Shown here in pieces: positions 1-64,000 of a stretch of 64,000 bases of DNA. Under the pieces are notes generated by a model that did not search any database, was not told the origin of the DNA, and saw only the letters and a program-made list of their open reading frames with translations. The stretch spans positions 1,466,001 to 1,530,000 of the forward strand of contig AP031354.1 of NCBI GenBank assembly GCA_037833965.1, given 5' to 3'. Positions within the stretch are counted from its first letter, which is position 1; each line of letters begins with the position of its first letter. The translations under genes were made by a program, and so were the position numbers. Source of the DNA: Marchantia polymorpha subsp. ruderalis. Its lineage: Eukaryota; Streptophyta; Marchantiopsida; Marchantiales; Marchantiaceae.

Positions 1-836
1 AGTACCTCGGTGTCTTTAGCAAGTGCTTCACCAATATGCAATGTTGACGAGTAGATTGAGTAAAAACTGATAACTTACGAGGTGAACATAGTTAGATGGT
101 GATGTGCAATAGATATATTAGTCAGTTCTCGTTCGCCAGTTTTCATTTTGTTATTTCATTATCTAATTGTTAAATCATAATTTGTATGAAACAATAAATA
201 ACATCTTTTTAACAGTCAGTGTGAACACACAAGAAATTGTGCAATATTTCGTGTATGTTCGGGATATAGGAGAATTTTATGAGATGTACAATGCACGTAT
301 CATGACTTTCCAGCACACAAGTGCCATTTATTAAATTTATCACACATCTTCGTTCTTTTCCTAGTATGGTTCATAGCTTTTGTGCCCAATGCAGACTTGG
401 CCATGATACGTAGTACCATGGCCATGTGCGGTTGAGAAGTGTCCGTGAGTTTGCCTTAATTTCAACACTTCGCTAGTTCTTAACATCGACAAGTGTAGAC
501 CTCATGCAATATGTGACATATTGCATGATTGGATGATATTCCAACCAGATTCCTTGGCTACACTCTGTGATTATCCATGCGAGGAGCACCACGACAGTCA
601 CAGTCTATAAAAGTAGAGAAGTTTCTGGACAGAATCCTGATCGCGAAGGAAAGATCTTGAAAGAACGAAATGGCGAAGATGAGAATTATAAAAACCGTAG
701 AAGGCCAAGAGAGTATAACTTCTGTGGGAAGACTAAACTTTTGCACTGTGAGAAAACCTTGATATGATAATTTTGATACATCTACATTCTCAATTAATAT
801 GTTCATAGATTCTTTTATTTAAGTATTCTAATTATC
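1..836. other. Intergenic, no gene seen
   Basis: AT-rich sequence with only short overlapping open frames that have no family resemblance. It may contain the 5' non-coding part of the transposon that follows, but I could not identify a terminal inverted repeat. Confidence 0.4.
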
Positions 837-851
837 TTGTTTTCTGAAATT

Positions 852-2348
852 ATGCAGGGTAAAGTGAAGAAAACAACTATCACATGGAAAGAACAGGATT
901 TTTTTGTCACATTTACGATGACAAAAAAACGTCCATCTGCTTACATGAAAGGTAATGATGAAAAATTTGGGTTGAAAATTGTAACTCGTGACACCAAATC
1001 GGCAAAAGTGATTGGAGTGCAATGTCGCTTTTGCATCACATTTGGTCGGGAAGAAAAGGCAGATGCGAAACGAAAAGTTGCTTCCTCTGTGCAAGCATGG
1101 CAATCACCCTTTCGTTATGACAATATTGAACACCATCTTTGTACCCAACATACTAAACAATGGGATGTGTATCAAACTTTAGAAACTTCTTTAGATCGCA
1201 AATCATTTTTTGATGATGGGTCCATTGCATTTAAGAATTCTCTTAAAGTCCATTTCCCGTCTTCTTTGGAAGATGAAGGAGACATTGTATATGAAATTGA
1301 AAGAGATATTGTCGATACCGTTGTCGACGATATGATATTTAATCTTGAAGATGCAGAAGAAAGTGATGAAGAAGATGATGAAGAAGATGTACACATGTTT
1401 GGTAGTATGGGCGAAAATAATACCCAACTAAGCCAGCGACGAGAGACAGTAATCAAATCCAAAGCACGAGCATTATCATTGTTTCATCGCGTCAAATTGA
1501 AGGACGCTGATGGGGATTACTTTTACCTAGTGACGATCCCCAAGACGAAAACAATGTTGTTTCGCCTTGCTATGCGATACGTATCTTGTGGGACATCATT
1601 TCGTATGGCATCCGAACTTGTCGGTTGTGCATATGATGTTTTGGGCAATCTTGCTTTACGTGCATGTTCTCGTCACGATATCAGTAACTTTGTTCGGGTA
1701 ATTTGCGCTGCCAATCTACAAAAGATTGCGAAACTTCTTTGGCATTCGTGGGCATTTTCATTAGCACTCGACTCAGCGACACATCAGAGCATTTCATTTC
1801 TTGACATACGATTCCGAATTTTCATTCGCGACTATCATTCGATTGTTAACTTGCATGGTTGAGCACTTCCAATGTTTGATCGTCACACAGGTGAAGTTGT
1901 GTTCACAATGGTGAGCAAGTTTTTGACAGTGCTTTGTCCTGATTGGACAAATCGTCTCCTTGGTTTGACGACGGATGGGGCTCGCAATGTGACTGGACGG
2001 ATTACTGGGGCAATCGTTACTCGCCTTGCCGACGTGATGCACAAGGATTGTACTTTTATTCGGATTTGGTGCGAAGCGCATCAACTAGATCTGATTATGG
2101 AAGAGGTAATGAACAATGTCATCAAAGAACGATTTTTTGCAGTGATGACTCGATTCATTATTCACTTGACACGACAGAGTTGGATCGTGGAACTGCAAAC
2201 TATATGCTCTCGTGTCGTCAATCGTATTCAGTTACTTGTCCATATCAAGTTAATTTTGCGTTGGAAAAAATATTTGTCTCAAAAAAGTTTTCAAGCTTTG
2301 GATTTAGAAAAGATTATGCAGACATATCAAATTTTGTTCATAGAATAA
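852..2348 (+). pseudogene. hAT-like DNA transposon transposase, broken and C-terminally truncated
   Basis: One reading frame runs from the ATG at 852 to 2348, interrupted by an in-frame TGA at 1860-1862. The N-terminal part has a BED-like C2H2 zinc finger: QCRFC near codon 60, then HHLCTQH about 40 residues on. An acidic linker follows (runs of D and E around 1350-1390). The RNase H-like core shows LALDSATHQ (first catalytic Asp region), then after the stop LGLTTDGARN (second Asp) and IWCEAHQLDL. These are hAT family landmarks. The frame ends after about 160 further codons, so the alpha-helical insertion, the catalytic Glu and the hATC dimerisation region are missing. 'atgcag' at 852-857 could also be a splice acceptor, so the true start is uncertain. 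The copy is dead by truncation and by the stop. I saw no flanking target duplication. Confidence 0.8.
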
Positions 2349-2529
2349 ATTGATCATTGATATGTTTAAGGGTTTAGGGTTTCAAATTTTCAAAAAAGAA
2401 AATTTTGTATTAAAGTTAGTTATGATATAAAAAAATGGTTGTGTTGACTATGTTTTGTTCTTTGAAAATGTTTGTTTTTGTTTAATAGAAATGTTGTATT
2501 GAAAAAAGTCGAATTTTATCATTTATGGT

Positions 2530-2695
2530 ATTAAATCTAAATTTAATTTTCAAGAAATTAAAACAGCCTAAATTACTCTAAATTAAATTTTTTAGAACCC
2601 TAAATTAACCTAAATTAGTTTTTTTAGGAGACTAAATTAAGCATATTTAGGAACCTCATTTCTGCGTATTTAGGTAATTTAGGTAACTATGATTG
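2530..2695. repeat. Clustered CCTAAATT / AATTTAGG motifs
   Basis: At least seven copies of CTAAATTA-like octamers, first in one orientation (about 2568-2640) and then as the reverse complement (TATTTAGG, about 2645-2690), lie just downstream of the hAT frame. Arrays of short subterminal motifs of this kind are where hAT transposases bind. Assigning the cluster to the element's 3' end is an inference. Confidence 0.45.
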
Positions 2696-2699
2696 AATA

Positions 2700-5600
2700 T
2701 GTCTATTGTGGGATCACCGACGCAAACCGACAGTGAGAGAGTACTTGTTGAAGAATGTTTTACGATCTTCGTCAGAAAAATACAATACATTCAGTTCAGT
2801 TTCGGCAGTAGCAAACAATTCGCCGTGAATCTGCTACCACGGATTGGAGTCGTGGAGCCCAAGAGGTCTTGATACAAAGAATGAGATCACAGCTGGAAAA
2901 GACAAATAGTATGGTTAAATGTCAAATGTGATCAAACATGAGGGTGCACCACATGGATACGTCAAGACAGGTACTTGGTGGATAAAGTCTTCACACATCA
3001 AACTATCATCGTTACGTCACATCTGAAGTATTGCAAGACATTGGCGAAGAATGGACGTGCTGGTTACATATCGACAATGTCAGACTTGTGTTGCCCAGAT
3101 TTCGGTCTTCCAGTGAGAAAAGTAGGAATGACTACGCACATGTGAACCTTCGCTATCCTAGATGAGAGAGGAAGGGCAGAAGGCCATGGTCGCTACTAAG
3201 CTGCAGCTCTCTATAGAATATACAGCTTTCTCGCAGAGCACACGAGTTGTCAAAATTCCCCCAGAAATCGTCAGGTTAAGATTAATTTCAGAACATAAGA
3301 CGCAATGCACATTACGTCACGGTGATCAGGTGAGGAGACTCCGTTATGATGAGAACATGTAGAGTAGAAACACAGGAGAAGGAAGAAGGCGACTCAATCC
3401 TTACACAAAGCGTCCGGACAGCGCAAATTCTCACCATCTCCTCTGGTCCTACTCAACACGCCAATCGAAACCTGTATAAGAACAATGATGCAGGTGCCTC
3501 CCAACGTGACGAAGACCAACTCCTCACTAGGAATCCTGACAATTCTACCACGACATCCGCATTTTCTCAGCAATTCGTGTGTTTAGTCAACATGTCTAGT
3601 AACACCGAACACATAGGATGAAAGAAATGAAGTTGATGTCTAGAGACAATCCGCGACTCACTGTCCAACTGCACACTGCGAGCATGACCAGTGGACAGTT
3701 CAACGGTGCACTCAATTTAGATCAACACCCGGAGGGGCCATGTAATATCGGACCCCAAAATGTACCTCATGGGGTCGACAAACTAGAGGTTGGATTTCGC
3801 CCACGTCCCAGAGTGATGTTGAGGTGTCGACTGGAAGGCCGTCCTGAACTAGGAATTTAGGGTTTGCGTTTTCATCCAGACCGTCAAATCCTCTCGATGT
3901 GACACGTGTCAATTGAGATCTGAACCAGAAGTGCTTCCAATGTCTACTTATGTTCTCACCATGCTTCAATAAACTCCGTGCACAGACCGGTCGTTGTGCA
4001 ACTTTGGCAGACAAGGCCTCGGCTTTTACCCTCCGCATTGCCTGCATTGTGTAGGCTATGCTCTCTCGATCGTCTAGGTAGTGGTGGTGACACTAAGTTG
4101 AGCTATGATTTTCGTGCTCCGTCTCTGCTCTGTGTCGATTCGTGATGGCTGTTAACGAAACGTAGTGGTGACAATCCAGCTCCTGGAATCGTCGCCACTG
4201 TGCTCACATATTCCCACGATAGTTCCATTCATTTTCGCGAAGCCTCTTGGAAGGAGAATCTGCGTCACTCCACTCTACCTGCCGTGCTTGTACTCTGGGA
4301 GAGTTGGCCGACGCAGATTCTTCTCTCGATTCAGGCGACCTCATCGATAATGCTCTGCTGCAGGTTTTCAGGATAGGTTAGAGTCGCCTTCACATGGCAT
4401 CGTGTCTGTTACCCGACTGGCTGTACATTGAATGATGATCAAATCAACGCAATCTTAGGACACCTTCCTACACGGCATCAAACACCGTGGATGAGAGTGA
4501 ACGATATTCTGACAATGGTACAGGCGACCTCCCCATTACGTACTCGCTCTCTTGTGATGATCAAAACATACTTTCGTTCTACTGAGTTGTGCAAAGCACA
4601 CCGTGGAGATAAAATATGGAGACCTGAACTGAAGAGAGGGAGGATGTATCTTAAATCGACAGCTTGTAGCAATCGTAGAAAATATTCAGCTTCTGGATTT
4701 AACTGATCTCGCAGGATAATCCAAATTCTTCACGAAAAATAGCACCCTGGGAAATTTGGGTACAGTTTAGTTGTACGAAGTAAACTCAGACATTCTGTAT
4801 GATCACTACGGAAAACCAGTCCCCTGAGAAATTTAGATCACCAGCCATATCTCTTCAAAGAACTATGGGGCAAGCGGATGGAGGGGAGTGAATCTCGAAG
4901 GGCAACTACACAATTAACAACTACCCCAGAGTTATTACTTCTACGTATGCAAACATCAATGTCCTGTCAAAAATTACGAAGCTCAACTGTGGAGTACCAA
5001 ATTCTCCGCAATCTACACGTCTGCTATTCTTCTCACAGTGCCTGATGCACGGCACTATATGAAGACGGAATTGTCACGTCTGAGATAAAAACAGTGTCAA
5101 ACGGGAATGTGACGCTCTACTTAAACGAACGGATGTTGTAGACGTTGTGAATGCAAAATATGAACGCTTTGGTGTAGAAGGAAGATGGTAACTGCAACGT
5201 GCTACTAGTGTCATGACGATTTACATCTAACCGGACAGTAACCGAATATTAATATATCGGAAGAAAGTGTAGCTGCACTTTTCTTCGAAAAGAACATTAA
5301 TATTGCTATCGAGATGAGGCTGGGAGAACACTAAATGAGAGTTAAGCACACAGCTAGCCCACTGCGATGGATGCATATGGATTCAGGCAAAGCGGGACTT
5401 TACAGGGATATTGAGATTCACCAATGGAGGGTGTTCTATCTCCAGCAGTGTAGCGTGAGCACTGATGGATATGAGGACTACGAAATGGATTTTTCCCAAC
5501 AAGGCTACGGGAAGAAGGACGGGAATCATGAAGATGAGTGAAATCTGTGTTCGCATCTACCTCTTACTTACTTTCATTCCACTTAGATGCCCTTGTTGTA

Positions 5601-5760
5601 AGGATGTTGGTCTCCGAACAACGGTCAGCGTTAAGGTAATTTTTATTATTCTCAGTACACAATTTAAAATCCAAACACATTGATAACATGCATTCACTTT
5701 TAGTTGTGGGAAACAAGCTGCTTCCAGAAACAATAATGAAATCCTCAATCACTTGAAAAG
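2700..5760. other. Unassigned sequence, no gene recognised
   Basis: Moderate-GC sequence with several frames of 60-110 codons on both strands. None shows a recognisable domain, a codon pattern or consistent splice sites. It may be an old repeat too decayed to classify. Confidence 0.35.
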
Positions 5761-7640
5761 AGATAACAAAAGCAGGCTCAAAGAGATGGCAATAAGTTTT
5801 ATGGAAAATCTAATTCAAAAGTCTGAAACAAGGGTTGGCATAGAAAAACATATATGTTCAAGGACTTTGCTTCCCTTTGAAAACTGATGAAGACTTGGCC
5901 GTATAAGAACAATACTCTTTACCCTTGCACGAATTGTAATTCTCCCTCTCTCCACTTCATAAAATTTTGTTAAAGTCAAATAAGAGTAGTCAAAGCACTC
6001 CATTCTCAGCCGTCCAATTCTGAGAAGTAGCTGTCTCAGAATTGGACTGCTAATTCTTGACGAAACCGTGTGACTTGCTTTTAGATCTTTGTGCTTTGAG
6101 ACCAAAATCTGAAGTTGTTCATTCTCGGAATCCTTGACACAATGGCCTAAAATGACAGGAAAAAAATTTGCATGTGCTTGTGAAAAAACGCAGTTACAAA
6201 TATTACTCTATATTTCATTACTATTTTCAAATTTCAAAAATCTTTCTTTCCATATCTACTCTTCTTATGGGAACAATTTTTTCTACCAAACAATTTCAGT
6301 ACAAAAGTTGCATAACTGGCTTTACATATACAACTATCATTATATAAATAAACTTTCAAACGATAATTAGCTATTCAACGCAGGTTGGAATAATTATCTT
6401 CTAGATTCAAGCTAAAATTTTCAAACATATGTATACTCTATCTTTTTTTTTATTAAAACCATTCTGAATTGTAAAGAAGTTTCCATATACATTCTTATGT
6501 TTTATCCAAACTCTTCAACTTCAAATCACATGAATAAATAAGCATTTCAATCAATTGCATTCACCTTGTAACGAGCTTCATAATTCTCATCACAAGATGT
6601 CTAAACTGTTATCTCGCAATTCATGCATGACACAGGGACAAAATTTTCAAAACTCATCAAATCATCAAAACATTTATTGCACTAGTTTGAAGTTTTCATG
6701 ATTTTTTAAAATCACAATTATTTTATTGCATTCGATCTAAATATTAATGACAATGAAAAATAATAACTTATGACTTCCAAAGACATAATGACCATAATCT
6801 AAAATTCAATAATGTAGATAATTTCATCATCTGACATACCAAGAGATGTAACTAGAACTCAAAAATGTGCTACTCTAGCGCAAATTAGTATCATACTCAG
6901 AAGGCAAGTATATCAATGTTTAAAAATTATCTTGTAGAGTATTCTGAAAAAATGTTATTTCAATTGTCTAAGATACTGCTTAATTTTATATTTAGGAGAC
7001 ACAATCATGCTTCTTTAGATACTCTAATTTCTTGTAGTTCTCTACCTTTAATAGTTTGAACATGCTAGATGATGATATAGTTGTCATTATGTAATGTTCA
7101 GTCGTAGTCATTGCTTACTTGTTTCATTTCATATCTGCATGGTTTCCATCCTTTATGCTCTTTACTTGAACCCTTGTGTTTCTTTATGAACTTGAAGCAA
7201 GAGGCAAACGAAACGTCGTCGTAAATACAAACCTTCAAGCGAAAGTTATTCATCCTGAATTCATAAAGAAGTCGGGATCAAGGACTGCGCTTGACAAATA
7301 TTTGTAAATATTGCTTCTGTGGTTCTCACTGCGCGTAGAGCTGAAAAATTATAATAAGAAGGAAACGAAAAATCGTCTACTATTCATCATCATTTTCACT
7401 TGTAAATTGCAAAGCATGGATTAAAAAACAGGACAGACCACTCAATAGGCAAAACGTGGTCAAAAAGAGGCAAAAGATCTGGCAAGAAAGGCACACAAGA
7501 TCTCGCAGAGAGTGTACCCCTGATGCCTTCCGTGCGTCTGACTGACACACAAGAACCTTCCCATGATCGGACTCCAGCTTAAGAACGTCCGAACGAAGCA
7601 GTAGTCACTGGGGAGGGTCGCTCATGGACTTTGAGCTTGT
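5760..7640. other. AT-rich intergenic region
   Basis: Low-complexity AT-rich sequence without a supported gene. It holds one 14-bp perfect inverted repeat (6012-6025 with 6034-6047). Confidence 0.45.
6012..6047. repeat. Short perfect hairpin, 14-bp stem, 8-nt loop
   Basis: Positions 6012-6025 are the exact reverse complement of 6034-6047, separated by AGTAGCTG. One of several such hairpins in the window. Confidence 0.75.
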
Positions 7641-7662
7641 CGCGAACCAAACTCGATCTTCA

Positions 7663-7706
7663 TCCCTTCCCTCCCTTCCCTTCCCCTCCCCTCCCCTCCC
7701 CTCCTT
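7663..7706. repeat. Pyrimidine mirror tract upstream of the F-box gene
   Basis: A pure C/T run of about 44 bases made of CCCTT and CCCCT units. Such tracts can form triplex DNA and are common in plant promoters and 5' leaders. It lies about 1 kb upstream of the F-box start codon. Confidence 0.75.
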
Positions 7707-7848
7707 GGCATTGCTTCCTCTTTTCGATGACTTGACAGAATAGAGAGCGAGAGCGCCAGAGAGCGCGAAATAGAGACACTTTACAGGAAGAATGATCAGT
7801 GGAGCTCGATTGCAGCCAATTCTTACTTAGAGAGGGGCCGCCAAGAAA

Positions 7849-7881
7849 GAGAGAGAGGAGGAGGAGGAGGAGGAGGAGGAG
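7849..7881. repeat. GA/GAG microsatellite
   Basis: Short GA run followed by about eight GAG units. Read in antisense it yields apparent Ser-rich or Pro-rich small proteins, which I regard as artefacts of the repeat. Confidence 0.8.
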
Positions 7882-8273
7882 CTAAATGTAGCCGAAATGA
7901 AGAAGGAGCCGATGGAGGAGGAGGAACAGGAGGGTCCAAGGTGCCGAGTGGTCCGAATGTCCAACTTTTGCTCGATGTGTGTTTGAGAGTGTATGGGTTT
8001 GGTTTGGCCTGGCTTGGATTGGTCGGCTTTGTACATCGTAGTTGGTTTGGCTCACGCATGGATGGCCTCATGGCCCTCGGGTTCCGTGGACAGTGAAAAG
8101 CGTTCATTCAGTCCTTGATCTGGTCGCTGGGAAAAGAGACGCGAAAGTGTTCTTTAGTGATCGTTTTCTTGTCGGCAAGCTACATACCATACGACTTTCG
8201 ACGAGGAAAGAGCGTTGTACTGTTGCGCTTGACGCACTCGGACAGAGAGGAGGGTGAGGGAGCGATAGCGACA

Positions 8274-8307
8274 CAGACCAGACCAGACCAGACCAGACCA
8301 AACCAGA
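8274..8307. repeat. CAGAC pentamer microsatellite
   Basis: Five to six imperfect units of ACCAG/CAGAC. A related run of GGCCT pentamers occurs at about 8372-8391. Both lie in the putative promoter or leader of the F-box gene. Confidence 0.75.
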
Positions 8308-8683
8308 CGAGAGCTGTTCGAGAACGTTTCATCCGGGTCGTGGTGGTCGTTCTTCTTCGGCCTGGCTTGAGTTGGCCTGGCCTGGCCTGGAAAAAGGCGT
8401 CCATTGTTTGGCTGCCTTCCGTGCTCGATCGATGACGATCGCTACCGTGGAGGGGTTACCCATGTTGAAAACGGTAGATAGATGAACGACCTTCTTGCGA
8501 GAGAATTTGGTTTCGATCTCTTCTATTTATTTGTAGATCTAATTTCCGAGGAGAGGAGAGGAATCCTGCACATTGAGAGGACAATTTACGGGTTTATCGT
8601 GTCTTTTCAAGGCTGTCGTCGAAGTTCTCTCTTTCTCTTCAGTTGTTTGTCTGGGGACCTATCGTCTTCCTGGATTATCTGTC

Positions 8684-9877
8684 ATGGACTTTGATGGGAA
8701 ACAGCCGAAGTCGGTGGAAATGGTGTCTATGGATGCGATGAATGCGATGGATGCGGATGTTTGGGAACATCTCCCAGAGCAGCTGCTGAGGTCTATACTG
8801 TCCCGTCTGCCGTGGTGGAGTAATTTGAAGATGCGTTCAGTGTGCCAGTCTTGGAATCTGATACTGCGCAACACGGAATTCTTGAAAACTTGTTTCCCAG
8901 TGCCATCCGAACGACCACCGTGCTGGATGTCGAAGACTAGCGACGAAAACTGCTACGGAATTCGGAACTGGACGAAGACCAAAGGTCGACCTATTCACAA
9001 GACATCGCTTTTGCCTGGTTTTCCTAGGGCATTACAGTACTCTGTCAAAGCTGCCGCAGGGGGGCTTCTGCTCATGGAGAATCATGACGATGGCAAGCTT
9101 GGTAGAGTTGTAGTGAATCCCCTCAATGGAACTCATAGGCAGGTTCCTCCTCTGCCCAAGCTAGAAGATGCAGAAGTGGGGCAAACGATGGGGATGGTTA
9201 TGGATCAAACGACACAGAGTCACAAGATCATTGCGGTGCATAGGGAACGAATTGATTCTCGGGGAATTGTCGGGGTACCTACTTTCTTACAGGAGGAAAT
9301 TTACGTGTACGACCTAAAAGATAACCAATGGCGTTTGGTCTCCAGCTTGATGGTAACCTATGAAGACCACCTGAGCCGTTTGTATCTTAATGCTGTGATC
9401 ATAAAGAACGATTTATACATCTTAACACTGATGCAGACAGAGGAGTTTTGGATTTACCGTGTTTTCAAAGTCTCGTCCAAAGGCTGGGACGAAGTGCCAG
9501 CGGTTTTTGCATATCAACTCAAGAACGTGGATCTCTTTGAGCACAACGGGTACCTTATGCTGGTGGGATCGGCTTTCAAAAACCTCCGAGTCCAGATATG
9601 GAGGCACGATTGGGTAACAAAAGAGTGGGAGGAAATGTTGACGATGCCCCACGAGATGCTCGGCAGAGGCAGCATCAAGTCGCCTGAGGGAGCCATGTTC
9701 ACGTTCTACTCTCAAGGAGATCATGTGTGCTTCATTGTAGAGCCGTCTCGATCACTTCGGATCACTTGTGATATCGTGAAAAGGGAGTGGTGGTCAGGAA
9801 CTTCCCCAACCTTTCGATTTATGAATGGTGAAGAAGTTGGTTGGTTATTTCAACCTCGGTTAGACATTGTTCTGTAA
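8684..9877 (+). CDS. F-box protein with kelch-like C-terminal half
   Basis: Single-exon gene of 397 aa. I chose the ATG at 8684 because the frame upstream to 8573 opens without an ATG and is unlike the rest. An F-box occupies about residues 26-66 (VWEHLPEQLLRSILSRLPW, then LKMRSVCQSWNLIL), the module that binds SKP1 in an SCF ubiquitin ligase. The remaining 330 residues show the loose beta-propeller pattern of plant F-box/kelch proteins: GGLLLMEN, then a 'VVNPLNGTHRQVPPLP' blade, 'IYVYDLKDNQWRLVSS', and 'VQIWRHDWVTKEWEEM'. This half should recognise the substrate, which cannot be named from sequence. No TM segment or signal peptide. The 5' leader carries GAG, CAGAC and pyrimidine repeats. Reading frame intact; probably functional. 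Confidence 0.88.
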   Translation: MDFDGKQPKSVEMVSMDAMNAMDADVWEHLPEQLLRSILSRLPWWSNLKMRSVCQSWNLILRNTEFLKTCFPVPSERPPCWMSKTSDENCYGIRNWTKTKGRPIHKTSLLPGFPRALQYSVKAAAGGLLLMENHDDGKLGRVVVNPLNGTHRQVPPLPKLEDAEVGQTMGMVMDQTTQSHKIIAVHRERIDSRGIVGVPTFLQEEIYVYDLKDNQWRLVSSLMVTYEDHLSRLYLNAVIIKNDLYILTLMQTEEFWIYRVFKVSSKGWDEVPAVFAYQLKNVDLFEHNGYLMLVGSAFKNLRVQIWRHDWVTKEWEEMLTMPHEMLGRGSIKSPEGAMFTFYSQGDHVCFIVEPSRSLRITCDIVKREWWSGTSPTFRFMNGEEVGWLFQPRLDIVL

Positions 9878-12800
9878 CCCTCTTCATAGCTTAGATTTTC
9901 CATCCTCTGTCACATTTCCAACATCTTCGCACCATTTTAGAAGTATCTCCAATATTACACGCTGAAGGTATATTTTCATTTTTTCACTGAATCGGCTTCA
10001 ACCTCTCCTGTTGCATGAGATTCATGCACAACCTTTGGCAACGTGAACCCGAAGGCTAGCTGATTCTTTCAGCTGGCCAGTTCCATGTTGTGTTGTAAGT
10101 TTTATAAACGTTGACTTCATTCATCAACAACTATGGATCTGAAAGTTTGCCGCTTTCTATCATGCCTGAGACATCATTAGTAATCACATTCTCTCATTGC
10201 AAGTCGGCCATTTCGATTTAAGTGTTAAGACATCATATCATCGTTGTCAACGCAATCCTAGAAACTACTCCCACCCCAATGTTTACCAGGTTTTCCATTC
10301 CACGCGTCATGTGCATGAAGTGACCTTGAATAGCTGCCCAGGAAGATAGACAATGCTTGAAGTCATGATCATTGTAAAATTCTTCTGATGGACCACGAAG
10401 GTGCCTATTTTCTACTCTGCAAGGTATCTTGAATGCCTAATCGATTTTGCTATTCCTACAAGTGAAGCAACTCTCCATTAGCTCTTACTGAAGAAATGTT
10501 TCAATACTTTATCGAACGAATCAATAGTCAAACACATCACCAATACTTTGAGAACACCATGGAATGTGCTTACCGAAAATTTCTACTCGTATGTATAAAC
10601 GAGTCTCTTTTGCAGATATAGCAATTGAGAAGGATTTAAATTGGTGCCTCGAGAGTAGCATGAGGATGGGAAATGCGTGAGTGGGAAGTGTGCCAGATGA
10701 AGTTGTATGGAGGTGCAACGGCTTTGCTTAAAAACGGATTTTAGTCCTTCGGCTGTCCAAATATATCTACCTAAAACCCAGTCAATGAAAAATCTGGTCA
10801 TTTGTCAACATTAGCAGAGGAGTGTAGCATGTTGTGGGCACGCTGTCATTGTTTCCAAGAGATCGAAATGTTACTGCAGGTAGATGCCATGCAGTATCCC
10901 AAAGCAAGAGAAATAAAATCAGGATTGTATGACTTTTTAACTGATAGTAGAATCATCATATAGGTGACATAAAAATCATTACGAAAGTAATAATGCATGT
11001 TCTCATGAAAGCTATAGGAGAGTACACAACTCTCAATGAGACTCTTATATACCTATAGATTATTCCGAGCCGTATGTTTACCAAGAACTTGCATACAGTG
11101 ATATTCAACTCCTACTCAATTTACATATAGTTTAGGGATAAAAATCTCCTAGAAATATTCACCTTGTTTTTTCATCTACAGGACGTATGATCATCCTTTC
11201 AAAACTGTATCATGGGTGATACAGTCTTTGAAGGATGTTTAAACATTGAAACGATCATCTAAGTGACACAATTCAAAAGAAAGACGTAATAATGAGATTT
11301 TCATCTTTGTGTGACATAGCGGACAAAATACATGAATAGATTAGTTTGAGCCTAACTTGAAACTTTGTTAATTAATGAGTTTATAATGAGAATATAGATA
11401 AATGCATCAGGCCTTTCTACAAAATGTAGAGAGGCTAGATGATATGAGTGAAATAATCACTAATGCATGTCATATATAAGACACACAATGTACGTTTATG
11501 CATGAGTTAGAACAAGATTGTGACACTCAATTTTGAAAGTGAAACTTTCAGTAGTGAAGTGAATCAAGACTTAATACGATTCCAATTTTGTAATAAGATA
11601 AATGTTAGATATTCAAAATTTTCAACAAAAAAATTTAATTTAAAATTAGGTTTGAATTTTGTTTGAGTTTCAAAATACAAGAATATTATATGAATATATA
11701 TATTATATATCGTAATAGTTTTTGCAAGCAAAACAATGACATTAAATTCATGAAAGCTTATTTTATTTCAAATTTGATTGTATATTTGAGATCATTACTG
11801 TTGAAATATAAGAACACAATTTTTTCAATTTCTGATTATTCAAATAATTGGACATGAATTATGCACAACAAAAAATGAAAATTTATGTAATGATAAATGA
11901 TGAATGATATGTATAATAAAAGAGAAAAAGAAATAGATAAGTAATATTGTAATCAAGAAAAAATTGAATGCACAATAGCACATTAACCCAATTTCAATAA
12001 TGCAAAATGTGAGTATCATATGAAGTTTTATGAATATGATAATCTTTAAAAAATATCAAATCAATATTGAATGTTGCAATAGTAAAAAGTACTTCAGATA
12101 TAGTAAAAGTTTAGATATAGATATAGTACTATTTTCAGTAGATAAAAAACCTAACTCACTTCATGAGAGATTTTGATATTGATCACAATCATATTTTCTA
12201 GTACAAATAATAAAATTTAGATTCTAAATCCGGATTTGGAATAGTTTTGGAAATAGAAATTAAAAGAATGAACAAAATAAAATATGAGATAAAATTATAA
12301 TAAATGATTCAAAATTCAAAAAAAGAAAACAATAGTATTTTTTTTAGAATTAGAAATCATGATTTGATTGAGATGTATAAAAAATAATTTTTTTTGAAAG
12401 ATATAATACTGATTAGTTTAAAGATTTTAATTTTTTTAATATTCATGCAAAGTGATTCAAAACATCAAATTTTCTTTTGGAATCTAGAAACGCAAAATTG
12501 ATTCTATATAAAAATTTTCAATTATTTCTAAAAAATAGAAAAAATGATCAGTAATTTTAATATGATGGATGCATGACATTGTATTATGTTATGTAGTTTC
12601 AATTATTTGATTATGTATGTTAAATTATATCATCATACACATTTAAGTTTTTAATATATTACCAAAACATATATAAGTGTTGCATTATCCATATTATTGA
12701 TATCTTTCATAAATAAGTCATGAGATTATTTGAAGTTCAATGGCGTATTTTGATTGAAGAGTATTACACACATGTTAGGCTTATAATTTAAATTGATATT

Positions 12801-13890
12801 AAAAAAGGAAAAGTAATATTTCTGTATATATCATATTCTTAGTGATTTTTTGGTTTTGTTTGAATGAAGGATGACCTAAAAAATCCATTCTTTAATTCAT
12901 AAGTCTTCAATAAATCTTCACTTTATTGTCTAGAAACCTCGCATGAGGTAAGTTAAGTTTTTTTTCTACTGAAACTTTTACTATATCTAAATCTATAATA
13001 TTATAATCTAGAAAAATAATATTTCAATATATTCGAACGAGTAACATATTTTTTACATTATATCCGTAAGGACTGAAGTTTGAATCCATGTGTACATGAT
13101 TGTAGCTCAATGTATTGATTGATTGTATATATGACTGGCTCAATGTTAGGACATCGGAATGTATTCGAAAGTATTATTACTCACTGACGTATTAGTCCAG
13201 GCAGTACATCGGCTCACGTCCTGGTTCGTGCTCTATGCAATGACATGTTGGACGGGTCCAACCTCAGTGTTGTTGAATGAACTCCTGAGAGAATTTGTGT
13301 GAGTGGATGTGTAAATTATTTGTTCCCAGACATCTTAGCCAAATGGCTCCATTTATAATAATAACAACAAATACAACAGACACTTGTGCGCACATTGCAT
13401 CTAAACGAAAGGCATTGGAAAGTGATGAAAAAATTTCTATTGACGAAATTAGGAAGAGGGTGCAAATTATTCGGGACAAGGCCAGCTCGACCAATACGAG
13501 CCCCTGCACCCACTGGACAAGATGGAGCCACTAGTAGCGGATTCATCGATTAGCAGGAACATCCAAGGCAGTCCCCGTAAATTGTGTTTCGGGTAACGGG
13601 GACAAGACACCCTTTATTTTCTGCGGGTATCGACCAGTATCGTATCTACACGTGAAGAAAACCTTTTTCCCTTCATTTTTTAAGAATAAACAGAATACAC
13701 ATAAATATGGGCATATTCTTGTTTTTAAAATATATAATCTTATTCACAAAGGACCTGTTTAGCCCAGATGTAGAAAACGTAAGGGACAGGGGAGGTGTTG
13801 TGAGGATTGCGCGTCCATAACTTCGTAGGTCTATCTTGAAATCCCCCGAAAATAGTCATTATGGAGGTCCAGAAAACTGGAGAATTACAA
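9878..13890. other. Long AT-rich gene desert
   Basis: From about 10.9 to 13.1 kb the sequence is strongly AT-rich with many short A and T runs. No frame here resembles a protein, and I see no RNA gene or intact mobile element. The F-box 3' UTR probably occupies the first few hundred bases. Confidence 0.5.
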
Positions 13891-14194
13891 GCGACGGAAA
13901 GTTGAGTCGTGCAGACTCCGCAGTCGGAGCAGAGCGGCAGCGACGGACGTGAAGTCAGCTGGAGGAACCGAGAATCTGCCGTAAATGGATGAGGTCCGCG
14001 CCTGGAGGTAAGAGCAAGAGGCGGACGGAAAGCATCCGATTTTGCTCGAGGAAAAAAGGAGCGAGGAGTGGACGAGGGAAGGAAGGGAAAAGCGAAGAGC
14101 GAGGAGTGGACGAAGAAAGCGAGGGAGGGAGTAGGGGAGGGCGGGCGATCGAGGACGTAAATGTGAGATTTTGGAGATTAGATGCACGGACGTC

Positions 14195-16633
14195 ATGGCG
14201 GTGTGCCGATTGAGCTCTTGTGCGGCGAGTAGATTTTTAGGAGGCGATTTCGACCCGTCTGCTGGAAACACGGGGGGTTATGGTGCGCGGATCTGCGCAG
14301 GCAGGCCTTCCGAGATTGCCACTCAATCTTGCTCTTGTATTAGCTCTTCGGGATTGCTGCCCTCTGTTAGGAATTATGGTTTTGCGTCGGTCCTCGCCTC
14401 AGCTTGTAGGCAAGGTGGGCTGAAGGCTAGCTCTTCTTGTACCTCCAGGCACTCCGGGCTTTGCACTGAGTTCCTAGGGTCTGGATTCTGCGTTCCTCGC
14501 CTGCGCTCCTCTTCAGCCGCTTCATCAGCTCGGAAATCTGCGAGCGAAAGAGTTCATGGTGTCGTTACCAGCAGGTCTGTGATCAGCTTTCTGTGAGCAC
14601 GATTCGTTGTCTAGTGAAGTTAGCATCTGCAGTCGCGGACGTTTCTCTTTTAGTGGTTTGGGATGAAAGTCTCCAAGGAATCTCATGTTACTTGGATTGT
14701 TGTCGAAGGACATGAGATTCGATTGAAGTGTGTTTGTTCATAATCACCGGTCTTGGCTCTCAGGTTTATAGATGACTCCAGCCTACGAGCAACAGGTGCC
14801 GCTGTGGAGATGCCAGAGACAAAGTCCGTGGGGAAAATTCGTCAGAATGTTCTTTCCTTGGTTGGGGACACGCCAATGGTGTACCTTAATAAAGTTTCTT
14901 CAAGATGCTGTGCGCGGATTGCATGCAAATTGGAAGCCTTGCAACCTTGCCGAAGCGTCAAGGATAGAATCGCGCTTGCTATGGTAGAAGATGCAGAGAA
15001 AAAAGGCCTAATTAAGCCAGGCGTTAGCACACTCGTTGAACCAACGAGTGGTAATACTGGAATTGGGCTCGCTTTTGTTTGCGCATCGAAAGGTTATGAT
15101 CTCATTCTAACAATGCCAGAAGATCAGAGTATCGAGAGGCGAATTCTTGTTCAGGCTTTTGGCGCCAAGGTATGCTATGCAATGTGAACAAAAGGTTTCA
15201 ATGTATATGATTTAAGGCCCCTTTGCTTTTCGGAACTAATTTTTGCACGGTGGTCCATTTCTGTGGTTATCAGTTAAATAGCGTACATCAGTTAAGTTTG
15301 CCTGTAGAAGTTTGAAGAAATGCTTATCCGTCTTCCATTATATCTGTGTTGTGCAGGTTGTTTTAACTCCAGCTAAATTGGCCATGACGGGATCCATCAA
15401 GAAAGCGGAAGAACTTGTTAGGAAAATTCCTGGAGCGTACACCCTTCAGCAGTTCAACAATGCTGCAAATCCACGTGTACACTATGAAACAACAGGACCT
15501 GAAATATGGAGGGACACCAAGGGCAAGGTACGTCCAGAATGTTTTATACGAGATTTGGAGTATTTTATGGTCAACAGGACAAAGCTGATTACACTAACGC
15601 TTGTTGTCTGAATAGGTGGATTTCTTCGTAGCAGGCGTCGGTACTGGCGGCACTATAACTGGCTGTGGAGAATATTTGAAGAAGATGAACCGATATGTAC
15701 AAATTGTTGCGGTGGAACCTGCCGAATGCGCCGTTCTTTCAGGTTTCTTTCCCTCACCATTCGACTTGCTGTTCGAAATAGCACGTTCAATTCGCTATTT
15801 TAACCTTTGATTTTTGTCGGCCACCAGCTTTTCCTGAAGTTTGACCTGTGCTTCGTATGGGCATTTCGTCCGAGAACTGTTCTTGTTGAGTCCTTTTGAC
15901 GTTGTTTTGGGACAGGTGGTCGGGCGGGCTACCATCAGATTCAGGGCATAGGAGCTGGTTTTGTTCCCTCAGTACTTAACGTCAATGTTCTGGACGAAGT
16001 CATCAAGGTCAGGCAATAAATCTGCGCATATGATGTATTAACTTGCACCGAGCTGATAATCGATGTTAGAATGGAGCTATATGATCAATGCTACATGATT
16101 TGTATTGCTACTCATGAAGGTTTGCTATCATCCATACAGGTGCATAGTAGGGACGCCTTTGAAACTGCCCAAAGACTCCATCAAGAGGAGGGATTGATGG
16201 TTGGGATTTCATCTGGGGCTGCAGTGTATGCTTCCCTTCAAATTGGCCAAAGGCCAGAGAATAAAGGCAAATTGATTGTGGTAAGCTGAGTACTGAGTTT
16301 GCTCGCACTGAGTTTCCATGACTTAAGTAGTTTAATGTTTCACTATAGAATATGTTTCCTTTTATCCTATCAATTGAATAGAGGTAGTACGGATTGAGCC
16401 TCAAGACCGAAGGTTTAATCTATCATGTGCCGGAAGTACTGAACCAAAGAAACATCTGATCGCAGTGTGTTCTGCCAAGTTTTGGAGAACGTTACTTGTC
16501 CACAGCTTTATTCCAAAAGTCGTGGAAAGAGAATATGGAGGAGGAGCGAAGAATGCCAATGACTTGGTGGTATCAAGAAGATCTTGATGAGCAAAATGAT
16601 GGCCCCGGAGGAGGGGCACTTACTGCTCCTTGA
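14195..16633 (+). CDS. Cysteine synthase / O-acetylserine (thiol) lyase, organelle-targeted type, 7 exons
   Basis: Exons 14195-14574, 14764-15169, 15357-15527, 15616-15742, 15916-16007, 16140-16280, 16466-16633. All introns are GT-AG, all phases agree, and the product is 494 aa. It belongs to the PLP fold-type II family, which makes cysteine from O-acetylserine and sulfide. Landmarks: PLP lysine in [10 protein letters not shown] (K193); phosphate and substrate loop PTSGNTG (220-226); glycine loop [10 protein letters not shown] (326-335); SSGAA (416-420); [10 protein letters not shown] near the C-terminus. The first ~126 residues are rich in Ser, Ala, Cys and Arg with few acids, like a plastid or mitochondrial transit peptide. 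Two differences from common plant enzymes: [10 protein letters not shown] where MPASMSLERR is usual, and a ~25-residue acidic and Gly-rich tail. A side activity (S-sulfocysteine, cyanoalanine or desulfhydrase) cannot be excluded. Confidence 0.93.
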
Positions 16634-17300
16634 TGAAACCAAAATGTGCTGATTTGCACGATTCTTTTCTACGACGACCACAGAATTTTTGGTCTATACT
16701 GTAAGCTCCTGAACTTAAATCGCTACCTAGTCAGTTGCCTCTTAGCTCCTTCGGTAGTCCAATTGCAGTGAGTAAATACACAAAGTCGCCTTCTGAAGTT
16801 TTGTCTGCTCTGGGTTTTGTAGGCTTGGGCAGCCATAGCCAAGGGCCTTTGTGCAGATTGGGAGATTTGACTTCGGATGAGCAAAATCATTTTTCTCCAT
16901 TTGCTAAATCCTAGATGTCGAAGTATCCCTGACCGTGATCATTGACCAGAAGCAGCTAGTCATAACTGTCAACTTGTTTCAAAGCACTGAAGCTTGAGAG
17001 ATTCCTACTTCCACTCTCCTCATGGATGTGGTAGGAGTCCGGAAGATAATAATGGATATGTGTTTATTGGTTGACCTGTTGAGAATGACGCAAGTCAGTG
17101 TAGTTTGGAGTGTTAGTCTCCTTGTAAGTAATCAAAGTTCGCCATTATCTGTATTTGGTTTTTCCAGGCACGTTCTTTTTATACGATGGCGTGTGTGATG
17201 ATGTGACGTCCAGTTGCAGCTGTTGCTAGTAGATTACTTGAACATGTGATTTCTGCCAACTATAAGCAGTGGCAAGTAAGGACTTGTACACATGTATGTT
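16634..17300. other. Cysteine synthase 3' UTR and intergenic
   Basis: No open frame of interest. The first few hundred bases are likely 3' UTR of the cysteine synthase gene. Confidence 0.4.
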
Positions 17301-17308
17301 GGATCGAT

Positions 17309-17668
17309 ATGGCCACTTCAGCAGCTGTGGGCATGTTTGGACTCTGTCTAGCCTGTGAAGCTTCACCATCAATGAATCCCGTTTCTCCTGTGAAGAAAAC
17401 ATTTCATCGTCCGGGCTTGCCTTGTAACTTGGATATAGCCCCTACAGCCCGAACAGAGTGCTTGTACTTGGCTTTGGTAAACACAATTTTTGAGTCACCT
17501 TTGTATGAAGTATTTTCTGGTGAAAATGTAGATTGGAAACTGATTTCTGATCCCGATCATATTCAATTTTCCTTCGAGATTGCTTTCACCACTCTTCCCC
17601 ATCGTTACCTTATGCCAACTGTAGGATTTGTCAAGTATTATACATGCGAGCGTTTCCAAATGAAGTAG
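17309..17668 (+). CDS. Hypothetical open frame, 119 codons
   Basis: An ATG at 17309 opens a frame ending at 17668. The translation has a mildly hydrophobic start (MATSAAVGMFGLCLACEAS) and no recognisable domain. I could not find flanking splice sites or a paralogue in the window. It may be chance, or part of the cysteine synthase 3' region. Confidence 0.15.
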   Translation: MATSAAVGMFGLCLACEASPSMNPVSPVKKTFHRPGLPCNLDIAPTARTECLYLALVNTIFESPLYEVFSGENVDWKLISDPDHIQFSFEIAFTTLPHRYLMPTVGFVKYYTCERFQMK

Positions 17669-17689
17669 GGATATAGTTTGACGTGTCTA

Positions 17690-18230
17690 TTGAGGATCGT
17701 AAGAGAGTCCTGGCGGTGTTATTGGCCCTCTCATTTTGAAGCTGTCTGGTGAGTTAGAAACCTGCCGTCGGGTGAGCCTGGGTATGCACATTTTGCCTGT
17801 TGTTCGTGGATGTAGTTCGTAAAGTAGGACACAGACAGACGAACATAGCACAACAAAGCATACCACTCTCTGTCGGTCATTTGACCTAGGAACAAATGAT
17901 AAAAAAGGATAAGGAATCTCCGAGCTATTGTTTGAGTGCAAGAGTCCCGAAGGGTAAGGAAGATCGTGATACCAATTGGGATTCAAGTCTTCAACTTGCG
18001 TGCAATCAACACCCAAAGAATACTTGAGTCTTTACTAGACCTTGTCTAAAGTATCTAATTTGTATCTTGATACCCGTAGGTAGTCGCCGTCCAATGCCAT
18101 ACTCTTAGATACGTATGGTGCTGGCGCGTCTCTAGAAGCTACCTCTTCCTAAAATGGATATTTTTCACATTACATGTTTTACATGTGAGACCCTAGCTAG
18201 GTGATCTGAGATTATCCAATGAATAGAGCC
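17690..18230. other. Intergenic, nothing recognised
   Basis: No supported gene or repeat. Confidence 0.4.
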
Positions 18231-18234
18231 ATAT

Positions 18235-18585
18235 CCAGAGTAATCACAGTCCGCCGAATACGACTAGGCTGGTAGTTAGAAGGCTGATGTTTCGAAACGG
18301 TTGTTGGTAAAATTTTGGAGTTAGAGTTGTAATGAAGATAACTTTTGGAATAAATTCAGCAATGTTCGGACTAATCATACACCGCCGAATTCATATGTCC
18401 ATTGCGGTAAGAAGACGGATGTTGTGAATAGGTTGTTAGTCAAAAGCTGTGTGAGAAATAATTGAGATAGTTTTTTGGAATAAATACCGAGATATCATTG
18501 TCCTCCGAATACAGATAGACTTTGTAGAAAGAAGATGGATGTTGTGAACAGGTTGTTGGGAAAACACAAGAGGAAAAATGATGAT
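18235..18585. repeat. Degenerate tandem repeat, about 2.7 units of 120-131 bp
   Basis: The motif CCGCCGAAT (third copy CCTCCGAAT) recurs at 18251, 18382 and 18502. Each is followed about 40 bases later by a segment resembling AGATGGATGTTGTGAACAGG, then by GTTGTTGG or GTTGTTAG. The first two units also share TTTTGGAATAAAT. The units are clearly related but heavily diverged. Confidence 0.7.
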
Positions 18586-18589
18586 GAGT

Positions 18590-20140
18590 AGAGTCGTTAG
18601 AGATAGTAACAGTGTCGCCGTGTGACCGGTGACTTTGACATGGTCAACAAACAACCGAGAGAGCACGATCAGAAACAAACAACGATTTGCTCAAAAGCTC
18701 TTGAGGCCACGACAACAAAAGATGCCAGCAGGGGTTGTAAGGCCTTTGGTGCCAAAGTTAGGTTCAAACAAAAATGAGTAGATAATGTTGAAGAACGTAC
18801 GCTGTGGATTTTTATCATGGCGATTGCACTCTGTGCGCTCCATGGATTGAGAGGATAGCCTGATACTTGGTATGAAATCTTCGGTTGGAGGCTTTAGAAA
18901 GAGATTACGCTGATAAGAAGGATGACATTGAGTAGGAAGTGTCGGCTGGATTCAACTTGACGAGATAGACTGATTTGATCCTTGGGGAGGGTGTGAACTA
19001 ACGAATCATGGAACATCAATAACTGTACCTGTAGGATTGTACGTGAGTGTATCTAAATTGTTATTAAGATTTTCATAGGCAGGACTATGTAAGCTGGTTA
19101 GAGTTAAGTTGGAGAAAATTATAGAGTAACATTTGATGAGATTTATAAAATGTAATTTATGGATTTAATGTACTTTAAGAAATGGATCTGAGGCAAACAT
19201 ATCTTCACGTGGACTATCTTCAATTGATTCCTTGACTAAATGAGTAACGATTAGAGGTAACCAGATTGACGTGGAAAACTACAGTTAATTAAAGTGGAGT
19301 TGGCCTTTAGAATATGGAAGTTTATTAATTTCATGTTATATTGTATCTATAAGTTGTGAGTAGTTTACTGAGAAGTTGCTTAATTCTAGATAATATGACT
19401 ATGGTTAGTTAGACAAGGGTTGAATTTACTATATAAGAGGCTTTACAGTACCTCTCTTCAACACACAAGTAGAGTACTTAAGGTAAAGCTTTGTGTTCAT
19501 GTGTGGACGTCAAGTCACTAAAGTGAAGCAAGTAGTTCTGGCATCAAGACTCTATTTGAGTTTCCTCGTGGAGACTTCATGTCAATCTATGTAGAAAGAT
19601 GGCAGCAGCGGTAGAGGCAAAAGAGGTTGGCAAGCAGAGGGCATCGACAGTGGCGAACAAGGTTGGCCAACAGAGTGCAGCAAACGCGGCCGTCAGACAT
19701 TTTAATAGCCACGCGGTTCTTATTGATACGTTTTTGCGACAGAATCTGTCCGACAGCGTTGTAGAACAGGGCCTGAAGGTCAGTGGGAGATCTACTGCAC
19801 ACAAGTACAACTATGTTTGGTCAATTTTTAATTTTTCTATCCTTCTCTTTTCCTCTCCCCTTTCTTTTCTCCTTTGAACCGATTCCTCGTTTCCAACTTT
19901 GATCCCTTTTTGCAGGGAGTGACAAGAGTTTAGGATTCATGCTTGAGGTTCTAAACCCTAGACCCTACTTCTATAGCGTCGCCTTGTCAATCTTTAAGTC
20001 CAGTCTAAAAGGGCGAGTCCAAATAGTCAATTTGCCACTTCAGCATTTGTAAATTTTGTTTCAACGGTGAAGGAAATTAGGCCGCCGGGAGGCGAGGTTT
20101 CAGCGCAAGGACGTGTTGCAATCAAGAATCGGTCATGATT
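18590..20140. other. Intergenic; possible old repeat with TATA-like start near 19.43 kb
   Basis: TATATAAG at about 19432-19439 is followed 170 bases later by an ATG (19599) opening a 92-codon frame, Ala/Val-rich at its start. The arrangement resembles the end of a mobile element joined to an internal coding region, but no diagnostic domain is present, so I do not assign a family. Confidence 0.25.
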
Positions 20141-20149
20141 CTATAGCAA

Positions 20150-20310
20150 AGAAGAGTGCGATACTTTGTTTGATGGTTGGAAAGATGAGCGAATTGTGAG
20201 CTATACAAGGCAAGAATAAAACACGGTGATATGACAGATTTTGCTTGATGCTTTTTAGTTGATAATGATTTGCAGAAACATCCGCTATGATTATCTTCTT
20301 GCAAGAAAAT
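20150..20310 (-). repeat. Dispersed repeat, block S2 copy 1 (inverted)
   Basis: Read on the minus strand this matches about 27370-27460 and 38730-38790 (plus), with shared stretches such as AGCATCAAGCAAAA and TCATATCACCGTGTTTTATT. The family is unknown to me. Confidence 0.6.
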
Positions 20311-20349
20311 GCTGGTTTTAAAGAATGTGAATCTCGAATTCTGGATAAC

Positions 20350-21590
20350 GACAGTTATTAATTTATCTTTTCAGTTTCGTTCTTGAAATTAACTCGGGTG
20401 ATCCCGACCAACTTAAATAATCAGGCACTGCTGTGAAAAACAAGTTAGGCGCAAAGCACAAGTTATTTGCTTTGTGAAGTCTCATACTGTAACAAAATTT
20501 CCGCATTGCTTTCAGTCGTCTCTCTAATGATTGCAATTCCAGATCAGATGTTTGAAGGTCTGATAAGGTGCTATTATCGTCTTGTGGATGCGCTTGGTCT
20601 AACAGTTCATGCATTTTGTGTCGGAGCCAATGATGAGATCGATTCGCCATTGACTTTCTCAGGGAGAAATCTTTCAAGAGATTCTATACGAGTTCTTGGG
20701 AGACGGCATCTTCAGTTCTGATGGTGAACTATGGAAGAAGAAAAGAATAGTGATGCAGGCTGAGGCTCAGCGATAGGTGCTTCGTGATCACAGCCTAGTA
20801 ACCTACTGGAAGAAGGCTCATCTTCTCGCCTCCATCTTTAGCAAGGCCTCTTTCTCTGCAACGTCTCTCGATATGCAGGTACTGCACGCTCTGTCGACAG
20901 TTTGATCCCTGAAATATCCAAGCTCGGTCTCGAACTGTCTTCTGTATGAAAATTGTTCCAAGTTTCATTTGACTAGTTACTTGAAATCGTCCTTGACACC
21001 AAGGACGATTTCAAGTGTCAGAGCCTTTACCTAACTTCTGATCGGTCCTGAGCGACTTCACGTTCTCTAGATCGAACAGGCTTTGGTTGCAAAATTTTTC
21101 TGCAAAGACTCACTGGTCCAGTTTCTGCCACTGATCATGTCTAGGATCTTTTTAGAAGAATGACCCCCGGACAATGGTGTCCGAGGTTGCAACTGGAGTG
21201 CGACTGGGAGCACTGTCTCATGAGCTGCCATACGTGCCATTTCAATCAGCATTCGATGAGGCAAACGTGAATATGTGCTTCATAGTGGCTGGACGTGACA
21301 GCACCTCATCGGTACTCGTATGCTTCATCTACTACTTGGTGAGCAAACCTGAAGTCGCCGAAAAGATTTATGATGAGCTATGTGCATTCGAAGCCCGGCA
21401 TCAACGGACTCCAACTCTGAATTCTGGTAAATATGCATACATCACAATCGACAACATCCACGAGTTCGTTACTGTCTTCACAGTGTTCAAATCAAAACTT
21501 TCTCCCGTGTCGCACAGCTCTGCTTCTATAACGGTGCGTCAGTTTGGAGAGAATGATCTACCGTCAATATTGCAGTCTCGCAATAATTTT
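20350..21590 (+). pseudogene. Truncated CYP704-like P450 copy (copy C)
   Basis: Homologous to P450 copies A and B but in opposite orientation. It keeps the end of intron 2, exon 3 (20663-20878, 216 bp as in A and B, beginning with the GEIFQEIL-type segment), the start of exon 4 (from about 21146) and most of exon 5 (AGRDSTSSVLVCF oxygen-binding helix at about 21290). It stops at the exon 6 acceptor (about 21580). Defects: an in-frame TAG in exon 3 (AQR*VLRD), a small inversion in exon 4 that shifts the frame, and a deletion of about 0.5 kb joining exon 4 to exon 5. Exons 1, 2, 6, 7 and 8 are absent, so the ExxR and haem-binding motifs are missing. It cannot make an active enzyme. Its 3' end abuts the left arm of the DREB/PME inverted repeat. 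Confidence 0.88.
20979..21016. repeat. Perfect 17-bp hairpin, 4-nt loop, in P450 copy C
   Basis: 20979-20995 is the exact reverse complement of 21000-21016. Copy A has only the left half, so the right half is a local inverted duplication. Confidence 0.85.
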
Positions 21591-22017
21591 TTTGCCTTAA
21601 AAAGCAAAAAAGTTGAACTATGTTAGCATGCAATTTGAGCCGGAAATCAATGAAACAGGTGTTAAATTTTTCGACAGCAGTTGGTTTCAAACCGTAAGGA
21701 CTGAAAGAGACACGTAAAACCCGACTCATACCACCGACGTTTATTCGTCGGAAGTGGTGTGACAGGTGAGAGACCATATATATCCACCAGTAAGCGAGGA
21801 ATAGTCGGTGGCGGATATATTAAGAATAGGAAGAGGGAAACAAAGGAAACTCATAACGATGTTGTTTCGTCGTACCTGGATGTTGGAACTCTATAAGTAT
21901 TGCTGTCATTACCAGAGATCCGACACAAGTATTCGGGAAGAGTTGAAATCAGTCTCGTGCACGGGTAGGAACATCTTGTTGGACCTTGTTCTTGATCGTT
22001 GATAAGTGTAGAATGAG

Positions 22018-22736
22018 TCTTTCCTAAAGGAGTAGCAGAGCTTCTTCGAGGGGCAAGGGAGGCTTCGAAAATTCTTCCTGCAAGTACAAGTGAGTGCGCC
22101 AGCGGACTTGGGACAAGTGGGTAGCTGAGATTCGGGATCCAGGGAAAGGACGTAGAGTGTGGTTGGGTACGTTCAACACCAAGGAAGAAAGCATTACAAA
22201 TTTTTGGTCCAAATGCTCACTTGAATTTGCCAAATTCTCGCATCGTCACGAAGTCAAATCAGAATACAGTTTTTAAGCCATTGTTCTCCGTATGTACAAG
22301 GATTTTGTTTTTGAAAACATATCCATATCCTCAAGTTTCTAAGATTACGGTGAGTTATCATCTGGTTCATTTCCTATCATTTTAAAAATAAATGACAAGT
22401 GACAAATATTCTATTTAAGGTAAATTTTATTTGTATTCTCAAATGGTACTATGATTCTATTACTGTTATGTGATCAGGGTGTCCATGTTATTGTGTTAAA
22501 GCTGAGAATGTGAAAACTGAAAAACATTTCAGTGAATACGTTGGCGAATTTTGCACGAGTTCGAGCGATGATAATTGGCTACAAGTTCCACCACTAAGAC
22601 GTAGCACAAGAAAATTGAAATAAATATCAATAAAAATTCTGAAGAATTGTACACGGGTTCGTTTGTGGAAGAGCAACCCGAATTTGACTACGAATTCTAT
22701 TTAAATAAAATCTCATTCAAATACGACGCATTCAAA
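22018..22736 (+). pseudogene. DREB-type AP2/ERF transcription factor, broken copy (left arm)
   Basis: The frame gives a basic serine-rich stretch, then GKGGFENSSCKYK, a stop where a Gly codon should be (GGA to TGA, at about 22090), then [16 protein letters not shown] and [14 protein letters not shown]. This is the first part of an AP2 DNA-binding domain of DREB2 style. The start codon region is altered, and about 20 bases encoding the AYDR segment are deleted relative to the right-arm copy, which shifts the frame. Further downstream an acidic stretch (FVEEQPEFDYEFYLN, about 22660-22700) is conserved with the right arm and looks like the old activation region. In the living family the protein binds DRE/CRT elements in stress genes. 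This copy is a pseudogene. Confidence 0.85.
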
Positions 22737-23086
22737 TAAAATAAGATGACTTCTAACTTCCTTCAATATGATTTTTTCGATGGCTGCAATAAACTCAGAA
22801 GGAGATTGTGAACTAACTTCACCAAGAATTTCAGGATTTTCATCTGACGACAATGAGGTTTTTTTGCCACTATCTCTGTACATGTCACGCGAGGTCGGTT
22901 TTACTGCTTGCGGATCTCTGACAGTTTCGAGGGACCAGTGTAGTTCCCAAGCAAGTGAACTATCAATAGTCACAGTGTCATGGTTGATCGCTGGTCGTTC
23001 TATCAAAAAGAAACGAATTAAGGCGCCATCCACGTCTCGGTTGCGGCCACAATTTTGACGGCGAGGGGAAACGATAGTACTTCAAC

Positions 23087-23221
23087 TCACAGATAGATCC
23101 CGGAGAAAATTTGACTCGTCACTCGCTCTTTGTTCGAAGTGGGTACAGCATCAACCGCTTCCTGAACTGTTGTGTAATCTCCACTTCCATCTAGACTTAT
23201 GTTTATCACCGTCGCGGCCAA
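23087..23221 (-). pseudogene. Pectin methylesterase fragment (left arm)
   Basis: On the minus strand the segment encodes DGSGDYTTVQEAVDAVP, the conserved start of the mature pectinesterase domain, and ends at the same TGA (GIYL*) as the right-arm copy. The break therefore predates the inverted duplication. Only about 40 codons remain, and the catalytic Asp/Asp/Arg region is absent. Confidence 0.8.
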
Positions 23222-24402
23222 GCTGCAGGCATCGTCCCCGAACAGTAGAAGCATCTGGCAACAAGCAGAGAGAGCTTTAGAGAGAAATATGAGGGTAATT
23301 ATAAATCAACTCACACTGATAGTTCCACTGACGTGTGATGGGCTCTGCAGCATACAACGATGGCAAAATGGATCACACAAGAAATAAAAGGCCAGACTAT
23401 TTCCTCTTTTTACTTCCACAAATAGAGCATTTTCAAATGTACTTTCAATCTGATTCGTGGAGCAGATGAAATTGGGGAGAATTAGTTTTTCATTTGTTGT
23501 AGTATATCTTTCGTACAGTACCTACGGATTTTGTTTGTTTTCTTGCTATTTTCTTTTCGTTTCAAGGCTTGATCTTGATGTGATCTACCTGAAAAATCAC
23601 TAATGTGTTTAAGTAAATTATTCTTTTGATTTCTACTCATTAATGTTTTGATAATGAAAAATATTATTGTGGCTGAATTGTACCCGCGACGGTAACATGA
23701 TGATCCTTTGAGTGCAGCCGAGTTGTCTATCACCGTCTGAGTCAGACTAGTATCGAGAGCAATATTGTTTTCGCGATTTTTGAGTTTTGGACCCCCGGCC
23801 TAGAAGACCTTGGTGATTGGGCTAAGGAAGTGGAATGGAGCAATATAAATCATCTACATCAATAGCAGCTGCCGACAGCCCAGGAACCTTTTCCAGCGAT
23901 TGAATCCGGAACCACATTTTGATCGATGACAATCAAATTTGAATGGATGAATGATTTCACGGTAGCTTGTTCAGCTGTGTGCAATAGTCTGAGTTGTGGT
24001 CATCAAAAGACTTTCTGATTGATACACTGTGAATTTCATCGTTGGGTGGAGTGTGAGTTTCAAAGAATTCTAGTGTCGCTTTGATTACTAATATATAGCT
24101 TTCACTGCTGGAGGTGTGTAAACATAACAAACATGGAAATGAGTATTCTACAATTGAAATGGTTATTTAACCTCTCTCTAAAGCTAGTGTTCTACAGGAA
24201 GAAAAATTAATTCTTTCATAGTAATTTTGATAAATGTTGTGGAATATCTATTCTTAAATCAAGATAAATGTTTGTGCATAAGAGTATGCATTGGAAAAAT
24301 ATAACGCTGTCTGAGCGTATTCAGATCTTTAACATGCAAACTATACATCGAGTGAACTCAAGATGATTGCAAGATTTAATAAATCTGCAATCATCTTAAT
24401 CT
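23222..24402. other. Spacer of the inverted repeat
   Basis: About 1.2 kb between the arms, AT-rich, with no supported gene. Around 23680 it carries a short stretch (GAATTGTACCCGCGACGG) that is also found, inverted, at the borders of the P450 A and B duplications (about 28235 and 55290). 24280-24360 matches 28140-28225 inverted. Confidence 0.5.
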
Positions 24403-24536
24403 TGGCCGCGACAGTGATAAACATATGTCTAGATGGAAGTGGAGATTACACAACAGTTCAGGAAGCGGTTGATGCTGTACCCACTTCGAACAAAGAGCGA
24501 GTGACGAGTCAAATTTTCTCCGGGATCTATCTGTGA
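24363..24536 (+). pseudogene. Pectin methylesterase 5' fragment (right arm)
   Basis: The ATG at 24363 opens a 57-codon frame: a hydrophobic segment like a signal peptide (AIILILAATVINI), then CLDGSGDYTTVQEAVDAVP, which matches the start of the pectinesterase domain, then a TGA at 24534. The catalytic residues are missing. The 5' flank (24280-24360) is repeated inverted at about 28140-28225, as if the promoter was also copied. The first 40 bp of the frame contain an almost perfect inverted repeat (24361-24396). Confidence 0.75.
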
Positions 24537-26103
24537 GTTGAAGTACTATCGTTTCCCCTCGCCGTCAGAATTGTGGCCGCAACCGAGACGTGGATGACGC
24601 CTTAATTCGTTTCTTTTTGATAGAACGACCAGCGATCAACCATGACACTGTGACTATTGATAGTTCACTTGCTTGGGAACTACATTGGTCCCTCGAAATT
24701 GTCAGAGATCCCCAAGCAGTAAAACCGACCTCGCGAGATAGTGGCAAAAAAACCTTATTGTCGTCAGATGAGAGTACTGAAATTCTGGGTGAAGTTAGTT
24801 CAGAATCTACTTCTATTATTGTAGCCATCGAAAAAATCATATTGAATGACTTGAGGTAGGAAGTTAGACCTCAACTTATTTGAATGCGTCGTACTTGAAT
24901 GCCATTTCATTTAAATAGGATTCGTAGTCAAATTCGGATTGCTCTTCCACAAACGAACCTGTGTACAATTCTTCAAAATATTCATTGATATTTATTTAAA
25001 TTTTCTCAGGCTCTAGTGGTGGAACTTGTATCTAATTATCATCGCTCGAACCCGTGCAAAATTATTTAAAATATTCACTAAAATGTTTTTTAATTTCCAT
25101 ATGCTCAGGTTATAACATAACAACATAAACAGCCAGATCAGATAACAGTAATAGAAACATAGTACCATTTGAGTATACAAATAAACTTTACCTTAAACAT
25201 AATATCTGTTACTAAAATGATAGGAAATGAACCAAGTGATAACTCACCGGAATCTTGTAAACTTCACTAACTTGAGGTTATGGATATGTTTTCAAAAACC
25301 AAATTCGCGGAAATACAGAGAACAATGACGTACAAACGGTGTTTTGATTAGACTTAGTGGCGACGCGAGAACTTGGCAAATTCAAGTGAGCATTCGGACC
25401 AAAAAATTGTAAAGCTTTCCGATCGTAAGCAGATGTAACTTATTCTTTGGTGTTGAACGTCCCCAACCACACTCTACGTACTTTCCTAGGATCCCGAATC
25501 TCAGCTACCCACTTGCCCCAAATCCGCTGGCGCACTCCCTTGTACTCGCAGGAAGAGTTTTCGGTGACTCCCTTGCCCTTAGAAGAAGCTTTGCTGCTCC
25601 TTTTGGAAGACATGTCTCACCTTTGCATAACCTTTGGGTCATTCTGCATGTATCTCGATCGTTGATACATGTAAAGATCGAGAACAAGGTCCAACAAGAC
25701 GGTTCCACCCGCGCGCGAGACTGATTTCAACGCTTCCCGCATACTTGTGTCGGATCTCTTAATGATAGCGATATTTATGGAGTTCCAACATCCAGGGACG
25801 ACGAAACAACATCGGTATGAGTTTCCTGCGTTTTACTCTTCCTATTCTTAATATATCCGCCACTGCCTCCTCCTCGCTTACTGCTGGATATATACGGTCT
25901 CTCGTGAACACCTGTTACACCATCGTGCGACGAATTGACGTCGGAGGTGGTGTGAATCGGGTTTTAAGTGTCTCTTTCAGTCCTTACAGTTTGAAACCAA
26001 CTGCTCTCCAAAAATTTAACACCTGTTTCATTAATTTCTGGCTCAAACTGCATGTGAACATTAGACGGCAAGTGTTCAACTTTTTTGCTTTTTAGAGCGA
26101 AAA
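24403..26103 (-). repeat. Right arm of the large inverted repeat
   Basis: Reverse complement of 21585-23221, with the same order of parts: PME fragment, acidic-tail region, DREB-like pseudogene. If the locus is transcribed through, the two arms would pair into a dsRNA stem of about 1.6 kb. Confidence 0.88.
24885..25613 (-). pseudogene. DREB-type AP2/ERF transcription factor, broken copy (right arm)
   Basis: ATG at 25613-25611. The frame runs [15 protein letters not shown], then [20 protein letters not shown], then [12 protein letters not shown], and meets TAA at 25442-25440. After the stop the same frame continues the AP2 domain with [20 protein letters not shown], so a single nonsense change (GAA to TAA by family consensus) cuts the domain. 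The GVRQR and WLGTF strands and the terminal helix are otherwise well preserved. A basic Lys/Ser stretch upstream is a likely nuclear signal, as in DREB2 proteins. The acidic C-terminal segment FVEEQSEFDYESYLN lies at about 24930-24970. Its stop differs from those in the left copy, so the two copies decayed separately. Confidence 0.86.
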
Positions 26104-26360
26104 AGTTTTTACAAAGAATTTGCAACATTCGTTGCCATTTGAATGTTGTTGTCTTCGACTACGCCAGTTTTCTACATCCTCTTCGAAAGAAGTGAAAAAT
26201 CTGAGAGTACCATGAAATATGACCATGCTAGGAAAAGCATTAGGACAGATTACTGAAAAAAATTTGTTTAACAGTTCAAATGCTAATCCTCGACGGATGC
26301 ACCTGTAGCCTTCAATGCGTCCTGTCATTTGTGGCTCGTTAAGGCATCTTCACTGGTTCT

Positions 26361-26414
26361 AGCAAATGTCACTACGCTCTCACAGATTTACGTCAGAGCG
26401 TAGTGACATTTGCT
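26361..26414. repeat. Perfect 20-bp hairpin, 14-nt loop
   Basis: 26361-26380 is the exact reverse complement of 26395-26414. A second short hairpin (CTTGGTTC with GAACCAAG) follows at once. No coding context. Confidence 0.85.
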
Positions 26415-26509
26415 CTTGGTTCACCTCGAACCAAGAGTTCAGCTCGGTCCCTCGGTTCACCTTGAGCCTTTCAAATCCTTACCTGGAGGTATCCTAACAA
26501 ACTCAGTTT

Positions 26510-26960
26510 GAAGGGATGCGGCGCTTAGGCTACCAGTCTATGCCAAACAACACCTGACCTTACTGACCTTCAATATTGGCTTTTGTAGGAGGCAGTCGAA
26601 TTGTAGACGGAGGAGTTGCAGTAAAATATCCAGCCTTGAAGACGGATAGGTCCATCGTGGATTCTGGGGTGGTATTCGGATTACCATTGGTATCTTTGTC
26701 ACTGCCTAAGGCCATTTTCGAGGCTTGAATTACGATGTACCTCATGTGGTTGCCTCGTCAACTCCAGCCCCGTGTAATTTTATGAGACAAGATTCCATCT
26801 TATTTACGAACGTGTCTCATGGCTCTAGTTGCCTTAATTTATATGAGTACATCATGATCATCGATCCTCTTGGGGATTCTGTAGTTGCCAGCTGCAACTT
26901 TTTCGTAGTTTTCACGTACATTTTTCATAATATTCGAAATTCGGATGCCCCATAGCGCAT
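26510..26960. repeat. Duplicated block S1, copy 1
   Basis: Matches 35850-36245 in the same orientation, with shared stretches such as CTATGCCAAAC, CTGACCTTCAATATTG, TTACGATGTA and CATGTGGTTGCC. On the minus strand both copies keep a similar short peptide (M[RS]YIVI-AS-M-LG), which hints at a decayed exon. I do not recognise the family. Confidence 0.7.
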
Positions 26961-27299
26961 GGAATTATATGATGCCTTAGATTCACTGAAAGTAGAAGGA
27001 AGGTTGACTGCTAAACTCAATTCTCACTCAAACAAGTCCACTTTTCGGTCGGGTTAGGGTCACACTGATTGTGCAGCTGTTAAATCCTGGGGCTTTTCTC
27101 CTAAATGAAATATGTACATAAAAAAAGGCTGACTGATCTCTTAAGGCTACTTTTCAAAAGGCTGGTTTTCCTTTGGTCAACTTTCTAGTAGAAAATAAGT
27201 GTAGTAAATTCTTTTGGACGATACTATCCAATTAACAAACAAGATACTCGACTTTTGGTCGCAAAATCTACACTCCGTATATCGCGTGTGCTTGAGTAC

Positions 27300-27480
27300 A
27301 TTGGATATGTACATCAGGGAATCAAGAAGAACGGCGCGCTGCTTAAAAGTATCCCCTCTCTGTAGTAATAGCGGATGTTTCTGCAAATCATGATCAACTA
27401 GATAGCATCAAGCAAAACCTGTCATATCAACGTGTTTTATTCTTGCCTTGTCTCTGAATCGTTTACGAATTGAACACGAG
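27300..27480. repeat. Duplicated block S2, copy 2
   Basis: Matches 38615-38800 (shared AAGAACGGCGCGCTGCTTAA and AGCATCAAGCAAAAC) and, inverted, 20150-20310. Confidence 0.65.
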
Positions 27481-27537
27481 ACAAAGATATTTAGCATTGT
27501 ATGTCGTTAAACATGGGGCACTGATTGCTGAGACGTC

Positions 27538-27960
27538 ATTCAATCCTTAAGATCGCCTGCTTCGTGCACTCGACAAATCCATCTAACGTGTCTTCCTCGA
27601 GGCTGCCAAGGACGGACGCTCTATAGGGCGTACGTTTAACAAATCCAGCGACTGTAAAAATCCAAAGTTCATCAGATTGTGTCTTGCTCGAGACCGACAA
27701 AGACGTACGCTTTGGACGGGGGGCATACGTTCACGTGCATAAAGGAAACAGCAATTCACATCAACACCACCTGACCATCGATGGTAATAAATGGATGTTT
27801 GAAACTACGTACAGAAACGCCCCGATTCTGGCTCATATAGAATCTTTTTTAAAAGCGCTCACATTTTTTGAGACATACGAGAACAACTGCGAGATAGCAG
27901 ACAACCACTAGACTCCGTCGAGTGATTCACAAGACACAGCTCCAACCCTATGATACCGTT
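27538..27960 (+). repeat. Duplicated block S3, copy 1, with a protein-like remnant
   Basis: Matches 48975-49310. The plus-strand peptides align (HHLTIDGNKWMFETTYRNAP here, HHFLTVEGNIWLLEIVYGNA there), which suggests a decayed coding exon of unknown family. Confidence 0.6.
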
Positions 27961-28700
27961 TCTGAAAGTATATGTCTCATCTCAGACGTCACACGTACAG
28001 AAAAAAATAAAAATTGTTAATGATATTGCATGAAATGATTAACAAGTAAATTTGCTTGATACTAATCATATTAGCAAGAATCATCTAGCTTATTCATGAT
28101 GAGTTCTGTACTCTTGCAATCAACATTACAAAAATTTCTTAAGTTCACTCGATGTATAATTTGCATGTTAGAGATCTGAATACGCTCAGATAGCGTTATA
28201 TGTTTCCAATGTATTTTTCTGAATTGTTCCCGTCGCGGGTACAATTCAGTAACTTATTGTGCATGTTCAGTTACTCACAGCATGTCTATGATTGTATTTA
28301 TATTTCATGCAGCTATATCTTAATTTCTTTTTGTTGATCCCTGGATTTAATTGCCTGCGCTTCAGAACACATCAAAAGGAATTTTACATAAGTGCAGCTA
28401 TCGATAAGCTGCTCCCACGTAAGAACACTGACCGTATAATGAGATGATGTTGATTTATTACATTTTACTAACCTATTGCATTGATATCGTCAGTAAGAAT
28501 TTACTTCAGCTACGATAAACTATATAGGTCATAATCTATTGGTTTATAGTTACTTTACAGTGGACCATGCACCAGTTCAGCCGCATCTACGATTTGAATC
28601 CTCACTTCTATCGATGTTTAGATGAATGACTAGTGCTGTATTCCGTGGCCAGTGAGAGGCCAATTCAATCATCAATTTGTTGGTACCTTGGCTACTTAGT

Positions 28701-31700
28701 CTAGTTGTGTTGCGCTCGAGCACTAGCGAGATCAGGTGACGAACGCCTCGAGGCAGTGATGTGCATGCCATCCTTCATCATGAGGATGGCAGACATTCTG
28801 TAGCCGATCTGGTGCCCCGGGACGGACTCGAACTTGAAGAAGCGGCACAGCACAGCCGTCACTATCTTCATTTGCAGGTACGCTGCATCTTTCCCCAAGC
28901 ACGAGCGAGGTCCAGCCTGCGAATCGCATTCTCGAGAATAATCCGCATGAGAAGTCGGGTAGTCAAGTGCAAGGCACGATTGAGCCCAAATTAAAAGGGG
29001 AGTGTTGCATGTAATGAGAGAGCATAGGTAGCAAAGCTGGCCATTGGAGGTCTACCTGGAATGCAGTGAACTTGAAGGGCGAGGCGCCCTCGAAAACGCC
29101 TGCTTCGTTGAGCCATCTTTCAGGTCTGTATACTGCAGCATCCGGTCCCCATAGAGTCTGCAGCCGTCCCATCGCGTATGGAATGTATACGACCAAGTCT
29201 CCTTTTCGTACAATGTGTCCGCTCGGCAGAACATCGTCTTCTAGCACACCCTTTACGTCCTGGCGAGGAGCATCGTCCAAAGAGACTGTGAGTCAATTCC
29301 TGCTCACCGATAACTTCAGCTGGATGTCTAAAATGCATGATAAGCTAGTTATTCGACCAAAGAGCGCGTCCTGAAATTCTTTATTTCCAGTTTATAGGGA
29401 TTCTCTACTAAGCCATAGTACATAGTCTCTGCGTGAGTCCGTGTATCAGCATGATAATTATCACTTACTGCTGATCCCTCACCTGTGGAACGACCGGATA
29501 TAGCCGAATAGTTTCTGTGATGGCAGCATGCAGGTACTGGAAATTTGAAGTGGTACTGGTGACTTCCTCGAAAGTCAAAAGGTCAACGAACTGCTGGATT
29601 CGCTCGCTGAACTCGCCCTCTGATGCGTGGACTGCAGTATTGACGGTCGATCAGAAAAGCAGCTCATTCTTTTCAAAACAGAGGCACCTTTATAGATGCA
29701 GAGCTGTGCGACAAGGGAGAAAATTTGGATTCTGAACGCTGTGAAGACAGTAACGAACTCGTGGACGTCGTCGATTGTGATGTATGCATATTTACCAGAA
29801 TTCAGAGTTGGAGTCGGTTGATGCCGGGCTTCGAATGCACATAGCTCATCATAAATCTTTTCGGCGACTTCAGGTTTGCTCACCAAGCAGTAGATGAACC
29901 ATGCCAGTACCGATGAGGTGCTGTCACGTCCAGCCATTATGAAACTAAGCACGTCGTCACGGATAGATTTGTCTGTTGCATTCTCGTCCAAGGACATGTA
30001 TCTTGATGCCAAGTCTGCTCTTGTCTGCCGGTAGACTTGTATCAGTAACTAAAAGTTCGGGTGACTCTCGTGAAATTTGCACAATTTACTCGAGAATCAA
30101 AGCATCCATACACGAGAATCTCCACCAAAACACTACTACGTCAGCCTTCCTGCAATCGCCTAGACTCAAGGGACAAGAACCAAAGGAAATCATAGCATCT
30201 GTTTAGAGTGAGTTGTGAGCTCACAAATTTCCCTTCGTCTTCAGGCTTCGTTGATTGATTGGATTTGAATCTGGATTTTGCTTCAGCCATATCTCGTCTC
30301 CTGGTCCGAATCACATCGTAGAGAAATGTGTCCATGTACTGGACCGCACCTTTAAATCGGGCTTCTAAGCCTAAGTTCAGGAATCTTTTGACTCTCCAAA
30401 ATGGGTCGACGAATCTTGCATGCACATTCACGTTTGCCTCATCGAATGCTGATTGAAATGGCACGTATGGCAGCTCATGAGACAGTGCTCCCAATCTCAC
30501 TCCAGTTGCAACCTCGACAATGGTGTCCAGGGTCATTCTTTTAAAAAGATCCTAGACATGATCAGTGGCAGAAACTGGATCAGTGAGTCTTTGCAAAATT
30601 TTTTGCATCCAAAGCCTGTTAGATCTAGAGAACGTGAAGTCACTCAGGAACGATCAGAAGTTAGGTGAAGGCTCTGACACCAAGGACGATTTCAAGTAAC
30701 AAGTCAAATGAAACTTGGAACAATTTTCATACAGAAGACGGTTCGAGGCCGAGCTTGAATATTTCAGGGATCAATCTGTCGACAGAGCGTGCAGTACCTG
30801 CATTTCGAGAGACGTTGCAGAGTAAGAGGCCTTGCTTACGATGGAGGCGAGAAGGTGAGCCTTCTTCCGGTAGGTTACTAGGCTGTAATCACGAAGCACC
30901 TTTCGCTGAACCTCAGCCTGCATAACTTTTCTCTGCTTCTTCCATAGTTCACCATCAGAATTGAAGATGCCATCTCCCAAGAACTCGTATAGAATCTCTT
31001 GAAAGATTTCTCCCTGAGAAAGTCAATGGCGAATCGATCTCATCATTGGCTCCAACACAAAATGCATGAACTGTTAGACCAAGCGCATCCACAAGACGAT
31101 AATAGCACCTTATTAGACCCTGGAACATCTGATCTGAAATTGCAATCATTAGAGAGACGACTGAAAGCAATGCAGAAATTTTGTTACACTATGAGACTTC
31201 ATGAAGCAAATAACTTGTGCTTTGTGCCTAACTTATGACGCACAGCAGTGCCTGATTCTTTAATTTCGTCGTGATCACTCGAGTTCATTTCAAGAACGAA
31301 AATGAAAAGATAACTGAAGTATCTCAAAACATCAGTTCAGGCATCAATCCTGGCATACAGCAGATCTTGCTTCTTCACATTCCTAGAGCAAGAAGGTCCA
31401 ATGTAGAGGAATATCTCGGCAATTAGAGGGCTGAACGATATCAATGACGAAAGCTGTGTTGAAGACAGAAAAATGGCAACAAGAGAAGTTTTGACAAACA
31501 CAGACACGAGACTTTGCAAAAGCTGAAACTCAGGCTCAAAAAGCCCTTCACCACAGTGTTAATAGATTTATAAGAGAAGCCATCTAAGGGATGAGTTACC
31601 TTCGGATAATTCGAAAAGTTGGTCTTGAGAATGTATTCACAGACAGCTGGATCGGCGGTGTAGAAGTAGGTGTTTGTGGGCATGGGTGCGGCAAATGTGA

Positions 31701-32414
31701 GACCTGCTCTTTCGAAATTTTCCAAGAGCCAGTCATGCATTCTGTCATAGTTTAGCAAAATCTCCGGAAGGGCACCCAGAACTGGCCAAGCTTTTGGCCC
31801 TTCTCCTTCCTGCACATTCATTTAGTTATCAAACATATTGTAGAATGTATCGGGAATTCTGAATCAGACCACTATTAGAGAGATCTGCCACTACGGCAGA
31901 GACTACTGCAAAACACCTCTACTGATATTGGTTCACCATTCCTCGTCATTTTTTTCACAATCACTTCAGGTACATGCAGCGAGACGAGGAAGCGTTTGAT
32001 GGAGATGGCATGAAAACAACAAACTCGGCAAACACGGAGCCATGCAATCAACTTCTGGAGCTGTACCGTTTTGGACCTCATCAGGTTATTCACTGGTGGA
32101 GGATTCATGGAGGGCACAAAAAACCTAGCGTCCTTCTTCCTCTGCTTCTCTTTCGCATTACTAGAGCCGTCTTTTGCTACCTCGGTCGAAATGAAGGTGT
32201 CACTGAAGGGGCACGATTCTCCGTTGTTGTTGGGAGTCGCATTAACGATAGTAAGCTGAAGGGGCCTTTGAGAACGGCCCCATCGAGCGGTCGAGCTCGA
32301 TGGATCCGATGGCAAGGCGAGCATGTGCTTCCATTGATTCGGAGAGGATTTGGGCAGATTGCTCAAGTGTGCATGTACAGCAGCTCCTTCCCCAGGCAAG
32401 TACATGGACTGCAT
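28701..32414 (-). CDS. Cytochrome P450, CYP704-like (CYP86 clan), copy A
   Basis: Exons in transcription order: 32414-32067 (exon 1, tentative), 31809-31600, 31013-30798, 30551-30225, 30024-29796, 29631-29483, 29259-29056, 28916-28701. Exons 2-8 all have GT-AG borders with agreeing phases and encode 516 aa. Landmarks: WPVLGALPE at the start of exon 2; exon 3 with LGDGIFNSDGELWKKQR; I-helix AGRDSTSSVLAWF; K-helix ExxR in TETIRLYP; YRPERWL; haem loop FTAFQAGPRSCLGKD, the style of CYP704 and its kin. These enzymes hydroxylate fatty acids at or near the omega end for cutin, sporopollenin or wax, at the ER. Exon 1 (116 codons) lacks a membrane anchor; it is proposed because it is in phase and conserved in frame with copy B. 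If it is wrong, translation may start at the ATG at 31821. A TATA box lies at 32781-32789. Confidence 0.9.
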
Positions 32415-32780
32415 CTGGGCTTGATGTAGTCCTTCCCTGTAGTGCACAGACTCTCAAAGCTCGAGAGTAGAGTTTTCTCAAGTCCAGACGAATAAATTTG
32501 AGCCGAGTCAAATTGTACCAAAGGTCTGAATTCACTTCTTGGAGCTTGTGCAAATCGTCCCAGATAATTGTGCATATGGAAGTAACTGAGAAGATTATGT
32601 CCACGAATCAGATGTCAAATTCTACGATGGCAATGAACAAGGGCTATGATCGAGAAGCAAATGAGGTTTGCAGAGATGATCGAGTAGGGAGGAGGAAGAG
32701 AACAACTAGTCGCCAGAACAATCTCAATTCCGCGCGACTAATGTCGAACAATGAGAAGTATTTGCCATTCAGAACTTGGC

Positions 32781-32789
32781 TGTTATATA
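32781..32789 (-). promoter_or_regulatory. Putative TATA box of P450 copy A
   Basis: TATATAACA on the minus strand, about 370 bases before the tentative start codon. It is preserved with its surroundings upstream of copy B (59829-59837). Confidence 0.5.
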
Positions 32790-32869
32790 CACCCGGAAAA
32801 CTTCTCGAAATGAACGAGACAACGATTCTCTGCAATATCCAGAAAAAGATTCTTCGACCAATTTTATAG

Positions 32870-35840
32870 TCATGTTTACTTGATCATTATTCCAGTTTGC
32901 ATCCATACCTTCATTGTTTGCTATTTATTAACTGACCTGATGATCGAAGACGGAGTGGTTTATGTGGAAATAATCTCCATGACGTCATTGCCTCTATAAA
33001 TACTCCCACACGAGAAACAGGTTTTCGATTGCAAATCTGAAACAGTGGAATTTAGAATCAGCAGCAATGTTCCGGTTATTTGGGGATTACGAGATTTCCA
33101 GGAGATGGAATTTTCAAACATCCATTTTCCTCATGAGTCAAATGGGTGTGGACTTATGCTGGACCGATCTATTGGATTTCATGTTTTTGGCCAAATTTCA
33201 GGCTTTTAGTGAAATCAAAGCTAAAACAGCTGGAAGTAATGATGTGATGTAAAACTCTGCTGTGAATTCACAGTGTTTCAGTCTTAAATTAGTGCCAAAA
33301 CACCGTGGAAAACACACAGCGGGACCCAGGAAGGAAAGAACAACTGATGGTAATGCCTGGCAGCCAAGTACATCAGTAGAACAGCTCAGCTCAGCTGATG
33401 AATGGGAGGCTACTATGACCATCTTCCAACTCATGCTAGACGAAATTTGACCCAATTACCTGTCAAACTGTTTATTTTACCTCGAATAGATCCTAACACT
33501 CAGGTATGTTTGAAGGAGTGCAAAAGTGGGATCAAAGGGCGAGAGAAGAAAGAAGAAGGTCCAATACGGTGATACTATCAGGTGAAATTCCATTTGACTG
33601 CAGGGTCAATGGTTGATCGTAGAGGAGAAGCCCCAGTTCCCCAAATAAGCTAAATGTTGGGAAACTTTCGTTGTGCTGTGTATGAACATCTAGCTGAGAG
33701 CTGCCTCCTCACAATTGTGTGTAACCGTGCATGTAGCGGCTTTTTTTAGAACTGTGACGCTGGAGGAGAAAATTACGGGGAAAATGTCAGTCCTCATGGT
33801 GCCACAGCAGCTCTGAGCAGTCTGGAAGCACCTGTAATCAAGAAATTGCGCCTGTAATTTAACTTCAAATTGTCAAGATGAACAGTTGACTCCACAACGC
33901 TAGGGGCTGGAGACGAATGTAAAAAGCTCTCTGCCGGAGAAAACTCCATTCCACTAGGATTCAGGTTACTATGGTTCGAATGCAAGGTGCTTGGGATAAA
34001 AAGAGCCAGTTAAACTCGGATGTGTTTGGGGTTTAGTCCCTAGATCCAGCTTTTAACCTTTCAAGTCTCATGCCGGCTTAACCCCACTCTTCAAACGCTG
34101 TCACCCCTGCATCAAATAATCATAAGAATTTCTTGGGGAGCTTATCTTAGGGAGCCAAAATTTAGCTCTCTATGTTCTAAGTGGGTTTATAAAATTCATA
34201 ACCCCCTAGCCTGAGAGTAGAATACAAACCAGTGTGCAGTTTCTTCTCGAAAAGACATTGTGTATTCAATGAAATTTAACTTCTATAATCTTGTTTAATC
34301 TATAAAAAAAAGATGGTTTTCTCAACAAGAAGTCTTTTGGCTGATAAGGTCCGTAATGGACATCTACTTAATTACATCAAATCGTATGATTATGATGGTA
34401 ATAATAATATAATGCTATTCAAACTTCGTTGAGACTGATCAGTTTGTCTTTCATGAGTCGGTTTGCCTCCCCAAGATATCCATTTGATCCATGTTACAGT
34501 ACAGAAGAAAGTCCGCTCATTGAAGAGATATCAATTTTATTGAACTAGTGTCATTGCACTACGTGTATCAGTAAACCACCCATTTCTTCCACGTCTGTTT
34601 GTTAATTAGCTTCGAGAAACCTTTCCTGGCATGAACGGTCAGCTCCCCAAATTTTTTTCCTGTACCCGGAAATTTTCAACCCATTATGAATATATGATCT
34701 AGAGCTACTTCTTCATGATCAGACTTCTGTAGTGGACAGAAGAAACATAGATTCTTAGTAGCTTAGTGATACAACATTGCTGATGAGAATTAAGCACAGA
34801 TTTCATGTTACTTCAAGATACTACATCCGATAGCAATATGATAAAACAGACTTACAACAGGATTGACTGCTTGGATACTTGAATATACGCATGTTATTTG
34901 AATTCATAGACATGGTTTGCTTTTCTACAATGAATCTCATGTATTCTATGCGCAAATAATGTCAGTTCCTGCTACAAGGGCGACACACGGGTACAGTGTA
35001 ACGGAATTCCTGGAATTCAGGAACCAGTGAGGAATTTATTCGGATGTGGGCTTTACGTGTGCAGATGGGCATGGCGGTATGAACGTACAGCTGTATAAAC
35101 TGAACTCGATTGATCTACCGAGAGAGTGGGCATCCACTCCACAAAATTCGACATTGAACATTAACCAGATTGCTATCAGATCTTTTACTTTTCCATGTAT
35201 TTGTTCTGATGTGGAAGAACCAAGCTGCACAACTCTTCGTGTATATTCCTGTTTCGAAATTTTATGCAGGAAATAAAACTGAGTCTCACGAGCGATCTTT
35301 GCTAATGTTTTTGGATTAAGATTGAGGTTTTATCTGATTTAAATAGATTTAAATAGATTTTAACAATGCGCCATCACTGATCTGGAAAGGTGCAAGGACA
35401 TGCAAATATCGTTAGGCCATTATAATTCGGGGCTTCATAATTAAAATAATTGACTACAAACAAGATACAGAGATAAGAAAACCTATCTGATGAGAAGCAT
35501 GCTACATTGCATCCAGTTTGTTTTTCCCTCCGACAAACTTGTTCTACGGGGTCTATAACTTACGAACGGATATTATACGCACTATTTCCACGTTTTGATT
35601 ACACTTCCGCATGCTTTGCCCCATATTAATTTCACTTTGCCCGCCGCTGACTTTAGACCCGGAGCAATTTTCACAGTAACTTAAAGTTGATTTGTAGTCT
35701 CCTCTCGTATCACTGAATGGTGAAGCAATAATGGAAAGAGTCTTAGACCTTTGTCACGTATCGAATCTCTTAAGACCCAAGCATTTCCAAGAAACTCAAT
35801 TGGTAGTCATTCTAGCTTATATTGTGGCATCAAGTTCATA
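32870..35840. other. P450 A upstream region and intergenic
   Basis: 32940-33250 still matches 59900-60245, which marks the outer edge of the P450 segmental duplication. The remainder (33.3-35.8 kb) has no supported gene. Confidence 0.5.
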
Positions 35841-35849
35841 TCATTCATT

Positions 35850-36245
35850 TTCAAGGGATGCTGCGGATTGGCTACCAATCTATGCCAAACGACCCCCGAA
35901 TCCACACTGACCTTCAATATTGCTTTGGTGGGAAGTGGTTGAAATCTAGCCGGGTTAATATCCATGTTTGAAGGCTAAGAACTCTGACTTGGCGGTGGTA
36001 GTGGTCACTATTGATTATTGGTCTCGATGTCAAGGCCCAGCCCCATATTCGAGGCATCGATTACGATGTAGCTCATGTGGTTGCCAGGGCAACTCCAACC
36101 CCGGGTGCGCTTATGAGACAGTATTCCATCGTGTAGTATAGACGTGTCTTCTGGTTTCATGGCTCTGGTTGCCATGATGTGGATGATTGATCCACTTCGG
36201 GATTCTATATCTGCCATTTGCCGTTGTTTCGTTGATATGAAACAA
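35850..36245. repeat. Duplicated block S1, copy 2
   Basis: Second copy of the 26510-26960 block, same orientation. The fossil copia element starts shortly after it. Confidence 0.7.
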
Positions 36246-36377
36246 TGTTCAAAGGTCAGTTACACTTTCGAACTTCAGATGCTCATGAATTTGACTACTC
36301 CTTCAATGGATTTCTTTTAAGAGAAGGTTGACTGTTTAACTCTATTTACAGTGTAAATTGAGGATGTTATGAGGCTT

Positions 36378-36408
36378 GATTTACATTCTAACAGTTAGAA
36401 TGTAAATC
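36378..36408. repeat. Perfect 15-bp inverted repeat with a 1-nt centre
   Basis: 36378-36392 is the exact reverse complement of 36394-36408. It lies at the left side of the fossil copia region. Confidence 0.8.
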
Positions 36409-36539
36409 ACGTCTCCTAAAATCTGGCAAATGCCAAGTTTGCGAGAATTAAGGTAATTTTCGCAATTTTTTCTTCTCAATTATTGCATTTTTGGCATTCA
36501 CACTGTGACTTCGCTATTTTTCCTATGGTTAAATGAAGT

Positions 36540-38065
36540 ACTGTTGTTCTTCTCTTTTGAACACTTAGCAGACTTCTGATGATGAGATTGTTTAGCATAA
36601 TCATATTGTCACTTTGAGGATTATGAAGGATATACTATGCAATGCCCAGCTGGAAATGGTCCAAAATATCATTTATGCATGAAATAGCTAAATTTTGCTT
36701 AAAGCAAAAGTTTGTGAGAAAAATTTGTTAATCTGAAGAATGCTAGATAGCACGAAGAAATATCAACCTTAAAATTATGTTCATAAGATCTTTGCAAAAT
36801 TGCTCTGCATTTTGCCTATAAAAGGAGAAACAAGTTCTATAATATTTTCACATTTTGAGGTTGCACATCTTTCCGGTACTTTTTCTTCCAACCATGAGAT
36901 CATCATTTTATCCTTCAATTCTATTTTTGATGATCAAGAATCATGAAATTAGGCTTAAAAAAGTATATTTTTGCAACTATGTTTGAGGAAACTAGTAAGA
37001 AAACGCTTTTTCTTGCTAATAAAATAAAAAAGTAGAGAAAGAAAGTGCTGCAAAGGAGAAAAAGAAAGAGTTGGAAAGTTTTGACTCAGCCGGTAAAACA
37101 TTTCAGCTAAGTTTTCAGTGCAAGAAGAAGACCAGAAAAAACTCAGATGCTTGTTAGGCAAATCTCAAACTTTAGGAGCACAGAAAAATTTTAAGAAAGA
37201 GGGAAAAGGTAACCTGGAGTAAATTCCTCCATCAAAGGAGAAATTTATTCAGATAATGAAGAGAGTTACTTCATCAACATGAATTTCGACAAAAAGTATA
37301 TATATCTGAGATTTAATGGTTGGTGTTTAGACTCAACATATAGCTCTCGAATGAGTTATGAGAATGATATGTTTCAAGTACTAGCAAGATCCAAGGAGCT
37401 GTTGGATCTCATAACTTGTAGAGACTTGTGAGGCAAAAGTCTCTACAAGTTGCATAATGTTTTGTAACTTTCAAATAAGACAATAGTAAAGAACTCTTCA
37501 AGTACTAATTGGAAAGCAAAAACTATAAGCTTGAAAAATTTGAAGTTTTTGTTACAATGGTTGAATGAAATTCAACCATTTTAGTCTGAAAGGGTAAAAA
37601 ATATAGAAAAATTTGATCTGATATAATACTGGAGTATAAGGACATGAAGTTTGTTGCTATTTAAAAAGGAAAGGGGCTAATGTCACATGTGACAGCTAGT
37701 GATAGTCCTTCAAAAAATGGAGTTGTGGAAAGGTTATATAGAACTTTAGAATGAAAAGCCTTCAACATGCTCAGCTTGAGATGCAGTACAGTAGAACTGT
37801 GCACCTGTCAAGGTAGCTAACTATATCAAAATCGAAATCCCACGACGGCATTTAACAACATGACATCAGAAAAAGCCTGGAGTTTTAGAGAAGCCTGATC
37901 TTACCATGTTGAGGATGTACGGTGAACCAGCCTATGCTCATATCACAATGGAACAGAGGAGTAAACTTTGAAGTGTAAGAAGCTTATCTTCATTGGATGT
38001 GGTGAATATTTGAAGGAATATTTGCTTTACAATCCAGGAACTAATCAAACAGTTTGCTAGTATTT
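36540..38065 (+). mobile_element. Ty1/copia-type LTR retrotransposon fossil
   Basis: A decayed remnant. The clearest part (about 37.7-38.06 kb) shows the end of a copia integrase, recognisable from short peptides such as SDSPSKNGVVERLYRTL and LIFIGCGEY. The part to its left (36.5-37.6 kb) is AT-rich and may include an LTR and internal leader, with a TATA-like CCTATAAAAGG at about 36815. Protease, reverse transcriptase and RNase H are not seen. It carries many breaks and is an old, dead copy lying between blocks S1 and S2. Borders are approximate. Confidence 0.7.
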
Positions 38066-38370
38066 CACTTGCTTTACAATTCAAGAGCAACTTGCTGATG
38101 ATGTCTTGGTTGCTGGGAGGTCGCGAGAGGACACTTGAACAGAACATGACCATTCTTCCCCGCGATGTTTTCTCGTTTCCAACATTTATCGAACATTATG
38201 CTGGAGGCGACAAATGCATAAGTGGACGTCACATATCAGAGGACATCAGGTATTCGCCAAATTTATGTATCGACAGCGTACCATGTACCGAAACATGATC
38301 ACAGAGATTCCTGTGATCGTCATTCCACATTTCCTGGAGCTTTTCTCCTGAATGTAAAGAAACAGATTCT

Positions 38371-38430
38371 CAGAATACAAGTGTGTACCGAGAAAGGATG
38401 ACTTTCTCGGTACACTTCTCTTGTATTCTG
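38371..38430. repeat. Near-perfect inverted repeat, 13 + 11 bp stem
   Basis: Inner arms 38384-38396 with 38402-38414 and outer arms 38371-38381 with 38420-38430 pair exactly, separated by a small internal loop. Confidence 0.75.
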
Positions 38431-38614
38431 TACATCTTTTCTTTTGATGGCTAGATCTCGAACTGCTGGTATTCCTCCGGTCATCTCTCTTACTGAGAAT
38501 CCGCATTTTAAGTCTTTGTACGAGATTAATAGATCAAACAATCTAACAGTCTACTCATGATCGCAATATTTATTGCTCCTGCATATCCCGTGAGCTTTAC
38601 TATGTCTTGGATGT

Positions 38615-38800
38615 GTTCATCATGGGATCAGGAAGAACGGCGCGCTGCTTAAAAGCTTCCAACTTTCGATTGTCGTTATCAACAGTTCGGTAATCTTGTA
38701 CTTTAGTTGCAGCACCTTCTTGCAAGGTAGGACCAATCACCTAGCATCAAGCAAAACCAGTCATACCACCGTATTTTATTGCTCTCTTTTTGGAATCATA
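38615..38800. repeat. Duplicated block S2, copy 3
   Basis: Matches 27300-27480 in the same orientation. It lies just downstream (3') of the beta-galactosidase gene. Confidence 0.65.
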
Positions 38801-39033
38801 TACACACTGACATGTTCTGCTATGACATCAAACGGTAGGGGTTTTGCTTTGGATATACCAGCACATAATAATGAATCTCGATGATGAGGTCAGTCTGGGA
38901 TTTTGTCGGATCCATACACCTTCAGTGGTTTCAAAGGGAGTAGTGGCGATGGATAAGTCATCGTTTTCTTGAGTTTGAGATTTAATTTTCCCTCGGTGCA
39001 TAATTTAATCTCGCATGTGGAATAGTAGATGGC

Positions 39034-42000
39034 CTATATCATCGGAGTAGTTACTTCACAGGCAGCTTCTACTGCCAAACTCTTCGTTAATCCAGGACAA
39101 GGATCTTCTGCTTCAAAGCTCTTCCATGTCACGTTGACAGAGCACTGCTGCTTACCAACACACTCCTGTAGATAGAAATTACGGTTATCGTCAGAAATAT
39201 TTACTCAGTCCGATTAAAGAATACTATTTTTGATTTTGGTACAATCAAAGATAGCACGAGTGGACTTTGAATCTTCTTATGTACTGTTTAAAATTAATGC
39301 ATCTGCTGAGATTATTAGCAGAAAGCGCTGTATCCAAGTTAGTAATAATCAAGGGGCTTTGTATGATGAGATTGGTGCAAGTTCATTGACTGTCCTTCAA
39401 ACAGAGGGGTCCGTCCTTCCAGTCTTCATTTCATATTGGACAGCTCCAACTTAAAGTAGAGAACTAATGTTTAGCTGGGTGATACATGACACTATCTCGT
39501 GCACGTGTCTTAACTTGAAGTTTTTCTGTATAAAATTTCAGTCAATGTCGTAACTTGAAGTTCTTCTGTAAAAAATTTCAGTCAGTCGAACAGACATCTC
39601 GTATGACCGGGATAAACAAGAAAGAATTTATGGTATGCAAAACGTACCTTGACTAGAAGTTCGGTGGATTGTGAAGAATGGCAGATGCCTTCTTGAAATC
39701 TTCCACACGTGCCAGAAGGAGTTCCAAAACTGGCGAAACGTATTTCTGAAATAATATGTCCAGGAGAGCAATCAAGTTGGACTAGCGGATGGGAATTTAT
39801 GGTGTTGACGTTGCCTGATACGAACACTGGATGGGATTCCGAAACATACGCGCAGATTTTGTTCATAATCTGTGTTCCTAGGGAGACACCCGTGGGGTCA
39901 CCTCCTGTTTCTTCAAATATCACCAACAAATTACCTGTCGCCTTCAGCCATTCTCGTGGAACATGATACCTGAATGCTCATCAGCATCAGAAAGGCAGGG
40001 TGTAGTGAGTCTTCAAGTCCTGATCATTCTACTTATAAGACACTTCAAGCAATCCGAATTCACAAGTTTTGTGATTTCTTTCTTGGGTGCCTGAAGGAAG
40101 CAAGCAAGAAGAGTCCAAGAACAATCAATTGGAAGCTTTCAGAAGCGAAAAAATATTTCGGTACACCTACCAGCGTGCAATGTCCCCGCATCCCGTAGTG
40201 CACTTGTTATATTTGTAAGTCCCGCGATAATCGCATACATCTGAACAACCACCAACTGTGTCTAGAAATGGTGTTTGCTTCAGTGTCCAGTAACGACCGA
40301 TGCTGACGCCATTTATCCATGCTTGACCCTTTCCCATGGTCCCAAGATCCAGTGCTACGGGCCCATTCCCACTGGGAGCATCGATCGTCGTCTGCGAAAT
40401 TTTCATGTTAGAGCATACGCGTGATCTAACTGAAGGAGGAAGACAAGTATAGGATATGGTTTCAGAATCTTACTCTAAAAATTACTATAATCTTGAAGTA
40501 AGATTATACTATAGTTCCAACTTCAGAGCACCGACCAGGTATACTGTACTGCAAAGAACGTAAATTTCTAACAGAATTTGTTTCCAACGTGCTAACCAGT
40601 TTCCATGTAAGTTGAAAACCGTACGCAAACTGCATCACACCTTTCAGGTCTGCTCGTACCTTGTACCAGTGGAGGGGTTGATTGACTGGAAGAGAAGCTG
40701 CGGACTCCCATGTAACCTTTGTCATTCCCGCTTCCGTATAGAGTTTTAGCTCCTCCCCTTTCAGACCAATCTACACAAGGTTCAGATCGTTCTTGTTGAA
40801 AACCCGCGCAAGGCTGAATCCCATTTTCAGCTGCGCGAGGCAGCAGCAAAACGGCCCAAGAAACTACAACATTGAGGCCCCGAAAACCCACCACAGGTTA
40901 GATTCGTTCTTTCACCATGACCGGGCCACAACCGAACAAAACTGGGTGTGTAGCAGTGTCTGTTTCTACCTGATATTCCCACTCTTGGTTCGTGAGTTCT
41001 ACATCTCCGGTCGAGAGTCCAACGAGCTTGGCCTCAGATATTCCCGCGACCTCCTTTTCTAGATATGCTCCATAGTTCTGCAAAGAAGCATTTTCCTTGT
41101 CATGCATGCCTCACTGAAGGCATATAGAACGTCTGAATATTTGTGAAAGTGATCACATGCAAATTCATTGAACTATGAACATGGATGGGTGACATAACGG
41201 ACGGTTTTCTATAAAGCGAAAAATCTATTCACACAGGAAAGGAGTTAAGGCTATGAACGGTCTGGAAACCTAAGGGAACATTAGAAGCAAAGTAGCTCTA
41301 TGAACATGAGCTAACAGCAGAACGAGTAACTTTCAATCTTGCTTCAGTGTGTAGAAATATGATGTCTATGGTTCCAAGAGGGCCAGAATTTTCAACTGTG
41401 ATCACCAGAAGAGTATAGATCGAGATAAAAGAATTCTTGGCTAGAGTATGTCGAATGCCACACTTAATGGTCTCTAAAGCGGACGGTTAGGAAGTGAATG
41501 AGTGTCTAATTCTCTGAAAACTGAACGACGCGAAACAGATCTAGATCTTCAACAAGAAGATATCTGAAGCGCAAGCAATACAACCATGTTTTTCCATGAG
41601 GGACCATACAAACGTGGCGAGTCTGCATACGCTTGGAACATGTACCCCATCTTGTCCAATGCTGTTTGGAGCAATTCATAAGATGACATACATGTTCAGA
41701 ACTTATAGGTCGAACATGCAGAGCTATTACTTAAGGAGAGTCTGATTTTTCCATAACTGACATACCTGCAGTCCAAGTGTCATGGACAGCACAGAGATGG
41801 AATTCTGCCCCTTCTTTAAATTAATCTTTTGCTCCACCGTTTCCAAATCGAATTCATCTGGACTGCCTGAACATGTAATGGAAACATAAGACTCAACTTG
41901 GCTCGTTGTAAACATGTAACTTAAGGCAATATCGAATCCCAAACATTTGGAAGATTCCAATGTAGTGTACCTGCATAAACTCCATCTACGAAGATGTGAA

Positions 42001-45000
42001 CCGTGTCCTTCACGCCATCTAAATGGATACTTGCGCTAGTAGAAGAATCTGATGCGTCAACGCTGTAGGTCAAATATTCAACGAAGAAGACATTAGCCAA
42101 TTAGCATCAAAGGATTGGGTAGTGACAGTGGTTGATATAGTAGATTTTCTGGATTGCTGATCTGGCCTTTTAATTTGAAAGAATAAATTGAGAAAATCGA
42201 ACGGAGACTATTACGATGAAACTATTATACAAACGTTTATGGAAATTATATAATTCATCGTATGGGAATTGGCATACACGGTCGTAAGCCATAAGTAGTC
42301 TGTAGCGGCCCTCGTCATATTTAGCTGCTCTAGAAATCCCCCTGAATGAGTGATGGTGTCTCCCCACTTAGATGCTGGTTCTCGCCACGCCTCCCATGTC
42401 GAGGCGACAAAGAGACTTTCTTGTCCGTTTGATGCTGCAGTTTTTATTGTTTTCATCATCTTTATCGCTGTCTGACCAGCCACCTACATTGGTAATAAAA
42501 TTGCAAGTAGACAGGTCAAGTCGTTTTGAGCTACCATCTGAGAGTTTAAACTAAATCATAAACCCTTTCTTCTCTCTGAACTCTGTAAGGAGGTAGAATA
42601 TCTAACATGGATGAGGAAGAGAAACTGAATGAACCTGGATTCCAATTTTATGACACAAAATGGGACAGCTATCTTTGTGCTACACTCCACTTAGCAACAA
42701 ACTCGTCGCCTTAAAGGACAGTTGATGTAAGTTCGTGCTATATGGTACAGTGCATTTGACTATAAGAAGAAGTAAGGTGAAAGAGAAAACACATAGAAGA
42801 AGGTCCATCAACAGGGTAGCTTAACATTCCAGTGAGGACTAAACGGAAAGCGACAACCGCCCAGCAGTCTCTTTCCAGTCTGCATGCGGTTGAAACACTT
42901 GTGTGTAGAGACTTGCCTTAGCAGTGTTGAAAATGACATTTTTGCAATCGGGCAAAACGCTGACAGACCAGGCTGGCAAGTCGTAAGACCCTTCGTTGAA
43001 TTGCACGGTCTCAGAGGCATTATCACCCCAATTCACGAGAAATGCAGCACAAACTTCTGAGCTCGATACAAACTGGCCCAAAGAATTCCCATTTCCGTTC
43101 CCATAGACATGAACCTGGTCCATACATGTAGTGAAAGTTATTCTAGATAGATTTGTGAACTTCCGTTCGAAGTAAGTTGAAGATGTGGTCCACATCGGCT
43201 CAATAAAAGAGTTTGTTGAGTGTTCATATCACTTAGAAACACATTAGCAGATAAGTATTATTGGCTCTAGGAGCATTCTTGTTCAAACCTCTGATGTTGA
43301 GCCAAGACTCATAGTAAACGCATCTCCATCCACAGCAGCTAGAGCTGGTTCACATGCTTTAATGGCTGCATGGAGCTCTTTCAGATGGCTATACTTGGGT
43401 TCTCTTACTTGTCCTGTCCATTGCAATAATGACAGTAAGATCAAATCGAGATTGAGGCAAGAAAGATCGAAATTTCAGCAAACAAGTTTTGAGAAACCAG
43501 AATGGGAACCACAAGAATGAGATGAAAAATGAAGTTTCTGCAGTGCCAACGCAAAAAAATTTAAAAATTCAAAAATTCAAAAATTTAACAGGCTACGATA
43601 GACTTCAAACTGGAAAGTGATAGATAAGTCTCTACACCATATTCATCTAAAGGCGCGTCATAGTCGTAGCTGGTGGCAATCCTCTCCCCGGCAGTTCGTT
43701 CAAAATTGGTGCCTCCATGGTACTAAAATTTCATATCACAGCCACGAGTACATGCAAACATACAAAGAAACAAACATAAATGCTTTCGACGGGTAACTCA
43801 CTTCATATCCGATTTCTGCATACACAACAATCGGGCTTTTCCGATATTGTGAACAGAAGCTTTTTCAAAGGATCTGTTCAGAAGTTTTTTCTCTTCTTAG
43901 AATTTGAAGATAAAAAATACCTGTACAGTCTTTTGAAAGGGTTTACGCACCATATAGTAATTTTGGAAGCTGCCACCTTTGGCAAAAAATAGAGCCACTG
44001 CATAAGCAACGTCTTCTGCGGGTCGGTGAGGAGCCTTCTTACCCCAATTGTGAAACCTGTTGATAGACAGTTCTTCTTTTGAGCTATCTTCTGGCACTAA
44101 TTGAACATATCTTGGTCATCACATATATCTTCTGTCAAAACAAGCTAGCCATGACATGCCTAGCTAAGCTTCCTCATTGAAACCAGCTTTGCTTTTGTCC
44201 TTGACTTCTCAACCATTTGAGGTATTCAAAGACCACCTGGTGGTCTGGAGCAGCTGCTGAATGTTCGGTTTTCACAGCAGCTGGGTCTGCGACTATCACT
44301 ACTAACACTACATCAAAGAGACCTGCAGGGGAGACTTTATGCTATGTTCGACTCCTGATCGAAACAGAAAAGCACTTACCAGCCAGCCCAGTTTTCTGTC
44401 CACATTTTCGGTTTGCTGTAATCATTGGGACTGAACCAATCGCAGTAGAATCCATTACACGTGTTGATCTGTTGTTCGTAATATCATTTGAACAATCAGT
44501 GATCACCAGTTCCAGCTTCTAATTGATAAAAACTATACAGAGCGGGTTCTGTGGCTGATTTCTTTGCAAACTCTATATGCACTCTAACAGAATATCGACA
44601 CCCATGACATTTCTAGAGCAATGCAAGGTCTCAGTGATACGATGTAAGCGATTGAATTGGGTAAGCCCATTTGGTCTGGCCCTCTTTAAGTCTCAGTAGC
44701 GACTATATCCACAGAAAGTACTGATTCATATATACTTGACTACTGGATAAAGCATTCGCATAACATTCCTTTTAGAGTATGAGTTAACAAGCATCTAACT
44801 GCTCTATCTTCAGGTTCCAAGAAAAAATAGTACGGAGAAATCACGTGGACGAAAAGAATTTACAATGTTGGCAGGAGCATCATCTTGTTGACACATAATC
44901 CAAGGTACACCTGTATCAAGTCCCTCTGCCATCTTCGCCGCCCATGTTATATAGGCCATAGCGGAAGCTCCATATGCGCTATCAATGTTTCCATACTCGT

Positions 45001-47506
45001 TCTCCACCTGCGTGAAACATAGCAAATCAGACTGATTGATTTAGATACCCTTAAAGACAATGAAATCTTCACAGAGGCACTGTACAAATCTTTAGCGGTA
45101 GAGTCCCAGACTAAGTGCAACAGGCTAAAGCCTCTTTCTTTGAAATTGATTTGATTTGTAAGATAACTGCACTGAGCTTTAATTTAAGACACCGTTCTGT
45201 ACTAGAACATTTCGTCTTATTATACTGCCTGTGCCTATTGCAACGACTTCATGAAGTTCAGCAAAGCTCACGAGTCTCCCAAGGTTCACTGGTATAAATG
45301 CACTGATGGTGGTACACCATAAAGGACCTGTATTGATAATTTTATGAATACTTGCAGTGTTGACTTCCATTGGAGTAGAATATTTCTTCATGGAGCTGTA
45401 CACTAGGGAAGTGAATAGGCTAAATTATGAATTAATTTATGGTTGAGGCAGTAAACATACCTGAGCTAAGATGATTGGACCTCCCTGAGATGCGAAAAGA
45501 TTGTTTTCCTTCATAAGGCTCACAATCTTTCTGGTAAATCCTTCCATCTCCACCTGCAATATCGACATGGTCCTCACATCATATCCTTGTAAGGTTCATT
45601 TTTCTTTCTGAAATCTTAGTTCACTGACTTACGCGAATATGTCAATCAGGAGTCGTTTTGTTGGATGTATATTTCATTCAGATCATAACCTCATCTCTGA
45701 TCATGAGCCACTCACTTTGAAAGGTTCATTGTCGGTTCGGAATTCAATGCCTGGAATGTCACGCAGCCATAAGGGAAATCCTCTGCACGCGAATCAGAAG
45801 AATCAAACCGTTGTTAATCACTTTGTTTTGCTATGGCCCACAGCCATGAATGTTCGAGATATACGCGAAGAGTTGAAGGAGCCTACCCAGAACTCCACTC
45901 GGCGCATACGTAAGGTCCTATCCTGAGGTTGACATACAGCCCTGAATCTGCGACCAACTTTACGAACTGTACAATGTCGTACCTGCCGGTGAAGTCGTAC
46001 TGTTTATCCACACCCACATATTAGTTACTTAAAAAGCATTGCTCGTCAGAAGTCATTTACTTTTATATGATTTACACCAAATCATTACAGTAGTTTTCAT
46101 CTCCTGCGCTATTCAGATTTGTAGACATGAAATTCTACTCTACCCGATAATCAACGTCAGGATGTCGTCTTTTTACGTACATCTGGAAGCCACGGAATGC
46201 TCACATTCTTTCGACCTCTACGGAAAGCCTTCCAAAGCTCAGAAGTAACAAGATGCTGGGAAGTTATATTTGGATTGAATTGCTCGCCAAAGATCATTTA
46301 GAGCCAATTGCCGATAAACAAATCTAAACAGATTGATTTTTGAAGTTATAATCCTTCATTCCCGATCTTTGAGCCAGGAAAATCCGGAAACTCTCAAACA
46401 ACGCGATGAGGAGATTCCTCACATCATACAAGCCAAAAGAATTTGTGAAAATGTGATCAGACAAGAGTCAAATGTAAGTGATTTTGCTCTAGAGTGGTGG
46501 TGGGGCTTGGTGAAGTAACGATGTCTCTGATGGATACTGCTCGCAGTCGCATGGGAAAATAGAGAGCACAAGTTTCCGTACGTGTAATATAAACTGCATG
46601 GGGCTGTTCAATACAAATGTAGGGCCCACCTACTGAATCAGTTGGGGTACTGACAAAGCAATAATAAAGCAGTTGGCAGTAATCAAAGTAGGAAGTTGGA
46701 ACAGACTGCCAGCGGGTTGATGCCCTTCTGCACACTGTTGTACGGACGCAGAAATCCTCGCGCACGAAACAATCGGATTCTCTGCTCAATGAAATACATC
46801 AATTTCTTTCGTTGGCCGGGGGCTACCTTCTAAGGACAAGAATCGAACATACCTTTCCTTTCTCTGGTTCATGACCGTCCCAAAATACATAAGTTTGGAT
46901 GAGATCAATTCCTCCTTTCTTCGCCAAATCAATCAATCCCGGCCACATCTGCAACACCGATGTCACAGTAAGATTCACGGGGGTTTTTAGCAGCACTATT
47001 ACTCCCAGCTATGGAGCTCCAGCAACTTCGGCTCCAAGAACCTGACGAGTAGATTATTGACCCCACCTCTCGCGGTAACAGCAAGGGGGGGGGGGGGATG
47101 CCTCTTGTAAAGGGAGATCATCTATTCCAAGAAAACTAGAGACATATCGAATTCGGATTTTTATAAGATGACACCGGCCTGCTGAATTGGAGCACTCAAA
47201 TCTCCTTCATGTGGATCGACGTAGGATTATTTACACTCTAATCGCAAAAGGTACAAATCAAAATCAGAATCCGTCTGAAGACACTAAATTTATCAAAATG
47301 TACTAGAGCAACCAGGACGAAAGAGAAAGGCCCACCTGGGGTGTACTACGTGGATAATGTATCGAAGCACCCTGCAAAAATCGGCGCTGGCCATCCAGCA
47401 AGAGTGCTCTATGGTCGTACGTTACAACGACGGAGCTTACAGCTCCTGCCCAAATTAAGAGCATAAATGGGAGAAGAAGAGTGTTTTTTCGATTTTTTTT
47501 CTCCAT
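39034..47506 (-). CDS. Beta-galactosidase, GH35, with C-terminal SUEL lectin domain, 19 exons
   Basis: Exons in transcription order: 47506-47336, 46948-46853, 45999-45887, 45782-45716, 45553-45461, 45007-44864, 44468-44380, 44056-43951, 43722-43638, 43413-43289, 43114-42917, 42483-42278, 42062-41971, 41866-41766, 41077-40970, 40770-40660, 40391-40171, 39969-39648, 39165-39034. All phases agree; 859 aa. A signal peptide (about residues 1-26, [12 protein letters not shown]) sends it to the apoplast, where such enzymes trim beta-galactosyl units from pectin side chains, xyloglucan or arabinogalactan proteins. Active site: acid/base E184 in VENEYG and nucleophile E253 in [14 protein letters not shown] and the galactose-binding jelly-roll regions are present, and a SUEL lectin domain spans about 770-855 ([20 protein letters not shown]). 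Intron 11 uses a GC donor (AAG|GCAAGT). AEWSSGGFP replaces the common AEWN-x-GGFP. Intact and probably functional. Confidence 0.94.
39509..39588. repeat. 40-bp tandem duplication in beta-galactosidase intron 18
   Basis: TAACTTGAAGTT recurs at 39511 and 39551, with TTCTGTA and AAATTTCAGTCA following in both units. The repeat lies wholly within the last intron. Confidence 0.75.
47085..47097. repeat. Poly-G run in beta-galactosidase intron 1
   Basis: Thirteen consecutive G on the plus strand. The length may be unstable or mis-sequenced. Confidence 0.8.
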
Positions 47507-48960
47507 ATCTCAGAAACTGAGCTGGGCGGTGGTAAGATTCTGCTGTAAAACCGATAAAGTTCCAGAAATGAACAAATTGCATACTTTCTAATGTTAATTG
47601 TCTCACATACCAGCTAGCATGAACGAAGAGAAACGATAGAAAAACAACCTGCTATCGAACTGAATGATTATGAGAAACCATTATACTTTAAGCAGTGGGA
47701 GCTTCAAATATCAATAAATATGGATAATACAAGTTCCTCAATCACTAATGGCATCGTGTGTGCAACGACTTAGTCATCTGAACTGATTCTTCTGGTTACC
47801 AGATCTCAGGCTCCAAATGTAGGCAGTCACAAATCTTCGGATGTACATATCCCGTATACAAGACTCTAATTCTAAGAGGGTCTGTGCTACTTGCAATTCT
47901 TCAAAATGCCAGTCTAAAATATAACGCGGAGAGTCTCCATCCGATCTGTCCCTCTCAGAAAAAATCAAAGACGACATCTCTCAGCAATACATGCGCGGGC
48001 TGGTAACAAACAGACTCCAGGTTCCAGAAGAAAAGCTGAAGAAATCATGCTGACAAAATCGTCAAAATCTCTGTCACGAATGAAACTGAATTTTACCAAA
48101 TCTGTCGGACTTACGAGATCAGGAGAATTGCAGCAGTAGACGCCGAGATCCCTGGTCGACCCCGGACGAGTGGCAACTGCGCATATCGTGCATCAGCAGC
48201 AGCAGTGCGTCCCGCCACGCCTACGCCCCGGCTTCGTGCGGCCTAGAACCCTTCCGCCCGAGAGTGGCTCCGCATCGAGCTGGGAACGAGGCATTCGATT
48301 CAAGGAGCGTATATGAAGCGCTCTGCTGCGCGCCTGACGACGCTCCCTCCGTCGGGCAGCGCAGGCACCAGTGCCAATTTTAAATTGCAGTACTGTACAG
48401 CCGCCTCCGACGCTGATGTGGCTGAATTCCGTCCGGCGACAAAGCTAGACGGAGTTAATCTCTCCTTCGAATTTGAGACAACTGTACTCGACGTACATTA
48501 CGGAAGGCAATTGAATCGCTTGTACGCCACGGGGCCACCACCGGATCCCTGTGACAGCAGGTAGGTCCGGTCCGGTCACGGTTTTACATCACAGGTGGCA
48601 CGGCGTACCTCGTCCAGCGATTACGACGTCGGGGTCGATACGATCTGCGTCGAGGTCCCGAGGACTGTCATCGATGCAATCCATCCACCTCGTGGAATGC
48701 ACTGATTTCTCTTTGTTTCTCGTCTACCTGTCTTTGGTCTACATTTTTGGTGGATGGTAGACATGGCAGGATGGACAAAATTTGCCGAACTGTTTCAGGA
48801 TGTATGTAAGCTTCTTTTCTGAGTTCAGGTTTATGTAGACAAGGCAGTTAGTACAGATAAACATGACTCAGCACCTCGACATTGCCGTATTGTGCATGGG
48901 TACGACAGATTTTATGCTTAAAATTATGGGTACTTATGTATTGAGCACTGGTTGCAGAGG
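47507..48960. other. Beta-galactosidase promoter side with a GC-rich island
   Basis: 48.1-48.75 kb is markedly GC-rich and CpG-rich compared with its surroundings and may be a promoter or leader region. A frame at 48313-48564 has no recognisable domain and I do not call it a gene. Confidence 0.4.
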
Positions 48961-48974
48961 GAGCTACGATGTGA

Positions 48975-49310
48975 TTCGATCCTTAATAGCGCCTGACTGG
49001 TGCGTTAAACAAATCCATCTAATGGAATAACCCAAAGTCTTTCAGATGGTTGTCTTGCTCGACGCTCACAAAGAAGAAAGGTTTGGACTGGCATGCATGC
49101 GGTTTCAGCACTTCATATCACCACTTCCTGACTGTTGAGGGCAATATTTGGCTGCTTGAAATTGTGTATGGAAATGCCCAAATGTTGCTGGCATATGTTG
49201 CGAAATTTTTTCCGAAAAGAACAGAACAACTGAGACATAGCAAAAAAGCACTAAACTGCATCTAGCGATTCTCAAGACACAGGGTCCACGACAGGCGCCC
49301 TCTCTATGTC
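48975..49310 (+). repeat. Duplicated block S3, copy 2
   Basis: Matches 27538-27960, same orientation. Contains the peptide remnant HHFLTVEGNIWLLEIVYGNA. Confidence 0.6.
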
Positions 49311-49319
49311 TTTAAGTGA

Positions 49320-50280
49320 TTTTGATAATTATTTTGCTGTAATACATTGACCGCAGACAAATAAATGGCGGCCACATGAATTCAGCATCCTCGAAGTGTC
49401 GGGTATTCTGACGAGTTGATCAATCATATACTCGACCTTTCTATCTACAACCTAGACTACATATTTTAGACCTAGCTTCTGTTGTCAACGTTCTAATAAG
49501 AGAAACATTGAATAGATAAAAACTCACCCCCACAACAGAAAAGATTTACAACAAAGTTATATCTAATATGAAACAACGGAGGCTCATGGATATGGATAAT
49601 GCTTTAGAAGAACGACGGAGAACAATACAAAGCGAGTGCAAACAAGTTTAAGGACCAAACTCTTCGGGGTCTCACGATTTTTTCTCAATTTTTTACACAT
49701 GTTAGTAAAATAAATGGCTAGATTGTTTTTATTATATCTATCTCACCACATGTCGAATTTAACAACTTGAATTTTATAGAAAAAGAAGCGTGGCCTCTTT
49801 ATTTACTTCCTTATTTTATATAATTTTATCCTCTATAGCTCCTCTTGCAATTCAGATGGCTGGTATTCATGACTTTTGAAATTGAGTCAAATGTTATTAA
49901 TATTTGACGATGTCATGAAATACATCCATATTATAAGATTTACGAATACCATGAGGTGTAATATGAACGTATATGAAAGAAAACCCACGCAACCAAGAGA
50001 GATAAAGCAAAAAATATATATAAACAATGGAGAATATATTATTTGTGTACCTTACGTCTTTGAAGAACGTAGTGTATAGAAGGTATGAAACCAATTACAC
50101 ATACGCCATAAAAAGATTTCTATAACCTGTTGGTCAAAGATTTGCATTCTTCTATGTCGAGAAATGAAGGGAAATTTCTTAAGAGATAGATCGTTATGCT
50201 TTGCTAACTAGCAAGCTCTGGAAATGCTCCTTTTCCCGCCTCTGGCGATTGGGAGATGTCGACACTAGATTTCCCTCTCG
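49320..50280. other. AT-rich intergenic region
   Basis: No supported gene. The last part is presumably promoter of the SAWADEE gene. Confidence 0.4.
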
Positions 50281-50290
50281 GGAGCCTTAC

Positions 50291-50545
50291 GAAATTCGTG
50301 GCCAGGAAGGCGTCGAACTCTGGTAGCGCTCGGGACAAACCTGCGGTTGCTCTACCTCGACTTGGATCCCAGTCCGAATTCGTGGCCAAGAAAGCGTCGA
50401 ACTCTGGTAGCGCTCGGGACAAACCTGCGGTCGCTCGACCTCGATTTTGGATCCCAGTCCGAAATTCGTGGCCAAGAAAGCGTCGAACTCTGGTAGCGCT
50501 CGGGACAAGCCTGCGGTCGCTGGACCTCGATTTAGAATCCCAGTC
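50291..50545. repeat. Three tandem units of about 85 bp before the SAWADEE gene
   Basis: Units begin at 50291, 50376 and 50461 (GAAATTCGTGGCCA or GAATTCGTGGCCA) and are nearly identical by eye. The unit length is not a multiple of three, and no ATG is in frame with the gene in unit 3, so the array is more likely leader or promoter than coding. It ends 10 bases before the start codon. Confidence 0.9.
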
Positions 50546-50554
50546 CGGTCACTG

Positions 50555-51469
50555 ATGAGTCCGGCGCAGCTGGAAGTGAAATGTGTCGCGGACGAGGCGT
50601 GGTATAATGCCGATGTCGAGATTTTAGACCAGGGCATCCTCGTGCGGTACGACGGCTTCGACGAGGATGACGAGTTTTGGGACATAGCCTACTTGAGGAA
50701 ACACGCAGGCCATGTCCAGGATGTGATCAGACTCTCGTCCTCCCAGCTTCAGGACGAGCAATGTCGTTCCGTCAAAGAAGGGATGGTCGTTTGTGCTCGG
50801 GGCGTTCTTGAAAACGACGACGAAGAAGAAGACGGCGAGAAGGAAGAAGAGGTGAAGTACTTCGACGCGCGAATCGTGAATGTTGCTCGAAACCCCCACA
50901 CCTTCGACGAGGAAGAAGAGCGCTGCACCTGTGTTTTCGAGGCGTACTGGATAACCGGTCCGCACAAGAAGGAATTCGGCAGCCCTTACAATTCCGTGTT
51001 TTTCACCTGTGCAGACATTTGTCTACTTAATCCCGAGCACGTCGTCTCTCACCCTGTTGTTCAAAATCTATTGCACATGGTAGGCATCAGTTCGCAAGTG
51101 TTGTCGGATCACTCTGAGAAATCTCACCCCAGTACTAGCTTTACAGGCCCGAGTAGGAGCAGGGAAGCGAGCAGTAAGGAAGATAAACCACTAGATTCCG
51201 AGCAATCAGGAAACCCGGATTTGGAGTCAGTGCTCCAAGAAGGCAAGCGAAAGAGATTTCCCAAGCCATATGCTGTGCGAGACGCAGTACCAGGTATGCG
51301 AATTCGTGGATGTAGAGCTGCTCGAGTGCCCGAAAGACGAAAGGTAGAAAAACCTGCAGCTGAGTTGGAGATGTTGCATCCTGTTACAGTCCTGTCTGAT
51401 TCTGAGAGTGATGAAGCAGAGGTGGAGGAGGACACCTGGCCTTCCTCTGGCCAGTCGTCCTCTGGCTAA
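50555..51469 (+). CDS. SAWADEE-domain protein without homeodomain
   Basis: Single exon, 304 aa from the ATG at 50555. Residues about 6-165 match the SAWADEE chromatin-reader fold, a tandem Tudor-like domain: ADEAWYNADVEIL, ILVRYDGFDEDDEFWD, RLSSSQLQDEQCRSVKEGM, VKYFDARIVNVARNPH, CTCVFEAYW. SHH1/DTF1 and SHH2 use this fold to read H3K9 methylation and recruit RNA polymerase IV. The homeodomain of those proteins is absent here. An acidic insert (ENDDEEEDGEKEEE) splits the domain. The C-terminal half is low-complexity, with a basic patch GKRKRFPKPY (likely nuclear signal) and the end VTVLSDSESDEAEVEED, which has the form of a SUMO-interacting motif. The domain call is by pattern, not by profile search. 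A role in RNA-directed DNA methylation is an inference. Confidence 0.75.
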   Translation: MSPAQLEVKCVADEAWYNADVEILDQGILVRYDGFDEDDEFWDIAYLRKHAGHVQDVIRLSSSQLQDEQCRSVKEGMVVCARGVLENDDEEEDGEKEEEVKYFDARIVNVARNPHTFDEEEERCTCVFEAYWITGPHKKEFGSPYNSVFFTCADICLLNPEHVVSHPVVQNLLHMVGISSQVLSDHSEKSHPSTSFTGPSRSREASSKEDKPLDSEQSGNPDLESVLQEGKRKRFPKPYAVRDAVPGMRIRGCRAARVPERRKVEKPAAELEMLHPVTVLSDSESDEAEVEEDTWPSSGQSSSG

Positions 51470-53400
51470 GGACATACAAGCGGAATTGTTTTAAGTTCGT
51501 GAGGCATCTAGAGGGGCGTTTTGGAGAAGGTAGATGACAACAACGCTAAGTATAGAGATACACCAATGTAACGTGATTTCATTATTGTGAGTGCTAGGTT
51601 AAATATTTCAAAACGAAGAGATTATTAGAAATAATTATTACTTGAATTACTCTTCAATCAGAGTTAATCTCAAGACTTTAGAATGATAAATAAACATCAT
51701 TATAGTTAATAAATTTAATTAGAAAAAATCTATTGTAATTTAGTAAAAAATATTGGATCAAATATTAGAAAATATTCAACCATAGATTCATCTTACGAGA
51801 ATGATAAGTACCAAGATATTTCACATGCAATACTACTATAATAATATTTGTTGTTCAACTAATAGACAATTTAATTTGAATACATTTACACACAAATTTC
51901 ATACATTGTGCAATTATAATGACTCTCAATATCTTTAAATGGCTATTTAAACTGGAATGTACAAAATGACATTAGAAGTATGAATGGTGTAACATAGTAG
52001 ATGATTGTGATATGACTACCAAATAAAATATGTTTCATCAAAGTCATTTTAATGCTTAAATTTTTCTTTCTTTAATTGTGAGATCTGGACTAACACAATA
52101 CAGCTAGATAACCAATAACAGTTAATATTCTTCCAATTGTGATATCCAGCTTAAACAACAACGTAAATCCAATAAAAGGATCATTTCCATGTTAAGGTTT
52201 CTAAAAGCATAAACATATCTTGATTTTCTACTAATGCACAACTCTACAACAATTCTTGAATATTATTGAATTTGTGGTGATTGAGTTTGTGCATAGATAT
52301 AATATAAAGAAGACCTATCATGATAAGTACTAGGACTCCAAGATAGATGATGCAATCTTTAACACTGATAAAAAAATGTAATAGAAAAATTTTATATTCG
52401 GTATTAGACATAGAAAATTTATAAATAGCCAATGCATTTGAAAACTATTCATTTGCACGATTGAAGAATTAACACAGTTGCAATCAAGCTTAATGTGGAG
52501 TATCATGTAATTGAATCCAAAATTTAACCTGATAAAGCCTCATGATCATGTGCTTTGAAAGAACTTCCAAATCTAGTTGTCATCTTTTACCCTAACTAGA
52601 AAGACATAAACAATGTGGAACACCCAGAGAAATCAAAATCAAGGTAACATGTTTAACCTACCAATCAATTGCTTATAAATTAAAAGTAGACTTAGCCTTA
52701 AATGAAGTGTATGAGTTAGCCTATGGAAACATGAGTTAACAGTAAAACTTAATGTTCCATAACTATAGAAGTTGATTAAAATTTAGATCCTGATCAATCC
52801 CAAGACTAGATTGACATACTTCAAATAATCATTGTAGTAATGATATGCTCAGCGTGATCATGTACATTACACTAATCAAAGTGACTGACATCTACGGATG
52901 CATATCACAACTATTACTCTCTTGAACTTTGTGCATATTTCTGTGTAAACCTTTGAAGTTTTAAGATGAAAATTCGAATTAACATGGCATATGAGGTACT
53001 TTCTTCGAAGATTAGCAATGAGAAATCAATGTAAAAGTAATACAAGTTTATACATAAACCTTTGCACTCTAGTTTCTATAATAACCAGTTTCAAATAACT
53101 AAATCATAACGCTACAAATCATATGTGAAAATATCAATTGTCAAAAGTTTAAAACGATTTTAAATTCTTTAAATAAATTTTAACAATATTCCAAATAGAT
53201 CAGTAAAAGTCAAGAGTTCGAACAAAAACTAAAATACCCATATGTAATATCTGAGAGACATACTACACAATGAAAATCTATACTGACCTAAACTTATTCT
53301 TCTCCACAAATAAGATTGAAATTGTACTGGAAAGGTGCCTCTTTAGACTACAATGTACCCGAAGAAAGGATTAGAAATGTAGACTAATTTTGGTATATAT
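51470..53400. other. AT-rich gene desert
   Basis: Very AT-rich, no supported gene or element. Confidence 0.5.
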
Positions 53401-54235
53401 GCCACATACTACTCAAAGCATCTAATACAGTACATGTCTTTGGTAGTGATTGATATCGAGAAGCAGTGAGTTTGATACAGAAACTTGCTCGACAATAAAT
53501 CACAGAGATGGATCAGAGTTTCAAACGCAGCAAAGCCGCAACAGTAATGGGGACATTCGAGCTGACTGTATAAAGAAGCTTATCATTTCTTTATGTTTTC
53601 TTCCCCACGGCAAGGGGATCTCCCGGACGCGTCTCGACTTTCTTCCATCAAGTACTCGTCTCTCAGAAACGTGTCATAGCTGAAGGACCAAGTGCGTACC
53701 TGTACCTATCTCCCCAAGAAGCAGGGCACCTTCTCAGAATCTCCCTTTCATTTCAGAATATCTCAACGGTTCAGATCATACTTCTCATTGAAGCATGTTT
53801 TTCAATTCATTGCGCAATGTTCCAGCCGCCTTTCATAGTTTTGAGTTGTGAGACTGAATGCAATTCGGATTTTAACCCCCAAAGAACTCCGGTATGAATG
53901 TTTTGTGGATCCAGATGACGACTCTAAGCAGTAAAAAAAATAACGCATTTCGACGTGCTATCTAAAGGTTATCTGGCGTGGCCAAAGGCGCATTGGCGCA
54001 TTCCTGGGAGCCGGGCTGGGAGTTCGGCAGTCATATGTTCGAATGCAAAGGAGAAAAGGAGGAAAGAAATATACCCGAGTGTGCGCCTCGTCAAGTAGGA
54101 GCGTTGGGAACAAGAGTGGGGCTATTTGCTGTTCGGAGCAGGAAGTTATGGGCACGTCCCCACGGGCGCAAGGGAGATCTCTCGGCCGCGTCTAGATTCA
54201 TGCAAGGCGAGAGGGGACGCGCCCGGCAGGAATCA
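53401..54235. other. Unassigned, moderate GC
   Basis: Contains a pair of short direct repeats: AGAAGCTTATCATT...CTTTATG at about 53574 and 54672, and a GATCTCCCGGACGCGTCT-like segment at about 53618 and 54175. No gene recognised. Confidence 0.35.
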
Positions 54236-54238
54236 GGA

Positions 54239-54334
54239 GTCTGGTGGGAGGGATTCGAGACACCGTGAGACGGCGCGAGGAGACGCGCGTGCCCTCGCGC
54301 CGTCTCACGGTGTCTCGAGCAATTCCCACCACAC
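54239..54334. ncRNA. Candidate hairpin RNA or foldback element
   Basis: 54256-54280 and 54293-54317 are exact reverse complements (25 bp, very GC-rich) around a 12-nt loop. Pairing continues imperfectly for 17 more positions on each side (54239-54255 with 54318-54334). The whole structure is about 96 nt, within the size of plant pre-miRNAs. Transcription is not shown. It may equally be a foldback transposon or a template-switch palindrome. Confidence 0.4.
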
Positions 54335-55280
54335 TACTTCCTCTTGCGGATCCGCGTATGGCTGAAGACTACACATTTTCACACGCTCAAATCGAAACTT
54401 TTTCCTAAACACAAAGCCAAGCCACACACCGCTTTCACCACTACTGCTCTTGTGGACTAAAGCTCGATTGAGGGTATTCTCAAGCCGGGAGTTCTGTCCC
54501 ACCGAGAAGGCCCGGAAGAACAATTGCTTCTGCTACCGGAGTGATCGCATGGAAGGCCTTATATAGGCAGGAAGGAGCTGCGACTGACGGAAGATTTGAT
54601 TTCAAAGATAGAATGGTTCAAAGATCAACGTTTCAGATCAGGGTATGACGTAAAGAAGAACAGAGTGCATACAGAAGCTTATCATTTTCTTTATGCACTC
54701 AGTTCTAGGTCAATTTGGCCCACATGCAAATTCTGACTGATAATTTTGACACTATTATTAATCATTTCAAACTTTCACGGTCTGTCGAACTTGAATCAGA
54801 TTCATCTGAAGTTCAGTTCAACTTATTACAGACAGTATGTATTAGGTTGGAAATGTGCCCCGAATGTCACCACTTTAAGGCATGGGTGAGATGTATTATA
54901 GGGCTCAAACTCAATTTCCAGCTGTCATCGCTACACAGTAATGTGGAAAAAGATATCAGATTTTTTTGCAACTCACACTGTATCAAACAATGATAATTCA
55001 CAAAGTACGAAAGAAAACGCCATTTGCTGATCATAACTCAAACCATATGACAGTTGAATAAGCTTACGCGAAACCATTTATCCATTCAGATGTGAAAATG
55101 ATCAAAGAAATTTTGATTTATGAATAGACTCAAAACTAAGATACAAAGTCCGAACGAAAGATTTTGTGTGTGTCTGCAGCTGCCGTTGATTCACACCCTT
55201 TATTTTACTCGTTTCACATGGTTAAGCTTGCTCAAAGAGTTTCTATATGCCGGGGGACCAAAACTCGAATATCTCAATTA
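54335..55280. other. Intergenic, nothing recognised
   Basis: Short frames only. From about 55290 the sequence becomes homologous to 28225 onward, the 3' flank of P450 copy A. Confidence 0.4.
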
Positions 55281-55778
55281 TAAGATGTTTCCGTCGCAGG
55301 TACAATTCAGCCGCAGTAACTTCTTGAGCAAGTACAATTACTCACAGCACGTCTCTGATTGTATTTACATTTCAGAAAAACTATACCTTCTTTTCATTTT
55401 TTTGTTCCTGGCTTTATTTGCTTTTGCTCCTGAACACATAAATAAGAATTCCACGCGTGTGCAGCTATGGGTAACCCAGGAAAGATTACTAACCGTATAA
55501 TGAGTTGACGTCGATTCACTTTATATCATTAAACGGTTGCAGTTATGTCGTAGGCAAGCATTTGATTAAGCTACGATGAACTATATAGGTCATTTGCCGA
55601 TAATCTACTAGTTAAGAGCTGATTTTATTGTGTACCGGTTCAGCCGCATCTACGCTTTGAATCCTCATTTCTATCGATGACTGGATGAATGACTACTATC
55701 GTGTTCCGTGGCTCATGAGAGGCCCATTCAATAATCAATATGTTTTAAATTTGGCTAGTTGGTCTAGCTGTGTTGCGA

Positions 55779-58700
55779 TCAAGCACGCCTCGAGGCAGTG
55801 ATGTGCATGCCATCCTTCATCATCAGGATGGCAGACATTCTGTAGGCGATTTCGTGCCCCGGGACGGACTCGAACTTGAAGAAACGGCACAGTACAGCCA
55901 TCACTATCTTCATTTGCAGGTACGCTGCATCTTTCCCCAAGCACGAGCGAGGTCCAGCCTGCGAATCGCAGTGTCGAGAATAATCCGCATGGTAAGTCGG
56001 GCAGTCAGGTGCAAGGCACGATTAAGCCCACATTAGAAGGGAGTGTTGCATGTCATGAGAGCACAGGTAGCAAAGCGGCCAGCTTTGCCAGTGGAGGTTT
56101 ACCTGGAATGCAGTGAACTTGTAGGGTGAGGCGCCCTCGAAAGCGCCGGCTTCGTTGAGCCATCTTTCAGGTCTGTATTCTGCAGCATCCGGTCCCCACA
56201 GATCCTGCAGCCGCCCCATCGCGTATGGAATGAATGCGACCAAGTCTCCTTTGCGCACAGTGTGTCCGCTCGGCAGAACATCGTCTTCTAGTACACCCTT
56301 GACATCCTGGCAACGACCATCGTCCAAAGAGACTATGAGTCAACTCCTGTATACTCATAACCTCTGCTGGATGTCTAAAATGCTTGAGAATGTAGCTTGT
56401 CGACTGAAGAGCTCGTCCTGAAATTCTCTATTTTCAGATAGACAGTGAGTATCTACTAAGCCATAGTATAAACTCTCTCTGTGAGTGTCTTAGTATTAGC
56501 TTGATTGATCACTCATCCCTTACCTGTGGAACGACCGGATATAGCCGAATAGTTTCCGTGATGGCAGCATGCAAGTACTGGAAATTGGAAGTGGTACTGG
56601 TGACTTCCTCGAAAGTCAAAAGATCAACGAACTGTTGAATATGCTCGTTGAACTCGCCCTCCGAAGCGTGGACTGCAAAACTGACGATCTGTTAGAAAAG
56701 ATGCTAATTTTCTTGGCGCATGGTTATATGAGCAGAGCTGTGCGACACGGGAGAAGGTTTGATTCAGAAAAGATGTGGAGACTTGACGAACTAGGCGACG
56801 CTGCCAAGTATGCATATTTACCGGAATTCAGAGTTGGAGTCGGTTGATGACGGGCCTCGAAGGCACATAGCTCATCAAAAATCTTCTCCGCGACTTCAGG
56901 TTTGCTCAGCAAGCAGTGGATAAACCATGCCAGTACCGATGAGGTGCTGTCACGTCCAGCCATTACGAAACTCAGCACGTCGTCACGGATGGATTTGTCT
57001 GTTGTACTCTCGTCCAAGAACATGTATCTTGATACCAAGTCTGGTCTGGTCTGCAGGTAGAATTAAATCAGTGGCTGAAAGTTCCCGTGACTCTCTTGAG
57101 ATTTGCATAATATTCTTGAGAATAAAGCCATCCAGACAGGAGAAATTTCTTAGAAAAACTACTACGTGCCCCTTCCTGCGATCACTTCAGGGACAAGAAC
57201 AATCGCAAATCATAGAATCTTTTTGGAGTCAGTTGTGAACTCACATTTTCCCCTTCGATTTCATGCTTAGTCGATTGACTGGATTTGGATCTGGATTTTG
57301 CTTGAGCGATATCTCGTCTCCTCGTCCGAATCACATCGTAGAGAAATGTGTCCATGTACTGCACCGCATCTTTGAATCGGGCTTCTATGCCTATGTTCAG
57401 GAACCTTCTGACTCTCCACAGTGGGTCGACGAATCTTACATGGACATTCACGTTTGCCTCATCGAAGGCTGATTGAAAAGGCACGTCTGGCAGCTCATAT
57501 GACAAGGCTCCCAATTGCACTCCCGTTGCAACCTCGACAATGGTGTCCAATGTCATTCTTTTGAAAAGGTCCTAAACATGATCAGTCGCAGAAACTGGAC
57601 AAGTGAGTGTTTGTAGAATAATTTGCAACAAACGCCTGTTAGATCTAAGAGAATGTGAAATCGCTCATGAACAATGAGAAGATAGCTAAAAGCTTTGACA
57701 TAAAGTACGATTCCCAGTCACTACTTATATAAAGGTTGGAACAAATTTCCGACAAAAGACAGTTCAAAACTGAGCTCTTATTTTTCAGGGAGCAATATGC
57801 ACCTCTCGTGTATGACAGAGCGGGCAGTACCTGCATTTCGAGAGACGTTGCAGAGTAAGAGGCCTTGCTAACGATGGACGCAAGAAGGTGAGCCTTCTCC
57901 CGGTAGGTTACTAGGCTGTAATCGCGAAGCACTTTGCGCTGAACCTCACCCTGCATTAACTTCCTCTGCTTCTTCCATAGTTCACCATCAGAATTGAAGA
58001 TGCCATCTCCCAAGAACTCGTTTAGAACCTCTTGAAAGAGTTCTCCCTGGCATAGTCAATGGCAAATCGATTTCGTAAATGACTCGAGCACAGAAAGCAT
58101 GAATAAATAGACCAAGGGCATCCACAAGACGATCATAGGACCAAATCAGGCCCTCAAACATCAGATCTGAAATTACAATCTTTTAATAGACAATTGAAAG
58201 CAACGAGGAATTTCTTCTTACAATCTTAGACTGCACAAAACAAATAAGTTGTGCTTTGTGCTCAACTCTCTTTGCACATCAGTGCCTGATCGTTTCATTT
58301 GGTAGTGATCACCCCGAGCTAATGTTAAGGAAGAAAATATTCAGTAAAGTATCTCACAAGATCAATTCAAAACAATTGACATGCCTGGCTTTCAGATGAT
58401 CTTGCTTCTTCACATTCCTAGAGTAAGAAGGTCTATCAATCTTGACGAATATCTCGGTGAATCGAGGGCTGAACAAAATCAAAGACGAGAAGAATACTAC
58501 AGACAGTAAAATGGAAATAAGACTAGGATTGACACACATACGAAAGTTTGCGCCAGCTGGAACTACCAGTCAAAGAGCCCTTTACAAGGCATTACAAGCG
58601 TCATTCAAAAATTGACTGTCAAGTTGAGAGATTTATAAGAGACGCCATTGAGAGGATGAGTTACCTTCGGATAGTTCGCAAAGTTGGTCTTGAGAATGTA

Positions 58701-59460
58701 TTCGCAGACAGCTGGATCGGCAGTGTAGACGTAGGTATTTGTGGGCATGGGTGTGGCGAATGTGAGACCTGCTTTTTGGAAATATTCCAAGAGCCAATCA
58801 TGCATTCTGTCGTAGTTTAGCCACAGCTCTGGCAGGGTACCCACAACTGGCCAAGCATTTGGCCCATTTGCTTCCTGCACATTCATTACTTTATCAAACA
58901 TATTGTAGAATTATCAGGCAACTCTAAGAGAGATCTGGGACTTCAGGAACGACAACTGCAAACACCTCTGCTGACATTAGTTCTCGATTCCTCATCAAGA
59001 TTTTCAGTCACTTCAGGTACACGCATGTACATGCAGCGAGACAACGAAGCGACTGCTGGGGATAGCTCGAGGAACAACAAGCTCGGCAAACAAGGAGCCA
59101 TGCAATCAAGGTCTGGAGCTTTACCGTTTTGGTTCTCATCAGGGAATTCCACACTGGTTTCGCAGGCACGAAGAACCTAGTGTCCTTCCTCTGCTTCTCT
59201 TTCGCATTGCTAGAGCCATCGTTTATCACCTCGGTCGAAATAAAGGTGTCACTGAAGGGGCACGATTCTCCGCTGTTGGGAGTCACATTAACTATAGTAA
59301 GCTGAAGGGGCCGTGGAGGACGGCCCCATCGAGTGGTCGAGCTCGATAGATCCGATGGCAAGGTGAGCATGTCCTTCCAGACATTACAAGAGGAACTTGG
59401 AGCATAATTCAAGTGTGCCTGCACAGCAATTCGTTCCCCGGGCAAGTACATGGACTGCAT
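55779..59460 (-). CDS. Cytochrome P450, CYP704-like (CYP86 clan), copy B
   Basis: Exons in transcription order: 59460-59125 (exon 1, tentative), 58874-58665, 58046-57831, 57571-57245, 57050-56822, 56672-56524, 56306-56103, 55958-55779. Internal exon lengths equal those of copy A to the base (210, 216, 327, 229, 149, 204), so the two are paralogues by segmental duplication. Exons 2-8 give 504 aa with WPVVGTLPE, AGRDSTSSVLAWF, TETIRLYP (ExxR), YRPERWL and FQAGPRSCLGKD. All splice sites are intact and no internal stop was found. The last exon ends at a TGA after ASRRA, 12 residues earlier than copy A, well past the haem region and probably harmless. Exon 1 (112 codons) is again soluble-looking and in frame. 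A conserved TATA box lies at 59829-59837. Expected role: fatty-acid omega or in-chain hydroxylation at the ER; the substrate is not known. Confidence 0.9.
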
Positions 59461-59828
59461 CTGGGCTTGATGTAGTCCTTCCCTGTAGTGCACAGACTCT
59501 AAAAGCTCGAGAGTAGAGCTTTCTCAAGTCCAAACGACTCAATATGAGCCGAATCAAACTGTACCAGAAAAACAAAATTCACTTCCTGAAGCTTGTGCAA
59601 CTCGTCCCTGCTTATCATGCAAGAAAATTGTATATCGAAGTTCCTTAGAAGATGATATAGATCTCAAAATTCACGATGGCAACGAGCAAAGACTATGATC
59701 GAGAAGCAAATGAGGCTTTCTGGAATGATTGAGGAGGAGAAAGAAGAGAACAATTAGTCGCCTAAGCAATCTCAATGCTGCGCGACTAATGTTGAACTAT
59801 GAGACGAATTTGCCATTCAGAACTTGGC

Positions 59829-59837
59829 TGTTATATA
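59829..59837 (-). promoter_or_regulatory. Putative TATA box of P450 copy B
   Basis: TATATAACA on the minus strand, same context as upstream of copy A, about 370 bases before the tentative start codon. Confidence 0.5.
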
Positions 59838-60170
59838 CACCCGCAGAAACTTCTCGGGATGAGCGTAACAACAATTCTCTGCCTTATCAAATTTGTTTTC
59901 TTTCTATTAATTTACCTGTTGATCGAAGACGCGGTTCTATAGCTGGATTAGATCTTCATGACGTCATTGCCTTAATAAAATACTTCCACACAGGAAACAG
60001 TTTTTATGGGAAGGCTGGAAAATTGGAAATAAAGATCGGCAGAAAAGTACCAATGCTCTGAGATTTGCACTATCACGAGATTTGCTGGAGATGGATCTAC
60101 AGACGTCCATCTTCCTCAGAAGTCATAGGGGTGTCGACTTATCCTGGACCGATGGACTGGCTTTTGTGTT

Positions 60171-60207
60171 CTTAGCAAAATTTCGGTTATACCGAAATTT
60201 TGCTAAG
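60171..60207. repeat. Perfect 17-bp hairpin, 3-nt loop, upstream of P450 B
   Basis: 60171-60187 is the exact reverse complement of 60191-60207. The homologous site upstream of copy A (about 33187-33215) does not form this hairpin. Confidence 0.85.
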
Positions 60208-60249
60208 ACGAAAGCTAAAATAGCTGGAAAGAATGACATGAAGTCAACA

Positions 60250-63200
60250 TCGACTGTGTTTTCATTCAGTGTCTTGGTATCTAGCAGATCTACCGCCCTC
60301 AGGCGGCGCCAGATTTATGCGGAGTTCAAACTGTTCAACAAACGACAGCTGAGACTCATTAGATCGTCCGACATCCCGGTCTAGATCTTGTCGAATTTGG
60401 GCTCAAATTGTTGATAGACATATGCTGCTTTTCTTCAGCAAGCCTGATCCCATAATCCTTATAGAAAGGAGAGGGACGGTCTTACTTGAAGTTCGGGTCA
60501 GTTCAATGAATCCCACGCCTCGACACCTTATTAACTCGTGTAGAGTTACCCTCCCATTTTAGAGGCGGCTCTGATAAAAATCAGGCGAGATCTTTGCGAG
60601 GTCCAGAAGTTATGTCATCACAGGTCATTTGACCAAGAATTGACCATCGTGTGAAAAGAATGACACTGGAGTTGGCACCTTCACCAAAAAAAAAATCCTT
60701 TCCACGTGCAAAGGAATGCACTGAGATTATATGCTGCGCAACTGGATGAGTGCTCGTCCAGTCTCTAGGGCCAAAATCATGGGGACACACTTGGAATCGG
60801 CTTTTCCTCGGACCGAATGTTGGTCCTAGGTTTGTCTTCAAGTCATTTATGGGTAGTTCATCGCTGTTCTTTTCACGTTCAGATTCGGTTGTTTTATGTT
60901 TAACTTTTGAGCCTTTTCATAATTACAATATGGAATATACGATAGGACACAGACCAAAACAGGGTAGTCTGCTGTTGCAAAGAAAAGGTAACGAGGAAAA
61001 TCTCAACACAAGGAGCTAAGCGCAGGAATCTTTTTAGCGTCGACCCTACTGAAACTGGAGGTGTTCATTCGATCACAACTTACAACGATCATTCGATCCT
61101 CGAAGGTACTCGTAGCTTCCAAAAGTGCCTCCAGTTGGATCCACAAGGAAGAGAGTTCATGTGTTTAGAGACTTCAATGTTCAAGCAATTGGATTCGGCC
61201 TTCAGCAGCATACATTCGTGGCCATTTTGCTCGAGATTTGAGAGTTAACACAAGTCAGCGTAGCTCTTTCAGCATAAAAAGCATATGAATCTGCAAAGGT
61301 GGGCTCTCAGTTCTGCGATGGCTGTATCAAACTTTGACATTTTATAAATACAAGTACAAAACGGCACTTTTCGTTGATTTGACATTGATTAACTCTCGCA
61401 TGCTCACAACAGCGTTGTCTAATAATCAGGAAGATTATGCTGTGTTCTTTTAGTGTAAAACTCAAATTTGAGAGTGATAGGATGCCATGCTCATCCATTG
61501 AACAGATGCGGTACATTTTTCAGCGTTGGAAAACTAATTACTACATTGCCGACATCTTACTTTCCTATCACAATTTTAAAGATTACGTTCCATGGTAAGT
61601 CACTCCTGAGATTAATATTACGCATTCTGATGCACGAGGACAATACAAGGTACGTGCAGCTCTTCCTTTTGGGCAGCGAGAGTAGGATCATTATGTGTCA
61701 TGGAGTGCATATCAATGCGTTGACATTTCAGAATAGAATGAGATCTTCTGAATAGTATTTGTTGGTACAAGCACATAATTCTTCATAAAAATAAGAGTGA
61801 ACACATTTGTGTCCTGAACGAGATTACATTACACGGAGTGTATCTCCGTGAGCTATCACGGAGTTAAATCTAAAAGTTTTTTTCGTGACCCAAATGCGAG
61901 TTGCAAATTAGACTACACACAAATACAGTTTGAAAGATACAGATTTAATGAACCTGGAACCAATAAAATATTAGAGCCTTTCAGAATAGAGATAACTAGT
62001 CGCTTTGTCCATAAAAGTTGAACCCGTGTAGCTAAAATTCTTGTCAAAATCCGCTACGGAAGCTTTCTGAAGAAGCTGTGTTAGAAAGTAAAACATAAAA
62101 CTCCTAAATTATATGGAAATCTTCTCCTATTGCAGTGATCTTGTATGATGAAAGTAGTAGCAATAATGATCACTTTACGCTGAAGACATATCTACAAGAC
62201 CCGTTCCGCTGTAGGATCTTTAGTTTGGAGAGTTAGAGTAGTTTTAGTTTTGCTTTGGAAGTGCTCTTCAGAGGCAGATTCGGCCGGAAGAGGGTAAAAC
62301 TGTTAAATAAAGAATTCAACGTGGCCAATGGAAGAAGCTTGGCGGGTAGCTCGTGAGAAGGTAAGGGCAGCAGAGCGCAGGAATTCAAGAGAACCTTAGT
62401 CTAGACATTCGGCATTTTACTTCGACATTCGACAAATTCTCTACCCATACAACACTGTGCGGGGAGATTGTGCCAGTTGTTACGATGAAGCCAACATCTT
62501 ACACGCAAAAAAAGTCAATCCCATAGAGGAGAGAGAGAGTGCTGGGACGCAAAGATTATAATTACAAGCCGCTAATCACAAAGCTTACCTGGACCAACAA
62601 AGATTTCGCAAGGTTGCAGGGAAGAGTAGTATATTATCTTGCATGATTTTGGGGCTGTGTATGTGGAGATCCGTACGAAAAAGCCCAGTAGGGGAAGGAA
62701 GATTGAACTGGGTGGCGACCATCCTCAGTATTGGGATGCAATACTTTGGAAGAATAGATTGGTTTGGGATTGAAATGAATACTAACTCCACACGCGATTT
62801 GTGATCGACCTAGTCCGTTGTTTAGATGGCCCAGCGACAAGAGCACTGATTGAAGGAGCTGGAGGGATCTCAGCGTTCAATAATCACAAAGTTATTACTG
62901 TGCGGGCACTCGCAAGCACTCGGAGTGATTCCTGCAAGCAAGAATGCAAAGACACAAAAACTCATGTCGAGAAGCATCGTTTGCGTTGCAAGCTCATTTG
63001 CATTTGGACCTGCTTGCGAGATATAGAAGTGGGACAAAATCACCATTTGGTATCTCTGATCCGGAGATGCTACTATTATCTCGTTGCTAGGTGTAACCTG
63101 CTCTCTAAGTCGATGTTTACAGAGTTCCACAAATTTTCAGGACTTTGAGACCGAGAGACAAACTAATTGGTGACGACACTCTACATTGATGTCCTGAGGT

Positions 63201-64000
63201 ATTGTCGGCAAACAGATGCCTGCCTAGCACCTTTCTGTTATGTAAATTTCGTCCCACTGCTTCCTTGGCAAAGACACTTCCATACTTGATTAAATTGGTA
63301 GGGGCGTCAATTGTCTTGCGACTTGCATCTTGTCTCCAACTGGAACAATATTTTAGCTTACAAACCTATACCCATCATATATTTTTTGATAAACGGTCTG
63401 GACCATACAAACCACTATATTAGACTTTCTATTCCTTTAAATGTCGTATACTGATCACTGGCTTTGAGGGAACATGTGACCTCCTATACGCTTTTGGGGC
63501 AGCCATCAAGGAACTATTTGAAAAAGTCTTCAAGATGTGCTCCAATTCCTTTTATAGCTCCATAATTTAGTAAGTTCCTTCGACAGTCCTTTTGGACTGT
63601 AGGAGAGGTTTCTTGCTTAAAGCATGAAGTTAACTTTGAACTCTCCAGACTGATCCAATTTCAGACGGTTTATGGCGCAACATGGTCTCTAAGTCTCATT
63701 ACTGGTTTCACATATGTCTTGTGCGAGTCACAAAAGACACTGCTGATGGAGTATCAACGTGCGACCTCTAAATACTAGGAAGTCTTACAAATGACTAAAC
63801 TTAGCTCCTTGAGTCACATCTCATAATCTACACATTAGACAAAATTTGAACACGTTCAAACTACAAAGTCGAGATCTCTAGGTTGACAAAGTTTTTTTAC
63901 ATGAGCCCAACTTGCGTATCTGAGCCCAATCCAACCTTTCAAATGAGCCCAACGCAGCCCAATTAGAGCTCAAATTCCTGATGGAGGCTGGGTGGGGCGG
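60250..64000. other. Intergenic, no gene recognised
   Basis: Only short frames without domain signal. The last 110 bases carry several GAGCCCAA motifs (from about 63903), perhaps the edge of a repeat that continues outside the window. Confidence 0.4.

Follow-up and report, generated by a model that had tools for sequence, protein, structure and literature searches.

An inverted pair of AP2 and pectin methylesterase pseudogene fragments in Marchantia polymorpha: a probable rearrangement relic with a presumed recent conversion tract at its inner end

In rice, inverted pairs of adjacent paralogous pseudogenes yield hairpin small RNAs (PMC2708354). In that study, the pseudogenes lie within 2 kb of each other on opposite strands, with a stem of more than 100 bp and a loop of less than 2 kb, and one example has a 185-bp duplex of 83% identity with a 1,283-nt loop. 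Related routes to inverted sequence are described elsewhere: inverted duplication of protein-coding genes is a source of young MIRNA loci (PMC1790633; PMC3237417), palindrome arms are converted arm-to-arm, as on the human Y (PMC6790999), and foldback priming at double-strand breaks gives rise to inverted duplications in yeast (PMC10622511). Here we describe a locus of Marchantia polymorpha subsp. ruderalis that shares features with each of these; among the open PMC papers listed in our searches, no title or abstract opening concerns it.

The locus lies in a stretch of 64,000 nucleotides, the whole of which we call the window, and consists of two arms that align head to head over their full length with 82% identity overall. 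Inverted pseudogene pairs of this sort are known from rice, and we consider this one, at a probability of roughly 0.78, to be a relic that several rearrangements of the DNA have left behind inert. Its features are as follows.

21582–23222, plus strand: arm A (1,641 bp), by local alignment against the reverse complement of 24401–26110; self-BLAST E-value 0.0
24401–26110, minus strand: arm B (1,710 bp), by local alignment against arm A
23223–24400, unstranded: spacer (1,178 bp), from own-genome DNA search and alignment
22017–22340, plus strand: broken AP2 gene of arm A, one stop; AP2 match of 32.5 bits, just below the Pfam cut-off of 33.3 bits
25270–25613, minus strand: broken AP2 gene of arm B, one stop; AP2 match of 39.2 bits, above that cut-off
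22759–22902, unstranded: block between AP2 and PME (pectin methylesterase), from own-genome search
22906–23278, minus strand: PME fragment in arm A, made up of a portion of intron 1 plus exon 1, as far as a few codons past the start codon
24401–24717, plus strand: PME fragment of arm B, 91% to C5:1315404-1315718
23085–23090 (arm A) and 24533–24538 (arm B): GTGAGT splice donor
22882–23222, unstranded: nearly identical inner tract in arm A, with 2.1% mismatch to the partner that starts at 24401; presumed recent conversion tract
23056–23196, unstranded: longest perfect stem, 141 bp
24360–24397, unstranded: quasi-palindrome of 38 bp at the arm B/spacer junction, a self-match in the genome search

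Chance is excluded as the source of the repeat by the self-BLAST E-value of 0.0, and the large inverted repeat proposed in an earlier, sequence-only reading is upheld (A, 21582–23222, against B, 26110–24401 in reverse complement). Each arm holds a broken AP2 gene, the AP2 3′ flank and, from PME, the first exon and a portion of intron 1, and among the genome matches listed (at least 42 and at least 41), the whole arm is covered by the two arms alone. The block between AP2 and PME is matched at four other genome places, one match starting at 22780 and all of them ending at 22902, just before the PME start in the arms; the AP2 copy L033 holds a fifth and shorter one (22780–22866). Two frames from arm sequence (108 and 122 aa) match nothing in Pfam at E values up to 1. 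Within the spacer, 23228–23278 extends the exon 1 part of arm A's PME fragment, and 23281–23395 is a dispersed repeat with copies on C3 (90%) and C7 (76%) in the own-genome search. Near 28137, in an inverted copy of the neighbouring stretch, a counterpart is recognisable by eye for only the left half of the quasi-palindrome.

Both AP2 copies are broken, and differently so, as had been claimed. Arm A carries a TGA at 22091–22093, has lost about 23 bp near 22187 and is missing the start region, and arm B carries a TAA at 25440–25442 (minus strand) inside the AP2 domain, with the frame open on either side; the first 57 aa of the arm B gene match AP2 at 4.6e-9. The label "DREB-type" is uncertain, since AtERF1 is the best of 5 matches to solved structures, and the residues that we take to be diagnostic are mixed, with V14 as in DREB and D19 as in ERF. 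The TAA of arm B sits in a block of three substitutions that is shared with a pseudogene at C5:1446490, about 45 kb away, and is absent from most other AP2 copies; arm A is deleted there, and in the copy L042 this codon is likewise TAA, although the surrounding sequence is different. Because the block is shared with this distant pseudogene, the arm B stop may be older than the A/B pair.

The PME fragments found in both arms, as the sequence-only reading had it, resemble a multi-exon PME gene on the same chromosome (90% to C5:1315348-1315718 for arm A). Since they retain intron sequence, they are DNA-level copies, and a retrocopy origin is excluded. The piece in arm B is about 56 bp shorter than that of arm A, which runs to 23278, while arm B's stops at 24401. 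The TGA common to both fragments, previously read as a shared stop predating the duplication, falls within the GTGAGT 5′ splice donor, which the multi-exon gene also carries; it is therefore no nonsense mutation and dates nothing. Positions 23116–23196 (81 nt) are identical in both arms and in PME exon 1 (unplanned permutation test: p = 0.005 for the fragment as a whole, 0.010 for the exon alone). This identity, a point against the relic reading, is the only sign that the sequence is under constraint or has been exchanged with the PME gene, and uneven constraint on that gene could explain it in part.

Divergence between the arms is uneven. The outer 1.3 kb differ at 150 of 1,263 sites (11.9%) with 19 gap events and a raw transition to transversion count of 82:68, whereas the inner 341 bp, mostly PME, differ at 7 of 335 (2.1%) with a single gap (Fisher p = 1.7e-9; 0 of 20,000 permutations), and the step between them, at about 22882, is sharp. 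The inner tract is not merely slow to evolve, because 34 of 371 sites differ between arm A and the PME gene, including 22 of 183 intron sites. Its near-identity points to recent arm-to-arm conversion. At the seven inner differences, the PME gene sides with A in three, with B in three and with neither in one. Fragment length is the sole basis on which we infer a direction from A to B, and this too is a point against the relic reading. The description of the locus as "young" is not supported: only the inner 341 bp are recent, and with 12% divergence and 19 gap events in the outer 1.3 kb, the pair as a whole is not simply young.

Further rearranged sequence surrounds the arms.

20205–20293, plus strand: left copy of an outer inverted pair, 92% to 27363–27451
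27363–27451, minus strand: right copy of the outer inverted pair
20358–21577, plus strand: cytochrome P450 pseudogene abutting arm A; Pfam p450 at 2.3e-5 for a 156-aa frame

The P450 pseudogene is a partial copy, in inverse orientation, of P450 gene sequence located at 29630–31318 (91% and 89%), and next to the related AP2 gene on C5 (1.29 Mb) there is an inverted repeat of 3.66 kb with 98.7% identity. The outer 89-bp pair has about the same axis as the arms, and a genome search found no third copy of it. Between this pair and the arms, the middle pieces (20294–21581 and 26111–27362) are of near-equal length and show no likeness: blastn returns the outer 89-bp pair only, and tblastx adds only matches of 16–19 aa with E of 0.21 or worse.

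The observations show an AP2 gene copied together with its flanks and set beside the 5′ end of a PME gene, in two inverted copies, and they fit the relic reading. In that reading, a break at the inner end of arm B would have been repaired with arm A as template, by strand invasion within the shared AP2 3′ flank followed by copying through the PME fragment, and a template switch after this copying would have left the palindrome at the B/spacer junction. The PME part of the pair would then be much younger than the remainder, because the inner end of arm B would have been recopied from arm A, and the locus would have no selected function. Support comes from the identity step at about 22882 (7/335 versus 150/1263), from the two broken AP2 copies together with the gap events of the outer arms, from the unequal PME ends (23278 in A, 24401 in B), from the P450, 89-bp and 3.66-kb inverted or partial copies in the surroundings, and from a CpG observed/expected ratio of 0.99 and 1.06 in the outer arms. 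If transcribed, the arms could fold into dsRNA, and nothing in the sequence shows activity.

An origin of the pair that is compatible with the inert relic, possible though on balance doubtful, is that two dispersed members of the AP2 family were apposed inversely and then partly converted, in place of a single inverted duplication. A tree of the AP2 core from 13 sequences, namely the arms and eleven further copies of the AP2 stretch (L045, near-identical to L044, was left out), keeps A and B apart with supports of 46–60 around them. A longer alignment of 8 sequences, which left out L040, L041, L042, L044 and L048, separates B, L039, L037, L038 and L033 from A, L029 and L035 at a support of 83, and forcing an A+B clade costs 7.8 log units. 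However, the AU test does not reject A+B (p = 0.083), the outer 89-bp pair shares roughly the axis of the arms, and among the matches listed the upstream stretch, AP2 core, 3′ flank and PME are contiguous in A and B only. The AP2 core does not show the arms to be direct duplicates of each other, and an ancient arm split with conversion cannot be told apart for certain from direct inverted duplication. Long inverted arms with captured gene pieces would also suit a transposon with long terminal inverted repeats, such as a Pack-MULE or foldback element, which we regard as highly improbable: no common word of at least 6 bp lies just outside the arm ends, as a target-site duplication would, and among the matches listed (at least 42 and at least 41) there is no other whole arm and no second element with the same two ends, the partial matches starting and ending variously. 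The flanks of the outer 89-bp pair share one 7-bp word, as do about one in nine random pairs.

An active hairpin-siRNA locus would require read-through from the AP2 5′ flanks, which face inward at the two outer ends, folding of the transcript and Dicer-like cutting, with the small RNAs acting on the locus itself by methylation or on PME and AP2 transcripts. The physical prerequisites exist. RNAfold gives -2679 kcal/mol for the native 4,529-nt sequence, a prediction for that sequence only, in which 1,473 of 1,641 arm A bases find a partner in arm B, among them 329 of the 341 inner-tract bases, and the stem has 13 perfect runs of at least 21 bp, up to the 141-bp run. The claim of a hairpin dsRNA matching genes elsewhere is supported as far as this predicted fold and the genes with long arm matches, PME exon 1 (81 nt) and an AP2 gene at C5:1.294 Mb (54 identical nt). 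The genome encodes Dicer-dimerisation domains (3 exon-wise matches) and RdRP domains (10 exon-wise matches at four places), and the small RNAs of rice inverted pseudogene pairs, as reported in PMC2708354, provide a precedent. Against such a locus stand the long spacer of 1,178 nt, the statement of one review that in vegetative tissue siRNAs make up less of the small-RNA population in Marchantia than they do in Arabidopsis, and the CpG content. The outer-arm ratios lie at the 88th and 94th percentiles of window tiles (window, 0.81), above those of eight related loci (0.71–0.97), so CpG depletion as a trace of RNA-directed methylation, an optional feature, is not seen in the arms. There is therefore no sign of lasting CG methylation, CpG content reporting only on CG methylation inherited through the germ line. 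A known RNA family is excluded by an Rfam gathering scan of the window, which found no match in the repeat and only two snoRNAs at 4.4–4.6 kb. We consider an active siRNA locus unlikely. A narrower proposal, that conversion renews the inner stem of this dying pseudogene pair, keeping the perfect 141-bp duplex and the 81-nt PME identity while the rest decays, and so makes the hairpin a natural RNAi source against PME in a liverwort, seems to us quite improbable.

Either outcome would be informative. Small RNAs from the arms would make this a dated gene-fragment hairpin in a liverwort, in which an old and a renewed stem adjoin, and a means of gauging the active lifetime of loci like this one. 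If there are none, an inverted pseudogene pair can be inert in spite of a good stem and good targets, which bears on the prediction of siRNA loci from sequence.

The locus can be compared with several known systems. As in young MIRNA loci (PMC1790633, PMC3237417), the similarity of its arms to protein-coding genes extends well past a target site (91% to the PME gene; 73% for arm A and 77% for arm B to the AP2 gene at C5:1.294 Mb), but the arms here are far longer, the loop is long and Rfam gives no match. The yeast foldback route (PMC10622511) is a form of repair that generates inverted copies and offers a model of how the palindromic junction of arm B may have formed, with a likeness in outcome only. 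As in human Y palindromes (PMC6790999), parts of inverted copies appear to be kept alike by conversion, although here only over the inner 341 bp, and the AP2 genes are dead. In the rice pairs (PMC2708354), two pseudogenes of one parent lie on opposite strands less than 2 kb apart, and our locus has the same hairpin geometry, with arms of 1.64–1.71 kb on opposite strands and a spacer of 1,178 bp. Set against the rice example, it offers 1.64 kb at 82% overall identity with a 1,178-nt loop. The rice pairs were chosen by mapped small RNAs, whereas this one is known from sequence alone; unlike them, it fuses pieces of two parent genes, and its inner end has apparently been homogenised recently.

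The gene fragments at this locus form a genuine inverted repeat, old on its outside and homogenised recently on its inside. In the window, C5:1466001–1530000, arm A (21582–23222, forward strand) aligns end to end with the reverse complement of arm B (24401–26110, reverse strand) across a spacer of 1,178 bp, and BLAST joins the two at 82.3% over 1,766 columns with gaps counted, so the inverted repeat claimed in an earlier sequence-only reading is real. From the outer to the inner side, each arm carries ~0.4 kb of sequence 5′ of an AP2 gene, then that gene and its 3′ flank, a block (22759–22902) that matched four other places in a genome search, and the 5′ end of a pectin methylesterase (PME) gene, oriented opposite to the AP2 gene.

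In arm B, a single TAA lies within the AP2 domain and the frame is open on either side of it; arm A has a TGA and a deletion of ~23 bp and is missing the start region, bearing out the previous observation that the AP2 stops differ between arms. The genome contains at least 33 AP2 matches, and other copies, for example at C6:1.362 Mb, C6:4.239 Mb, and C5:1.294 Mb, have domains free of internal stops. The PME piece covers exon 1 and a portion of intron 1 from a gene at C5:1315348–1317408, whose matched pieces lack internal stops and jointly span positions 3–297 of the 298-position pectinesterase profile, the first and last each scoring alone just under the family cut-off. This gene probably works. 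In both arms, an in-frame TGA sits within GTGAGT directly after ...GIYL. It had been taken for a shared nonsense mutation, which is contradicted by the presence of GTGAGT in the PME gene too; we read this motif as a 5′ splice donor in arms and gene alike, since the next matched exon comes after it in the PME gene.

Outside the tract 22882–23222 and its partner in arm B, the aligned arms have 150 mismatches in 1,263 sites and 19 gap events, compared with 7 mismatches in 335 sites and one gap within it (Fisher p = 1.7e-9), and a 335-site tract equally poor in mismatches arose in none of 20,000 permutations. The inner tract is not inherently slow-evolving, because arm A and the PME gene differ at 34 of 371 sites overall and, within the intron, at 22 of 183 (12%). 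Divergence from the PME gene therefore began at about the same time as that of the outer arms, and the inner-arm identity is much younger. The description of the locus as young thus holds for the inner part but not for the outer. The P450 pseudogene adjoining arm A is 91% and 89% identical to its parent, a divergence comparable to that of the outer arms.

The PME piece of arm A extends into the spacer to 23278, while that of arm B ends at 24401, its junction with the spacer being a 38-bp quasi-palindrome; the neighbouring stretch recurs in inverted orientation near 28137, where, judged by eye, only the left half of this palindrome is present. Together these features suggest that arm B was repaired by copying from arm A and that the copying would have been terminated by a template switch. 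The seven inner differences do not indicate the donor, as the PME gene agrees with A in three, with B in three, and with neither in one.

All the segments of the run occur in both arms A and B, and an outer 89-bp pair (20205–20293 and 27363–27451, 92%) flanks them on about their axis, which argues against a live rival to a single inverted duplication, namely that two AP2 family members were apposed and later converted. No third copy of the outer pair appeared in the genome search, and the pieces between it and the arms bear no likeness to each other. Apposition finds its support in the AP2-core tree of 13 sequences, where A and B are not joined, and in a longer alignment of eight, where a split of support 83 separates them and a forced A+B grouping is worse by 7.8 log units (AU p = 0.083). 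On these trees and alignments, a single duplication is neither excluded nor proved. AP2–PME junctions in this region of C5 may predate the arm pair, because a fusion-like place at C5:1446486–1448256 (6486–8256 of fetched stretch L033) looks old, its AP2 stretch diverging by 25–36% from other copies. It consists of an AP2 pseudogene, a portion of the block and then sequence from upstream of PME, oriented relative to one another as in the arms. The TAA of this pseudogene falls in the three-substitution block that arm B also has.

Inverted pairs of at least 900 bp within 10 kb were surveyed over 264 kb, comprising the window and 20 fetched stretches, nearly all picked for AP2/PME similarity or nearness and hence a non-random sample. 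The survey gave arms A/B, a P450 pair, and one of 3.66 kb surrounding the AP2 gene at C5:1.294 Mb, with a 959-bp self-palindrome beside the last. Because pairs occur at several places, inverted copies are no rarity in this region of C5. The surrounding copies are:

C5:1290316–1293973 and C5:1295900–1299533, the 3.66-kb inverted repeat (L029/L030), 98.7% identity
C5:1293929–1294684, AP2 gene at the inner edge of this repeat, with a frameshift after the domain compared with related copies
C5:1294948–1295905, self-palindrome in the spacer of this repeat, 95.5%
Window 28225–33276 and 55286–60272, 5-kb direct duplication carrying cytochrome P450 gene sequence, 78.5%

The 3.66-kb repeat is far younger than the A/B pair and, as a possible young hairpin locus, the stronger candidate. 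A weak LOB-domain piece, under the Pfam cut-off, lies in its arm. The P450 pseudogene at 20358–21577 is an inverted partial third copy of the P450 sequence in the 5-kb duplication. At ~21577 a P450 intron tail joins AP2 5′ flank, and this junction recurs 30 Mb away on C5 (L034 4919–5350, C5:31752919–31753350), where the AP2 5′ flank alone matched and the AP2 domain had no match. At C5:19.67 and 19.75 Mb (L044/L045), two AP2-family copies lie 80 kb apart within segments that share 99.9% identity across 7.2 kb.

In a fold prediction run on the native sequence alone, a 21582–26110 transcript pairs 1,473 of the 1,641 arm A bases with arm B. The arms can form 13 perfect stem runs of at least 21 bp, the longest of 141 bp. 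The arms do have useful similarity to genes elsewhere, on which the proposed dsRNA role depended: at their longest, exact matches to the arms extend over 81 nt in PME exon 1, over 54 nt (A) and 42 nt (B) in the AP2 gene at C5:1.294 Mb, and over 31 and 32 nt in two C6 AP2 genes. In an unplanned test, the 81-nt identity exceeds permutation expectation (p 0.005; exon alone 0.010), and gene constraint may account for part of the excess. Genome domain matches number three for Dicer dimerisation and ten, at four places, for RdRP. The arms show no sign of lasting CG methylation, because CpG observed/expected in the outer arms is 0.99 (A) and 1.06 (B), the 88th and 94th percentiles of 1,300-bp window tiles, against 0.81 for the whole window (0.71–0.97 at eight related loci), and transitions to transversions between arms stand at 82:68, an uncontrolled ratio. 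We count these values against dsRNA/siRNA activity. Judged from its sequence, the inverted repeat is most likely inert. Its structure fits the structural criteria for the rice pseudogene hairpins of PMC2708354, inverted paralogous pseudogene pairs with small RNAs.
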